A DNA stretch of 64,000 nt, from the NCBI GenBank assembly GCA_037179385.1, contig CM074185.1, positions 11,212,922-11,276,921 of the forward strand, given 5' to 3'. Source of the DNA: Holothuria scabra (taxonomy: Eukaryota > Echinodermata > Holothuroidea > Aspidochirotida > Holothuriidae). The translations under genes and the position numbers were made by a program. Positions within the stretch are counted from its first letter, which is position 1; every line of letters begins with the position of its first letter. This document shows, piece by piece, positions 1-64,000 of this stretch. The notes under the pieces are model-generated. The model did not search any database and was not told where the DNA came from. It saw nothing but the letters and a program-made list of their open reading frames with translations.

Positions 1-640
1 GCTTCAAGTTCAACCTATGGACGATTCAGCTGATTCAACACACAGTATGTACAGTGCGGGTTATCACGTGTAGACCTCGCAAACTGTGACTTGTACCCGG
101 CGAAGTCGACGTTTGTTGTCAACCTCATGTGGATGATACAATGTTTTGATTTGGAGAGGAACAGATCACACAGTCAGCTGCGGCCAAAAAGACCAATAAA
201 CACAGTTTCGATTTAATTAGGCAGTACGCCCTCAGTTGATTTACGTAACAAAACTTTTTAACCATTTACAGCGAAGCATGCAAAATTTCATTCAGCTATT
301 GAAACATTGTAGCTGCATGTTTTCTCAGTAAATACATGTAATGTTCTTGATCTTGCAATCTTTTAAACATAATGTGTTCTGGTCTGGATCTCAACGTCTT
401 GATATTGTCACCTTCAATATTAAGGTCCACTGACTTCCTATAGAGGCTTTGCAATTGCGTCACGGAACCGCCATGCTGGAGGACATTCATGCCAAATACA
501 CGTAGCTTTGCGCCGAACGCACTGCAAAGTGTGCACTGTGATGTGCACGGTGTGTACAAATTCAACAAGCAAGCGCGTCCCGAATGGTTTACTACGTAGT
601 TACATGTACTCCAACATGGCCGCCGGAGAGTATTATGACG
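1..640. other. No gene recognised
   Basis: I see no supported coding region, RNA gene or clear mobile-element end here. The short open frames have no recognisable domain. Confidence 0.5.
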
Positions 641-830
641 TCATGTGAAAAGCCTCTATATATGGACAGAGCATACTGCACGGCATAGATTGTCGCTAGA
701 GTACGTGCGAGAAAGGTGTAACAAAATGGATTAATGATATGGTTTTGTACGGGAAAGTTTGGACTTGCTCAACTAAATCAACAGATTTTGCAAGAAAGTT
801 GAAATATTTTTGAAATAATGCAAGGTAAAG
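641..830 (+). repeat. Fold-back repeat arm, copy 1
   Basis: This stretch carries GGACAGAGCATACTGCACGG and continues through a segment rich in GAAAGTTTGGACTT and TTTTGCAAGAAAGTTGAAA. The reverse complement of 4200-4420 shows the same order of blocks with scattered mismatches, so the two form an inverted pair about 3.4 kb apart. Similar blocks occur at 3430-3560 and 4000-4140. It may be a palindromic DNA transposon family; no transposase was seen. Confidence 0.55.
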
Positions 831-894
831 TCAAAATCACTGTTTCAGGAATATGATATTTTTTCCCACTGAAGTTAAACTTTTGTTTAAAAAA

Positions 895-1125
895 CTTCGG
901 TAAGAGCATCCGCCTCTCACGCGGAAGGCCCTGGTTCTGTTCCCAGGTCGGGTCATACCAAAGACTTTAAAAATGGAACCTACTGCCGTTGTGCGTGATG
1001 CTGCGCACGAGCAATGGACAAGGGAAAACAAGCCAGTGAGCAATGAGTGCAACTGGAAAATGCATGGCCGGCTCGACTTGAACCATTAGATTCGAAACTG
1101 GGCTGTAAAACTCCATCTCAACTAC
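895..1125 (+). mobile_element. tRNA-derived SINE, full-length copy
   Basis: The head (about 897-960) resembles a tRNA: a degenerate A box near 900 and a B-box-like GGTTCTGTTCC at 933-943. Next come GGGTCATACCAAAGACTTT, a body with AACAAGCCAGTGAGC, and a tail with GGCCGGCTCGACTTGAACC and ACTGGGCTGTAAAACTCC. The same body and tail recur on the minus strand near 25.9, 29.0, 50.1 and 58.2 kb, so this is a dispersed family. It has no coding capacity. Confidence 0.7.
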
Positions 1126-1214
1126 AGAGTCTTGGTCAAAATCAGACAGTTTAAAGCTTCACGTCGGAGTTCCAATAAACAGGATTAAGAATAATAAATC
1201 GTAAGGAGAGGATC

Positions 1215-3290
1215 AACTTATTGACGAATTTTTGAAATACAGCCCCGATCGTGTTATATATCTCATAACAAAAATTTTTAATGTGGTTTTGGCTTTCTGT
1301 ATTATCCCAACTAATGACGCTGGGAACTATCGTGGTAAAACTTTGTTAAGCTGTTTGGGTAAGCTATTCCCCTCAATTTTAAATGAACGCATTAAAACTT
1401 TCCTCTGTAATACTGGTATGATTGGCGATGAACAGGCATAGTTTAGGAGCAACCACTCTACACTTGATCATGTATTCACGCTTTGCGCTATTGTTGATTA
1501 TTATCCCCGTAAGAAAAAGAGAATTTATTGTGATTTTATTGATTATGAAAAGGCATTTGACATTGTGGATAGGGCAAGCCTGTGGTGAGAGCTTATTGGC
1601 TGTAATATTAATGAGAATGTGCTTGAGGTTATTCTTACTTTTTATGAGAACGCAAAATCAGCTGTCATTAAGGACGGAATAAAATCCGACTTTTTTTTTC
1701 ATTGTAATGTAGGGGTCAGACAGGGTGAAAATTTGTCCTCTGTGCTTTGTACAATATTTTGAAATGATTTCGAGCGTTTTGGTAGTCACTATTATAATGG
1801 TTTGCATAATTTATCAGGTTCTATGAATGAGGTTCTCAGTAATGACGAAGTAGAAGGTTTCATTAAATTATTTACTTTGTTATATGCAGATGACACTATT
1901 GTATTGGCTGAATCCGAAAATGAACTGCAGAAGTCTTTGAATGGTGTACATGATTATTGCAATGTTTGGCACATGAAAGTTAACGTTAAAAAACTAAAAT
2001 AGTTATTTTTTCAAAGGGTAAAATAAGAAAAAAACCTACGTTCAAATTTGGAAATAAAAGCGTACAAATCGTTAACGACTACACCTATCTCGGGTCACGT
2101 TTAATTATAATAAAAGTTTTTTTAAGGCCGTGAGTGCACAAGTAAATCAGGGTAGACGAGCTCTGTTCATTATGACGCATAGGCTAAGTCCTATAACCTT
2201 TGTCTTCCACCCGATATCTAGATAAAATTGTTCGATCAGCTTGTCCTTCCGGTTCTTTTGTATGGATGTGGGGTAGGGTGTTTCCAAAATATCAGTCAAA
2301 TAGAAGTCTTTCATACTAAATTTTGTGTGAAAATTTTGAAGCTTAGTAAGTATAGGCCAAATTGTATGGTATATGGGGGAGCTAGGGCGACATAAAATCT
2401 GTAAGTCTGTTGAACTGAGGATGGTCTTATTTTGGTGTGCCATTTCATCTGGTATAGGTCATAATTTAGCATTTAATTTATAAGTTTCTTAGACGTTAGA
2501 ATTATGTATGAAACCGAAGTATATAGCTCACCCTGGATTATTTAAGTGAAAGATATATTTGACAAATCGGGAATGTCATTTGTTTGGAACAATAGTGAAG
2601 AAGTATCTAGTAACTGGTTGAAAGCAGCATTAAATCAACTTTTAAACGATATATATGAACAGGATTGCTGAAGTAAATACAAACTCCCAGTGTAAGAATT
2701 ACAGACATTTAAAACTAGGTTAGTATTTGAACCCTATCTGCTTAATTTTGATCATTTCTGGGAAACTCATTTTGTAAGTTTAGATGTGGGAATCGTAAGC
2801 TACCGGTGGAACGGGTGAATTTGAGGGTATTATTTATCATGAAAGAATTTGTGACTTGTGTGATGAGGAGGCCTTATGGGATAAATTCCATTATATTTTG
2901 CAGTGCCCTTACTTTACCACAGAAGACGGCCTACAACTGTTAAATTGAAGGAACGTTTTCAGAGTAGTGATAGGAATATCGTGTCCAACTTGTTTAAGCT
3001 TTGTAAGATAATTATGATTAAATTCTCAGGTTAATTGTAATCTTTAATCTATAGGTGACTGGGGTCTGAATTGTCTTAGTTTGCTGAAAGCAGTGTCAGA
3101 TGGTGTTATAATTATATGTTTGTTATTATTTTTCCTTTTTTCTTTTTTCTCTAATTTTGCTTTGTTCTTTAAACCGTTCTTTTTTGTACTTTGATGCATT
3201 TTGTTAAATTACTTCCATTTTTTATATTCTTTACAGTATGTCTGTTTGTAAGTCTCTTATACCTCTTTGAGGTGTAATATAGAATTAATG
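1215..3290 (+). pseudogene. Decayed non-LTR retrotransposon (LINE) with reverse transcriptase remnant
   Basis: Read in the plus direction with frame changes and many stops, the segment shows reverse transcriptase blocks in the right order: NYRGKTLLS (about 1324-1350), a GDEQA block followed by a stop in place of the next codon (about 1425-1441), DYEKAF (about 1540-1560), GVRQGE (about 1711-1728) and the catalytic YADD (about 1883-1894). Further downstream are a YGELGR-like block near 2370 and a Cys/His region near 2850-2910 (CDLC, then HYILQCPYF), both typical of the C-terminal half of jockey/CR1-like elements. It begins inside the reverse transcriptase domain, so it is 5' truncated, and it cannot be active. 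The exact clade cannot be settled by eye. Confidence 0.8.
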
Positions 3291-3302
3291 AAACTGAATG
3301 GA

Positions 3303-3442
3303 GAAGGGAAAACAAGCCAGTGAGCAGTCAGTACATCTGGAAAAGGCCGTGGCCGGCTCGACTTGAACCATTAGGTTCGAAACTGGGCCGTAAAACTCCA
3401 TCTAACTAATTACAGAGTCTTCGTCAAAATCAGCTTCACGTC
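3303..3442 (+). repeat. SINE body and tail plus flank, repeated from 1019-1165
   Basis: From AGGGAAAACAAGCCAGTGAGC onward this repeats the SINE body and tail seen at 1019-1125, and the match continues past the SINE into the flank (ACAGAGTCTT, CAAAATCAG, CTTCACGTCGG). The tRNA-like head is missing. The two copies directly flank the LINE relic. Confidence 0.6.
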
Positions 3443-3560
3443 GGCTATCTTGGTGGGTCTTTTGCCCCAGACGGTGGCGACAGCCTACGGATTGGACGTA
3501 CGTGTCACATGCTCTGCCCATGTATAAAGGAAGTCCGTGGGCAGATCTCTGACTAATATG
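3430..3560 (-). repeat. Fold-back repeat, copy 2
   Basis: The reverse complement contains ACATGGGCAGAGCATG and GCCACCGTCTG blocks that also occur in direct orientation at 4000-4140, making a second local inverted pair of the same family. Confidence 0.5.
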
Positions 3561-3999
3561 TTGACATCCGAGATGTTGCGGATACGGATTTATGTTAATA
3601 CTGAGATAAAGCCTCCAAAAAGATACATTCTTTAGTCTTACATAAGTAAAGCAATAATCTTTTTTTAAATATCTGACGAAAACAGAAGCGTAACCCGACC
3701 CTTGAATAGAGGGAAGGGACAAATTAAAACTATTCAATATATATGTTACTGCCGCTGCCGAATTCATGATAGTTTTCAAATAATAATTTTGATGTGCCCT
3801 GTAACCTGGTAACAGGGGTCAACACCGGTGAGAGCCGGACAGGACCCAGTTTGAGCACTCACCATAGACATAAGTATAATGTATTAATATTTGATGAAAC
3901 GTTACATCACATTTTAGGTCGGTACACGCTTTACCGTACATATTTTATACAGTTACGATGATTTCTTGTACTGGTAGACATAATTCTTCTCTCATTTAC

Positions 4000-4140
4000 A
4001 AGATAACCTGTATATAGGCAGGCCACGGAATTCCTATGTACATGGGCAGAGCATGCAACGCGTACGTCCTATCAGTAGATTTGCGCCACCGTCTGAGTAA
4101 AAAAAGCGCACCAAGATGGCCGCCGTCAAGCTGTAATTTG
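4000..4140 (+). repeat. Fold-back repeat, copy 3
   Basis: Contains ACATGGGCAGAGCATGC, GCGCCACCGTCTGAG and CCAAGATGGCCGCCGTCAAG, which match the reverse complement of 3430-3560. No coding content was found. Confidence 0.5.
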
Positions 4141-4199
4141 TATGATTTAACCGGTATGATCATATCTGTAATACTGTGAATTACATAAGTTAAACTTGA

Positions 4200-4420
4200 A
4201 TGGCTAAAATTATCATATTCCTGCAATACGTGTAGTAATTTGACCTTACCTCGTATTATTTCGAAAATTTTTCAACTTTCTTGCAAAACCTGTTGATTAA
4301 CTTGAGGAAGTCCAAACTTTCACAAAGAACCATAGCAGACAGCCATCTTGCTACGCCTATGCTCACACGTACGGTAGCGACAATGTGCCGTGCAGTATGC
4401 TCTGTCCATGTTTAAGAAGT
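4200..4420 (-). repeat. Fold-back repeat arm, copy 4
   Basis: This is the inverted counterpart of 641-830, with the same order of blocks when reverse-complemented (GGACAGAGCATACTGCACGG, then GAAAGTTTGGACTT, then TTTTGCAAGAAAGTTGAAA). Confidence 0.55.
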
Positions 4421-5223
4421 CCGTGAGGCAGGCCAACTTGGGAGAGACAATTGATGCGGTCCACACAAATTTCTCCAGCCCGGAATTTGGTCGTTTACCT
4501 TCACATGTGTAGGCGTAGAGAAAATTTTCAGTTAAAAGACGGTGACCGCAAGTATGCTCCTTTCCTTTAAATCCATGCAAGAAAATCCCTTTTTGCCGGT
4601 CCCCCTATGTCAGTAAAATGTCTCATATTTCAGCAATTACTTTGAAAAAAATGCGCATGCCTTTTTCACAAAATTATATGTATAAGCTTGGACTCTTATT
4701 ACTTTTAAAGAAAATCAGTCTGTGGAGCCAACGGAGTGTTGTATCCGGCAATTATGGTAACAAGCAATCCAATCCATAAAATGTAGCATGCACCTGCATC
4801 AAACTTAGTCAAAATTAAAAGACTTTGTAACGATAATCTTTCTAACTTCGGGACATAGGCGTACGAGGGGGAGTCTGTCCCCAAGAGAAAATTTTCGCAA
4901 GATCTAAATTTCGGGCAGGAATTTCCAAAATATCAGGGCAGCCACTTGAGTTTTAAAAAACTGGCATGGTTTTAATTACTACGAAAATCCGTAGGAGTTC
5001 CCGAAATCGTGAAAGATACGCCCGCACAAGGGGGAAAACATCATATGTCGTGGAAAAAAATATGGCAGGAAAAAAACTATTATTCGTGAGGTTTAATTCA
5101 AATTCTTTTGCAACACAATGCCCCAAAGCCCGAATATGCAAGTTCTTACAAACAAAACGGAGATGAATCATAGTCAGGGTAACATACATAAGAAAGATCG
5201 AAAGATAAAAATAAATGGCAACT
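4421..5223. other. No gene recognised
   Basis: Unique-looking AT-rich sequence. Overlapping short open frames on both strands at 4953-5189 have no recognisable motif. Confidence 0.5.
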
Positions 5224-5227
5224 TTAA

Positions 5228-5478
5228 CCCTTTACCGTTGTGCTCCGATCGGGGCATATTTGCGCGCCTCGGGACTGGGCGGAAAAGCGGACGTAGCCCG
5301 CCCCGCATCGGCTTCCGTAGGCCATTGACCCCGTGACCTTAAACTATTGTCTCTCTCGCTCTTGTGGCCGAATTTTCGGGTAGCTACTCGCAGTTTCGAG
5401 CTCCGCGTGAAACAGTAAAGATGTGTGACAGCCGAGCTCTCCGCATGGGCCCAAAAGGACCCAAACAACGGCAAAGGG
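5228..5478. mobile_element. piggyBac-type MITE (251 bp) with TTAA target duplications
   Basis: The element is bounded by TTAA on both sides (5224-5227 and 5479-5482). Its ends form inverted repeats: CCCTTTACCGTTG on the left, and CAACGGCAAAGGG on the right, which reverse-complements to CCCTTTGCCGTTG with one mismatch. TTAA duplication and CCC-starting ends are hallmarks of the piggyBac superfamily. At 251 bp it can only be non-autonomous. The interior is notably GC-rich (about 5250-5340) compared with its surroundings, so its open frames are not credible genes. Confidence 0.7.
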
Positions 5479-8034
5479 TTAAGGTAAAAGTAAATGTGCA
5501 GTTTAGAATAAGATCTACGTTCGTTCTCTAAAACAGTTCACATACGGTGAAAGCCCTTCCTTTAGTCGCCTCTTACGACATGCCAGAAATATTCTACAAT
5601 AACCCCATCACTCAGAGGGACTTTAGAGATGATAGTTACATGAACAGAAACAATTCTCTAGTGGGGGAGGGGCCCGGAGGGGCGAGAATGTGAAATTTGC
5701 ATTGGACCACCCGGCATCCCAGAGGAGGATCCTTAAATGCAATTTGATGCATTATCTGAGCAAATATGAACCAAAATTACGACACAAATTTGCCAATATT
5801 TACAGACTGGGCAAAATTAAGTGATTTTTGTTCTTGACGTTTCCATCCCCTTCCACCATCAAACGCTCTTGGGAAGATAGTTTCCCACGACATGATTTCT
5901 TCATAGATTAATTATAAATTTCTTCAATTACTAATTTCTTCATGGTTATATTATTAATTGATAATTAAGGCCTACGTGACTATCCCATGAAGAGCCATTA
6001 CTGGAACTGGCACAGGGTTTTGGACAAGTATTTTCACCACAGATCGATTAATGGTTCTGAGATTCCTCCTTCTTTTGTACAAGGGCAGACAGAAATCCCT
6101 TTTGCATGCACCACATATTTATTATAAAAAAAATCTCATATGGGCCTGCAGTGCCTGACGGTCATCATGGTACACTTGCAGGGTTGCAATTTTGTCTCAC
6201 CTAGCAAAAAGTCAGCCATTTTGTTGGTCCCAAAAATAGTGGCCGGGCTACAAATCACTTAACATATAGGTTTTCATGTTATCAATTTGCTCTTGTTTAT
6301 TAAGCAGTGTACTAATATTCAGTTACAAAGGGTTAAGGTAAAAGTAAATGTGCAGTTTAGAATAAGATCTACGTTCGTTCTCTAAAACAGTTCACATACG
6401 GTGAAAGCCCTTCCTTTAGTCGCCTCTTACGACATGCCAGAAATATTCTACAATAACCCCATCACTCAGAGGGACTTTAGAGATGATAGTTACATGAACA
6501 GAAACAATTCTCTAGTGGGGGAGGGGCCCGGAGGGGCGAGAATGTGAAATTTGCATTGGACCACCCGGCATCCCAGAGGAGGATCCTTAAATGCAATTTG
6601 ATGCATTATCTGAGCAAATATGAACCAAAATTACGACACAAATTTGCCAATATTTACAGACTGGGCAAAATTAAGTGATTTTTGTTCTTGACGTTTCCAT
6701 CCCCTTCCACCATCAAACGCTCTTGGGAAGATAGTTTCCCACGACATGATTTCTTCATAGATTAATTATAAATTTCTTCAATTACTAATTTCTTCATGGT
6801 TATATTATTAATTGATAATTAAGGCCTACGTGACTATCCCATGAAGAGCCATTACTGGAACTGGCACAGGGTTTTGGACAAGTATTTTCACCACAGATCG
6901 ATTAATGGTTCTGAGATTCCTCCTTCTTTTGTACAAGGGCAGACAGAAATCCCTTTTGCATGCACCACATATTTATTATAAAAAAAATCTCATATGGGCC
7001 TGCAGTGCCTGACGGTCATCATGGTACACTTGCAGGGTTGCAATTTTGTCTCACCTAGCAAAAAGTCAGCCATTTTGTTGGTCCCAAAAATAGTGGCCGG
7101 GCTACAAATCACTTAACATATAGGTTTTCATGTTATCAATTTGCTCTTGTTTATTAAGCAGTGTACTAATATTCAGTTACAAAGGGTTAAGGTAAAAGTA
7201 AATGTGCAGTTTAGAATAAGATCTACGTTCGTTCTCTAAAACAGTTCACATACGGTGAAAGCCCTTCCTTTAGTCGCCTCTTACGACATGCCAGAAATAT
7301 TCTACAATAACCCCATCACTCAGAGGGACTTTAGAGATGATAGTTACATGAACAGAAACAATTCTCTAGTGGGGGAGGGGCCCGGAGGGGCGAGAATGTG
7401 AAATTTGCATTGGACCACCCGGCATCCCAGAGGAGGATCCTTAAATGCAATTTGATGCATTATCTGAGCAAATATGAACCAAAATTACGACACAAATTTG
7501 CCAATATTTACAGACTGGGCAAAATTAAGTGATTTTTGTTCTTGACGTTTCCATCCCCTTCCACCATCAAACGCTCTTGGGAAGATAGTTTCCCACGACA
7601 TGATTTCTTCATAGATTAATTATAAATTTCTTCAATTACTAATTTCTTCATGGTTATATTATTAATTGATAATTAAGGCCTACGTGACTATCCCATGAAG
7701 AGCCATTACTGGAACTGGCACAGGGTTTTGGACAAGTATTTTCACCACAGATCGATTAATGGTTCTGAGATTCCTCCTTCTTTTGTACAAGGGCAGACAG
7801 AAATCCCTTTTGCATGCACCACATATTTATTATAAAAAAAATCTCATATGGGCCTGCAGTGCCTGACGGTCATCATGGTACACTTGCAGGGTTGCAATTT
7901 TGTCTCACCTAGCAAAAAGTCAGCCATTTTGTTGGTCCCAAAAATAGTGGCCGGGCTACAAATCACTTAACATATAGGTTTTCATGTTATCAATTTGCTC
8001 TTGTTTATTAAGCAGTGTACTAATATTCAGTTAC
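5473..8034. repeat. Three tandem copies of an 854-bp unit
   Basis: The units are 5473-6326, 6327-7180 and 7181-8034, giving two identical 854-bp periods. By eye I found no difference between the copies, including in homopolymer runs. The first unit begins within the last six bases of the MITE at 5228-5478, and CAAA is shared at the outer breakpoints. The unit has no long open frame. It contains a GTCG/CGAC mini-hairpin (GTCGCCTCTTACGAC). Confidence 0.95.
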
Positions 8035-10469
8035 AAACCCTGCGTCGAATGTTTTTACAAAAATAAAAATAAAAAGAATTTTGGGTGAGTCGCGATTGAT
8101 CGCTTTTCTTAGCAAAACAGGATATTTACCGGGCCGTAGCGAGTGTTGTGACGATAGGTGTAAGAAAAAGGGGTCCCCAGTCAATTCAAGAAAAAACATC
8201 TAGTTGCTTCCTCTTTCAAAAATGTCCAAAAATTGCGGAGTTGTCGAGTTAATTTTTTTTCAATGCTTTGGACCAAAATGAAAGGAGCCTGAAATGTTCA
8301 AACAATTTTTGGGGGTTCATATGAATTATTTACAGAACGCAAATCGGAGGCACAGTATGTGTTAAACCTGGGTACTAGAACAACCAAAACGTCTAACACT
8401 ACAGTAACAGGCTAGTGACAGATCTCTCCCTCCTCCAATCCAGGAAAGAACATCTTCTCTACAATGTCGGTGTGTAAATTTTATTGTATTGATCATGTAT
8501 ATTTCAGCGGGGTTAGAATTACCTCAAAATGATTGCCTCGATGCCACACGCCACATTATGCAAATTACTTTATACATAACATTAAAGACAAAAAGACTGC
8601 AAATCAGTTGACCCCCCTCCCCCCCCCCCCCAAAAAAAAAAAAAAAAACAAATTATACGAAATAAAACTTGACTTCAGGAAAAGTCCTCTCCCGGACAAG
8701 TTATATTTTATTAACCTTTCGTGTGTATTCTATTTTATTTTTGTGCCATTTTACCGTAATTGTTTAAGTTCTTTCACCTGTTCACAGCCTATACTTGCAG
8801 ATTTTTCACATTAGATGTGTTTTGACTGATTATTCACTGTGCTTTTCATTCTTCTAATGTCGAAGGTCTAAAAGAGTGAAATTATGTCTAAAACAGTAAA
8901 GTTATTCAACTTATGGACGGATTTAAAATGAGGATTATCGTACCGTATACACCAGTTACTATGACACTTTTCTTATTGAAAATTTTTTACTCCAAATTTA
9001 GACTGGTTTTTATAAGTTTTGACGTACTCTAAAGACCTAGTCTCGGTCCTTTTAAAAGGACTGTGGTCGAGCCCGGACTCGTACTAGTGATTTCAGAATT
9101 TGAAGAACATGGCCAGTGGGGATTAATTTTTTCCTATTGAGAGCCTTAGAGTACAGGGATTCGAGTCCTTGAAAACTGAAAATTGCCGGACTCGTGACTC
9201 GGACCCGGACGACTACAGCACTGCCTTTTAAATGTACAATATTTTGTTTGCTTGTTGATTACGTCATTTTCTTGATTGTTTGTTCAGCTTTAGATTTGTG
9301 TTTGCCGAATAATCTTATGATACGGTATTCTTTTCTTCTTTGCCATACATTTTTTGCCATAGGCCTAACAGGAAGATCCCGTAAATTTCTTTTTTCTCTT
9401 TCCAAGTACCCTACAGTATCCTGGTGTATGTCATAATTTTTCAGGGCATAAACTATCCAAGGTACCCGTAAGTTAAAATGCTACGTTTCCAAATTTCATA
9501 ACTTAGTGAGAAAAAATTTTGCTACATGACTCTCAATAACCAATCATAGAACACGACTCACTGCTCCTAACTAAATCGACTGCACTTCCTCTTTAAAGTG
9601 TGGATTTTCAAACTTCAGCTTAGACAAACATAAAACAATAAATCCTAGACGACCTTGGACAGCTGTCTACTTATTCCATCCTCTTTTACCATTAAGGTGT
9701 TATCAGCCAAACAAGTGTTCAGGAAAACAGTACTGTCGGGCAATGAAATCAGATGGGCGTTTTCACTTTTAGAAAAACCTCTTTAATTAACCCTAGTTAT
9801 ATTTGCTTAAAAACTTCAGTGCCCGTCGACCCGTTTGGATACAGTGAAACCATTGGTACAATTCTTTTGTGAATTATCGATTTCGTGACAAAGAATCTCT
9901 TGTGTTATTAGCAATAGAGCTTAATGAATATAAAGGAACGGTTAAGCGCATTCGCATTGTGTACTAAAGGCCACGTCTTTGAAGAAGTGGTTGGGCCTTA
10001 GTTACCACTTAGCGCGACGACGCCTATGGGCCTTGGTCTTTGCAGATAGTCTTAACAATAACATTGCAGGACGGAATGTAGCCGTAAAGACCAAAACGGA
10101 CTGTTTACAAACTTTACGCTGTAGTTTCAGTTAAATTTGAAAGTTCAATAAAGATCATTGAGTTCATTTATATTTCTAAGAATACGAAACATGTATCAGG
10201 ATAGGAAAGCCAGCAAATTGTGTGAAAGCTGATTAGGGGTTATTCAAGATTACAAACCCTTCTTGTCTAAGTGACCGATGCGAGTGAAGACCGAGATCTA
10301 AAAATTCTATCACACGGAGAGATTGCCACATGCAGCGATGAACTTGAATTCAACCTGAGAAACTGGGATAGACGGCAACCTGTGTCTTATCACAGTTAAA
10401 ACTTTTTGTCGTTTTCAGACTTCGCGAGTTGTCTCTGGACAATTATTTTGAACAGTCTGCAAATTGAAC
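8035..10469. other. No gene; simple repeats and a degenerate GACTCG-rich patch
   Basis: Holds a C-run followed by an A-run at about 8613-8649, and a patch at 9040-9225 with repeated ACTCG/CGAGTC words resembling the denser element at 26003-26175. Otherwise I see nothing. Confidence 0.5.
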
Positions 10470-10516
10470 ATGGTAGACGGTGCCGTGAAGTGATGAACCG
10501 AATTTTATTGACTTAG
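10470..10516 (+). promoter_or_regulatory. Two short upstream ORFs before the IQ/DUF4347-like gene
   Basis: ATG at 10470 opens a 7-codon frame that stops at 10493, and that TGA overlaps the ATG of a second 7-codon frame ending at 10516. Both precede the predicted start at 10543. If the 5' UTR reaches this far, they could damp translation. The transcription start is not visible from sequence, so this is tentative. Confidence 0.3.
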
Positions 10517-10542
10517 GCCAAGTCAACAGTATACGTTGTATT

Positions 10543-10592
10543 ATGGGGTCCGGATCGTCCAAGCGTGTGCAGACAAAGGCCACAGTTGTGGT
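10543..10592 (+). CDS. IQ/DUF4347-like gene, exon 1
   Basis: Encodes residues 1-16 plus two bases, including the putative myristoylation signal. The donor is GTGAGT at 10593; phase 2. Confidence 0.75.
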
Positions 10593-13500
10593 GTGAGTAT
10601 TTCCTTAATTTTTGCAGTTTCTTTCGTTTTCGTTAAAGGCCCGGTTCTCTCACCCCAAACAGTACCAATTCTCCTAACCTTCTTACTTAAGCCCCTTCCA
10701 CAATCGTCTGAAATTCACCCTCATCAAGATACAATCTTAGTTTATTGCTTCAAGGTGAGTATAAAAAACTCAGTTTATATAATCAAAACACTCTCAGTAC
10801 CTCTCATGCTGTGTAACATTAGCTTTTGTATTCTGCATCGTTTGAATAAGTTGTCAATCAAAGAATTTAGCCAATTGAGAATTTCGGTACCCCCGTATCA
10901 AAATTGTAGTTTGGGGTGAGAGGTTTGTTCCTTTAAATTAAAGAGCTCAAGGACAGTAACGAGGTTTGAAAATTTTATACGTGTGTTAAAGCCAGGGGCG
11001 ACGATTTGTTCTCATTCGATCGGGGCATTACGGCATTCAAAAACTACCGTGTGAAAAATAAGGTCAATTTGCTATTTCTTAAATATTGGGGGTTCCCCTC
11101 CGAGATCGCAAGGTCGTGTTTCGAGGAACAACGCCTTACGACCACTCCCTATGGGGGATTCTGTAACATTGTTTTTTGCAATCTCTCGTAGCCTTCACGT
11201 ATTTGGCTAAAATACCTTTGACCCCTTATTTCTACGATGGTCACCGGTGTTTTCTCTGTTTACGAGTTAGTTTGTCATCTCAGACAATATTCTTATACAT
11301 AAAAATAAGACTTATTAAATCACGTGCACTTTTCAAATAATATAATTTAATAAAAATGTATCAATAAATAGACAAAATAATTGAGATATTACTATAGGCT
11401 GAGAAAGCAAGTATTTAGACCATCTTTAAGTTTTGAGGTTTCCTAGACACATCTGAGAGAGAGAGTATGGAAGAGAATTCTAGAATCTAGGACCTGCAAC
11501 CATTTTTAATGCGGCATTAAAATGTTTCATAGCATATCCTTAAGATATTTCGGTCCTTGATTATTTAAGCATTTGTAAGACAATTAACATCGATTAAAAC
11601 GTCTTCTTTTTTCAAAGGTAAGCACCAAAATTCTTCTTTTTGAAATTGTGAAATTTATAAGGCGAAATTAATTGTTTTACATTGAAGATAAGTCCTCGAA
11701 TATAACGAAAGGTACTTGGGAAGTGAAATAAGGAATTCTTAATTATTTTAATTAAATTTGAATTCTTATTTTTTCGACGAAGTGTGGGGTGACTCATGAT
11801 CTCGCGTTTTAGGTACGTCCAGAGAAGATTCACACTCAACGGCAGACTTGATATGACCATCTTTAAAAGGTTGAGAACTAATAGGAGACCTCCCTATTTT
11901 TGATCATTTCGATTACTTTTCGTTTTCTTCCTCTAGCAGTGCAGCTGGGGCCTTCGACGAAGCAGGAAAACGAGCAGCGGCCAAAGGCCAGCAGAAAACA
12001 GTAAACAACAATGGGACCACTACAAGCGGTCAAGCCAGTCCAGATGCCACGAATGAGAGAGCTGCAGGTATGGATAATGTCTCTGCTTCACTTCATTCTT
12101 CTGCGCCTTATTGTTGCATTGCATAGAGAGAATCAGTCCGGTCACGCTCCTCCAACCCACGCTGTTAGTAGGGGACAATTCGGAAGTTTTACACTCTAAA
12201 ATTACTTCAAATCAGGGAGGCACACTGCAAATTGTCAAAAAATTTAATAAACTCTTTCACAAATGAATCAGTTTCGTTAAAAATGAATAAATTTTAATCA
12301 AATTTCTGAGCCGATTTGAGTCAAGAAATTGACCAGGTCCCTGTCTTTCTGCTCGGATTCTGTTCAAATTTGGAAAAACTATTTTTGGGGTGTATTATAG
12401 AACTTCAGTGCAGTGTACCACTGCAGTGAACCACTGAGAGGGAATCCCCTCTGATAGACTTATGCACTAATTCGGTGCCATCTTGGTTTCTATCCCTTCC
12501 GGACCTCTGTGGAATTTCTCAAGAGTTACCAGGTTACGAACTACTTTTGATATGTATAAAACCCTACTACGCAGGCGTTTAACACCCTTTTCGACTTTAC
12601 TGACCTTTACGATTTGGAACTAAACGGTCCTCTATATATGTGTGGGTGGTTCATGCACATGAAAAAGGATAATAAGTTTTTGTTATCCTCCTTTAATATG
12701 TGTATGCTCCCTTGCTTTTGAAGTGCATGCAAATTGTTTAACATAAAAGGAGAAGCCCTCCAATGACTGACATAGCTTCAACCTACTGTGCACAGGTACT
12801 ACTCCTAAGCTAAACTATATTAAATTTTAGCCTAAATTAAAGCTAAATTTATAACACATGACATCTAAAAATTATGAAAAATTTTGCACTGTCAGACGCA
12901 ACTTGAAAGGTCTCAAATTTACCATTTTGCTTTCATCCGGAATGCATTGGCTGAACACGCCAACGGTGGGCCCCCTTACTTGGCGTACCCGTACTAAGAG
13001 AAGGTAACCTGCATAGGCTACCAGTGTCGCAAAGGTACCATATCACACCCGAAGATTCGGTGAATAAGTAAAATTTTAAAACAATTTAAAGTCCCAAAAC
13101 TTTATTAGAATAGCACCATACATGGTCGAAATAAATCCTTAGAACAATAGTCTCTGACTAGAAAGTAGAAAAATCATTTTTCTCCTTCGGCAAAATCCAC
13201 TTCAATTTAAGCCTTACAAGAATAGGAAAAAATGCTAAATAATAAGGACCCCGGCCAAAACTCGAATCTCAGTTCAACGCATTACCATATACTGTATTGC
13301 ACCATTTTGCATCCAAGTCGCCTCACAAGTGCAAGCATGTCTCTCTCAAAGGTGCAGGGGGTGTCGTCCCTTTATTTATAGACGGGCCCAATTTTAAAAC
13401 TAGGAAAGATATCGCTAATTAACAACAATTGTTGAACTTTCAAAGATTTGTCAACAATAGCACAATTTTCACCCAATTTAGCTAGGACATACATGTACGC

Positions 13501-16500
13501 CATTATTACCCCCATAAAGATGTCGCCCCGCCATTCACACTTAGCTGAAAAATAAGGGTCCTTAATGGACATTTATGTATACAAGTAGCATGCTTCTCTG
13601 TTCAAACAGTGTCATGGATTACCCCCTATCTATGTTGTGACCGTGCGGATTCCTGTTGCTTGACATTACGTACGCAAAAAATAGGAGGGCGATAAAAAAT
13701 CAAGCATGCTACGTAGTTTTGTATGCCATTCCAAAGTACAAGTACGTACCTTCAAGTTCTTAAGCAAACTAGCCACATAGTTCAAATTCCTAGGTATGCC
13801 ATGCGCAGTAGGGATTTCATGAAGATTGCAAAGTTGGACAAGTTTCACGTGAGGTAACCTGATCTGATTGCACAAATCCCAGCCTGCATGGCCCCTCTGT
13901 GGTTAAAAGAATAGTCCAGAGTCCCTCATTTTTCGCTGCTTGTATTGAGCTGAACGAAAAAAAAATCGTCTACTCCGCCGGGTATAATAGAAATAATTCA
14001 ATTATTATCCAAGAATCTACTTTACAGAGAAGTTCTAATGTACTGATGATTGGAGGTATATAGCTCACTCCAATAATGATGTAGAACGTGGGGTCATATC
14101 CCTAATGATATCGTACACATGCAGTCTGCGGAAGAAGAAGGTATATTGTCTAACCATGAAGTGAGCCGAAGCAGGCAACTGACAATAAAATGAATCTTAA
14201 TTGAGTTCATGTAATGGCTCACATTCTTTGTTTCTTCAATTGCCCATAAGAGGGCATGTCATTATTTTGAGCCATTCTCCCGGAACCCCTTTCGTGTTCG
14301 TTTTCCTTTAATTCATGACCAGTTGCCAGAGCTCTTTTTCTGACGGAAGGAGTCGAGGTATAGTAAGGTGCAACCTCCTGAAATGGTATTGCATTAACAT
14401 CAAAGTATTCAATTAATGATTTTCCTCCAGGAATAAAAACAGATATTAGGGCCATGACGTCACTCATTGCCTGGTGAGCATCTGTTGGATATTCATGAAA
14501 GGTGCGACGATAAATTTCTCCCAAACCGTACAACAAATTTGAAGAGTTTTTGCTTTGTACTAAAGAAGGTTTACTTATGCTTGCGCCTTCATTAACATTG
14601 ACTGTTAAATTATGCAAATATGACGTTGCATTATTGGAAACGCTGCTTCCATCAAAGGACTCTGCGGTGCTTGTTTTACACAAAGCTATGCTGTCATGTC
14701 CCGAATGGCTGCTCTCTTTGCAGCAATTTCCACCACAATGACTTCCATTTACGCATCGATGGGCAGCTGCAAGAGAAGGTCTCGATCCGCCGGGCAGACT
14801 AACATTCGGGTTGTAACTGTTCTGCAAAACTTCTTCCTCACGTGATAATTGATTTTGTGTCAAACGTAACATTTTGGCAGATCCTTGGTTATCTTTCTCA
14901 AGTTCACTACCAGCCGGAAACAAATTTCTGGCAACATTTTTTGTTTTATCCTGTTTATCTAAAACCAAATTCGTGGCCTCGTTCGAGATTATTTTTCTTC
15001 TACCTGCGACAAGAGGGGTCGTTGGATTCTGACCGTCCATTTCACGGAATGCGCAGAGCGTATCTCCACATAAGATTCCAGATGGCAGACTAGAATTTAT
15101 CTTATCTAGCTCCGCTCTGATCAATGGGAAGTCAAACTTAAAACCATTATGAGCTAGGAGGCAGACGGGTCCCTCCTGCCTTGCCAAGAACAGTTTGAGC
15201 ATGGTTGCATCAGTTTCCCCGAATCGTGGCTTGCTACTTTCGGACAAGTTCAAATTGTCCAACCCCGTAATTTGGAGTGCAGCAGGCGACACTGCTTTTC
15301 CAGGATTCATACAAAGGCTCAAGCTATCAGAAACTCGCGGTGTTAAAACTTTTGGTTGTTGGGTTTCCTTCAATGGTGTAGATTTTTTGTATTGAAGACA
15401 TGTTTCAAGAAGTTCAGAACGGTGAACTGCAACCAGACAAATTTCCATCATTTTGGGTTTGTCCAACGATTCTAGATGTGTTGATTCTATGTCCAGAAAA
15501 ACAAATGTTTTGATAGGTGTGAACTTATCCTTTGTGAGATCCATTGCAGTTACGTTAAGCGGGGCTGATGTAGGCTAATCGGATGACTAAAATGTCACAA
15601 CTCCAAGAAAAGTCATATGTTTTGATTGGGAAAGGTACCAATAAATATGTCAACCGGTGTGGATATGGTGAACTTCGGCTACGCAAGACACGCTCTTTGA
15701 CAAAGAAAATTCCTGAGAATGTATAGGCACGATAGTCGTCCTGTGCATTACTACAAGCAAATTTAACCAGAAGGTGTCAAACTCCAACAAAATTCAAAAC
15801 TTCACTACAAGCAGAGAGGCACGTAGCTACGCTAATGCAGCTTCAACAGTTCAAGTCCATGTAACTAAATTATCATAGGCTATTTATATAGACCGATAGC
15901 AGAGGCAACGTCTTGTTTTGCAAACACAGTAATCGGATACTTAACATAGTATCTCTTAAGTGCATGTTTACAATACGTGCCAATACATGTTTCGACCTTT
16001 TATTTACTTAGTCGAGCCGTCATGCTCAAATAGACACTGAAAGGGAAAAAATAACACGCTTACACATTGGTTGCTGTTAGGGAAATCCCCTTGTACCGAT
16101 TTCGCCTCCATAGTCAAGTTGAAGCTTGACTGCTAGGCATGCGTGTACTTTCATTTCGGGATAATGGGATACCGTAATCTATGCTGACTAATGTTGAAAC
16201 TGCTATCTGAACAAAAAGAAATAAAAAAGTATAGTCCACCTGGCCTGCCGTTTTTTACAAAATCAAAAACTTTGAGCTTATTTTAGAGGCTTCGTGATTT
16301 GTAGTTAGTGTAATGTCCTCAAATTAAGCAAATACCCACGTGACTATAACATTTTAGACCGTGATCCCCCCCCCCCCCAAATAAAAAAATCATAAGAATT
16401 TTATGTGAGTGGTTTTAATAACATGTTTAATTTCTTATATGTGCGGGAATTAGCAGAACATACAATGCCTACTATATTCGTATCCTTATATTGCAGTACC

Positions 16501-19500
16501 GTGGTGCAAAGGCAATTAAGTTTCCAAATAAGAAAGGCGAGTAACTCTATTGTCAAGTAAACGCAAATGATGAAGCCGGCATATTTTGCAATAAGGACTA
16601 TTTTTGGAAGTGACAGGATCAAAGGCACTTACAAAACATGTTAGTGGATTTGAATGGTTTTAAAGGGATAGGAGTTATCCTTGCATTTTTAGTCTAATGA
16701 GAGTGCAATATTTTCGTTTAAAGGGGTCGTTTGATTTTCCAAACACGTGTAGGAATGCCCTACATGTGTCTATCAATAAAACAACTCTTTTGACGACATT
16801 CCTTAAAGGGGCGGTGTCATTACTAAACCCAACTGAAGAAGTAGCTATTAAAAATGTATAAGCTTATCTTTAATATTTAGGAAACCGTTCTTTTAATTGG
16901 TGCCATTTCTTGCCGTCGCTTGGCCATCTAAATGATATAGCATTAAATATAATGAATATGCCAAATAAACTGAAACGTTTCCTCATTAAATATTCAACTT
17001 AGGTAAATCAAATACCCCCGTCAAGAGTGGGATCGTCCCAACGAAGGAACAGCCTGAAACTCTCGAAACTCAACCGACAGAAGAAAATAAAACCGAAGAA
17101 GGCACCACGGAGCTTGAAAATGGAGAACTATCAGAATTCGCAGTACTTCGAATACAAAGGTAAATCATTTCGAATACCTCATCAGGTCGCTAACAGGGAG
17201 GGGGCAGCATTCGACGGGGAAAACGAATAACATAATGGAACGCTCAAATACAGGGGTAAGTCCTGATGCGGATGTTGCACCAGATCTAAAATAAACAAGA
17301 ACTTGAAGAGGAAAGTGCCATACTTTGGTTTGTGTTTTCACCTTTTGGCTCTCCGTCAGATTGTCAAGGGGTCTCTTGCAAAAAAGGGGGATGAGACGTA
17401 CCATGTCTGGATGGGGTGAGGGGAATTTCGTGTTCTGTAATCGCCCTCTTGGTGAGGGGAACCCGAATTTTCTCTCCGATAGATAACTTTTCGTAATGAC
17501 ACAACTCTCAAACTTGTTCAGAGCTTTTGTCGCTCTCCTTACTTAAATTTTCTGAGTAGCCTACTCACATTTGCCACAAAGAAGTTAGATACAAATTTTT
17601 CCATGCTAAGCATGTGAAAACTTACCCATACTTTACATGTTCTATATATCCGTATCAAAATAATGTTTTTTGTCATTTCGACATTTATTGAACTACAGCA
17701 GCATTGTCCAGTGGGTACTGAACACTGACTTGTCCTCTGTTTGTAATGCACAGTATTAACATTTCATTATGCCGTTTAACCCACGTTTAATTCACGTCTG
17801 CGCTTTTGTTCATTTTGGGTCTTTAGTATACCGTTTAATGAGATTTGTAAACCTTTTCAAGTTAATTCATTACAATAAAATACAAATTGGTACCAGGCCT
17901 ATCTCATCTTTTAAAAGATTTGTTACTAAGCAACCTTTATTCCTTTTCTTGTTTTCTTTTTTTTCTTCGCCTATAGACCTGCTTGTGTGTCGAATCAATT
18001 GCTCTTTAGTGACTTAATACATTACACTGTGCGCATGCGCTATCCATCAGCTAATGCATGGCAACAAAATTGGCAAATTATTTCCCGGTCGAAGATTTGC
18101 AGCAAAGGTTATTGCTCTTAAAATTAAAGTTTTTGATAGTTATTACACCGTTTGTGTCACAACTTCTTTACTTTTAATCTTTTCAACTTCATGTGATAAA
18201 GGGAGGGTGGGGGGGGGGGGGGCAGAGATGAAGAACATTTGAATAAAAGAAGTGATGTTAATGTGACTCAATGAGCGAGTTCGGTAATTCGTTGCCGCAT
18301 GGAATTGTGGGGCACAACGTGGGATATACAAACCGAGCTCAACACGTAACCGTCAGAGTGTCCTTGTTTTCGTCAGTACGTGCATACAACACCATCTAAG
18401 TGTCTAACGGAGTTGAACGAAAATAGGGGTGTCACTAGCACTACTTTACGGCAGATTCAAATGCAAATTTTTACACTAAAAAGACATTTTAGACAAAACC
18501 CACTGCACAAAACCACACTTGAAATATCTCCTTACATTATGGATGGATTAAGAAAGAATGATTTCACCAAATGTTTATGTAAACTCAAATTTTGGAATAG
18601 CCTACGTCTTGTAGGCGTGGGATTGGTTTGTTTATCCCGACGATTTGGACGATGTGCCCATGTGCACAGCCACCAAAATGAATTACCGAACTGGCTTATT
18701 GCAGCACCTCCATATGATGGGGTTATGCCCCTATACCAAGAGTATTCCCCTTATTTATTAGACCAACCTCCGATATACAGTAAATCTATCGAAAGTAAAT
18801 CATGCAGATCTATTTTTAAAACACCCGAACGTACGCTATTTCTTTACAGCCAGTATAGTTTTAATATCAAGCTCTTGTGCAAACATATCGACCGCTTGAC
18901 ATTGATTTACGACGAGTTTGAAAAACTAAACTTCATTTTCTGCCTTCAATCGACAAAAGCTGTCATGGAGACGGACTTCTAACGACTTTCATGTTATTTG
19001 GAAAATTAAAAGGCACTTCCCTTGACTGTAGTTACATAAGAAACGGCTGGGCGGTGACTCTAAAGAAACCGGATAAAATGTATTGATGTGTTTGGTATAA
19101 ATATGAGTGCATGAATTGTAGAGTTATAGATAACATATGCGCCATTGATTTCATCCTTTCATATGTTACATAATATTATATTACATTTTTAGTTCGTTTT
19201 TGGTTTTCAAAGAGTCTGATTACCGATATCTTCAGTTCTTCGCTTCAATAAGAAGTCAGAAATGAGAGATTTTGAAACTGGTGATTTACCTTTTAAAGCT
19301 TGTTACAGTAAGAAGAAGAAACTCAAAAACAGAGTTTTGTTTTCCGCCCGTGTTTTTAGTAGATTAAGAAGTAAAGCGAGAGGATTTTCCCTTGGGAGTT
19401 TCATCATTTTTATGGATTAGGTTACTCTACTTAACTGGTCTGGATTAATAACTCGTTTTTCATGTAAATCCTGCAAATAAAGTAATTGCAAATTTTCTCT

Positions 19501-22500
19501 CTCAACTGCCCAAAGGCAAAATATGTACTGAACTTGGAAAGACAAAGTTGCCGTACTGATCGTGAATGAGGGATAAGAGAGGCTGTCTGGCCGCGGTCAC
19601 TGATGATTATTGTCAGAAACTGCAATTGATAGGACAATCTTTGTTAGGAAAAACAGCTTGAAGGGATATAACAAATTCTTTTGTCAATTTCGTGATAAAC
19701 ATAGATCTGACTTTCCATCCCAGTTTTTCGAAATTTCACCTTTGACCTTTATTAAAACCCGTGGTCGATTAAGAAGATCATATCCGTCTGAAAATTATTG
19801 GAATACTTTTTTTAGAAAGGGCATGCTCTTATGTGCACATGTGGTGGTGAGATCCATTTTGACAAAATGGCTAGAAAATTGAGTAACTTCGAAATTTACC
19901 TTTACAGTGTCTTCAGGGGACATCAAGAACGGCAGCTCATCAAGAAACAGAGTGAAATGGCGATTAAAATACAAAGGTAAGCGCTAATATATAGTGCACA
20001 CTGCATTTAGTCAGACTTTAAGCCAGCGATGCGTCTCGTCGTCTTTGAGATAGCCAGATCACTATAACACATTTCAAAGAGACGGCTTCGTAAGCCAGCA
20101 ATTAAAAAACGACAGTAAAGAAATAAATACAGAATCAGAAAAGACGGATGAAAACTAAGTAGGAGTAGCTTGCATTATACGAGACTACGCTCTACTCAAG
20201 TGGTATATACAAATACATTAATTGGCCGTATTTTTTTGCATTTAGTACCGTGTGCTATAAATGGACTTGGGCTTTGCGCTTGCTCTGTGATGTGGATACC
20301 GATTTTTCTCAGAAACAATAGCACATCCCATTCCAAATCAAATTTTTGCTTGAACTAAGTTATATGTGCATAACTTGGGGACTGGGTAGTCATCTTGTTC
20401 AAGGTCTAGTTCGTTTGGTCAGATGGTTGTAGAATGCTTTGCATCTGGATGTTTACTATGACACGGCGGGTAGACAGGATTGTGTTATTTGAGATACTGG
20501 AGTATGACATGGGGAAGGGTGTAAAAGAGAGGTGTGTCCTTCAGTGGCGTAGCCACGGTGGGGGGGGGTTAGGGGTTAGAACCCCCATGACCCACGACAC
20601 CTAAAAAAGCGGTTTTCTCTCTATCCTTTGACTTTTCCCTAATGTCGTGCCCCAACCCCCATGACACCACCCCCCCCCCCCATAACACAATCCTGGCTAC
20701 GCGCCTGGACTGCCCTTGTAAAAAATTAAAGAAAAGTGAGGGCCTAGATGCGGAATGGTCCAATGTGGCTCGTAAAATGTAGTTTTAGTTACAATGACCA
20801 CTTCTTTGCCATTTAGCTGGTTTTCAACCTTTATGCATGGGCCATGGGGGTGAGGGTATTAAATTTAAAGAGAAAATGATTTCTTGCGTCATGGATAGGT
20901 CTCACACGAGTGGAATGTAGGACAAGTATTATGTCAGTTGAATTGTGATCAGGCCCGTGGTCGTCGAAGGGGAGGCACAGGGGACAAAGTCCCTGATATT
21001 TTCGTCCAACAGGGAAGTTAAAGTTGTGATTTTTACACATTTGGGCACCTCGAAAATGCCAGGAATTTCGCCCATATGGAACCATTTCGTCCCATTCAGT
21101 TGCCTATGTCTGACACGGGTCTGATTAATAATTTAGGCTTTCTAACCTTCAATCACCAGGCGTTTCCGGAGACACAGGTTAGAGTCAGGCAGTAAGGAAG
21201 AAGAAAATCAGGACCACATTAAAAGTGGTGGAGAAATTGATGAAGAAAAATCCAAGCAAGGTAAGAAAGATGTATCAGGAGGATTTATTCCCATTTGCAA
21301 CAATGACCATAATAGATTTTAATAGAATAGCAATTTGAGTGTCAGTACCATGGCAACGCGACCAAATACTGTTTTAAAGTATAGGTATTGTCAAAAGTGC
21401 ATTTTTCTATTTTGAGTAGATGAAAGTATGATCTAAAGCCTTTTCTCTTATATATATATCGTAAGATTTAAAATATTGGAGTTTAAATCTAAAAGAGTTC
21501 AATTAGTGACCAATCGGACGTTCCAGTGGTCGCTAGTTCCATTCTTTTAGATTTATTTTAACTCTATTAGACTAATGTTTAATCTATTGATTTAAGAGTT
21601 CATGAGATTAGTCGAAACAAAACTCGAGAAAGCAAACAAACCTTTTTAAAAATACCCCGCCTATATAATTGAATTCCTTTTCATAAGGTTGATTTTTTTC
21701 TTTTCTCACAAGGTTGTCGAAATTATTCATAACGCACAACGGGGAAATTGTAATTTGGGCATAAAATGCAACAGCAGTCGCCCCCAACTTGTTTTGGAAG
21801 AACAGCTAGTTTTTACTCTAAATTATCTTTATTTGTCTTCAAACTTACTGTACTTTCATTAAGCCTGTATGTTATATGTCAGGACGTAAATATTGCATAT
21901 TCAAAGAAATGCAAAGAGTAATCTTTCACAAACTTTACACTTCCGGGAGATAATATTGTCACGTGATTCTCAAGAGCCATTCACGAAATAGGATAGACCA
22001 CTAAACCATAATAAAATGGGATAACTGCTTTTGCTCTTGCTGGAATAGTAGGTGTGGCCTGTAGCCAGAAAAGGACCATGAAGAGGGTGCCTTTTAGGAG
22101 GGGTGGGGTTCATGTACAGAATCGTATTAAGCCAATGTCAAACTTCAAACTCTCCAAGGGGTAAATAAGGGGATCTTTGCCCCTCCCCACCTTTGCTACA
22201 ATTCTGGGCTACTCGCCTCCATATGACACACCCTAAAAAAATCAAGTTTAGTGATATGCTTTTTACCTGCTTTACAGAGTTACTTGAGATGAGAAGAGAA
22301 AACAGAGAAAATCGAGTCCGAGGATGGCGAGATGAGACACCAGAACTCCTTCGAAAGGAGTATAAAGCCGAAATTGGTAAATGACATGTTCAGTTATTTA
22401 TATCCCCACAACGTACGTAGGGGTGGGTACACCTCTACTTAGCTAAAATACCCTTCACGCATGACCTGCGGAAATTTCATGTCTTTATGAAGTTTCCTAT

Positions 22501-25500
22501 CGTCCCCGATTTTTTCAATGTTTCCCGCGACCTTCTTCACCTCTTCCTTTCACCTCGGGCAATAGACCCTATGCATAATTATGATGTCACACCTTATGCA
22601 TGATTATGATGTCGCAGAGCAAAAAGTATGTCCTCATTTGGGGGTAAAGCATCCAACACTGACAAATGCAGACAGATGATTTGTCCACCAGTAGAACACG
22701 CGCATAGTCTGCTGTACGTCCAGGGCAAATTCTTATACGTACGGTAGCGTGTTCTATTGTTTGTTTCCCAAGGATGACGTCAGTGTGTCGTCAATGCATA
22801 AAGTCTGTAAGCGACGGACTAGGAGAACGTAAGGACCGACATCAGCGGACAAAAATCTAGATTTCCCTTTCTCCTTCCCACGTTCAGCTTGACCAATGAA
22901 GTATGATTATGGGGGACATTTACGACGTGTACTTTTCTGAAAATTACTATTGAGGCAGAGTGATAGTTAAGTCAAAATTAGTCAGTAAGTCTTCTTTCTC
23001 AAACAGAAATTCATTATTTCTTTAAAAAAAGTTTGTTCACCATAGCTTTCAAATGTTTTAACCAAACAACTTTGGTTACTCTTTTTGGCGCAATTTTGTA
23101 ACTAGATGACGCTATTTCCGGAGACTGCATGACTTAGAAATGACGATAGATATTATTTCTAAGCGATGCGTGAATTCAAACGCAACATTACCCAGTAAAT
23201 GGGGTTGAACCCGTGTGAATTAAGCCGACATTGTTGGCTATGTCTGTTTCAAAACATCAGTGTTCCCCTATCACGGGATAAATGCATATGCAAATTCCAT
23301 TGAAGACCATTCGTTATCTAAAATTCAAGGATGGGAGGGAATGCGGAGTGCTCAAATCAGATTTTTGTGTTAAGACAAACACACTGGTAACCTTAATTTT
23401 GGGTAGCTCTCCTTTGCATACTCTCTAATTTATCGCCTTTTCTCCATTCTCATTTTTAGGCGAACAGACAAAGGAAGAATTTAATCAATTTCAAGACGAA
23501 ATCACTGAACTGAAATGGAAATCAGAACAACAGATTGAAAGAAACATTTATCTTGATGGCAGCTCACCCAGGAAAATTTTGGTAGACTTAACCTTTAACG
23601 ACAAATTTGGTTACCATCAGGGTTGTCACCACATCGGGCGGTGCCGGGGGGGGGGGGGGTGCTATACCAGCTCTGAAAACCTCCGCCCGGTACTAGATAT
23701 CAATTTCAGCATCACCGCCCGTCACAAATTTCTTATCCTAACAAAATAAAATTCTTAGATATCTTTAGAATTGAGTGATAATTCATTGTTTTTGTGTAGG
23801 CACTCTGCAATCTCCAATAATTTGTCAATGGGAAGGAGTTACCCCTACTCATTAGACCGCTCCCCCAGGACGGTGATCACAATTTACCCAGCTCTCAAAA
23901 TGGTCTGGTGACAACCCTGGTTATGATAATTCAATGATCACTGAGAGTACAGATCAGTCGTAACAAAACATTTTAAAGGGTTAACCTTCTCACCTAAAAC
24001 TAAAATTTTTGTAGCAGTCCACAGAAATTCTTCATTGGCACAGCTCTTTGATTGACAGCTAGTTAAAAATGCAGAGTACCGAAGCTCATACTACACAGCA
24101 TGCATCTACTGTACTGGGAGTGTTTGGGTTACACATAAGGGGTCTTGTATACTGACTATGAAGCAATAAACCAGATTGTGTCTGGATGAGGAGGAATTCT
24201 AGACAGTTGTAGGGGGGGGGGGGGGCTTAAGTTAGAAGGTTGGGTGAATTGGAACTGTTTTGGGTGAGAGGATTAGGCCTTTAAATGCATTGAGAATATA
24301 ACACTTTTTTTTCAATCAAACTCAAATGGTTGCTGTTGCGGAAAAAATTATAGTTGGGTTTAAAATCTCGTTACTGAGTGCCATCTTGCTCCAGTCTGGT
24401 ACTTGCTATCTAAACCATTTCAGTCGAATTGTGGGTGGCTGGAAGGAAACTATTTTAGATGTCATATCCACATGGTTTTATGTGAAATAATTGATGTCCT
24501 AATAAGTATTCACTCATTTGCATACGTGTGAATCTCCCGACCCACAGCTGTACTGCATACTCATACCCTGTTATTATCAATTATCATATTTTTCTGGTGT
24601 GGTGGAGACTGGGGTAGGGAAGAGGTATAGGATAGGTTTTAGATGGTGGATACAACTTTAAGACCGTATGCATATGATGTCACAATGCAAAAGAGTACAC
24701 CCTCTTTTGAAAGAATATAAAAACCAACCGCCGAATGATCAACTAAGGTTTAATTATGTGCGGTACGTATATAGGTACGCACGTACGGTGAACTCAAAGT
24801 AAAATGAAGTCTTGTTTTAGATGATTTCTAATTCAAGTCAAAACCAAGTTAGAAACCTTCAAGTTTCAGAATTTCACTAAAAACAGTGCAATTTCATAAC
24901 AAATTTCAGTTGTTTTTAACATCTTTAAACTGTCGCCATAGTAACCAAAGCCAGAACGTGTTTACCAAGCCACAGAGACAGTAAAGCCAGACGTTCTTTG
25001 TGCGTAAACCTACTTTTATAGCAACTGTGATGCCTGTCCAAATCAAATTATTTGAAATCTGTTTGTTGGAATACAGAAACACTATGAAATAAAATCACAT
25101 CAAGATTTCCTGAAATATTTTACTGTAAAGTTGGGGTGACATATATGTTGAAAGATTAAAATATAAGACTTGCAATAGAATTTTAATTTTCTTCCTTTTA
25201 GTTTATCTCCTCAAATATCCAGAAAAGCTCATTACTAGCGGAAGCCCGATTGGAGGATGTCATAACGTTTGATTACGTGAGTCTTTTAATCTATAAAATT
25301 GCTTATTTAGGTGATAAAAAGTTGTACTAACCACTTGCTGAGATAAGTTATCTCTCTTCCCAAACAACATAAAATTTCCTGCTTGGAAGTTTATTTGAAA
25401 TGCGCTGGATATGGTGTACGGCAGAATTCAAAAACAACAAAACGAAAAAAAATACACAAAAGAAAAAAAACAAAGAAATAAAAACAAAGAAAAAAAAATC

Positions 25501-28500
25501 GTCCTTTTCTACTTTCTAGTAACTGAAGAACTGAAAATTTAATTTGTTTTTTCTCTGCATCCGTCTCATATAAGAAGAAGTACTTGTATTTTTCAAATAT
25601 TAGATCTTTTGCTGACTCAAGTTCATATTTTGGAGTAGTTTGGGTAAAGCGATAATTAGTGTTTGACAGAGAATATTAACCTTTTGTTCCATCATCTCGT
25701 TGTCCCTTCTGAACTGATTGTTTACCCGTAAAACTTTTAAAGGAGATCTTTCAGCTTCGAATGTTAATGTTGTTTTAATTACTGTGGAATGAAAATCTCT
25801 GCATTTTCGTTGTGTAACAAAACTCCAAACAGAATAATAGAGTTAGTTAGAATGGAGTTATACGGCCCAATTTCCAACCAATTGGTTCATGTCGAGCCGA
25901 CCAGAATGATGGAAGACTTGACAGTCTCTTTTACACTGTAGCCAATCACAACGTTAGATAGTGATCATGGAGTATGTTTTATCAGTGTTAAGCAGTGTTG
26001 TAACAAGTCACGACTCGAGTCACTTCCTCTCAAAATGATAGTGACTCGATAAAAGTTCAGGAGTAATTTCCCCCTTTGAAATAGTACAGTGACTCGAGTC
26101 CATGACTCGACTCGAGTCACTTAAAAGTCTGAAAACTGGTGACTCGAGTCACTAATCTAGTGACTCGATAGTCTTTAAAAAAAATGATTGCTAATTCTTT
26201 ATAACCCTCGGTGAAAACCTGCCAGTTTTGTAGGTTGGGGTTATGAAAGAAACAAATTTGCCACAAAAGATGAACTCATACGTCATCGTCATTAAGATCA
26301 CTAAGGGAAATGAAACAAATCTATTTGATGTTTAGTATACATGACAGAAATAAAGAACTCCTGTCGCTAATAATTTATTTGATTTATTAATTCCTTTTCG
26401 CAGGATTTTGCCAAAGATACCTTCCAGAGTCTTATAGAAATGCTAGAAAAGAATTTAGAGGAATATAGAGCAGGATCTAGAGCTAGGTCGATATGTTTCG
26501 TTTGTCAGGTAAGCTTTGCTCAGATTTTCCAGTTGTGTGACCCTATATATTAAGTGTTATCCATACTCCATTGCCTATACGGCGCATCACTCACAACGTC
26601 ATTACATTGTAAAAAATGTCTGTTCATTTACGGAAAATAAAATAAAAAATAACAAAAGAATACATAAACAGTGTTTTCAACTAATTGACAGCACTTTTTA
26701 TGTATTTACATATTTTTCTGAACTGCAATTGAGCAAAAATTTTGTAACATTGCAGGCTATTTTTAAAATGAAGGTCCAATTTTTTTAAGTCTTTAGTATG
26801 ACCTGGCTTTGGAGTCAACCCCCCGATTGCGAGTCGGGTGCTATTTAGACACCCAGTCTCTTTTCCTTGGTATTAAAGACACCATTGACGAGATTCATAT
26901 CGATATCCATGTGTGTAGTAATTTTAAAATTCCGCAAAGAATAGGGGAGGGGTAACAGCCCCTCCTCCATAGCTTGACACAGGCTAAGGCATAGCCATAA
27001 TCGATTATGTGATTATATTTTTAAGAAGCGAATGGAGATAAAAGTTGAATTTAATTGGAATGACCTGTTTTCTGTATCTATTGTTTGCACTGGCACCGCC
27101 AATATCAATTACTGACCATGACCTAAAACTTCACTTACATAATGTTAGTATTCATAGCTGGAACAATTTCCTGAATATATTTACTTAACCACAAATACAA
27201 TAACATATTTGATGAAAGAATATTTACATAGCCTCGTATGTGTAACTGAGAGTACATCTTACAAAAGAACAATACTGCACTATATGAAACGACGTGACGT
27301 TTACAATTTTTGTTTTGCAGGGTGGACCTGGGCATTTGTATATTTTAAAGAGAAGGGTATTAACGTCACCGAAGCTAAAGAAAGAGAGCGAAGCAGACCA
27401 AGTCAGGTGAGAAGACTTTAACAATGTTGAGCGTCAACTGTTTCCTCAACAGAGGGCAGGCCCGTAGCCAGCCTGTGTGGAGGGGTGGGTCTTTTTTCCA
27501 AGATGTGGACCTTTTTCCAAATACAGAGGCGGCTTGCGCGTGCCGTAAGCATGCAGTTGCTATGGGTCCGGGGCATGCTTCCCTGGAAAAGTTTGAAATC
27601 TGCAGATCTCCTGCAATCTGGAGCATTTTAGAGGACTTTTGAATACAACAGAAGTCCTTTTTTCCCCAGAAATTCCACACAGTACACCACTTTTGAAGAA
27701 GTGAACGGAAATTCGCCCTCAATATGTCAAGATAAAAAATATTTCGTAGCTGACCCTGCAAACACAGGGCTGGAAAAATGGACCTCCCTCAAGTTGGGGT
27801 GGGTCGTTCGAACGCTCCGATCCCCCCCCCCCCCCCCGGTTACGGGCCTGGAGGAGATTATAGAAAGAAATACATGCCGAAATGCCAAAATGCCATAGAA
27901 ATTTAATGTTGCTAGAGGTAAAAATTTGAATCAAATAGAGATTATACATAGCCCACTTTAAGGCCACTTTTTCGGCGCCATCATGTGTACCTGCGGTAGC
28001 AATATGGAATGCCTTATGAATGAATTGTACAAGTAAGAGTGTCGACATATTTCATGGAAGTTGATGAATGCATTTATGAGGAGTCAAAACATTTGCCTGT
28101 CCCGGAATTGGAATAATCATGTCACAATTTGAATAAATAGACTCTAGGCATCATATATTATCTCTATGAAGCATATGCCTATTCTATGCAAGTTTCTTTA
28201 TAGAGTATCTAACTCTAGATCTAGTGCCTATTGACACCGAGCCGGTGAGGAAAAGGCAATTTTTAAAGATATAGTTTTCAATATTCACCACGCAGCCTAT
28301 CCTTCACTGAATCGCAAAATTTAGGCATTACGAAGGTTTTCAGTCCTATTTTCATATTTTAATTCCAGCTTTTGTATTTTATTTTTATGTAACTTTTTGT
28401 ATTTTTTATTATTTCTTCAGGTTTTGGAAATCCATCGGTAGATGTATGAGTAAAGTGAGACACCACGAGTCAGTTATACACATCATGGGTTGTAATATTA

Positions 28501-31500
28501 TGGGTAACCCAAAAGGTCAAGAAGTAAGTATGCACGGTATAGACTGTTTCCATATGAGGTAACAATACAAAAAGGACGCCCTCCTTTGGAGGAATAACAA
28601 GCCAATAGACCTTGTGCATATGTCACGGAACAAAAACTACACCCTCCTTCGGGGGGGGGGGGGGACAAACCGACACGGACAAATGCAGACAGCTGATTTG
28701 TCAACCAGTCGAATACGCGCATAGTCTGCTACAGGTGCAGGGTGAATTCTTATGCGTCTTGCTCAGAGGATGATGTCAACATTTCTTCAATGCACAAGTA
28801 TAACAAATGCAGGCAGCTGATTGGTCAGTAAATCGAAAATATGCGTGTAAAATTTTGTACACACGTTGGCGCTCTCCTGTCCATGTATGTCTTACGCAAA
28901 GATTAAAGGTGTAGTTAGTAAGATTGCGTTTCACTTTAAGGGCCCATGCGGTTAGTAACCGATTAGTTAAAATCGGGCCGGTCACGGCCTTTTTCAGTTG
29001 TGGCTCACTGGAATTTTCCCCTACTCCATGGCTTATGCTGAGCACCAAGCATAACGTCAGTAGGGTAGCTGCAGTGCTGTGCATTGTTATTCCTCTAAAA
29101 TGACGTCAGTGTACGAGTTCTGTACCCTTAATTGTAAGTGGCCAATTATATGCGGTCAGGGCCAATGTTCCTGAATGATGAAGTTATAACAACTAAAAAA
29201 AAGCTGGTATTCCTCGACTTTTTCCGGAACCATTTACTAAAGTAGAATTCGCTGATTTCATCTTAACTACCTACTGGCTGACCATATTGCTTACAGGAAG
29301 CCGATGAAAGTTTTAACGACAAACTTTTAATTACAGGGTCCAAAAATTGGAGGAATTATCTCATTTTTAAAGATGAGCATTACCACAATAATTTCCCTTA
29401 CTGGCGTACTGACGAATCGCACTTGAAATAGTGACGAATGTGAAAATTTGTTAATTTTGGCATAGTGACGAATGCATTTTGGCCCAAATCTGTCCACCTT
29501 ATATAGTTAAAAATGCAACGACTATATATTCCAAACTTAAAAATAATGGATAAGGCACAAAATCTCCAAATCAGACAACATTCGTCACTAATTGCAATAC
29601 AAAATCCACAAATTCATGAAATTCTTGTTTTTGTGATGCGTCAGTGCGCCAGAAAGGGGACGAATTATTGGTTGTGAATGAGGAAAGTATGGACCTGAAA
29701 CATTGTTCCCCGGTATTATCGACAATGTTTGAAGGGAAATGCATACAGTCCACCCTAAATTGATTAAGTACATGAATCACTCGTTTATTAATTATGTGAC
29801 CAACAAAAGTGCAGTAAAATAATCAAATTTATGGATTTTTTCACGTGACGTCACTCCTGGTAGGCCACGCCCACTGCCAAGCAAAAATCAACCGTGGTTT
29901 ACCCCAACAGCTACACGTGGGTCGGCAGATTTTTTTCCACTGTTTATTTAACATAAATCACAGTTCTTTGCATGCTTTTTTTACGTCAACAGTAAAATTC
30001 TTCAAAGTATAGAAATAATCTCCTACAAAAGTTAATGTTCTACAAAAAGAAGAAGAAGAAGAAAAAAAAAAAAAACCCGTTGGAAAGACAATTACATATT
30101 GCTTGATATCTGTTAACGCGTTTTCGAGGTGTGCTTATTTTTGAGCGGATGTAATTCTCCACTTTCGTAAAAAGTTCCAACTTATTATAAAATTGAAAGT
30201 GGTTCGGCTTCGATTTTTGCAACCGGCAACTAAACAGGTATGGTGATATTTGCAATAGGGGAATGAAATAATTCATCGGATTATCACTTAACAAATTGTA
30301 CCGGAAAAATCTCTTTCAGAAAGATAAATTGTCTCCCAAATAAGTATTACTGAAAGTCTAGAAGAAACGAAGAAGTGAAAGAACAATCCCAAAATAAATG
30401 TTCTTAGGTTTCAACGTGAATTTTGCAGAAAATCCAAAAAACATTGCGAAGCTTATTCATTAAACAGAGGAGCCTATTAGTACTTAAAATTCTGTGAAGA
30501 AAACGGAACTGAAAATAGATTATTTTAGTTTCAGAAAGTGTTAACAAAGGGATTTTAAAAATCGGCAGCTGCTTCTGGTGTAGCTACACCAAACAGAGTA
30601 CTTACACTAAATTTTGCCTGCCACACGTGCTAATTATAACTAATTATGAAATTATTTATTTTATTCTCAGCTCTTCGATGAGTTAGAGGCAATTATGAGA
30701 CCGTCATTAGCAAAAATTAAAGCACCTCTGGAGCTTAGCGAAGAAGGTAAGCAAAAGTAGTGGTATATATCCATTAGAGTGTGACATGGGGGAAAGGTAT
30801 GAGGAAAAGTGGCTTTGAATGGCCCCAGAAGTAAAATGGCGCAATGTAAATGACTCAATTGTCATAAAGTTTATGTTTTGTCCATATTAATTTAATTTTG
30901 AACCATGTGTGAGATTTAATTCCTTGAGCCACATTACTCGAAAAAGCGAAATATTCTCATATTGGGGTAAAAAATTAAATTCAATAAGGCAATGTATTTT
31001 TGTATTTTCTAACCAATTTGGAATATTCTGGAGGGGCCATATTTTCTACAGCAATGCTCGTTTGCACTGTCCAGTCCCATGAATAGAGTCTTGGACGGTT
31101 ATTGACACCCTTTATTCCTTGTTTTGCGTCTTCCAGTGGCGCTTCTTGGCTAAGCAAAAGCTCTCACTTTAAAACGAAATGTGTGAAAATGCTTTTAAAA
31201 CTGTATATCTAGCATGGGTTCTATAGTCATAATCTGCAACAATTAAGCCTACGTGTAAGCGTTGCGCCTCTGGGGACCTATTTTTACGGGGAAATTAACC
31301 TAATCTATACACCTTGTCTTTTAGATAGTATTACAAGCAGCATTTTGAAAAGACCTTCAAATTTGTACATCGATAAATTGTGCAGCCTTAAGTGGCCAAC
31401 ATTAGAGCAATGTACTTTAACACAACAAGCACAAAACATTAATAAAAGGATACACTTATCGATTTGACAAACAAGACTTCATATATTGATGAAAACATGA

Positions 31501-32175
31501 TACATTATGATATGCAATGAAAAAAACTTTGCCTGAGGTTGACATTTTGTCGGGAAGTAAAGATTTTCTCTGTCAGCCAAAATATATTTTACACTGCACT
31601 CATCTGTCTCACGTGAGGCACATTTTGGAAAGTGACGCAGCATAAGACAGACGAAGTACGTAGTACAGAGGTCTGCATGAACTTGTTAAAGTCGCATTTC
31701 TGTACAATGCCAACCTAAATATTCAACGTATGGGCTCACCTGCAGGGAATTATTTTACAGAAAGCAATCTTTGGTCCTCGGGGGAAGCTTGATGTAGCAT
31801 AATTCTCGAAGAAATTCAATAGTATGAGCCGTACCTTCCTTTGCAACATATATATGATTGTAATAAATTGCAAGGCCTGTGTTGCATAACCGCATAAAAA
31901 TTCCGGTGGAGAGACTGAGTTTCCAGAAAATGAAAGATTACTATTTTTATATTTTTGAAGAGTATCTGCCCCTTCTAAACATATTTCGTCTCTCCTGAAT
32001 CTATTTCGTCATCTCGGCGGTACTTTGTCTAGCTGTTCTCACTTCGTCTAACTTTAACAACCCCGTGTAAAATGGTATACTATATTTTCTTTCAGGACAA
32101 GATATGATAGGTACATACTTCGACAAGCCAAAATACAACACATGGAAAATGAGACGATATTCCAAAACAGAGTAG
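10543..32175 (+). CDS. IQ-motif protein with DUF4347-like C-terminal domain, 13 exons
   Basis: Thirteen GT-AG exons join into one 1242-nt frame (413 residues plus stop), with every phase matching. I know no named homologue. The start is ATG at 10543, with A at -3 and G at +4. MGSGSSKR fits an N-myristoylation signal (Gly2, Ser6, Lys7). Residues 17-105 are polar and low in complexity. An IQ motif lies at about 127-139 (AIKIQ then RRFRRHRL). Residues 140-235 are highly charged and probably helical. Residues 237-371 resemble DUF4347: a hydrophobic strand (KILFISS), an ITFDYD step, FVCQGGPGHL where the family has an IVSHGSPG-like motif, then a Trp (330) and VIHIMGCN with Cys352. The family His is Gln299, so the fold may be non-catalytic. 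I infer a membrane-tethered, calmodulin-responsive protein; its function is unknown. The DUF4347 assignment is from memory and needs a profile search. The exon structure is much more certain than the name. Confidence 0.8.
10637..10932. mobile_element. TTAA-flanked MITE in intron 1
   Basis: TTAA at 10633-10636 and 10933-10936 bounds a 296-bp element. Its ends pair as inverted repeats: AGGCCCGGTTCTCTCACCCC on the left, and the reverse complement of GGGGTGAGAGGTTTGTTCCT on the right. Related right ends, each followed by TTAA, occur at 24170-24280 and 35500-35598. It lies 40 bp downstream of exon 1. Confidence 0.7.
11940..12067 (+). CDS. IQ/DUF4347-like gene, exon 2
   Basis: Encodes residues 17-59, rich in Ala, Gly, Asn and Thr. 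The acceptor is a TAGCAG tandem: the first AG would add one Ser codon in frame. The donor is GTATGG at 12068. Confidence 0.75.
12068..14218. other. Intron 2, part before the nested gene
   Basis: AT-rich intronic sequence with no recognisable element. It would contain the 3' UTR of the minus-strand exonuclease gene. A possible polyadenylation signal for that gene (TTTATT on the plus strand) is at about 13372-13377. Confidence 0.4.
14219..15544 (-). CDS. TREX-like 3'-5' DNA exonuclease (DEDDh), intronless
   Basis: A single uninterrupted 441-codon frame. The DEDDh catalytic set is complete: Asp18 and Glu20 in FLDIEST (Exo I), Asp138 in AHNGFKFDFP (Exo II), and His357 and Asp362 in DAHQAMSD (Exo III, H-x4-D). 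Landmarks of the TREX1/TREX2 family are also present: ITGLDN, GDTLCAF and LGEIYRRTF just before Exo III. Such enzymes degrade DNA from 3' ends, and TREX1 limits cytosolic DNA in vertebrates. The protein is longer than human TREX1 (314 residues) because of a polar insert at about 172-336, which contains a Cys/His cluster at 262-280. I see no C-terminal membrane segment and no TREX1-type proline-rich loop. The start has G at -3 and G at +4. The gene lies wholly within intron 2 of the plus-strand gene, in opposite orientation. Confidence 0.9.
   Translation of the reverse strand: MDLTKDKFTPIKTFVFLDIESTHLESLDKPKMMEICLVAVHRSELLETCLQYKKSTPLKETQQPKVLTPRVSDSLSLCMNPGKAVSPAALQITGLDNLNLSESSKPRFGETDATMLKLFLARQEGPVCLLAHNGFKFDFPLIRAELDKINSSLPSGILCGDTLCAFREMDGQNPTTPLVAGRRKIISNEATNLVLDKQDKTKNVARNLFPAGSELEKDNQGSAKMLRLTQNQLSREEEVLQNSYNPNVSLPGGSRPSLAAAHRCVNGSHCGGNCCKESSHSGHDSIALCKTSTAESFDGSSVSNNATSYLHNLTVNVNEGASISKPSLVQSKNSSNLLYGLGEIYRRTFHEYPTDAHQAMSDVMALISVFIPGGKSLIEYFDVNAIPFQEVAPYYTSTPSVRKRALATGHELKENEHERGSGRMAQNNDMPSYGQLKKQRM
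15545..17002. other. Intron 2, part upstream of the nested exonuclease gene
   Basis: This must contain the promoter and 5' UTR of the minus-strand exonuclease gene. I recognise no clear TATA box or other element. There is a C-run at about 16367-16378. Confidence 0.4.
17003..17159 (+). CDS. IQ/DUF4347-like gene, exon 3
   Basis: Encodes residues 60-111: a Thr/Glu-rich linker, then ending in FAVLRIQ, the first half of an IQ motif. The 10-mer AGGTAAATCA occurs at both the acceptor and the donor. Confidence 0.8.
17160..19916. other. Intron 3
   Basis: No gene is supported. An open frame of 200 codons at 18380-18982 (plus strand) has no motif I recognise. A G-run lies at about 18207-18222. Confidence 0.4.
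19917..19976 (+). CDS. IQ/DUF4347-like gene, exon 4 (skippable)
   Basis: Encodes residues 112-131 and ends in MAIKIQ, parallel to FAVLRIQ at the end of exon 3. The exon is 60 nt and has phase 2 at both ends, so skipping it keeps the frame and joins FAVLRIQ directly to RRFRRHRL. Confidence 0.75.
20542..20712. mobile_element. Small MITE with CAGTGGCGTAGCCA-type ends
   Basis: The left end CAGTGGCGTAGCCACGG pairs with the right end CTGGCTACGCGCCTG as imperfect inverted repeats. The interior has G- and C-runs. This end sequence is typical of hAT-like non-autonomous elements. No convincing 8-bp target duplication was seen. Confidence 0.5.
21160..21260 (+). CDS. IQ/DUF4347-like gene, exon 5
   Basis: Encodes residues 132-165. 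It opens with RRFRRHRLES, the second half of the IQ motif, so the motif is split by an intron. The rest is highly charged. Confidence 0.8.
22057..22220. repeat. Possible MITE relic with GTAGCC ends
   Basis: GGCCTGTAGCCAGAA near 22056 and TTCTGGGCTACTCGCCT near 22202 form an imperfect inverted pair, like the elements at 20542 and 27457. Confidence 0.4.
22278..22376 (+). CDS. IQ/DUF4347-like gene, exon 6
   Basis: Encodes residues 166-198 (ELLEMRREN through RKEYKAEI). It is strongly charged with a helical pattern. The acceptor is TTTACAG and the donor GTAAAT. Confidence 0.8.
22564..22806. mobile_element. AGACC-ended MITE, copy 1
   Basis: Begins AGACCCTATGCATAATTATG and ends TCAATGCATAAAGTCT. 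The ends are imperfect inverted repeats. The interior words ACAAATGCAGACAG, GCGCATAGTCTGCT and GATGACGTCA recur at 28617-28801 and, inverted, at 57600-57813. Confidence 0.65.
23460..23581 (+). CDS. IQ/DUF4347-like gene, exon 7
   Basis: Encodes residues 199-239: a charged helix (EQTKEEFNQF onward), then PRKIL, the start of the DUF4347-like domain. The donor is GTAGAC, a weaker form. Confidence 0.8.
23618..23919. mobile_element. hAT-like MITE (302 bp)
   Basis: The ends CAGGGTTGTCACCA and TGGTGACAACCCTG are nearly perfect inverted repeats. They are flanked by GTTACCAT and GTTATGAT (6 of 8 match), consistent with the 8-bp duplications of hAT transposons. It sits 36 bp after exon 7 and contains a long G-run. 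Confidence 0.65.
24170..24280. repeat. Partial copy of the TTAA-flanked MITE
   Basis: Shares GTCTGGATGAGGA, TAGAAGGTT and GGGTGAGAGGATTAGGCCT with the reverse complement of the 10637-10932 element, and is followed by TTAA at 24281. Confidence 0.6.
24661..24733. repeat. AGACC-ended MITE, truncated copy
   Basis: Starts AGACCGTATGCATATGATG and continues with TACACCCTCTTTTG, like the left part of the copies at 28541 and 28617. Confidence 0.5.
25202..25276 (+). CDS. IQ/DUF4347-like gene, exon 8
   Basis: Encodes residues 240-264, FISSNIQKSS through ITFDY: the first strand and helix of the DUF4347-like domain. Phase 0 at both ends; donor GTGAGT. Confidence 0.8.
25435..25500. repeat. A-rich simple sequence
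   Basis: Irregular AAAAC/AAAG low-complexity run within intron 8. Confidence 0.6.
25855..25905 (-). repeat. SINE tail fragment
   Basis: The reverse complement reads GGTCGGCTCGACATGAACC, then ATTGGGCCGTATAACTCC, matching the tail of the SINE at 895-1125. Confidence 0.55.
26003..26175. repeat. Cluster of palindromic GTGACTCGAGTCAC words
   Basis: About ten copies of GACTCGA/TCGAGTC words, many forming the perfect palindrome GTGACTCGAGTCAC or part of it, lie within 170 bp of intron 8. A degenerate patch of the same type is at 9040-9225, suggesting a dispersed element rather than a gene-specific site. Confidence 0.6.
26404..26508 (+). CDS. IQ/DUF4347-like gene, exon 9
   Basis: Encodes residues 265-299, ending SICFVCQ. 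Gln299 stands where the family has its His, in the second core strand. Phase 0 at both ends. Confidence 0.8.
27322..27407 (+). CDS. IQ/DUF4347-like gene, exon 10
   Basis: Encodes residues 300-327, starting GGPGHLYIL. The glycine-rich turn follows the second core strand. The donor is GTGAGA. Confidence 0.8.
27457..27850. mobile_element. MITE with CAGGCCCGTAGCC ends
   Basis: The left end CAGGCCCGTAGCC pairs with the right end GGTTACGGGCCTG. The interior carries a C-run at about 27821-27837. The open frames inside are not credible. No clear 8-bp duplication was seen. Confidence 0.6.
28421..28523 (+). CDS. IQ/DUF4347-like gene, exon 11
   Basis: Encodes residues 328-362 with FWKSIGRC, then VIHIMGCN and NPKGQE: the strand ending in Cys352 and the following G-containing turn of the DUF4347-like domain. 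The donor is GTAAGT. Confidence 0.85.
28541..28616. repeat. AGACC-ended MITE, truncated copy
   Basis: AGACTGTTTCCATATGAGG, then GACGCCCTCCTTTGGAGGA. It abuts the next, longer copy. Confidence 0.5.
28617..28801. mobile_element. AGACC-ended MITE, copy 2
   Basis: Starts AGACCTTGTGCATATGTCAC and ends TTCAATGCACAAGTAT. The interior ACAAATGCAGACAGCTG and GCGCATAGTCTGCTAC match 22564-22806. Confidence 0.65.
28963..29100 (-). mobile_element. SINE copy, body and tail
   Basis: The reverse complement contains GCATAAGCCATGGAGTAGGG, CCAGTGAGCCACAACTG and a GACCGGCCC tail region like the SINE at 895-1125. The tRNA-like head is lost. Confidence 0.6.
29101..30670. other. Rest of intron 11
   Basis: No gene is supported. 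A GAA/A-rich run lies at about 30048-30076. Overlapping short frames near 29571-29780 have no motif. Confidence 0.4.
30671..30746 (+). CDS. IQ/DUF4347-like gene, exon 12
   Basis: Encodes residues 363-387, LFDELEAIM through LELSEE: a helix that follows the Cys352 strand, as expected at the end of the domain. The donor is GTAAGC. Confidence 0.8.
32096..32175 (+). CDS. IQ/DUF4347-like gene, exon 13 (last)
   Basis: Encodes residues 388-413 and the stop TAG at 32173-32175. The C-terminus is basic (WKMRRYSKTE). Confidence 0.8.
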
Positions 32176-33108
32176 AAAATGTCTCAAAGGAGAAGAGAAT
32201 GGTATCTCCAGAAAAATCAGTAACGCCATCGAATATCTCAAAAATCGATCGAAGCAGGAAAAAAGTGACCTCGCTAGAAAAAGGAATTACGACTTTGAAA
32301 GTTCTAATTCTTATTGAAACCTTGTTCAGCTTTAGTATCTTCGATAGAAGATATCCAGTCTGCTCGTATCGATATTAGGCCTTTGGGGCTTTTCCAGTGA
32401 AGAAGAACGGCAAGGACATTCATTGTTTTATCGTTCACACCAACCATTATTTCATCTTGTGTGCACGAGCAGAGGCCAGTGGAACATAATATCATCTCAC
32501 GAGAAAATAATGGCCAAAAAAGGCAGGCTCAAGCCCTTTTGAAGGAGAACTTAGATTGCGTATATGCATAACTGATTGTCACAGTGTGGAAATGGGAAGA
32601 GCCTAGGGTGGGGTTGCGGGGGGCCGGGGGGAGGAGGAGGATTGCATTGTCTCGATTCAATGTTACCTTGGGCTGCCTGGTTGCTATGAATATTCCTATC
32701 AATCTTCTTGGACTGACTGATTAGTTGGTCTCTCGTCAAATAGGCGAACTTAACTCAAGCCTCTAACATCTTAAACCATAGAAGATGAATTATTAGAATG
32801 AGATCAGCTTTTATGGGAGTATTTATAAAGGGGGACTGCTTATTGCAACAAATTTTATGAAGTAATTATTGAAACCGGTCTGTTAGTGGACGCATCACTA
32901 TCAAGTATTTAATGGCTGCGTGTTTTAAGGGAAGGTCCCATATACTTCAAGCGATTCAAAACACACTGATCATCGACAAATTGGCCACGGCCCCTTTTAC
33001 CACCCTTGTCTCAGACACACACGGAATTAGATGCCCGTAGGCTTCTCCCCATTGTCAAGTACAAGACTTACAAGCTTTTTTTATGACCGCTATGTCGTGC
33101 TTCAGTAC

Positions 33109-33114
33109 AATAAA
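33109..33114 (+). terminator. Candidate polyadenylation signal
   Basis: This is the first AATAAA I find downstream of the stop at 32175, implying a 3' UTR of roughly 950 nt if used. Confidence 0.3.
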
Positions 33115-35204
33115 AGCGTGTTAACAACAGTGAAAATAGCAGCGTGATTCCACGTCGTAAAACAATTCGTCAGATGGCAGCACCGCTTTTATTAAAGTCT
33201 GGCTTCATTTTCTTCAGAAATTACGAATCGTCTCTCATTTTGGTTTTTGGTACGCACTTTAGGGTTATATAACTGTGTATATATTTTAGGGAAACAGTCG
33301 TTTTATCCATTTCGACATTTTATGAAGATTACTAATGCATAAAAAGTGGGGGAAAATTCAAGTTTTAAATGAAGCAAGACTGTTTGCATCATAAAAATGA
33401 AATATATAATTAAAATCTAAACAAAGAGAAATTGACTTGTTTTTTTTTTATTTTTGTCATAAGAAATATTTCAATCTTTAGGAGGAAAGTTAATCGTCAT
33501 ATATTTTACTCTTGATTTCCCACAAGACTTATTTCCAGCCACGAATTTTCTCTCTAGGGACGAACTGAAAACTAACTTTAAGTCAGGTTTGTATTGTGAT
33601 AGAGTGCATTGACTCTACAGGTTGACTTTTCCAGGGAATTATTTACAGAAATTGGTCCCTTTTTGTACGTCATCGGTCCCGGGTTTGAATTTTAGTACTC
33701 ATTGACCACAACGGTCAATTGAACTGTAAAAATAATATTAAAATATGGCACAATAAACAACTGTATAGTTTTTTTTTTTGGACAAAATAAATGAAGTAGA
33801 TTTATGATTCATAATGAAATCACATGTAAAATGCTTTGAAGAAATATGGGGCTTTATTTATTTTCTTTGCCGTTGATTGGCTATATTGTTTAAAGGGTTC
33901 ATTCATTAAAAATATGACCCGTCTATATTCATTCATGGTTAATTTTATTATGTGATATTGATTCAAACTGTGACACCAGCACGCATGAAGTGCTAAGTGG
34001 CAAAATTCAATCGCTATCTTTAACATCTAATTTGCTTTCTCGAGAAAACAAAAAGACATTTGTAAAGTAAATCAATGGACTTTTGTAGGCAGTAGCTGTT
34101 TCTCGCTACACTTTGAAGGGAACTTGTAGCTGTGAGTGCCCCGACGGAATCAGTGTAACCTGTGATCCGAATTCAAGATTAGCTCTTTTTAATCATGTGG
34201 AAAAATCTTGGTAACTTGTTTGTTATATTCACGCCGAATAACTTTATTACTCTATAGTTTAAATACAATAATTAACATAATTGACGTAAAACTTTTTAGC
34301 AAAGTAAAAAGAGGTCTCTGAAAATTAACTAAGGAGGGACTGCCTCCTACCTTTAAAAAGGCTTACAATCTTCATTTTCGTTTTGAATGTTAAATATTTT
34401 GTGGGAAAATTGATTCTGCCGTTTTTCTCTTTGACGCGGCAAAGATATTCTCTCAACAATTGGTGCCCCTCACATATATAGTCTCTACCTGACCGGTGGT
34501 CAAATCAATGTTGTAAATTGTGCCAATATGTGACTTTTCATTTAAACTGCTGGTTGTCGCTGCACTTCTGCACTTGAAGCAATATGCAATATGCAACGTA
34601 CATAATTATTGTGGAATTCGTACGCTTTCCTTTCCCCAAGTCAAGCGAATTTCGGAAAAAGACCCTTACATTATCGACAGACAAAACGATCTCAGTTCTC
34701 AAGTATTTCAGGGCGAAGAATCGAAGACCAGTTTGCATCGAGTTTCCACTTCGCAGCAATCTAGCCGATCAGAAAATCCACTGGGAAAGTGCTTGTTTTA
34801 TCATTTAATATGTGGGTTTGTCAAATCTTCCGCGGGCACTTTAAAAACAGCGGGTAGCGGGACAAATTCTCAGTTGGTTCAAGACTTCTCGTTGTCACCC
34901 TATTCAAAAAACTCAGAGTTGCTCATATTACACTAGATTCACGAAGAGTGTTTTGTTTGCACATTAGGACTTCTGTGCTCAACAGGATACGAGTCTTAGG
35001 ACAGATATTTATTTCCCCATTATTGCTTAAGGGCATATCCTATTCGTTATAGGTATAGAACCGTGTAATCGAAACACTCTCGGCCTGTGTCATTGGATAA
35101 CGTGAGGTACCCTGCATCTTTTGAATTGAAAGACAGACCCAACTGAGAAGTTTGTCCAACCCTTGTCTAAAATGTACTTAGAGGCGACTGTGATTATCTT
35201 TTCT

Positions 35205-35290
35205 TTTTTCCGGTTAAGCGCTTTGATGCCCATGATTTAGCGCTATATAAGCACCGGTCATTATTATCATTATTATTATTTGTAAATGAT
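35205..35290 (+). repeat. Retroposon 3' tail with GCGCTATATAA and (ATT)n
   Basis: TTAAGCGCTTTGATGCC, then TTTAGCGCTATATAAGCACC, then an ATT repeat. This arrangement is common at the 3' ends of non-LTR retroposons in aquatic animals. Confidence 0.5.
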
Positions 35291-35499
35291 AAACCAGCCC
35301 ATCGTCTGCCGAAGGTGGAGTGTGAGGCAGCTTTAGGATGGCCGGCTAGAAATAAATAGGTTGGTGTGAGATGATGTTGCCTCTAAGTATGTATGTCCCA
35401 AACTACAAATAGCCGATTTGCAAACATAACATATGCAGGGCCCATCAGGGGAGCTGGGAAATGCTGGGAATGGCTGACAAATACACATCAGAAAAACGT

Positions 35500-35598
35500 C
35501 CTTCTTCTGGATGAGGATGAATTTCAGACAATTGTGGGACGGGCTTCAGTAAGAAGGTTAGGAGAACTGGTACTGTTTGGGGTGAGAGAACAGGGCCT
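35500..35598. repeat. Partial copy of the TTAA-flanked MITE
   Basis: The right end GTTTGGGGTGAGAGAACAGG is followed by GCCT and TTAA at 35599-35602. It matches the reverse complement of the left end of the 10637-10932 element. Confidence 0.65.
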
Positions 35599-35602
35599 TT
35601 AA

Positions 35603-37266
35603 AGAAAGTTTTTATTTTGTCCTGGGAAAGTCATAAATATTGATTCCCCCAAAAATGGAGGAACATTGACTTCAGTAAAATATTACTCAGTCTCAGATAA
35701 ATCACAACACATTTGATTCAGAAGCACAACTATTTATTCACTTTCTCAGGAATACAAAGGGGGAAGTGTAGAACACCAGAAGAATACATTCATGCATAAC
35801 TACAAAGAACCAATCAGAATACACCATCACATCATGAATATTCACTGCTTTGTTTATATCTCAGAAAATGGCAACATGCTGACCTACCAACACCATAAGA
35901 TAACACAAAAGTCCTACTACCTATCAATGTTTAACCAAAACAATTGATAGAGATTATTTCTTTTATAGGGAATACAATCTGGTCCAGGGCTAGAGACCTT
36001 TCTTCGTAGGGCTGCCTTTTTATGAATGTCCACTCCACAAAGGGAAATGGCTGAATACAATACCTTTGTTGAATACAGTTAGCCGATTTTTGATAAACAC
36101 TGAACCACACCACATGCAACTACCTGTACTGCAGCTATAATTACACAAAAGAGTTCTTAGCTCTCTCGCACTGAAAACTGATCAAACATTCCACGACATA
36201 GAACCAGCATGTGAATCAAGTTTTATCAATACCGAGAGAAGTTTTCATTTTTCTTTAGATATGGAATCTGTAGCAGAATTTCCGACATAATTTTCTTTTC
36301 CGATTAAAAAAAGTTTGGCTCCACCACAAATAAATCTGATTCTTCAAACTTCCACCATCTTTGGGTTATTAAATGGTTATAAGATTTTATCTGTCAAAAC
36401 ATGCTAAAGTGAACATTGAAAGTGAATCTTAAAAAATGTTTTAAACATTATCATTCATTTATTTTGCCAAAAAAGAAAAATGAAACACAAGAAATAGCCA
36501 AAAAACAATCTGCATTATTATTAGACCAACTTTAAACTCTACCAAAGCATAACATGACTAAGTGTAGCATTAGAAATATGACAATGACATGAAAAGTCAT
36601 GCAATTTTTATGCAAGAGAATTATGAATTCTGAAACAAATGTGCGTTTATTTCAACATACAAAAAGGATTCCAATGTTCTGTTTGTAACAAATAAACACT
36701 GAAAACAATATGTATTGGGGATCTGAAGTCCTTGGGGGATATGAATTTTGTACAGATTGATACGCAATGTTTATATCATAACATGAAAACTGTTGCTATG
36801 GATACTACAAAAATGATATAAATTATGTACTTTAAGAGACAAAATTTATTATTGGAATACATTTGTTGTATTGAATTGAATTGAATGATATCCTGTAACA
36901 CAGAGCACAAAGACTATTATCTAAACATTTTCAACAAATTTTTGCCAAGGTTTGGGTAGATTCAAGTGGATAAATTATGACTTGCTTAAAACATTGTAAT
37001 CAGTTTACCATGTTAATAATTGTTGCTATGGAAACAAAAAAATACCATTTATACCATTTAATTTTGATGTAACAGTAAACATTGACTAAGATACTGCCAG
37101 AATACATAAGAATACATGGCTAATTTCAGGGCTTGAAGGATCAATTCAGAAATGAAGGGGGGAGGGGGAGGGGGGTGGGGGTGGGGGTGACTGAAGAAAA
37201 GAATACATTGAGAAAGTGAATACTACTTGGATTACTAAATCACAATTTCAACCTAGCACGCTAGCG
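35603..37266 (-). other. Presumed 3' UTR and flank of alpha-spectrin
   Basis: AT-rich and without open frames of note. Candidate AATAAA signals on the minus strand read as TTTATT at 36845-36850, 36646-36651 and 36458-36463. A purine-rich G-run lies at about 37157-37190. Confidence 0.45.
36845..36850 (-). terminator. Candidate polyadenylation signal of alpha-spectrin
   Basis: The first AATAAA on the minus strand after the stop codon, about 417 nt downstream. Confidence 0.35.
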
Positions 37267-37392
37267 CTAATTTTGAAATATACGGTTGGTGAATTCCACG
37301 TAGTCGAGGGCGTTTGGAACTTCTCTTCCTTTGCTGTCTTTGTAGGGGAGCATGTTCAAGATGCAATACTCAGCCAGCTTCGTTGGCATGTT
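37267..37392 (-). CDS. SPTAN1-like: Alpha-spectrin last exon
   Basis: [10 protein letters not shown] through EFTNRIFQN and TAG. This is the C-terminal part of the EF-hand domain; acceptor CTTTCAG. Confidence 0.93.
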   Translation of the reverse strand, partial: NMPTKLAEYCILNMLPYKDSKGREVPNALDYVEFTNRIFQN

Positions 37393-40300
37393 CTGAAAGA
37401 GAGAGTTAAAATACCACTTGTAAAATGAGGATCATTGGAAAGTTTTGATTTTCTGTGACTTACGTCAGTATCTCTTATTTCAAACCAGACTCTCCTCCAA
37501 ATGAAACCACACCAAGATTACAACATTTAAGGAGAGTCACAGTAGGCAGTATTGTCCCACACATTGTGCAAGCAAACAATAACAAAGAAAGCAACTGGCT
37601 GTACAAGTGTGTAATTGACCAATCAGATTGAGAGGATTTTGTTTGAATAAATGTCAGCCAGGGTACTAGATATCAACTACGTTTAGAACCATAGGGCTAT
37701 GTTCAAATATGATTCGGCAGAGAGTTGCTAGGAACTCTTGGTTTGAGGGAGACATTGTATCCCCCTTTAATCATTTCTGGTTGGATACACTCTTATACAT
37801 ATCAGTCTTTTTGGCCTAAATCATTACTATCTGTAAAACTCTGTGTTATTTGATCCATGCATACATCATCTTTCCAACTTCTTTGAGTTTTTCAGCTTTG
37901 GAAAGACTTACTCCTATGTTGATCTTATCAACTATGATTCTATGAAAAGATAACAAAATGAGTCACAGCTATTGATTAAAATACAATTGGAAAGAACCAT
38001 TCCAGGGTTTGCATGAATTCAAAATGACAGACCCCCATGACTTTCAAAGACATTAGCTGACATTTCCAGGACATCTAAAAACAGTCAGATCTCGTATTTG
38101 TCTTCTTTTTCAACAAAATAACGTATCTAATTACTAAGAAAATTGAAACAATAAGTCCACTTATAAAAAATTCCCTCATTTTTCCAGGACTTTTGAAAAC
38201 TTGCTCATGTTTTCCAGGCCTGGAAATTTCAATTTCAGATTTCTCTGACTTTCCAAACTTCAATGACCTATGAGAAACCCTGCATTCCATATGCACATCA
38301 ATCATACAATTTTACTCTTGAGCAAATTCCACTTTTACTAATCCCCCCGCTGGAAGAAAAAAAACAACATGACTTACTGCGTAGAGTTCCTGTTTGGTGA
38401 CATAAGGTTTTCCCTCGGCTGTCAAAGCAAGGAAGGCCTTCTCAATCTCATCTCTGGAGGATACATTCTCTGTCTCTCGACTGATCATGAAGGACATGTA
38501 CTCTTGTAGAGATACATAGCCATCCCTGTGTAAAAAAGCAAGTCAATAGAGGCTCATTTTATTAAATGTCTAAAGCCCTTCCATTCATTCACTAAACCTA
38601 ACCCAATTTACAAAGAGATACTTGAGGAACCAACTTGCAATACATTTGCAGAAAACTTGAACCATCTACTTCCATGTAACTAGGAATTTAGTGATTTTTC
38701 CAACTCACTTTCATCAATATTTAAAGTTCAAAATATAGAAATTCAAACTTTTCAAAGACTGCACTGGAATCCACATTACTAAGGCATGAAACACTAGTCA
38801 CATCCACATTAATTAGAATTTAGCCAAAACAATCATTGAAAAGTTCTAAGCCTCCCCCACCCCTTTCGGCTTGACATTTTATCAACAGTAGGAAACGCAT
38901 TGCTAACCTTTAAATAGATGGAGTTGTTGAGAATTTGACACACATTTTCCCATGTGTCGCACCCCAAAAAAGTAACCATATATTATGTCACTTGCGTGAA
39001 GATACCTCCAACATCTGAGATAACTTACCTGTTCGGATCCACTGCATCCAGTATGGCCTGGAATTCTGGGTCCTCCTGGCCCTCCTCTACCATAGGGAGG
39101 TCGTAACCTAGGGACCGCAGACAGGATTTGAACTCCGGATGGTCCAGTTTGCCACTCTTGTCCTTGTCGAAATGTCTGATCAAGGGAAGAGACAACAATC
39201 ATAATCAACAGATTATTAAATGGCCTATTTAAAATGTGATAAAATAATGCATTTCAATACACCAGTGACAGCTGTTAACACCTTTTTTGACTGAAAATAT
39301 CTCACAAGTAATAAAATCTAAATTGATGAATATGGATTAATATGAAAGCAGCCAATCAACCATTTATAGTAACGATTAAGAATATCTTGTTGGAATTGAC
39401 AGGATTACAACAGTTTGCATACTATAATCAAAACATGCACTCTATCACTGGTACTATTTCAAAATGCTGTCCAATAGCAGTTAAAACGGTTGCATCCAGG
39501 ACCACCTACCAATCTCAAGTCCCCCCCCCCCTTTTGTGCATTAAACCAATTTTTTGCATTTTAACCACTATTTCTTGCAGGCCCTAAAATTCTTTGTGAG
39601 CCTCTTCTTTCTGAAATTTTTTGGTTCAATTTTTTCAAATGAAAAGTCAACACTGAATCTGCAACTTGCTGGGCTCAGTTTGGTAACATGCACATGTACA
39701 AATGTGGGAACCCTGATTTGCATACGAGTGATCTGTACTCAAAATCTTGTAGAGAAAGGTGAAAGCTGGAATGCTACTTACTTGAACATCATGCTGAATT
39801 CCTTCAGAGATTCTTCGCTGACACCAGTCATGTTGCTGTGATTCAAAAGAAAACAAAATCAATTATTCAATCAATCAATCTAGCCAAAAACAAAATAGGA
39901 AGAAGAATCACAAACCACCCAGGAGGAGAGCTGGAGTAACTAAAGAAAAAAAAACACATACATCGAGTGGAATTAAACCCAACCACATGTTAAACACACA
40001 CTGGATCACAACAGCTGGAAAAAAAAGACCCTGACACTTAATGGCCCATGGATCACACGACTTGTACCAGTCTGTGCATTAATCACTTGTCATGCATGTG
40101 TTCCTTATTATGACAGCAGCACTATACTAGTATCACTCACTCTGTCTGTGTCACCATACCAATATTACTCTACCAGTATCACTCTCAATGTCTGTATCAC
40201 CAACTTTTGCTGTAGCTCCAAATTTGTGACAACTTTTTGTACCAGTATCACTATCAGTATCATTCTCACTGTCTGTATCACTTATTGTTCCTGTACCACC

Positions 40301-43300
40301 AACTCTGTTCAAGTATAACTTATTTCACCAGTAATACTACACCAGTATCCCTCTCTATATTTGTATCACTTACTATACCAGTATCAACCTGTATCACTTG
40401 CTGTACCAGTATCAATATACCAGTAGCATTCTTGATGCCTGTATCACTATAGAATATCACTGTCACTTACTGTACCAATATCACTACATCAGTATCACTC
40501 TCTATGTCTGTATCACTATGCTAGTGTTTCACTTACTGTACCAGTATCACTCTCTATGTCTGTATCACTTAGTATCACTACACCAGTATCACTCTCTATG
40601 TATAAATCACTACACCAGTGTTACTGTTTCACATGCTGTACCAATATCACTGTACCAGTATCACTCTCAATGTCTGTATCACTTAATCTTCTTGTATCAC
40701 CAACTCAGTACCAGTATAACTTACTGTACCAGTATCACTATCTGTCTGTACAACTTACCGTGCCTGTATCTGTTGTTCCAGGTTGTGCTGCATTCTCATA
40801 CCAAGCTGGTCAAGCTGGTCCCATTGCTGAGCAATGCCAACAGTCGAATGTTCTGTGTACCTGTTGGTAAAAGATTCAACACATCATATTTTACACTTTC
40901 TCTGTCCAATCACCTGACAAATAAAGAATTTTTACCACATGACATTACCACATGATAAATACAATATACATTTAATTCAAAAACTTGTATATATTTCTCA
41001 ACCACTTGTTATTTTTCTTTAACAGAATGGACTTCAACTTTGCTTTACTTATTAATAGCCAATATTACTGGAATCACAGGTGAAATAAACTGAAATCATA
41101 CTCAATTTGAAACTGGCCATGCACTCTGATACATTTTTTTCATATAAAGAAGCAAAAAACACCAACAGCTCTCAACAAGATAAGGTTTCCCACCCCACCC
41201 CTGTTTAACATACCTGTTGTCCAAGATCAGTCTCTCCTCCATCTTAGCACCAAGCTCTTCAATCTTCTTTACCTGTGTCTTCTCAGCTCTTACTTCCTTG
41301 ATCTTATCCTAAATGATATAAAAGCAGTTAAAGGGAAATATTGCATTTAAAATGTTCCAACATAGCATTAAAAGTAAATTGCCCTATTCATTTTTAAGTC
41401 ATTCAGTCTCAACAATAAACCCCAGTAAATGGCTTCATCTCCTCAAAATATTATGCACAAAAAGAGTTATGGAAGTTGCATCTTTTGAAATGTTGAAAGT
41501 TTGGGTGAACAAATTATTCTTGAGCAACAAACGACTGAATCTCTGTCTGAGTGATGCTTATTTCTTGAAAGAAGGCTACCATACTGCCTTATTTGTAATA
41601 AAATATCACTCTTTGCCAATTAATGTTGGTTTTAAAAGGATGAAATTTCCATGTCAAATGAAAGACAATATTTCCCTATCTAAATCTAAAGCCACATAAT
41701 CAAACCCACATAAACAAATTATTAAAAATTTTGATGCAAACTTCAAAGTTTCTCTCTCTTTATGGAAAAAAACTTGTGAAAAGTGGAACTTATCTTTCCT
41801 TCTTTGGTGATCTCACCATCCACTAGAAAGGAGCAGAACATATTTTTTCCTTTATCCTTTATGATGTCCTCACAAATTTTTCTCAGTCATCCTAGTTTCT
41901 CTGCATTTAACCTCCTAATACAATCACTACAATGTAATCTCATACCCAAACTAAATCTGCTCATATTGGGCTCTGCTATTGTAAACCAAAGTTCTACATT
42001 TCTAAATAACAAAACTTTAACCTTGGTAAAAATCCCCCAAGTCCATTTTGACCAAGTCTATTTGCGTTGTTACTCCACCAAAGCTATTACCAAGACCATT
42101 ACCAGCTTGTCAAATGTTGGTAGTGGGCATTATTTGGAAGGACACTAGCACATGCAGCTAAAGTAATAGCTGTGAGAAAATGAGGGTAGGGTTGTTATGG
42201 GGGAAGGGGAACCATGTTTACTTTCTGGCTGCTGGCCTGGATAGTGTACCTGACATTCCAAACACTTTTTTACTGGACAAAACTTCAGTCAACAGATTTT
42301 ATGACAAGCATAACACAGCCTCTATGAGAGCTATCCTAACCAGTCACTCTATATAGGATACTTTACTTTAAGCAAATTCACTCTTTTGATCACTATTACA
42401 TTCCAGATATTTGCACATTCTTACCTTCAAGTTATCAAGTTGGTTCTCAAGGTTGCCTGATTCTTCCACCATAGCAGCTCTGTAGGAAACAAGAAATTAA
42501 AAAAAAATATCCAAATTAGAGACATTCTGGAAGAGTGAAAAAACTGTAAATTTTCATGCAGAATCACATGCTGAATGGCCAGGGAAAGTCCCTGTAACCA
42601 TGCAACCCATGACAGGCTGTGTGCAGGTATGTTAGTATCCACTGGTTCAATCCTGTTGGTGTAAATTTGATTAAAAACAAAAACAAAAACAGCAAAACAG
42701 AAACAAAAACAAAAATAAAAGGGTCCACAAAACTAGAAAGTGGGGGTTGGATGCCAAATTAATAAAGAAAGGTGAGAGAGAGGTGCAAGGGGTAAGGAAG
42801 GGGCAAAAAGGCAAGCTCAAGCTTCCTAAAATCAGACAATTTTAATGAGCTACCAAACCAGGCATGTTAGAAGCTGACAGCAAACAAATAATATTGTTAA
42901 TCCTTGCATTTTTAAACAGACAACTCTTCACATGCTTCACCCATTTGCAATGACTTAGATTTTCTGGTCTTCAAAGAAATGAAAGGGCTATCTTCTTTGG
43001 CATTCATACATATTGATTACAGGGACATTTTACATTTTAAAGAAAAATAAGCAGAAAGTTAGTCGACTGTATTCATTTTAAAAAAATGAGGAGAAAGGAA
43101 AAGTAATTTACAAACCAATTTGGGATAGATTTTTTTACCATTTTGGGGCTAATATTTCAAGATCTATTTGCTTCAATCAATTTTTATTTTATTTGCATTT
43201 TTTAATTTTTGGTAGGGAAAGGAATTAGACAATAGACACACCTATTATGGAGACCAAATGTAACACTGAAATTTGCTTTATGATTCATTTTTTGTTATTA

Positions 43301-46300
43301 AGGAAGGAAACAAAAAAATACACCTATGATTAAGATAATCAACCAAGCCCTATTGATATTTGCTTTGTGATTCATTTTTTTGCTACATTTTCCTTTCCAA
43401 GTATTAAGCTGTGTGGAATGTGGAGACTGAGAGGATAAGATTAGGAAGGAAACAAGTTATAAACATTTATCTTTAAGTTATAAATCTCCATCTTTCTTTT
43501 CAGAGGTGGTGTCCCCTCCTTTACTATCCTTAGTAACCTGAATTTAAATTTATATTTTCAGATTAATATTTGCAAACACTCATGAAAATATGTCTAGCTG
43601 CAAGCGGTGACCATGTGGCTCAGAAAAATTTGGGCATAAATGTAATAACATGCACACAGTTTAAATATATATATGAACCTAACTTTAGCCTTCATTAAGT
43701 TCATATTGAATTTCCTTTCTCAAGACCTGAAATTAATTTCAGAAATCATAACTGCTTGTTTAATGTTTAACATGTTGATAAGCTTGTAAATTAATCAACA
43801 AAATAGGGAAACTGGATGGTAAAATCTTGTCAAATGCAAAAGGCAGAGTTAGTCAAGAAATCAAAGAAATGCAAATTATGCATTTTAGCAGTCAAAAGAA
43901 TGAAAGAAAGTGACTGTACAAAATAGTTCTGTCGGAGACAAAATCTCTGTGGAGAGGATGAATCAGATGAAGAAAGAACCCACGATGACCATGGAAGGAG
44001 AAAGAAAGAAAAAGAATAAAATGATGCCAAAACAGAATTCAAATGAAATGATATCAAAATATGTAAACAAAGACCAAAGGTGGACTAGGTCCAAGCTTTT
44101 CTCCCACAATTTATAAGTAAAAAGATAAAGATTGGAAGGAACAATCCATTTGCATAACAAATATTATGTCATTTATCATTGTCCCATCAAATTTACTTCT
44201 CCCTCCCCCAGTTGTCTTAAACCCCTAAATGTACATACACAAGTCCATGCAATTGCTTTAGGGCATATCCTGGTGAGCATACACGGCCCTTAAATGTAAT
44301 CAACCCCCCCCCTCCCCGTGCATGTTGTGTATTAATTTAGGCCTCCCTGTGCTTTTTTCTTTCTATTTCTTTGTTTTTATTTAATGTCCATCAAAGAGTT
44401 GTAACATTTGAGATTGGTACCCACATAAAAGTGTAGTTTAGGGTAATGAGTGACTGTCTTGGGGAGCCAAAGACTAAAAGGTATTGTACGTTGTCATCAT
44501 GACATGAGTTAAATTTTAATTGAAAGAATGTGTTTTTACAAATTAAGAGCACTGAGTTTACTCAAAACCACAAACCCAAAACATACTTAAATTGTATGTG
44601 ACACATATTTCTTAATACCAGCACCAACCACATGGAGACCTTGCCTTGTACCTCTCAATTGAAAAATGGTTTCACAATCAAAATCTAAAACATAAGCAAA
44701 GAGCTTAATTTGAGGCCATCCCCTTTTAAGTGTAAATGAAACATCTCAAATTCTTACATTATGAGGCACCCTACCTGTCAGCATATCATTGCCTACTTAT
44801 AGCATAATAAAAGTTCAATCACAAAAAGTTAATCATTGCAATCATTAAATAACTAATTAGTTTCTTCCAATTCTGGAGAGCCCTGCATTCCACATCCTGT
44901 CCACTCCCTAGCCTGACAAATTATTCAAACAACAACACATACCTGGTCTCTGTCAGCCATTGGTGGAAGGAGTTGGCCATCTGGGCAAACTGTTTGCGGA
45001 GACGATCATTCTCATCCTGTCTTTCTGCTTCTTTGTTCAGTTCCTGTTCTCTCTCCTTGATGATCTTCTGGAGGTTGCGCCAGGTCTCCTCCAAGGAATC
45101 CATTGTAAACCAAGTGTAACTGGAGGTGACAAAAACACATAATCATTGCACATTTGTTACCTACGTACTTTGTGTTTCTAAACAGATTCCTCCAATCAAT
45201 TACATGGACTTTACTTTACAAGGACAACAACATAAGAGCACCCGAGTCCTTGTAAGTAGAGAGTTTCCTCCCCACAAACAAGGGATGATGTAACTCTCAT
45301 ATGACAAAATGCTTAAAATGTTTTTAGAACATTTTAAGAACATCAGAATTAGATAAATTGGCAAAAGGGAAAGTATCTTTAGCAACAATATTAGGTAGTA
45401 CATAAAAACCACAAGTATTATATTTAGACATCAATTGCAACCTTTCATTTGACTTTTTACAACCAAACTCTTTCAGTTGAAATTAAATCCTTTTGGCAGG
45501 TTCAGTATTTGCAGCAGAGTGTACCAAAGGCATATCAAAGTATAACCTGATTTAATTAAAAGGAGCCCAAGGCACTTCTGCAGTTATGGGGCACTGTGAC
45601 AAAAGTTTTCCAGTATACAATGTATCAATACCCACCCCATCTCTGAATGGGGGAAGTAAGAGATCATTTTTGTAGATTGAATAGACTTACGGGTTGCTTG
45701 TAACATTGTATCCCTTGATCTGTTTATCCAGGGCTGCCAGTTGTTTCAGGTCATTCTGTGCTGTACTGAGGGAGGAACAGAAAGCCTCATGAGCTTCTTT
45801 CAGGGCCTGAAAGGAAAAAGATACACTGAAACCATCAGTTACCAATAACTCAGAGATGAATTCAGAAAGTCAAATTAACGGTGAACATCACTGGGGGTAT
45901 CAGCCTATCAACCTTCTAATTCCTTTGTTTGCATGTATTGTGATGCTGTTGGTTATGCAAAATCTTTACTTAAGCAGGATTTCAATTGGTGCAAGTATTA
46001 TCTTGCATATAGATAAAAGGAATGAGAAGACTAAAGGATGATGGCCCAAGTAATGGCAGAAAATTAAATCTGTTATTTGGCTTCTGGGATTCATCCACAT
46101 GACAGCGATATAATTATGGTGACTTTAACTGGATTAAGCATTTTATTTCAAGTGAATGGAACCTTGCAGGTTCCACACTGGGGCAGCTCGAATTCTTTAG
46201 AATGTCTTTACATGACAAAAGATTATTGACCAAGAACAGACCATACAGTTTGCAATGCTGACAAACAGAGCCCAGCAGATATGATCCCCTTCATGTAAAT

Positions 46301-49300
46301 TCCACTTAAATGATAGCAGATAAATGATACCCTGCTTTTCTATTGTGTTGAGTGGAACAACACCAGACTGACAATTGGCATTGTTTAGAACTCAGTTCTA
46401 CGGAAATATGAGCTTCCGATTTATTATCTCCAGGCAAGTGCAAATAATCCTGTTTCTAAGGGCTCTTTTTTACCTGCATACAACAACTTAAACATTTCAT
46501 GTTCTATCTGGCAAAGCCAAAATAGCAGTTGTCAACAATTCTGGGAAGTTACAAAATTTCTAATGAACGAATGAAAAACCCTTCCTGAAAAACCCTACCC
46601 CTCAACATGTGACACAATTTGAGGAAAAATTCAAGCATGTCTTTTCAACGGCAACTAATTTAAACAAATGCTTTCTAAGCATATCTGACATACCTTAATC
46701 TCTTCCACAGAGTTGCATCGAACTGGATCAGTCAGATCTTCTTCAGCGTTCTCAAACCAACTGTTGAATGCAGAAGCCTTCTTGGCAAACAGCAGGAAGA
46801 GATCCTCAACCTGTAAAGAACAGAATAAAACCAGTGAAAGTAGCATATTGATTTAGTTTGTGAAATTCATCACACTTTTCCAAACCCATAAATTATCTTC
46901 ACACACTAATAACAAATGGTCAAACTTTAACAATCCCCTGTACTATATACAAATAACTGTTTTATGAGTAAGTAAAGATTGAATTCCATTTTTATAAGTT
47001 TGTGACAAGACATATTTTGATATTATGCACAAAACTGTTGAAAGCTAGGACACAAAAATGCTTTAATATTTTACATGTCTGTTGGGTGTTGAACTTGACT
47101 CACTATGCTGATACCAACCATTGTGATGTACCCATGTACCCTTGTAAAGAATGCATATCAAGAATCTGGATCATTTACCTCTTGGTATTGTTCTTGGGCC
47201 CTCAGAAGACGTTGACGACGGTCATTAGATTCAGCCAAGAGCTTCTCCCACCTAATGTTAAGAGATTAATATAAATAATGAGTAACATATGCTAGGAAAT
47301 GAATATGCATGACACTGAATGGATATGTATATATATGAAAACTGACAATGGCAAAATGGATGTTACTCAAATATGCAAAAGCCTGTATTAAAACTGTGTT
47401 ACTAGTTGAAAAAAAAAAACATTCATGACACGAAAAATGTTCCCTTAGAGGGTGTCCTTCTTTGATTCAACATACAAACAAATTTTTATTTTGAATGACT
47501 ATACAATAGAACATTTAGGATTATGCACAACTGAGGAGTAATGCATGCAATGGATATGGATGTTGCCTTAGTGCAACCAGCAAAAGTGTTAGCTTCCTGC
47601 AAGTGCAGTATTCCCCAGTAACGCACAGGTCCAGTGTTTTTAACCTTGTTCATTTAAGATGGAAGAGACATAAAATTTCCTATGCAAATAACCACATTTA
47701 AAACAGCAAATTGCTGTGTTAAATAAAGTAACCTAAAGTGAATGCATTTATCCATTACCATGTGTTTATCTTGGGATAAAGCACAGCCACCTGACTGTAA
47801 TGGACCAATACTTGATCTACACGCATTAGAACATTGATGGTAGTTCAATCATTCTTGCATCTGTCCCATTAATGGGAGAAGAAAGAGGGATGGGTAGAAA
47901 TAGTTGGGAAACTGATAGGCTCCTTCCCAAGACATTTGGGCATGCAAAGGAAATTTGACATTTGGAGGGACATTTTCATTGTTGTCTGTACATGAGAATT
48001 ATGGGAAATTTTACTCATTTCCTGGGAAATATTTCATTCCCTTCCTAGAAAATTAACAATTATTCCAGCCATGAGAAAGAAGAAAACAATACCCACCTTC
48101 TGATGAGGCTAGCATGACGATCCTGAATGGCTGGGGTCTGGGCATGGTTAGAGGCAACCAGTTTGTCTTTCAATGTAGTAATCTGTTGGATTCCTTCCTT
48201 CTCAAAAGAATGCAGACCAGCATCAAATGTCTCCTGCTTGGTCAAGAGAGTCTGGACAGTGGACAGGTCACGGCCATAGTCATCAGATCGGACATAGCTC
48301 TCCTTCTCGGCTACCGAATGAAAATAGTTTTTTTTTTTTTTTTAATCATAACTAAATGGATTTGCCTGAGGCAAAATTCATTCACTTTAAAATATGCAAA
48401 AGAATTTTCTCTTTCAGGGAGTGAAAACTACATCCCAACAGAAGGTGCCATTCAGATAGTATTAATTTTCAAAGTAATGCAATTTTTTTTAAAATATAGT
48501 GAATTATGGGAAATCTGTGATATCACTGTGGTCTTTTAATTTGACAATTTGACAGTTTATTTTTAATTTTGATGAAGGTAATATTAAACAACACTCATTC
48601 ATTATTTTTCCAAATTTGTAGTCTTGAGCGGTTATAATCCAAAAAGTGTGATATATTCCTTTTATAATTACCAATCCATGACTCAACCACATCAGCCTTC
48701 CAGATAAATTGCAAGAAAGCAGAGTTTTCATCAAGCTTGGCCTTGCGTCTCTCAGCGGCTTTTCGGAGTTCCTCCAGCTTATTGTTCATCTCGTCACATC
48801 TCTGTCTGATGGCATCTGCATTGAAGTTCCCCTGGAGAAGAAAAAATGTCATAAATTTGTCAGTCAAGTTACCTTCCTTTCCAGGATAGAGCTCCTTGAG
48901 TGGGAAAAACTCCTTCAGGAGTAGATTTAATTTGCTACTTAGCTCTTTGACAGAGAAAGAGATTCAAGGGGACTTTGGAAAAACTAGGTAATGGAACTGA
49001 AGTTATAACAATTAGCCCAGGAAAAAGTTTCAATTGGATAAAGGGAACATATAAGTCTGGTTAGTGATTCTGAGATTTGCCAACCATTTTTTTGGTCTCC
49101 ATCTTCTCATTTCTTTCATTACCATTGCAATGAAAAGTTGCATTCAATTCAGAAGTGACCTTTATCTGTCTATTATGAGTTAAGCATTACCTTGAGCCAA
49201 CAAAATGAGTTCTAAAATCAATGCTGATACACCTCAGCAATTTTTCGTCATTACTTGATGGCTGAATTCAGCTATTTGAGGATGGGATTAAACTGGTACC

Positions 49301-52300
49301 TGCCAGAACCTGCTACAACCAGCCAAAACTTGACACCATGTACCACTTAGCTGTTTTGAATTTTTCCTACATTATTTCTAGTCAAGGCAATCAAAATACT
49401 GAGATAACACTCCTCTTTTCTCAACAAAATATGTATCACAGTTTCATAATATATCACTTCATTTGCCAGCATCCTCAACTGCCACAATAAATGGTCCAAT
49501 GAGTTCTCTTCAAAATTTATCGCACCCTTACCCCTGTCTCAAATATTGGTTCCTCCCCCCACCATCTACTTCTCAAAAATCTAGTGCAATGAGCCATTGA
49601 TCTCAAACTTACACTCTGGATCAAGTCATCTCCTTTCTGTTGGATGTCTGCTACACGGTCCTTATGGACCCCAAAGTCAGTGTCAAAGGCCCTGTGTTTC
49701 TTCTGTAGGCCCTGTACTGCTGCCAGAGTGTCGCCATAATCCTCGCTGGAGAGAAGGTTTTGCTTCTCATTGATCCAGGCCTCCTCTTCATCTGCACCAG
49801 CCAAGAATTCCTGGTATGCCAGAGATTCATCAAGTTTGCGGCCCCTATCATTTAAAACAAAGTTGGCAAATGTTGAGCATTAACAAATTTGAATGTCTTA
49901 TGCAGAAAAGTATATTCCCCACAAAACTACATTTACACAAGGATCACAGAGAGATAAAAATCCTGAGAGGCTACATTATGTTAGTTAGATAAGGTTTTGC
50001 AGCTCAGTTTTTAACCAATTCGTTTCTGTTGGGCTGATCACTGCTGCTCACTGACTTTTTCTTACCCCATTGTTTATGCTGGGCACCAAGCACAATGGCA
50101 GTATGTTCCATTTTGAAAGTGTTTGGTATGACACTGCTGCAAGTTGAATGCTCTAACAACTTCACCATTCTGGCTTCACTAAGACAACAAACATTAAAAC
50201 AGTCCACACAAGAAGAGGACACTCATGGTTTTGGTGGGGCTGATGCACACTGTCTAACAAGGTGTTTTTTGATTTGCTGTTGCCATTGTATTGTATCTAT
50301 TGTATTTTTTGTTTATAGGGTTAGGGCTTAGGTTAGAAACTGGGGCTATCGTTAGCCAGTTAGCAAATTTCTTGTTAAACAGCGTGCATTGCCCATTTTA
50401 GTAGGGCATATTGCCGGAGAATTCTTTTAAAGATGCAGTTGGATTGGTCACAAAATCCAGAACCCAGATCTTACCAGATGATTTGACATGTGCAGACATG
50501 ATCAGGCAAAACTGATGAAGGACACATTATCAGGACTATAGGTTTGGCATGCAGCAGGTCATGAATTTTATATTTTTCAGGTGTTGTTACAAATCAAACC
50601 CCTCATAAAATTAAAGACTGTGGTAGGTTAGCTATTGTTTCATTTTGGTTCATTGACTTGAGCTCTCATGTTTTTACCTACCAGTGCTAAGTTTGCACTT
50701 CTTACATTGATCTCAGGTGTACTCTTCAAAATTCATGGCTTGATGAAAGTGAAAAAGACACACAGTTTCCTTACCCCTCCCACCCCACCCCCTGATGTGA
50801 ATGCCATCATACCTGACTCCACAAAGATCTTTAAGGTTGTCCCAGTTCTCTTGCAGGTTGTCCAATCTCTTTTGTACTTCTTCATTCATATCAGTGTCCA
50901 CCATCAACTGCTCTCCCTTCTCCTTGACCGCCTGATTGGATGACCAAACACCAAACAGAATGATTAGTAATAACACAACAACAATATTACCAAAAATAAC
51001 AACAAAAACAATCACACTTATATATAATACTGTGATAACAATTGAATCGTTATTGGAAACAAGTTGCAAAAACAATATCAAGATTAACAACAGTAACAAT
51101 ATGGTAAAAAGAGGAACTAACACAATGAACAAGTGCTGCAAACCCTAAATTCAAATATCACATCTGACAAAAGCATTATGTTAAGTCACAAATTAAAAGC
51201 TGACCATTCCCTCTCAAGAAATGTAACTGTAGTAAGACATTTTCATATATTCCTACAATGACATAAATATTTAAACCTCTTTCTAAATCTCTGAATAAAT
51301 TTGTCATTGAAAGAGTAATTTCCCCACCATGATATTCCAGCTCGTTGAATTTCCTGTGAGCCTGTTAGTTTCAATTCATAAAAGCTAAATGGACCATGAA
51401 TGGCCACCAAAGAACCTAATTGTTAAAAGAGCTGCATTTTCTGTAAAGATCATCCACAATTTGATATCTTACAACACCGTGCTCCTCTCTCCAAAAGTTA
51501 AAAGAACCTTAATTGAGCAAAATTAAATAAAGTAAATTTTTTTTTTTTCTTCGCAATATAATCCCTCCTTGACACTTTTGGTTCTGTGTGCAAAATACAG
51601 GCAATCACCCCATTCCACACAGGTGTTGTAATTTTTAAGTAAAGTCCATTGATTTCAAAGAAAATAATATTCCAACCAACTACTGCATCTTTCTTGAATT
51701 CAATTTTTAACACTTGAAACTTTTTAGTTTCCCATTTTCAGCAAAGACATAATAAACTTTCAGATTTTCAAGCCTTGTGCATACATATGAGCAAAGGTTA
51801 TGCCATACTTAAATCATTATTCTGCCACATACTGTCCCATATGAATTGTGAAGTATTCCCAATGTATTTTAATGGGCAGCAGTTCAAAACCATAGACTGC
51901 TTGTAGATTGCACAAGCACAATTTTTGAATTCTCACTACCAAAATATAAATTTTACCCTACCTCAACATTTTAAAAGACATGAAAACAACATAATGCTCA
52001 ATAGTGATAGTAAAGTGTAAAGGCAGCCTTAATAAAGCATAACAGAAAATGTTAATAGCAATCAACCTGTGTGATTATAATCAAATTTCTCCAATAATTG
52101 ATTACAATCTGTAAAATTTCACTTTATGAGAAAAATGTTAAAAATCCCTCATCCTTGTTAGAAAGGTTTTGTTAGTAGACTGATAAGACCATAAAATTTT
52201 TATCTTTTAGCTAGAAGAAGAGTGAATTTACATTTGTTAAATCTAAAGAGACTTGCTAAGATTGATTTATTTTTAGGTCTTTTGCTAAATATGGTTCTGT

Positions 52301-55300
52301 CATTAAACTGTTTTTAACCCTTCATTTTTTTACATGCAAGGTTCTGGTATAATTTTCTTTACCCCCCAGTTTACATGCATGGTTCCTTTTCGAAACTACA
52401 CAGTGTATAATCCTCTTGAATGCTGTAGAGAAAGAGAGAGGTGGCCAACTATCACCCTTTGAGAATACAGGTCCAGTGGGCACTTGGTGTACTTTACATG
52501 AACTGATCCTCTTAGCAGGATCAGCAAAAGTAATATGGTGGCCTACAGTATGTAGCTTTTCCTCAAAACTACACTATATTAGCAGTCCGCCAGCTTTCAC
52601 TTGAAGTTTCTAATTAGTAATATTCCAAAAATGGTGAGATATTAAACTTGAACATCTTGTAACTTGTCTTTTAATAGTTACTTTTAAGGACCCTAATTTT
52701 ATAAAGGGCAAAGAGAAACCAAAAATCCAACCATTGCAATAACTCTTTTGACAAAACTTACTATGGGTGAGGGGGTGTGTTGGGGGATCTCCTTTATGTA
52801 GTGCACACAGCACTAGCAAATATGAGAATTTGCAACATGAATTCTGACTTTCTTAAGGAAAAGTATTAAGCTTTCCTAAATGCCATAAAAAGTTCCTAAT
52901 CGCTTTTTAAGAAACATAAATTGTGCCATGACACAATGAAAGCAAATGATATTTTGGATGAAACTGTGACAGTTTTTTAAAATAAAATTTTAAATTGTAT
53001 AAACTTTGTTGCAAATGGCTGTTGAAACTTTTCCTGTTCAGATATCGACAATGACAGTTTATGATTAGAGGATCCTCTTGGTGCTGAAGAGAAATTAAAT
53101 TCATGAATATGGAAATTAAATATTGATGAGATGGGTCAAACTTGGAAAGTGACCTGTGTAGTTTGGACTGGGTTCTGCATCTGAAAGAGCTTCCAGCTTG
53201 TCTGGAAGTGGTTTCAACTCTCAGAGAGCAAATATTTTTTAACTCAATGAAAAATACCACAGCAAACACATATAAAAATGGATCTTGGGTCTATCCTTTA
53301 TGATAAGGTAAACACTCTATGACATGACAGCAGGTAAGAAGGATATTTTTGTGATAATGGATTTTTTGGTTTCATGAATTTTACTCAAAATGAGCTCTAT
53401 CAAACATGATAAAGGGTGAATTCCTACTTTTGTAATGGTAATTTAACCCTTGCTGCTTAAAATTATGTAAATCTATGTACAACTAAGTCTGAAACTACTG
53501 AACTTCTGATACTGACTAGCCATTACGTGAGTAAAATGTGCTACAATATTATCTCATTGTATTTTCAGGGGTTAAATGATAGCTAAATCCATTGTTTTAG
53601 TATAAAAGTAACTTCCCCATAAAAGCAAAAGAGTGTCCGGAGAGTCCAGTGAATAGAATTATTGCTTAAACTGGTACATGATGTACACCTTTCATAGAAG
53701 TTGAAAGGTTAATTGAACCTCTTTTGTGATGGCAATTCACCGTCTCTCATATTTGACCTTTACCTTTGTATCTAGTTGAAGCTACATAATACATTTACAT
53801 TGGTACTGTGTTAAGAATAACTTCTGACTTAATAGTTATTTAGTTTTTGAAAAACTCAACGTTAAGGTAATATATGCCGAGAAGCTGTAAACAAAAATTT
53901 CCATTAAAGCAAATTAGCCAATTTATGTGAATTAGAATACATGGGAGAAATCGGAAAAAATTAAATAATTTTGTTACCAAAGTTTATAGTGACTAGTTAG
54001 TTAATCAGTTGACCATTAACTAAGGATTACAGGAAGTTGAAAATTAAAAGGATTATATGACAATATCAATTACAGTTAACATCCTGCATTAGTTAGTGCC
54101 CCTCACTACCAGGATGGGAAGCAATTATGAGGACAGAACTCGAAGGCTGGGGGCGCCAGATCACTAGATTAAATTACAATGCTTCTGATAAAATGGGCCA
54201 ATGGGCCAATCAGCAACAGGAGATTACTGTACTAAAAAAAAGGAAAACAATTTGTGACAATTTGCCTCCAATTATGTATGCTCCAACTAAAATCTGAATA
54301 CCAAACAAAAATGCAAAATCATTTCAACTATAATATTAAATTTTGGCATCCTATAAAAGATACTAGTGTAGATGAAGATTCTGTTGGCACTTGGTTGGGA
54401 ATGACAGAAGAGATGGCTGATGGGAAGGCTATGTTTGATGAAAAGGCGATGTTTTCTAATGTGGAAAATACCATTCATTCCTTTCAACTAACACTACTGC
54501 TTAGCATCCAAATGTATTTGTTGAGAAACTTTAACAATTATAAAATTATTTCTTGCTAGTTCAAAATTACATCTTTACATATGCAATATAGTGAAGAGAA
54601 AAACGAGAAAGTTTTGACTGTTTCATGGAAACCTTTTGAAATAAAACTCACTTTTGAGCCACATTTCTTCAGATAAAACAAAGGCGACTTGATAAAATTT
54701 AGGTGGAATGACAATGATCATTAGTGCTATTTACTAGCAATGTACTGCTACTACATACATTGCTAATAAATGTATGAGCTAGATGAGTGAGACAAGAAGT
54801 TTCTAAGAGTTAAACTGAAACTTAACGATATGCTGCTAATTCCTACTTGGACCATTTCTTGCAATGACTAACTTTCTATGACTATCACTCTAACCAAAGC
54901 AAACCTACATAACATCACTGTGTTTTTAACTCTGCCTAGCTTGCAAACAAAAACCACACAAATGAAACTTTACCCCTTCCTTTACCTGTTTGGTTTTTCT
55001 ACAATAAACACACCCTAAAATCCCATGAAAATACTCTTAATGAATAACATTTTAAAAAGAATTTAGTTATAAGACCAAATCCAACTAGTTGTCAGTAAGA
55101 ACTTTGCTGCGGTGGCAAATTAAATTGTTGACAGCATTTGAAACAAGCTTTTTGTGAGTTTTTTAAAAGAATTATTTGCTCAATTTAATGCATGAGAGCT
55201 GCGCAAAAGTGAACAGCATCACCTGTTGGACCCATTCTCCAGTTTCGAAAATCTCCTGCAAAATAAATTTATTCAAATAGGCGATTTCATGATGTGCTCA

Positions 55301-58300
55301 TCCCCCAAAAACAAAAATTTGAGGAGGATAAGAAGTAAAAATTGCCCAAGGAAATGTTAGGGGAAAAGAGAGTAGAAAAGATAAATAAAGAAAGCTAGAA
55401 AGAAGCTAGAAGCTCGATTTATAGAAGCTTCCAATCATCAATAAATTTGGTGCAAACTTCAACAATGTTTTAACACAATCTTTCCTTTTTTTTGGCAAGT
55501 TTGCACCATATAATAATATTGAGATCAAATTCAAATGATATGGCCATTTTAACATTGAATTTCTTAACACTAACTTTTTTAAATCTTCTAAAATACCTAG
55601 ATGCATAATTTTTTCCTTAACTCTATTTTTTTTATTCAAATTTTTGAACTGATAATTTACACAACACATAAGTTACTAGAGTCCCTTTTGAGATAGATAG
55701 TAAATTTAGTACTACACTTAATACCAGATTGTAAAAAGTTTCCATGAATCTGCTTCCACAGTCTGGGTTTGGACTTACTGTACGTGATGATGTAGGTTGG
55801 GGAAGATGTAGACTTGGATGGGGAAGGGGGGGGGAGGGGTACATCAAGGTAGTGTAAGGTAACCTCTGCTGTTGACCATGTGACAATGTAAACCATTGAA
55901 TTGAGGAAACAATGGAAAAAAGATATCATGTGCCCCCATTTTTGTTTTCAGTTTGTAGAGTGGAGAGGAGGTTATGTTAGTAAATAAAAGGTTTGGGGTA
56001 ATATCTGATTAAATGTAAACATCATCATTGGCTCCTACTACCATAAATATTTCCTGAGATTTCAGGGTATCAATATGTTAATGCTGGTGTCATATATACA
56101 TGTTGCATGATGTGAAAATCTTGGTTACCACCCTGGTGTTTCAAAGTTATAATCCCACAAGTGTCCAAGATAAAATGATAGCCTTCCACCCATTGGACAT
56201 AAGGTTGTGGCTCATATAGCCCGTTTACATCCAATTTCTGTTGGGAATAAAATAATTCACCTGTTGGACCCAGAGGCCATATTCATGCATTTGCTGTAAG
56301 TGGAAAATGTGAGGTCAAGGGTCATCACTTCATGGAGGGAATAAAGATATGAATGTAAAAGGAAATATTTACCTACTGGTCAGTTTCTGTGCCTTAGAAA
56401 TCTGATTCTACAACCATCCTATACAAACATTCATACATGCTTTATGACTACATAAAGGTATCAACACAAATACAGACTCACGCAATACAAACATGACTGG
56501 ATGGATTAAAAGGCTTCCTGTCAAAATCGCAGGCTTCAGTTGCCTCAGCCAAGCTGCAGCCATGCTTTGTTCCTATAAAACTTCACAATAGCATGATAAA
56601 TTGAAATGTGCTATTGCAATGGGGATTAAGTCATCCAGTGGCAGTGTGGTCTATTCCAGCTGATGTACACCAATCTGTTTCACACAAGTGCATGGGTTCA
56701 AATCCTGCTCGATGTATGTGGGTTTTTCTCCTGGTACTCCAGCTTTCCTCCCACTTGGCACTAAAAAGGTTGCCGAGCAAAGAAATTGGACTAAAGCACC
56801 TTTGGGTGGACAAGTTAACTAGTCGACTTTGCTTTTATTTTGCAAAGGGAATTGAACACACTATGACTGCAACTGTTGCAGCCTGGCTGAGGCATCTGCA
56901 GACAAAGGATTTTGACATGATGCTAAATCAAAATATTGATGCTATCTGTATTTACAAGACAAGAAAACAAAATATTGACAAAAAGTGAAATGAGGAAAAG
57001 TAAAGAGCAAACCACCCCTCCCCTCACAAACACATTTAGAAGAACCACTTGACATTAAAAGCTTTACACCAATATCCCAAAATATCTTCCATTACCCCTC
57101 CCCAACAAAAATATGGCTTCAAAATAATTTCCAAGACAAACAGAAGAAAACACCACAAAACAGCAAGCTAGCTGATTTTAAGTTATTGTCAAAAAATTCT
57201 TTCTGAAAATGAGTTGGGAGCATTATAACAGTATCATCGTTACAGGAGGGCATTCCTACCTGGATAGCTGGTTCATGAGCAGTAATCTCTGCTTCAAGAC
57301 GTTTATGCTTCTTCCTCAGGTTCTGGACACCGGTCAGCTCTCGTCCAAAGTCATCAGACATTGTCAACAGTTTCTTTTCCCTTCACACATGAAATAAAAT
57401 CATAATTTTTTAGTTAAGTTAGTAAATGTGGGGTAGAAAGTTGGAAAGTCGGAGCACATTGTTCTATTAGAATAAATGATTTGAGAATTTGTAATTACTA
57501 GGTTTACTATTGGAGAGACTGTAAATGGTTTATTGAGAGGTCGGGTGTTTATAATGCAATAGGTATAAAACAGTTAAATCTCTTCTAAAATGTGTCTATA
57601 GACCTTGTGCATTGATGACACACTGACGTCATCCTTTAGGGAGAACAATGGAACACGTGGCCACAAACATAAGAATTTGCCCTGCATGTGTAGCAGACTA
57701 TGCCTGTAGTTGACTCGTTGACAAATCAGCTGTCTGTATTTGTCAGTGTTGGACTGTGTTGCCCCCAAAGGAGGGCGTACTTTCCACTCTGTGACATTAT
57801 ATGCACAAGGTCTTTTACTTGGTTGAGAACTCAACCTCTAAGATATTCCATGGCATAATCTCTTTTTTCCAGATAAAAGTGGGTTAGTGATACTCAATTA
57901 CCAAAATGGTAGACCTCTGCAACGTACAGTGTGACAGAGAAGTCGGAGTTAAGACTTGGGTAAACTTTGCTGGAAATAATTAGGCATAATTCTACCAGGT
58001 ATGGCATTACAGTTGTACTAGGTATTCCTATCTGTGGTATCAGTTACTAATAATCATACTACTAGGTATAATATTAGAGAAAATATGGTACAAGGTATCT
58101 ATACTTGTAGTGCAGTCAGATTTGTTAGATGAAATTTTACAGCCCAGTTTCCAACCAAGTGCTTCAAGTTGAGCCCCCCACGGTCTTTTTTCCAGTTGTG
58201 GCTCACTGGCTTGTTTTTCCTACTGTATTGCTTATACTGAGCCCCACCCACAATGGGGGAAACAGGTTCTGTTTAAAGTCTTCGGTATGACCCAGTCAGG

Positions 58301-61300
58301 ACTGGAACTCCCGACCTCTGGACTGCATGGTCAAGTGCTTTAACCACTTGACCATGCAGTTGGTGCTAGTAGTGCAATGGTTAGGCTCAATTCTAGGAAG
58401 TATTTTTCTAAAAGAACTATTTTGCCTAGTTTTATGGTAGTGGTCATTTACCAATACTTAATTAATCATCTACTGTAATGGAAAAGATCTGGGCAAATGC
58501 ATCATTTTTTTAAAGTGAGATTTGGTTATGATAGAATTTTTAAAATTTTCAAAACATACTTGATCCAGGTCTCCTCATCTTCAATATCCCGGAAGAAAGC
58601 AAAGATGCGGTGAGATTCATCCAGCTTAGTACGTCTAATGACACAGAGTTCAGTGATCCTGTGCAAACAGAGAATTTATTTATCAGTAAACACAATACAA
58701 TAATTAGCACATTATAGACCATTACAAACACACCCACTTCGCAAAATTTTACCACTTATTTTACCCAGTTAGGGCCATTTTACCACTTATTGTATCCAGC
58801 TGGAGTTGATAACATCTTTCAAATTCATTTTGTTCATCACATAGCTCATAGTTTGTCACTCAGTAAGGGCAAAAACATGTTTACTGTTTTGCAAACCTTT
58901 AGCTGAATTTTGAGGCAACACAGAACAATTAAGAATAGTATTTGGTACATAAAATCTGTTAGCAATTTGAAATATTGAAAGCTTTCTGATCTCCACTTAA
59001 TTGCTGTGGACAGAAAAATAATGAGTCTCAATTTTTAAATTTGTTAGTGCTCTACTCAAACAAGTCTAATAAGTCATAAAAAATTTGAGATAGGGAGAAA
59101 ATGTGCCACAGTTTTAAGGTGTATTACCTTTGGTTTTTGGTCAATAGAACAATGCAATAATTATTTTGTTCCTTGTTAGCTCTTGTATGCATAGAAATAA
59201 CTCTTACCATTTTGAAATCAAATTCCTTGAGAGAAACAACATCTATGTCTTCACCAATTTACAATGTCAGAGACAATGAACGTACGTAAGCACAATCTAA
59301 AAACAAGTGAACGTAGTTCTAAAGTTTGTAACCAAGGGGGTAGGAGAAAGTACCCTTACATTTTTTTTCTCCCCCTCCCCCCCCTCCCAAAAAGTAACTT
59401 TTGCATGAAATGAAGTTTACTAAGCATCAAATCTGATGAAAGAATGTTGCCCCCACCCCCATCAGGAATGTCCTTCCCCATTTTACTGCCTTGTATGGGC
59501 TGTGGGTCTGGTTATATCTGAGACTTAAGCTTTTAACTTACAATAATATGATGGCTAATTTATCCAAGTCTTTAAAAAAAAAAAAAAAAAAAAACAAGCA
59601 CACCAAACAAAATCCATGAAAAAAATGAATCAAAAACATGTGAGCCTCCATTTTGTGGGCAAATTCCAATCAGAGAACAAAATTTCAAAAACTGAGGCAA
59701 GCACTGAGAGTTTCTAAAAGTGCAGTGTGCCAGTTTTACAAAATAAAAGCAGCACTTAGCAAATCTTTGTGGTAGACTGGTCTAAAACAAGGCATATCAG
59801 TCAGGTGAGCAAATGATTTTGTTGGTGGAGTGATCATATTTAATAGCAAGCCTATGTCAAGTGGGAGGAAAACCGAAGTAATCAGAGTTAACCCACCATG
59901 CATCCGAACAGCATTTGAGCCAATGTCTTTAAATGTGAAACATGGCATAAACCACCCTGTTACTCGAGGACCCATCAAAAGCATTTTAATTTCTTTCCTT
60001 TTAAAATGTGCAAAGCAAAATTTGTCATTGAGAGGGGTGACTCTGAGAAGCATTTTACACTTTGAAGGAAACAGAAATGATGAGGACTGGAGAAACGAAA
60101 CAAACAGAAACCAGCAACACACTTCTTCTGTAGCTTGTTGTGCACAATGGACACAAAATTAACCAAATAGATGACAAGCAAAGTGACATGGAAATTTTAA
60201 CCCATGGTTCATTCGATTCAAAGTGACAAAATTCCACTTCTTTTGAGAACTTGGCTGATATTTCCAGGACTTCTAAAAAAAGTAAGATTTCATCTTTTCA
60301 TCTTTTTCCACAAAATGTACCTAGACATCTGTAAAATCAGCATAATAAGTCCAATGCCTAAAATTCCCTGACTTCTCCAGGACCTTTAGAATAATTGCTC
60401 ATTTTCCATGACTTCCCAGGCCTGGAAATTTAAATTTCAGTTTTTCCTGAAATGTCCAGGATTTTCAGGACCTGTGCAAATACTGCAATGGTAAGGGTTG
60501 GGCGGTACCCTGAAAAATTGGTACCTGTATTGCAAAACACACAGAACCGGTATTGTGGCAGTACCCGTTCTCAACTTTCCGGTAAGGAAGTCAGATGGGA
60601 AGGAAACTGAGCCTTGCATGGCCCCCATGTTATCCTGCACATTAAGGAATCTGTGTGTTTGATTGGGTTAATTAACGTGCAGGTACCTCTGCTCTAAATG
60701 TCTGTGTAAATATTTTAATCATCCACACATCCTAACAGTTATTTCTGTCGGCAAATATAATGAGTACAGGTAATTTTTTCAAGTACCGGTATTTTTTCAA
60801 GAACCGGTATTTTTTCAAGAACCAGTATTAGTAACACACCAGATATCTTCGGTATTTTCATGACCTGTACCTCCAGTAGTGGTATTGACGTCAGTACTGG
60901 TATACCGCCCAACCCTAGCAACGGTTACATACTAGCAATTTTTTTAAAAAAAATTCATGATCACGACAAGAGGAGAAAATGTCCGCCAGCATTCATTAGC
61001 AGTTCGTCTGATGTATTCAAAGAACGGTTACATCTTCAAAGAATGGAAGCCATTTCAAATTTTCATTTTGCATGAAGTGAATTAAATGACCAAAGAGATG
61101 ACATTTGAGCATTTATGACCAAATAAGGATAATATTTAAGTATTTATGACCAAACAAAAACCAAATTTGATGTTAACAGTTTTGAATTTGAATTTAAATC
61201 TTTTTACTTATGAGGCAAAAAGCATTGAAGATTTTTCCTTCTTTTCTTTTTTTTTTCTGAAGAAATTTGCTTTTTTGAAAGTTTGAAGAAAGTTGTCACC

Positions 61301-64000
61301 TTTTGTGACCTTCTATCAAATCCTTACACCGTCTGTAAGATACAAGTCATTTTCAACATGCTCAGTTAATACAAGAAATGGACCAAAAGTGGATGCACTA
61401 CTCAGAGAAATTAATAAGAATTAAAATAGCAAGAATACTTAAAGATGATCTTATGAAAATGCAAAAAGGCCTTTATTGGATTCTGAATGACTTCACAGAA
61501 TACCCTTGTCTTACCTTCGATTGCAAACTGATTCAGTAAACCTTCATAATGTGAATGTTTTCGATACGCTATCACTGATGTAACATTATAGATAGTGTAT
61601 CAAATTTGTTTGCAACCAAAATCAAAACAAAAGTATTCTGTGATGTCATATAGAATCCAGTATGGTTTTTATTGCATTCCTATGAGATGATAGATCATTG
61701 TTATATGTAAGAGGTGTAATTAAAAGGATACAACACATGTGACCACCAAAAAATTCATTGCCCATTTTCTTTTATGCTTACATATCATAAAAATTCTAAA
61801 ACAAAATTCTAAAATAACTTTTTGAAAAGACAAAGATTTTAAAGTTAATTGGTGGCTAAGTCATGACATGCCTTACAGTAAAAATCCACATTCAAACACG
61901 CACAAGTCAGAGTCTGCTTCTGTCTTTCAACAAGAGAAGACTTAGATGAAGAAACGTTTTGGACCCTTCTACCAGTGTTTTGGTTAGGGCTCAAATCCAA
62001 GGGTTCCATGACTGCCTGACATTTTTTATCAAAAGTTTGAGGAAAGGTTGAAGGGTCTCACAATTTCTTCAAGGGTCCCCATAAAGTTTTAAGCCTATAT
62101 TAATATCAGCCATGGCCACAGTTGAGTTTATGGACTGTTATACTAAAGAGGCTTCACTATTTTAAGAACAACAAATTAGTGTGTGAACAGCCGGCTGATG
62201 CAGAGGAAACCTCTCCAAGCTTCCAGGTAGACTAAATCTGCATATGAATTCAGGGACACAGGTTTGCAAATATCCTGCTTGTACCTAATTCTTCAAATGA
62301 TTCAGTCATACTTACTTGGTGTATCGGACATTGATTGTAATCTTGGTCTCCTTAATAACCTCTGGGTTGAAATGTCCAGCCTCAATGAACTGGTCAGCTT
62401 GGGCATTCAGAACATTTATTCTGTCCTGGGAATCAAAACACAAAGTACACTTTGGTAGAAAGTGTTGGTCACAATGCCTACAAATTGTCTAGCATTACTT
62501 TTGAATAGGTAACATAATTACTCAAGTGACTGATTGAGAGAAATGGAACAAGTATACTCTTAAGCCTGCTTCTCCTGGAACATAAATTTCTGCATACAAG
62601 ACAGCCAATTCTGATGCAGTTAAATAACTTATAAACGAAAGACACTTCAAACCTTTTTCAAGAATGGATGATTTATAAATTACGCAGGCAATCTTGAGAC
62701 ACTTTTCTTTCTCAATGAAAATTTCTGGAAGATTTCACCGGCTACTCACTGAATATAAACATGTAATGTACAATACTTACACTAATAATCCCTTCCAAAT
62801 CACTTTTGAAATGCCAATGTTTGCCATCCCTTTAGAAGGTGAGAATCCCCTCAGATTTCCTTCATCATACTCGAACTTATCCTCAACCTAAGATGGAGAT
62901 CACTCCCATTTTCAATATTCACATATTGTCAATCAATCCAGTCCATTATGTAACCACCCAATTCATTGGGCACAGCCAAAGTGGTGGGGGGGGGGGGGGG
63001 GAGGAGAGGATTCGGCCATGCCCCTATTGAATTCTGAAAATGATTTTGTTGTGATGGAATAAAAATGACTTCAAATGATGCTTAATGCTACACACCATCA
63101 GATCTGAGGGCACACAAATATTAAAAAAATAATTTCAAGGGGATCCGGTGTCCTCTGATAGGAAAGTGATCAGGCCCTGTAGACAGCCTGCATCAAGAGA
63201 CGCTCCTGGCAACACCAAAGACCAAAACAACCCAGATGATCCTTTCCTTACCTCATGGGCTTTAACGTCATCCTCTACCAGGGCATGCTTCTTCAGAAGA
63301 TTCTGAACTGAGGCCAAATCCCTGCCAATATCTTCAGAGGCCAGGGTATTCTCCATCTGTTAGTTGCAGTAAAAAGACCATTTCAACATTTGAAACCAAA
63401 CAAATTTACTCAAAACTTCTTGTGAAGGGAAATGAAACAATTGCAAAGAATTTTGTGGAGCAAAATGAATTGAAAACATGGCATAAATCACAATTCCAAA
63501 AATTTTTACTTCATTGACAAAATTTCAAGAATGTTTTTGTGATCTACCTCTAGATTGAGATATGGGGAATCCTGCTGCTGGGAATACTATTTTGCACATA
63601 AACTAACTTTAACATTCTGGCCACTTTCCACTTTGACCAGACGAAATTCCATGATTTATGCATGGCTGTTTGAAGCACAACCCAGGAAGAGAGTTTTCCA
63701 TTGGTTCCAGGCTGGACATGCACCCTGTCTGAAAGAACTCAACAACATAAATCAAATATTCCCTTACCCCTATGCCAAAACCAAGCAACTGAAAGACCCA
63801 CATTTACTGCAAGAAAGAAAAATCTTGGTCATACCTCTCCGAGCCAGAATTCAATGTCTTTGACACTAATGTTGAAAGTTTGCTGTTTGTTGGCCTCTTT
63901 GAGCTTGAGGGATTTGGTGGCAGATTCCTTAGTCAGGTACTCCCACTGGTCACCAATGCTTACAATGCGGGCCTGGACAGCGTCCTCTGTACCAGCACAC
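37267..64000 (-). CDS. SPTAN1-like: Alpha-spectrin (non-erythroid type), 3' exons, partial
   Basis: Twenty constitutive exons in the window join in frame into about 844 residues; the 5' two-thirds lies beyond 64000. Alpha-spectrin pairs with beta-spectrin as an antiparallel rod of triple-helical repeats that supports the membrane skeleton. Landmarks nearly match vertebrate alpha-II spectrin: [133 protein letters not shown] and [14 protein letters not shown]. Two EF-hand loops have canonical ligands ([12 protein letters not shown] and [12 protein letters not shown]). The C-terminus is [12 protein letters not shown] and stops at 37267-37269. The SH3 domain and calpain/calmodulin segment of the family are not in the window. 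Two 33-nt optional exons lie in the 6.3-kb intron. Confidence 0.97.
38003..38282. mobile_element. MITE with CAGGGTTT ends in a spectrin intron
   Basis: CAGGGTTTGCATG on the left pairs with GAAACCCTG on the right. CATTC directly flanks both ends. The interior (TTTCCAGG and CAGGCCTGGAAATTT words) recurs at 60225-60480. The ends resemble hAT elements. Confidence 0.55.
38378..38525 (-). CDS. SPTAN1-like: Alpha-spectrin exon, EF-hand 2
   Basis: From the second half of the EF loop ([10 protein letters not shown]) through [11 protein letters not shown] to [11 protein letters not shown]. Donor GTAAGT. Confidence 0.95.
39029..39175 (-). CDS. SPTAN1-like: Alpha-spectrin exon, EF-hand 1
   Basis: [15 protein letters not shown] through [11 protein letters not shown] to AVDPNR. 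It contains the first calcium-binding loop. Confidence 0.96.
39782..39835 (-). CDS. SPTAN1-like: Alpha-spectrin exon (54 nt)
   Basis: [17 protein letters not shown], the entry into the EF-hand domain. Donor GTAAGT, acceptor CACAG. Confidence 0.93.
40125..40757. repeat. Minisatellite of TACCAGTATCAC-type units
   Basis: Irregular tandem array of TACCAGTATCAC, TGTCTGTATCAC and CACTTACTGTACC words. It ends within about ten bases of the spectrin donor at 40758. On the minus strand the CACTTACTGT words read ACAGTAAGTG, so the array repeats a donor-like GTAAGT. The open frames in it are artefacts of the repeat. Confidence 0.85.
40759..40860 (-). CDS. SPTAN1-like: Alpha-spectrin exon, end of last repeat
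   Basis: [20 protein letters not shown] through EQQIQAR. The donor GTAAGT is directly followed by the minisatellite. Confidence 0.96.
41214..41308 (-). CDS. SPTAN1-like: Alpha-spectrin exon
   Basis: [10 protein letters not shown] through [12 protein letters not shown]: helix B/C of the last repeat. Confidence 0.94.
41309..42424. other. Spectrin intron
   Basis: No element is recognised. Open frames at 41352-41699 and 41783-42148 on the plus strand have no motif. Confidence 0.4.
42425..42479 (-). CDS. SPTAN1-like: Alpha-spectrin exon (55 nt)
   Basis: [18 protein letters not shown], matching the MVEESGTLESQL stretch of vertebrate alpha-II spectrin. Confidence 0.92.
42480..44942. other. Spectrin intron
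   Basis: Contains a CAAAAA-type simple repeat at about 42670-42720. Otherwise AT-rich with no recognised element. Confidence 0.5.
44943..45119 (-). CDS. SPTAN1-like: Alpha-spectrin exon, start of last repeat
   Basis: [18 protein letters not shown] through FHQWLTET. Donor GTATGT, acceptor CTCCAG. Confidence 0.96.
45691..45806 (-). CDS. SPTAN1-like: Alpha-spectrin exon
   Basis: [17 protein letters not shown] through [11 protein letters not shown]. Donor GTAAGT. Confidence 0.95.
46694..46810 (-). CDS. SPTAN1-like: Alpha-spectrin exon
   Basis: [19 protein letters not shown] through RCNSVEEIK. 39 codons, phase 0 at both ends. Confidence 0.96.
47179..47251 (-). CDS. SPTAN1-like: Alpha-spectrin exon (73 nt)
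   Basis: [19 protein letters not shown] to QYQE. It joins the Arg-Trp boundary of the preceding exon. Confidence 0.93.
48097..48310 (-). CDS. SPTAN1-like: Alpha-spectrin exon
   Basis: [19 protein letters not shown] through RHASLIR. Donor GTGGGT, a weaker form. Confidence 0.95.
48672..48831 (-). CDS. SPTAN1-like: Alpha-spectrin exon
   Basis: [20 protein letters not shown] through KADVVESWI. Confidence 0.95.
49613..49844 (-). CDS. SPTAN1-like: Alpha-spectrin exon
   Basis: [20 protein letters not shown] through VHKDRVADI to GDDLIQS. Confidence 0.95.
50003..50190 (-). mobile_element. SINE copy in a spectrin intron
   Basis: The reverse complement shows GGTGTCATACCAAACACTTT... followed by GCCCAGCATAAACAATGGGG and GTCAGTGAGCAGCAG, the order of head, body and tail of the family at 895-1125. 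It is degenerate. Confidence 0.6.
50813..50931 (-). CDS. SPTAN1-like: Alpha-spectrin exon downstream of the optional microexons
   Basis: [19 protein letters not shown] through [11 protein letters not shown]. It starts in phase 0, so it accepts either the 57260 exon directly or a 33-nt microexon. Confidence 0.94.
55223..55255 (-). CDS. SPTAN1-like: Candidate alternative microexon B of alpha-spectrin
   Basis: A 33-nt open block between TTTTGCAG and GTGATG encodes [11 protein letters not shown], in phase 0 at both ends. It shares the WVQQ end and 14 identical bases up to GTGA with the block at 56261-56293. It would insert 11 residues into helix B of the fifth repeat from the C-terminal end, between HEPAIQ and AVKEKG. 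Confidence 0.65.
56261..56293 (-). CDS. SPTAN1-like: Candidate alternative microexon A of alpha-spectrin
   Basis: A 33-nt open block between CACTTACAG and GTGAAT encodes [11 protein letters not shown], in phase 0 at both ends. It contains TGCATG, the core motif bound by Rbfox splicing factors. It is homologous to the block at 55223-55255 (shared E, G and WVQQ). Confidence 0.65.
57260..57380 (-). CDS. SPTAN1-like: Alpha-spectrin exon
   Basis: [20 protein letters not shown] through [10 protein letters not shown]. Donor GTAGGA, a weak form, upstream of the two microexons. Confidence 0.95.
57600..57813. mobile_element. AGACC-ended MITE, copy 3
   Basis: Ends AGACCTTGTGCAT and ATGCACAAGGTCT are perfect 13-bp inverted repeats. 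The interior CAGACTATG, GACAAATCAGCTGTCTG and ACTGACGTCATCC match 22564-22806 in inverted orientation. Confidence 0.75.
58136..58375 (-). mobile_element. SINE copy with recognisable tRNA-like head
   Basis: On the minus strand it opens with a tRNA-like head (GTGGTTAAAGCACTTGACC, then GGGAGTTCCAGTCC), followed by GGGTCATACCGAAGACTTT, AACAAGCCAGTGAGCCACA and the tail AACTGGGCTGTAAAATTTC. This is the best copy for defining the family head. Confidence 0.75.
58560..58658 (-). CDS. SPTAN1-like: Alpha-spectrin exon
   Basis: [19 protein letters not shown] through EDEETWIK. Confidence 0.94.
58659..60224. other. Spectrin intron, first part
   Basis: A C-rich run lies near 59373-59388 and an A-run at 59574-59594. 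No gene is supported. Confidence 0.5.
60225..60480. repeat. Relative of the 38003-38282 MITE
   Basis: Shares GGCTGATATTTCCAGGACTT, ATAATAAGTCCA, AATTCCCTGACTT and CCAGGCCTGGAAATTT with 38003-38282 in the same orientation. Its ends are degenerate. Confidence 0.55.
60493..60917. mobile_element. hAT-like MITE (425 bp) with 8-bp target duplication
   Basis: The ends AGGGTTGGGCGGTA and TACCGCCCAACCCT are perfect inverted repeats, flanked by GCAATGGT (60485-60492) and GCAACGGT (60918-60925), one mismatch in eight. Inside are tandem copies of AAGAACCGGTATTTTTTC near 60780-60825. Confidence 0.75.
61475..61661. repeat. Fold-back repeat of about 190 bp
   Basis: TGGATTCTGAATGACTTCAC at the left (61475-61505) pairs with GTGATGTCATATAGAATCCA at the right (61632-61661) with a few mismatches. 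It is likely a small palindromic transposon relic. Confidence 0.5.
62316..62425 (-). CDS. SPTAN1-like: Alpha-spectrin exon
   Basis: [20 protein letters not shown] through ITINVRYTK. Donor GTAAGT. Confidence 0.93.
63252..63356 (-). CDS. SPTAN1-like: Alpha-spectrin exon
   Basis: [19 protein letters not shown] through VEDDVKAHE. 35 codons, phase 0 at both ends. Confidence 0.95.
63835..64000 (-). CDS. SPTAN1-like: Alpha-spectrin exon, cut by the window edge
   Basis: [20 protein letters not shown] through [10 protein letters not shown]. Helix C of one repeat runs into helix A of the next. The upstream boundary lies beyond 64000. Confidence 0.93.

Follow-up and report, generated by a model that had tools for sequence, protein, structure and literature searches.

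The question raised by this locus is whether two very short open blocks in an intron of a Holothuria scabra alpha-spectrin gene are real optional exons, and, if they are, where they came from and what they would do to the protein. The window, a 64,000-nucleotide stretch of the H. scabra genome, carries the 3' part of the gene on the minus strand as 20 exons, E1 to E20 (37267..63999, stop codon at 37267-37269), which join into a single open frame with the microexons in or out. The encoded repeats are collinear with R15-R17 of alphaII-spectrin and are accompanied by C-terminal EF hands, as in non-erythroid type alpha-spectrins, an assignment supported by comparisons with retrieved sequences. Both blocks, termed m1 and m2, lie in an intron of 6,328 nt (50932..57259, minus strand) that exceeds the other 18 of the gene's 19 introns within the window. 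The constitutive exon upstream, E5 (57260..57380, minus strand), covers the part of repeat 16 that runs from the end of helix A through the A-B loop into the first half of helix B, finishing with ...HEPAIQ, and the constitutive exon downstream, E6 (50813..50931, minus strand), encodes the native end of helix B (AVKEKG...), the loop and helix C. Numbered as in crystal structure 1u4q, the repeat that holds the insertion site is repeat 16, and since on our reading of the gene model four repeats follow it, an earlier note on this DNA was correct to place it in the fifth repeat from the C-terminal end.

m1 (56261..56293, minus strand; acceptor cacttacag, donor gtgaat) and m2 (55223..55255, minus strand; acceptor attttgcag, donor gtgatg) are each 33 nt long, open and phase 0, with AG before and GTGA after, and they are separated by 1,005 nt. 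They share 21/33 bases and 6/11 residues, the final 12 coding bases plus GTGA being identical, and similarity is not clear in the flanks further out. E5 and E6 join in frame without them and the frame is kept with them, and their borders resemble splice sites, as expected of cassette exons. Both donors are among the gene's weaker ones, with 3 of the 19 real donors scoring below that of m1 and 2 of 19 below that of m2. The earlier note's account of the blocks, including their coordinates, borders, frame, peptides and shared bases, was exact, and the flanking exons (57380-57260 and 50931-50813) do join in frame without them, as it had stated.

Evidence that the pair is not a product of chance came from open exon-like blocks of 9-90 nt, collected by taking the splice-site scores of the weaker of m1 and m2 as thresholds and compared with dinucleotide shuffles of the intron. 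The host intron holds four such blocks, against a mean of 1.04 in the shuffles. The BLOSUM62 score of the m1/m2 pair, 33, was reached in 0 of 1,500 shuffles (highest 8) and, with loose thresholds, in 0 of 400 (highest 23). In the remaining 18 introns of the gene in the window, searched on both strands, the top score of any pair is 1, although these introns are shorter and most contain no pair at all. The 16-mer TGGGTCCAACAGGTGA was found at three sites in the 1.19-Gb genome by a search that omits very common words; two of these lie at this locus, and the third has no exon-like context. With the shared bases and residues, the shuffles identify m1 and m2 as paralogous, as tandem-duplicated exons are. 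A further 33-nt candidate between them, at 56132-56100 (fair splice scores, 8.3 and 4.9), has no relative in a 16-protein alignment and was taken as chance.

Additional evidence came from public echinoderm proteins. P0001, a near-identical alpha-spectrin that may belong to a different assembly of this same species, carries m2 letter for letter, exactly at the E5-E6 junction; over the shared part it otherwise differs from the window gene by 12 residues and an insert in repeat 15. Apostichopus japonicus X5 carries an m1-type insert, AMHDYGLWVLE, at the same junction (7/11 residues identical to m1, BLOSUM score 46). Asterias rubens (P0005, P0018), Acanthaster planci (P0122) and the sea-star-like P0003 have 14 extra residues at this position. 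Among the annotated isoforms of A. rubens, X1 and X2 contain the insert and X3 lacks it, and X3 (P0121) shows no other difference from X1 (P0018). These data support the core of the earlier proposal, two homologous optional exons in alpha-spectrin, each type being found singly in public proteins and the Asterias isoforms differing by an insert at the junction. The note had also suggested looking in relatives for an open block ending in WVQQ at the same place; such a block is present at the protein level, but among these proteins the WVQQ ending is confined to P0001, with WVLE in Apostichopus and a different ending in sea stars.

Among 180 listed proteins anchored at the junction, 6 have an insert, 172 do not and 2 are probable artefacts; the listings comprise the best 120 of 827 matches, the best 120 of 1,970 (with scoring applied to the 7,976 candidates that had the most words in common) and all 45 from another search. 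Sea urchins and crinoids are represented by P0123 and P0140, and by P0125, P0128 and P0129, all without an insert at this site, but these rows, like those of the sea cucumbers, are representatives of 90%-identity clusters that hide isoforms (the P0140 cluster has 30 members). Brittle stars do not occur among the named rows of the listed matches. Apparently related inserts are thus present at this one junction in annotated proteins of another sea cucumber and of sea stars.

The origin of the inserts is clearest in sea stars. When the sea-star insert was scored against the remaining 14-mers (2,385-2,399) of the protein that carries it, the best match in 3/3 proteins (P0003, P0005, P0122) was the adjacent native segment, the first 14 residues of the next-exon counterpart, with exon borders known only in the window's genome. 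The sea-star insert thus stands in a tandem-copy relation to the native residues that follow it. Among the 11-mers of the Apostichopus protein, the one most similar to the sea-star insert is its own insert, in the same place (27; next 19). The compared inserts and native segments all have a glycine at position 6, and positions 2 and 9 are hydrophobic throughout. Direct comparison of the 11-residue inserts with the native segment is far less clear-cut. The native segment ranks 23/2,416 for m2 in P0001 and 51/2,428 for the Apostichopus insert. Against a native-segment profile, the score of m1 is equalled or exceeded by 381 of 3,290 open intronic blocks and that of m2 by 27 of 3,290; this profile was loosely anchored and took in AVTQKG-type segments of a second repeat, and counts were taken from the anchored survey instead. 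A direct homology of m1 and m2 to the start of the next exon is thus weak at best without the sea-star intermediates. Moreover, when m2 alone is compared with the Apostichopus protein, the insert there is not the top-scoring segment (17 vs 24), and the sea-star insert selects the native segment of P0001 rather than m2, so the case for descent rests on the intermediates. We infer that m1 and m2 descend from a duplication of the sea-star type, and the duplicated start of the next exon is their likely source, one that the earlier note had missed.

The position of the insert in the protein was addressed with two AlphaFold2 models, both of insert-bearing sequences. In each, repeat 16 has the insert within the second half of its helix B, and the native residues follow in the B-C loop, this displaced loop being modelled at low confidence from 9-12 sequences. 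The models align with the R16-R17 crystal structure 1cun over 213/213 residues at 2.5 and 2.4 Å, and their fit to all three repeats of 1u4q is looser, at 5.8 and 5.0 Å. The predicted change is therefore a helix-segment swap in repeat 16. We consider it probable that m1 and m2 are genuine optional microexons, paralogues of each other and duplicates of the start of the next exon, and that the encoded insert ends helix B while the native copy is displaced. Under this mechanism, the opening 33-42 bases of the next exon, which encode the last part of helix B in repeat 16, would have been duplicated in tandem to produce m1 and m2. Between ...HEPAIQ and AVKEKG..., splicing would then include either one of them, or presumably neither. 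An included peptide would take the role of the helix B end and push the native copy into a lengthened B-C loop, retaining the three-helix fold while altering that loop and one face of helix B, with its tryptophan. Use of m1 and m2 one at a time in H. scabra would fit this scheme, as would regulation of the choice, and the inserts may tune the stability or binding of repeat 16.

An alternative is that the exons are real and the insert is absorbed as a true lengthening of the coiled coil in helix B, by a hendecad (11 residues) or two heptads (14 residues). At 11 and 14 residues, the inserts have the two lengths that preserve coiled-coil register, and in both models helix B does continue a few residues past the insert. 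However, the remaining excess is modelled in the B-C loop, all 1cun residues are still matched, and helices A and C have no matching extra turns. The earlier suggestion that a coiled coil would absorb 11 residues therefore fares poorly against the models, in which the insert replaces the end of helix B and the native residues move into the B-C loop, and we regard lengthening as unlikely. Still less probable is additive use, in which some transcripts would include both m1 and m2 for 22 extra residues: phase 0 and the 1,005-nt spacing permit joint inclusion, but both public sea-cucumber proteins seen with an insert (2/2, cluster representatives only) have exactly one. Least plausible of all is the idea that m1 and m2 are chance open blocks or dead exon relics, unspliced in H. 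scabra. While the weak donors and the presence of an unsupported 33-nt candidate between the two would suit this idea, it is very hard to reconcile with the failure of every one of the shuffles to match the pair and with the occurrence of both types in annotated proteins at exactly the same junction.

Two other microexon-like blocks occur in the gene. One of 33 nt in the E3-E4 intron (61300..61332, minus strand), corresponding to helix C of repeat 15, is phase 2 in and out and has a low donor score of 2.0; P0001 has RCLDLKEGHKR at this position, identical to its peptide at 9/11 residues. Its likeness to its own next exon is by eye only, and we do not claim it as a copy. The second, of 27 nt in the E13-E14 intron (43920..43946, minus strand), falls in the last spectrin repeat and has the spliced product DFVSDRTIL, matching at 9/9 residues an insert that Apostichopus X5 carries at this junction. 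The donor of the 27-nt block, gtacag, has a score of -7.6, lower than all 19 constitutive donors.

Known systems offer partial parallels. In vertebrate alphaII-spectrin, a 20-residue insert after the SH3 domain is described as alternatively spliced and as linked to connexin 43 (PMC6521328). Differential splicing is also described for a 15-nt SPTAN1 microexon (PMC7935315), and in zebrafish an sptan1 microexon was experimentally removed (PMC12626420). m1 and m2 belong to this gene family too and resemble these SPTAN1 inserts in being small, in frame and apparently optional. The two vertebrate rows of the 16-protein alignment have no insert at the repeat-16 site and carry extra segments elsewhere, such as LSKLL after DPTNIQ, which from its length would be the 15-nt SPTAN1 microexon. 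Neural microexons are likewise in-frame optional exons of very small size, and cytoskeletal genes contain several of them (PMC12626420), but at 33 nt m1 and m2 are longer than the 3-27 nt of the SRRM4-type class (PMC7935315). Mutually exclusive tandem-duplicated exons are neighbouring homologous exons that supply variants of one segment (PMC9741552); m1 and m2 are likewise homologous neighbours, but the copied unit here is apparently part of an exon, and because sea stars keep the native segment, the event adds rather than substitutes. In one library of literature on spectrin inserts, microexons and splicing, echinoderms and sea cucumbers included, titles and abstract openings mention no insert at the repeat-16 site, a weak negative, and the available extract of PMC4703142 contains nothing on such inserts.

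Spectrin repeats are usually seen as fixed blocks, and here splicing appears to vary half a helix with the fold intact. The locus offers a small, testable system in which duplication of part of an exon may have led to regulated protein diversity, and a candidate route for cell-type adjustment of the echinoderm spectrin skeleton. More tentatively, eleutherozoans, at least sea stars and sea cucumbers, might possess a splice-controlled helix-segment exchange in which the duplicate and native ends of helix B compete for the groove of repeat 16, splicing alters the face of the helix and the displaced copy is exposed as a loop, and the two sea-cucumber alternatives could then tune the compliance of connective tissue or muscle.

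The 3′ part of the Holothuria scabra alpha-spectrin gene lies on the minus strand of the window as 20 exons (63999 to 37267) that, when joined, form one open frame. The window corresponds to C7:11212922-11276921 within the 1.19-Gb genome, and the remainder of the gene is on the same contig, upstream of the window, where it tracks the public alpha-spectrin P0001 along most of the length of that protein. When 91 residues were searched, the nearest proteins among the matches listed were P0001 (95% identity) and Apostichopus japonicus alpha-spectrin X5 (P0002; 88%). Outside the spectrin gene, a tandem array of about three copies with a period of 854 occupies 5435-8078.

An earlier note described a pair of homologous 33-nt microexons in the minus-strand intron 57259-50932; the two blocks, m1 (56293-56261) and m2 (55255-55223), are exactly as described. 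Splice sites were scored with matrices trained on the gene's own 19 introns, with real exons scored left-one-out. The acceptor and donor scored 10.4 and 6.5 for m1 and 5.6 and 3.8 for m2, while real exons ranged from −1.9 to 13.4 for acceptors and from −1.0 to 13.4 for donors. Both acceptors are ordinary for the gene; the donors are among the weaker, with 3 of the 19 real donors scoring lower than that of m1 and 2 of 19 lower than that of m2. Four open exon-like blocks in the intron reach the m1/m2 score thresholds. Aligned to each other, m1 and m2 score 33, and the highest score among 1,500 intron shuffles was 8; a genome search found three occurrences of the 16-mer they have in common. It could be argued from the two donors that m1 and m2 are chance open blocks or dead exon relics. 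Because the weakness extends to the donor of m1 as well as that of m2, that reading gains slightly, though its probability stays very small, and we regard it as probable, rather than certain, that m1 and m2 are real, paralogous, optional microexons descended from a duplicated start of the next exon (50931-50813). A further 33-nt block between m1 and m2 (56132-56100, minus strand) is also open and its splice sites are fair; no relative of it was seen, and it is probably due to chance.

Relatives were drawn from three protein listings, the first two being the best 120 of 827 and the best 120 of 1,970, which gave 203 different proteins. The repeat-16 junction could be anchored in 180; the other 23 are largely beta-spectrins and divergent sequences. 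Six of the 180 carry an insert, 172 have the plain form, and two (P0127 and P0150) look like annotation artefacts. Among annotated proteins, P0001 carries the 11-residue m2 peptide, Apostichopus X5 carries AMHDYGLWVLE, and Asterias rubens X2 (P0005) and X1 (P0018) and Acanthaster planci X4 (P0122) carry 14 residues, AV(H/D)DAGAVLME... The same 14-residue type occurs in the listed protein P0003, whose identity to Acanthaster was 94% across the stretch searched. The plain form is found, among the proteins listed, in hemichordates, crinoids, sea urchins, vertebrates, molluscs, arthropods and Asterias X3 (P0121), which by annotation differs from X1 solely in the absence of the 14 residues. Elsewhere in the Asterias proteins, at residue 81 in the first repeat, an optional DVRHLRNLK is present in X1 and X3, not X2, and a version of 6 residues is seen in hemichordate rows.

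Compared with 2,385-2,399 other 14-mers per protein, the sea-star insert matched the directly following segment best in all three proteins tested (P0005, 37; P0122, 40; P0003, 38; runners-up 22, 23 and 23). By its sequence, the sea-star insert duplicates in tandem the segment with which the next exon begins in the window. Within the Apostichopus protein, the sea-star insert finds its best match in the Apostichopus insert (27; next 19), to which m1 is closest (46), and m2 is closest to m1. Compared directly, the relationships are weak. The sea-star insert scores 13 with m1 and 8 with m2, and their own next exon scores 2 and 11, respectively; in P0001 it is the native segment, not m2, that matches the sea-star insert best; and within the Apostichopus protein, other matches to m2 reach 24, the Apostichopus insert only 17. 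Because of this, we infer link by link a putative chain of descent running from the native segment to the sea-star insert, the Apostichopus insert, m1 and finally m2.

Two other microexon-like blocks lie on the minus strand of the gene. The first, of 33 nt (61332-61300; repeat 15, helix C), has a good acceptor (11.1) and a low donor (2.0), and 9 of 11 residues of its peptide are identical to the repeat-15 insert of P0001, RCLDLKEGHKR. The second, of 27 nt (43946-43920; last repeat), has an acceptor of 7.2 and a donor of −7.6, under every one of the 19 constitutive donors; after splicing it reads DFVSDRTIL, identical at 9/9 residues to the last-repeat insert of Apostichopus X5. A 16-protein alignment has lineage-specific extra segments at many junctions. 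Since microexon-like blocks and extra segments recur in this way, small optional exons look like a general habit of alpha-spectrin; the repeat-16 pair stands out for its two versions and likely origin. At the junction of the 27-nt block, vertebrate and protostome rows have TYLLDG-, LWLLDG- or MWLLEG-like segments. Separately, an extra 13-14 residue segment (MSIRKDEGRLSIT in P0001) occurs in two sea-cucumber rows only of the alignment, and matches a separate short stretch of the H. scabra genome upstream of the window (89416-89378 in window-scale coordinates).

AlphaFold2 models were made for P0001 1623-1959, with both 11-residue inserts, and the matching Asterias X2 piece, from thin alignments (12 and 9 rows); the crystals 1cun and 1u4q served as reference. 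Mean pLDDT was 88.8 and 90.0, respectively. For repeat 16 of P0001, helix B is predicted at 145-164 and 166-186, with HEPAIQ at 165-170 and the insert at 171-181; native residues 187-195 are predicted as loop, followed by helix C from 196 onwards. In the Asterias model, predicted helix B (134-153 and 155-177) contains the insert (160-173), and 178-189 is a loop with one short helix (182-185) and pLDDT below 50 at 179-183. The repeat-16/17 crystal 1cun aligned over 213/213 residues at 2.5 Å (P0001) and 2.4 Å (Asterias), and the three-repeat crystal 1u4q over 313/317 at 5.8 Å and 314/317 at 5.0 Å. The repeat-15 insert of P0001 (model residues 87-97) is predicted as a low-confidence loop breaking helix C.

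The inserts share with the native segments compared a Gly at position 6 and hydrophobic residues at positions 2 and 9; Trp at position 8 is an addition of the sea-cucumber inserts. With the face of helix B altered and the B-C loop lengthened, the stability or contacts of repeat 16 could conceivably change. A 20-residue insert of vertebrate alpha-spectrin has been linked to connexin 43 (PMC6521328), and mild neural phenotypes are described after removal of a zebrafish sptan1 microexon, with brain-activity differences in heterozygotes (PMC12626420). These vertebrate cases show that spectrin inserts of this kind can matter.
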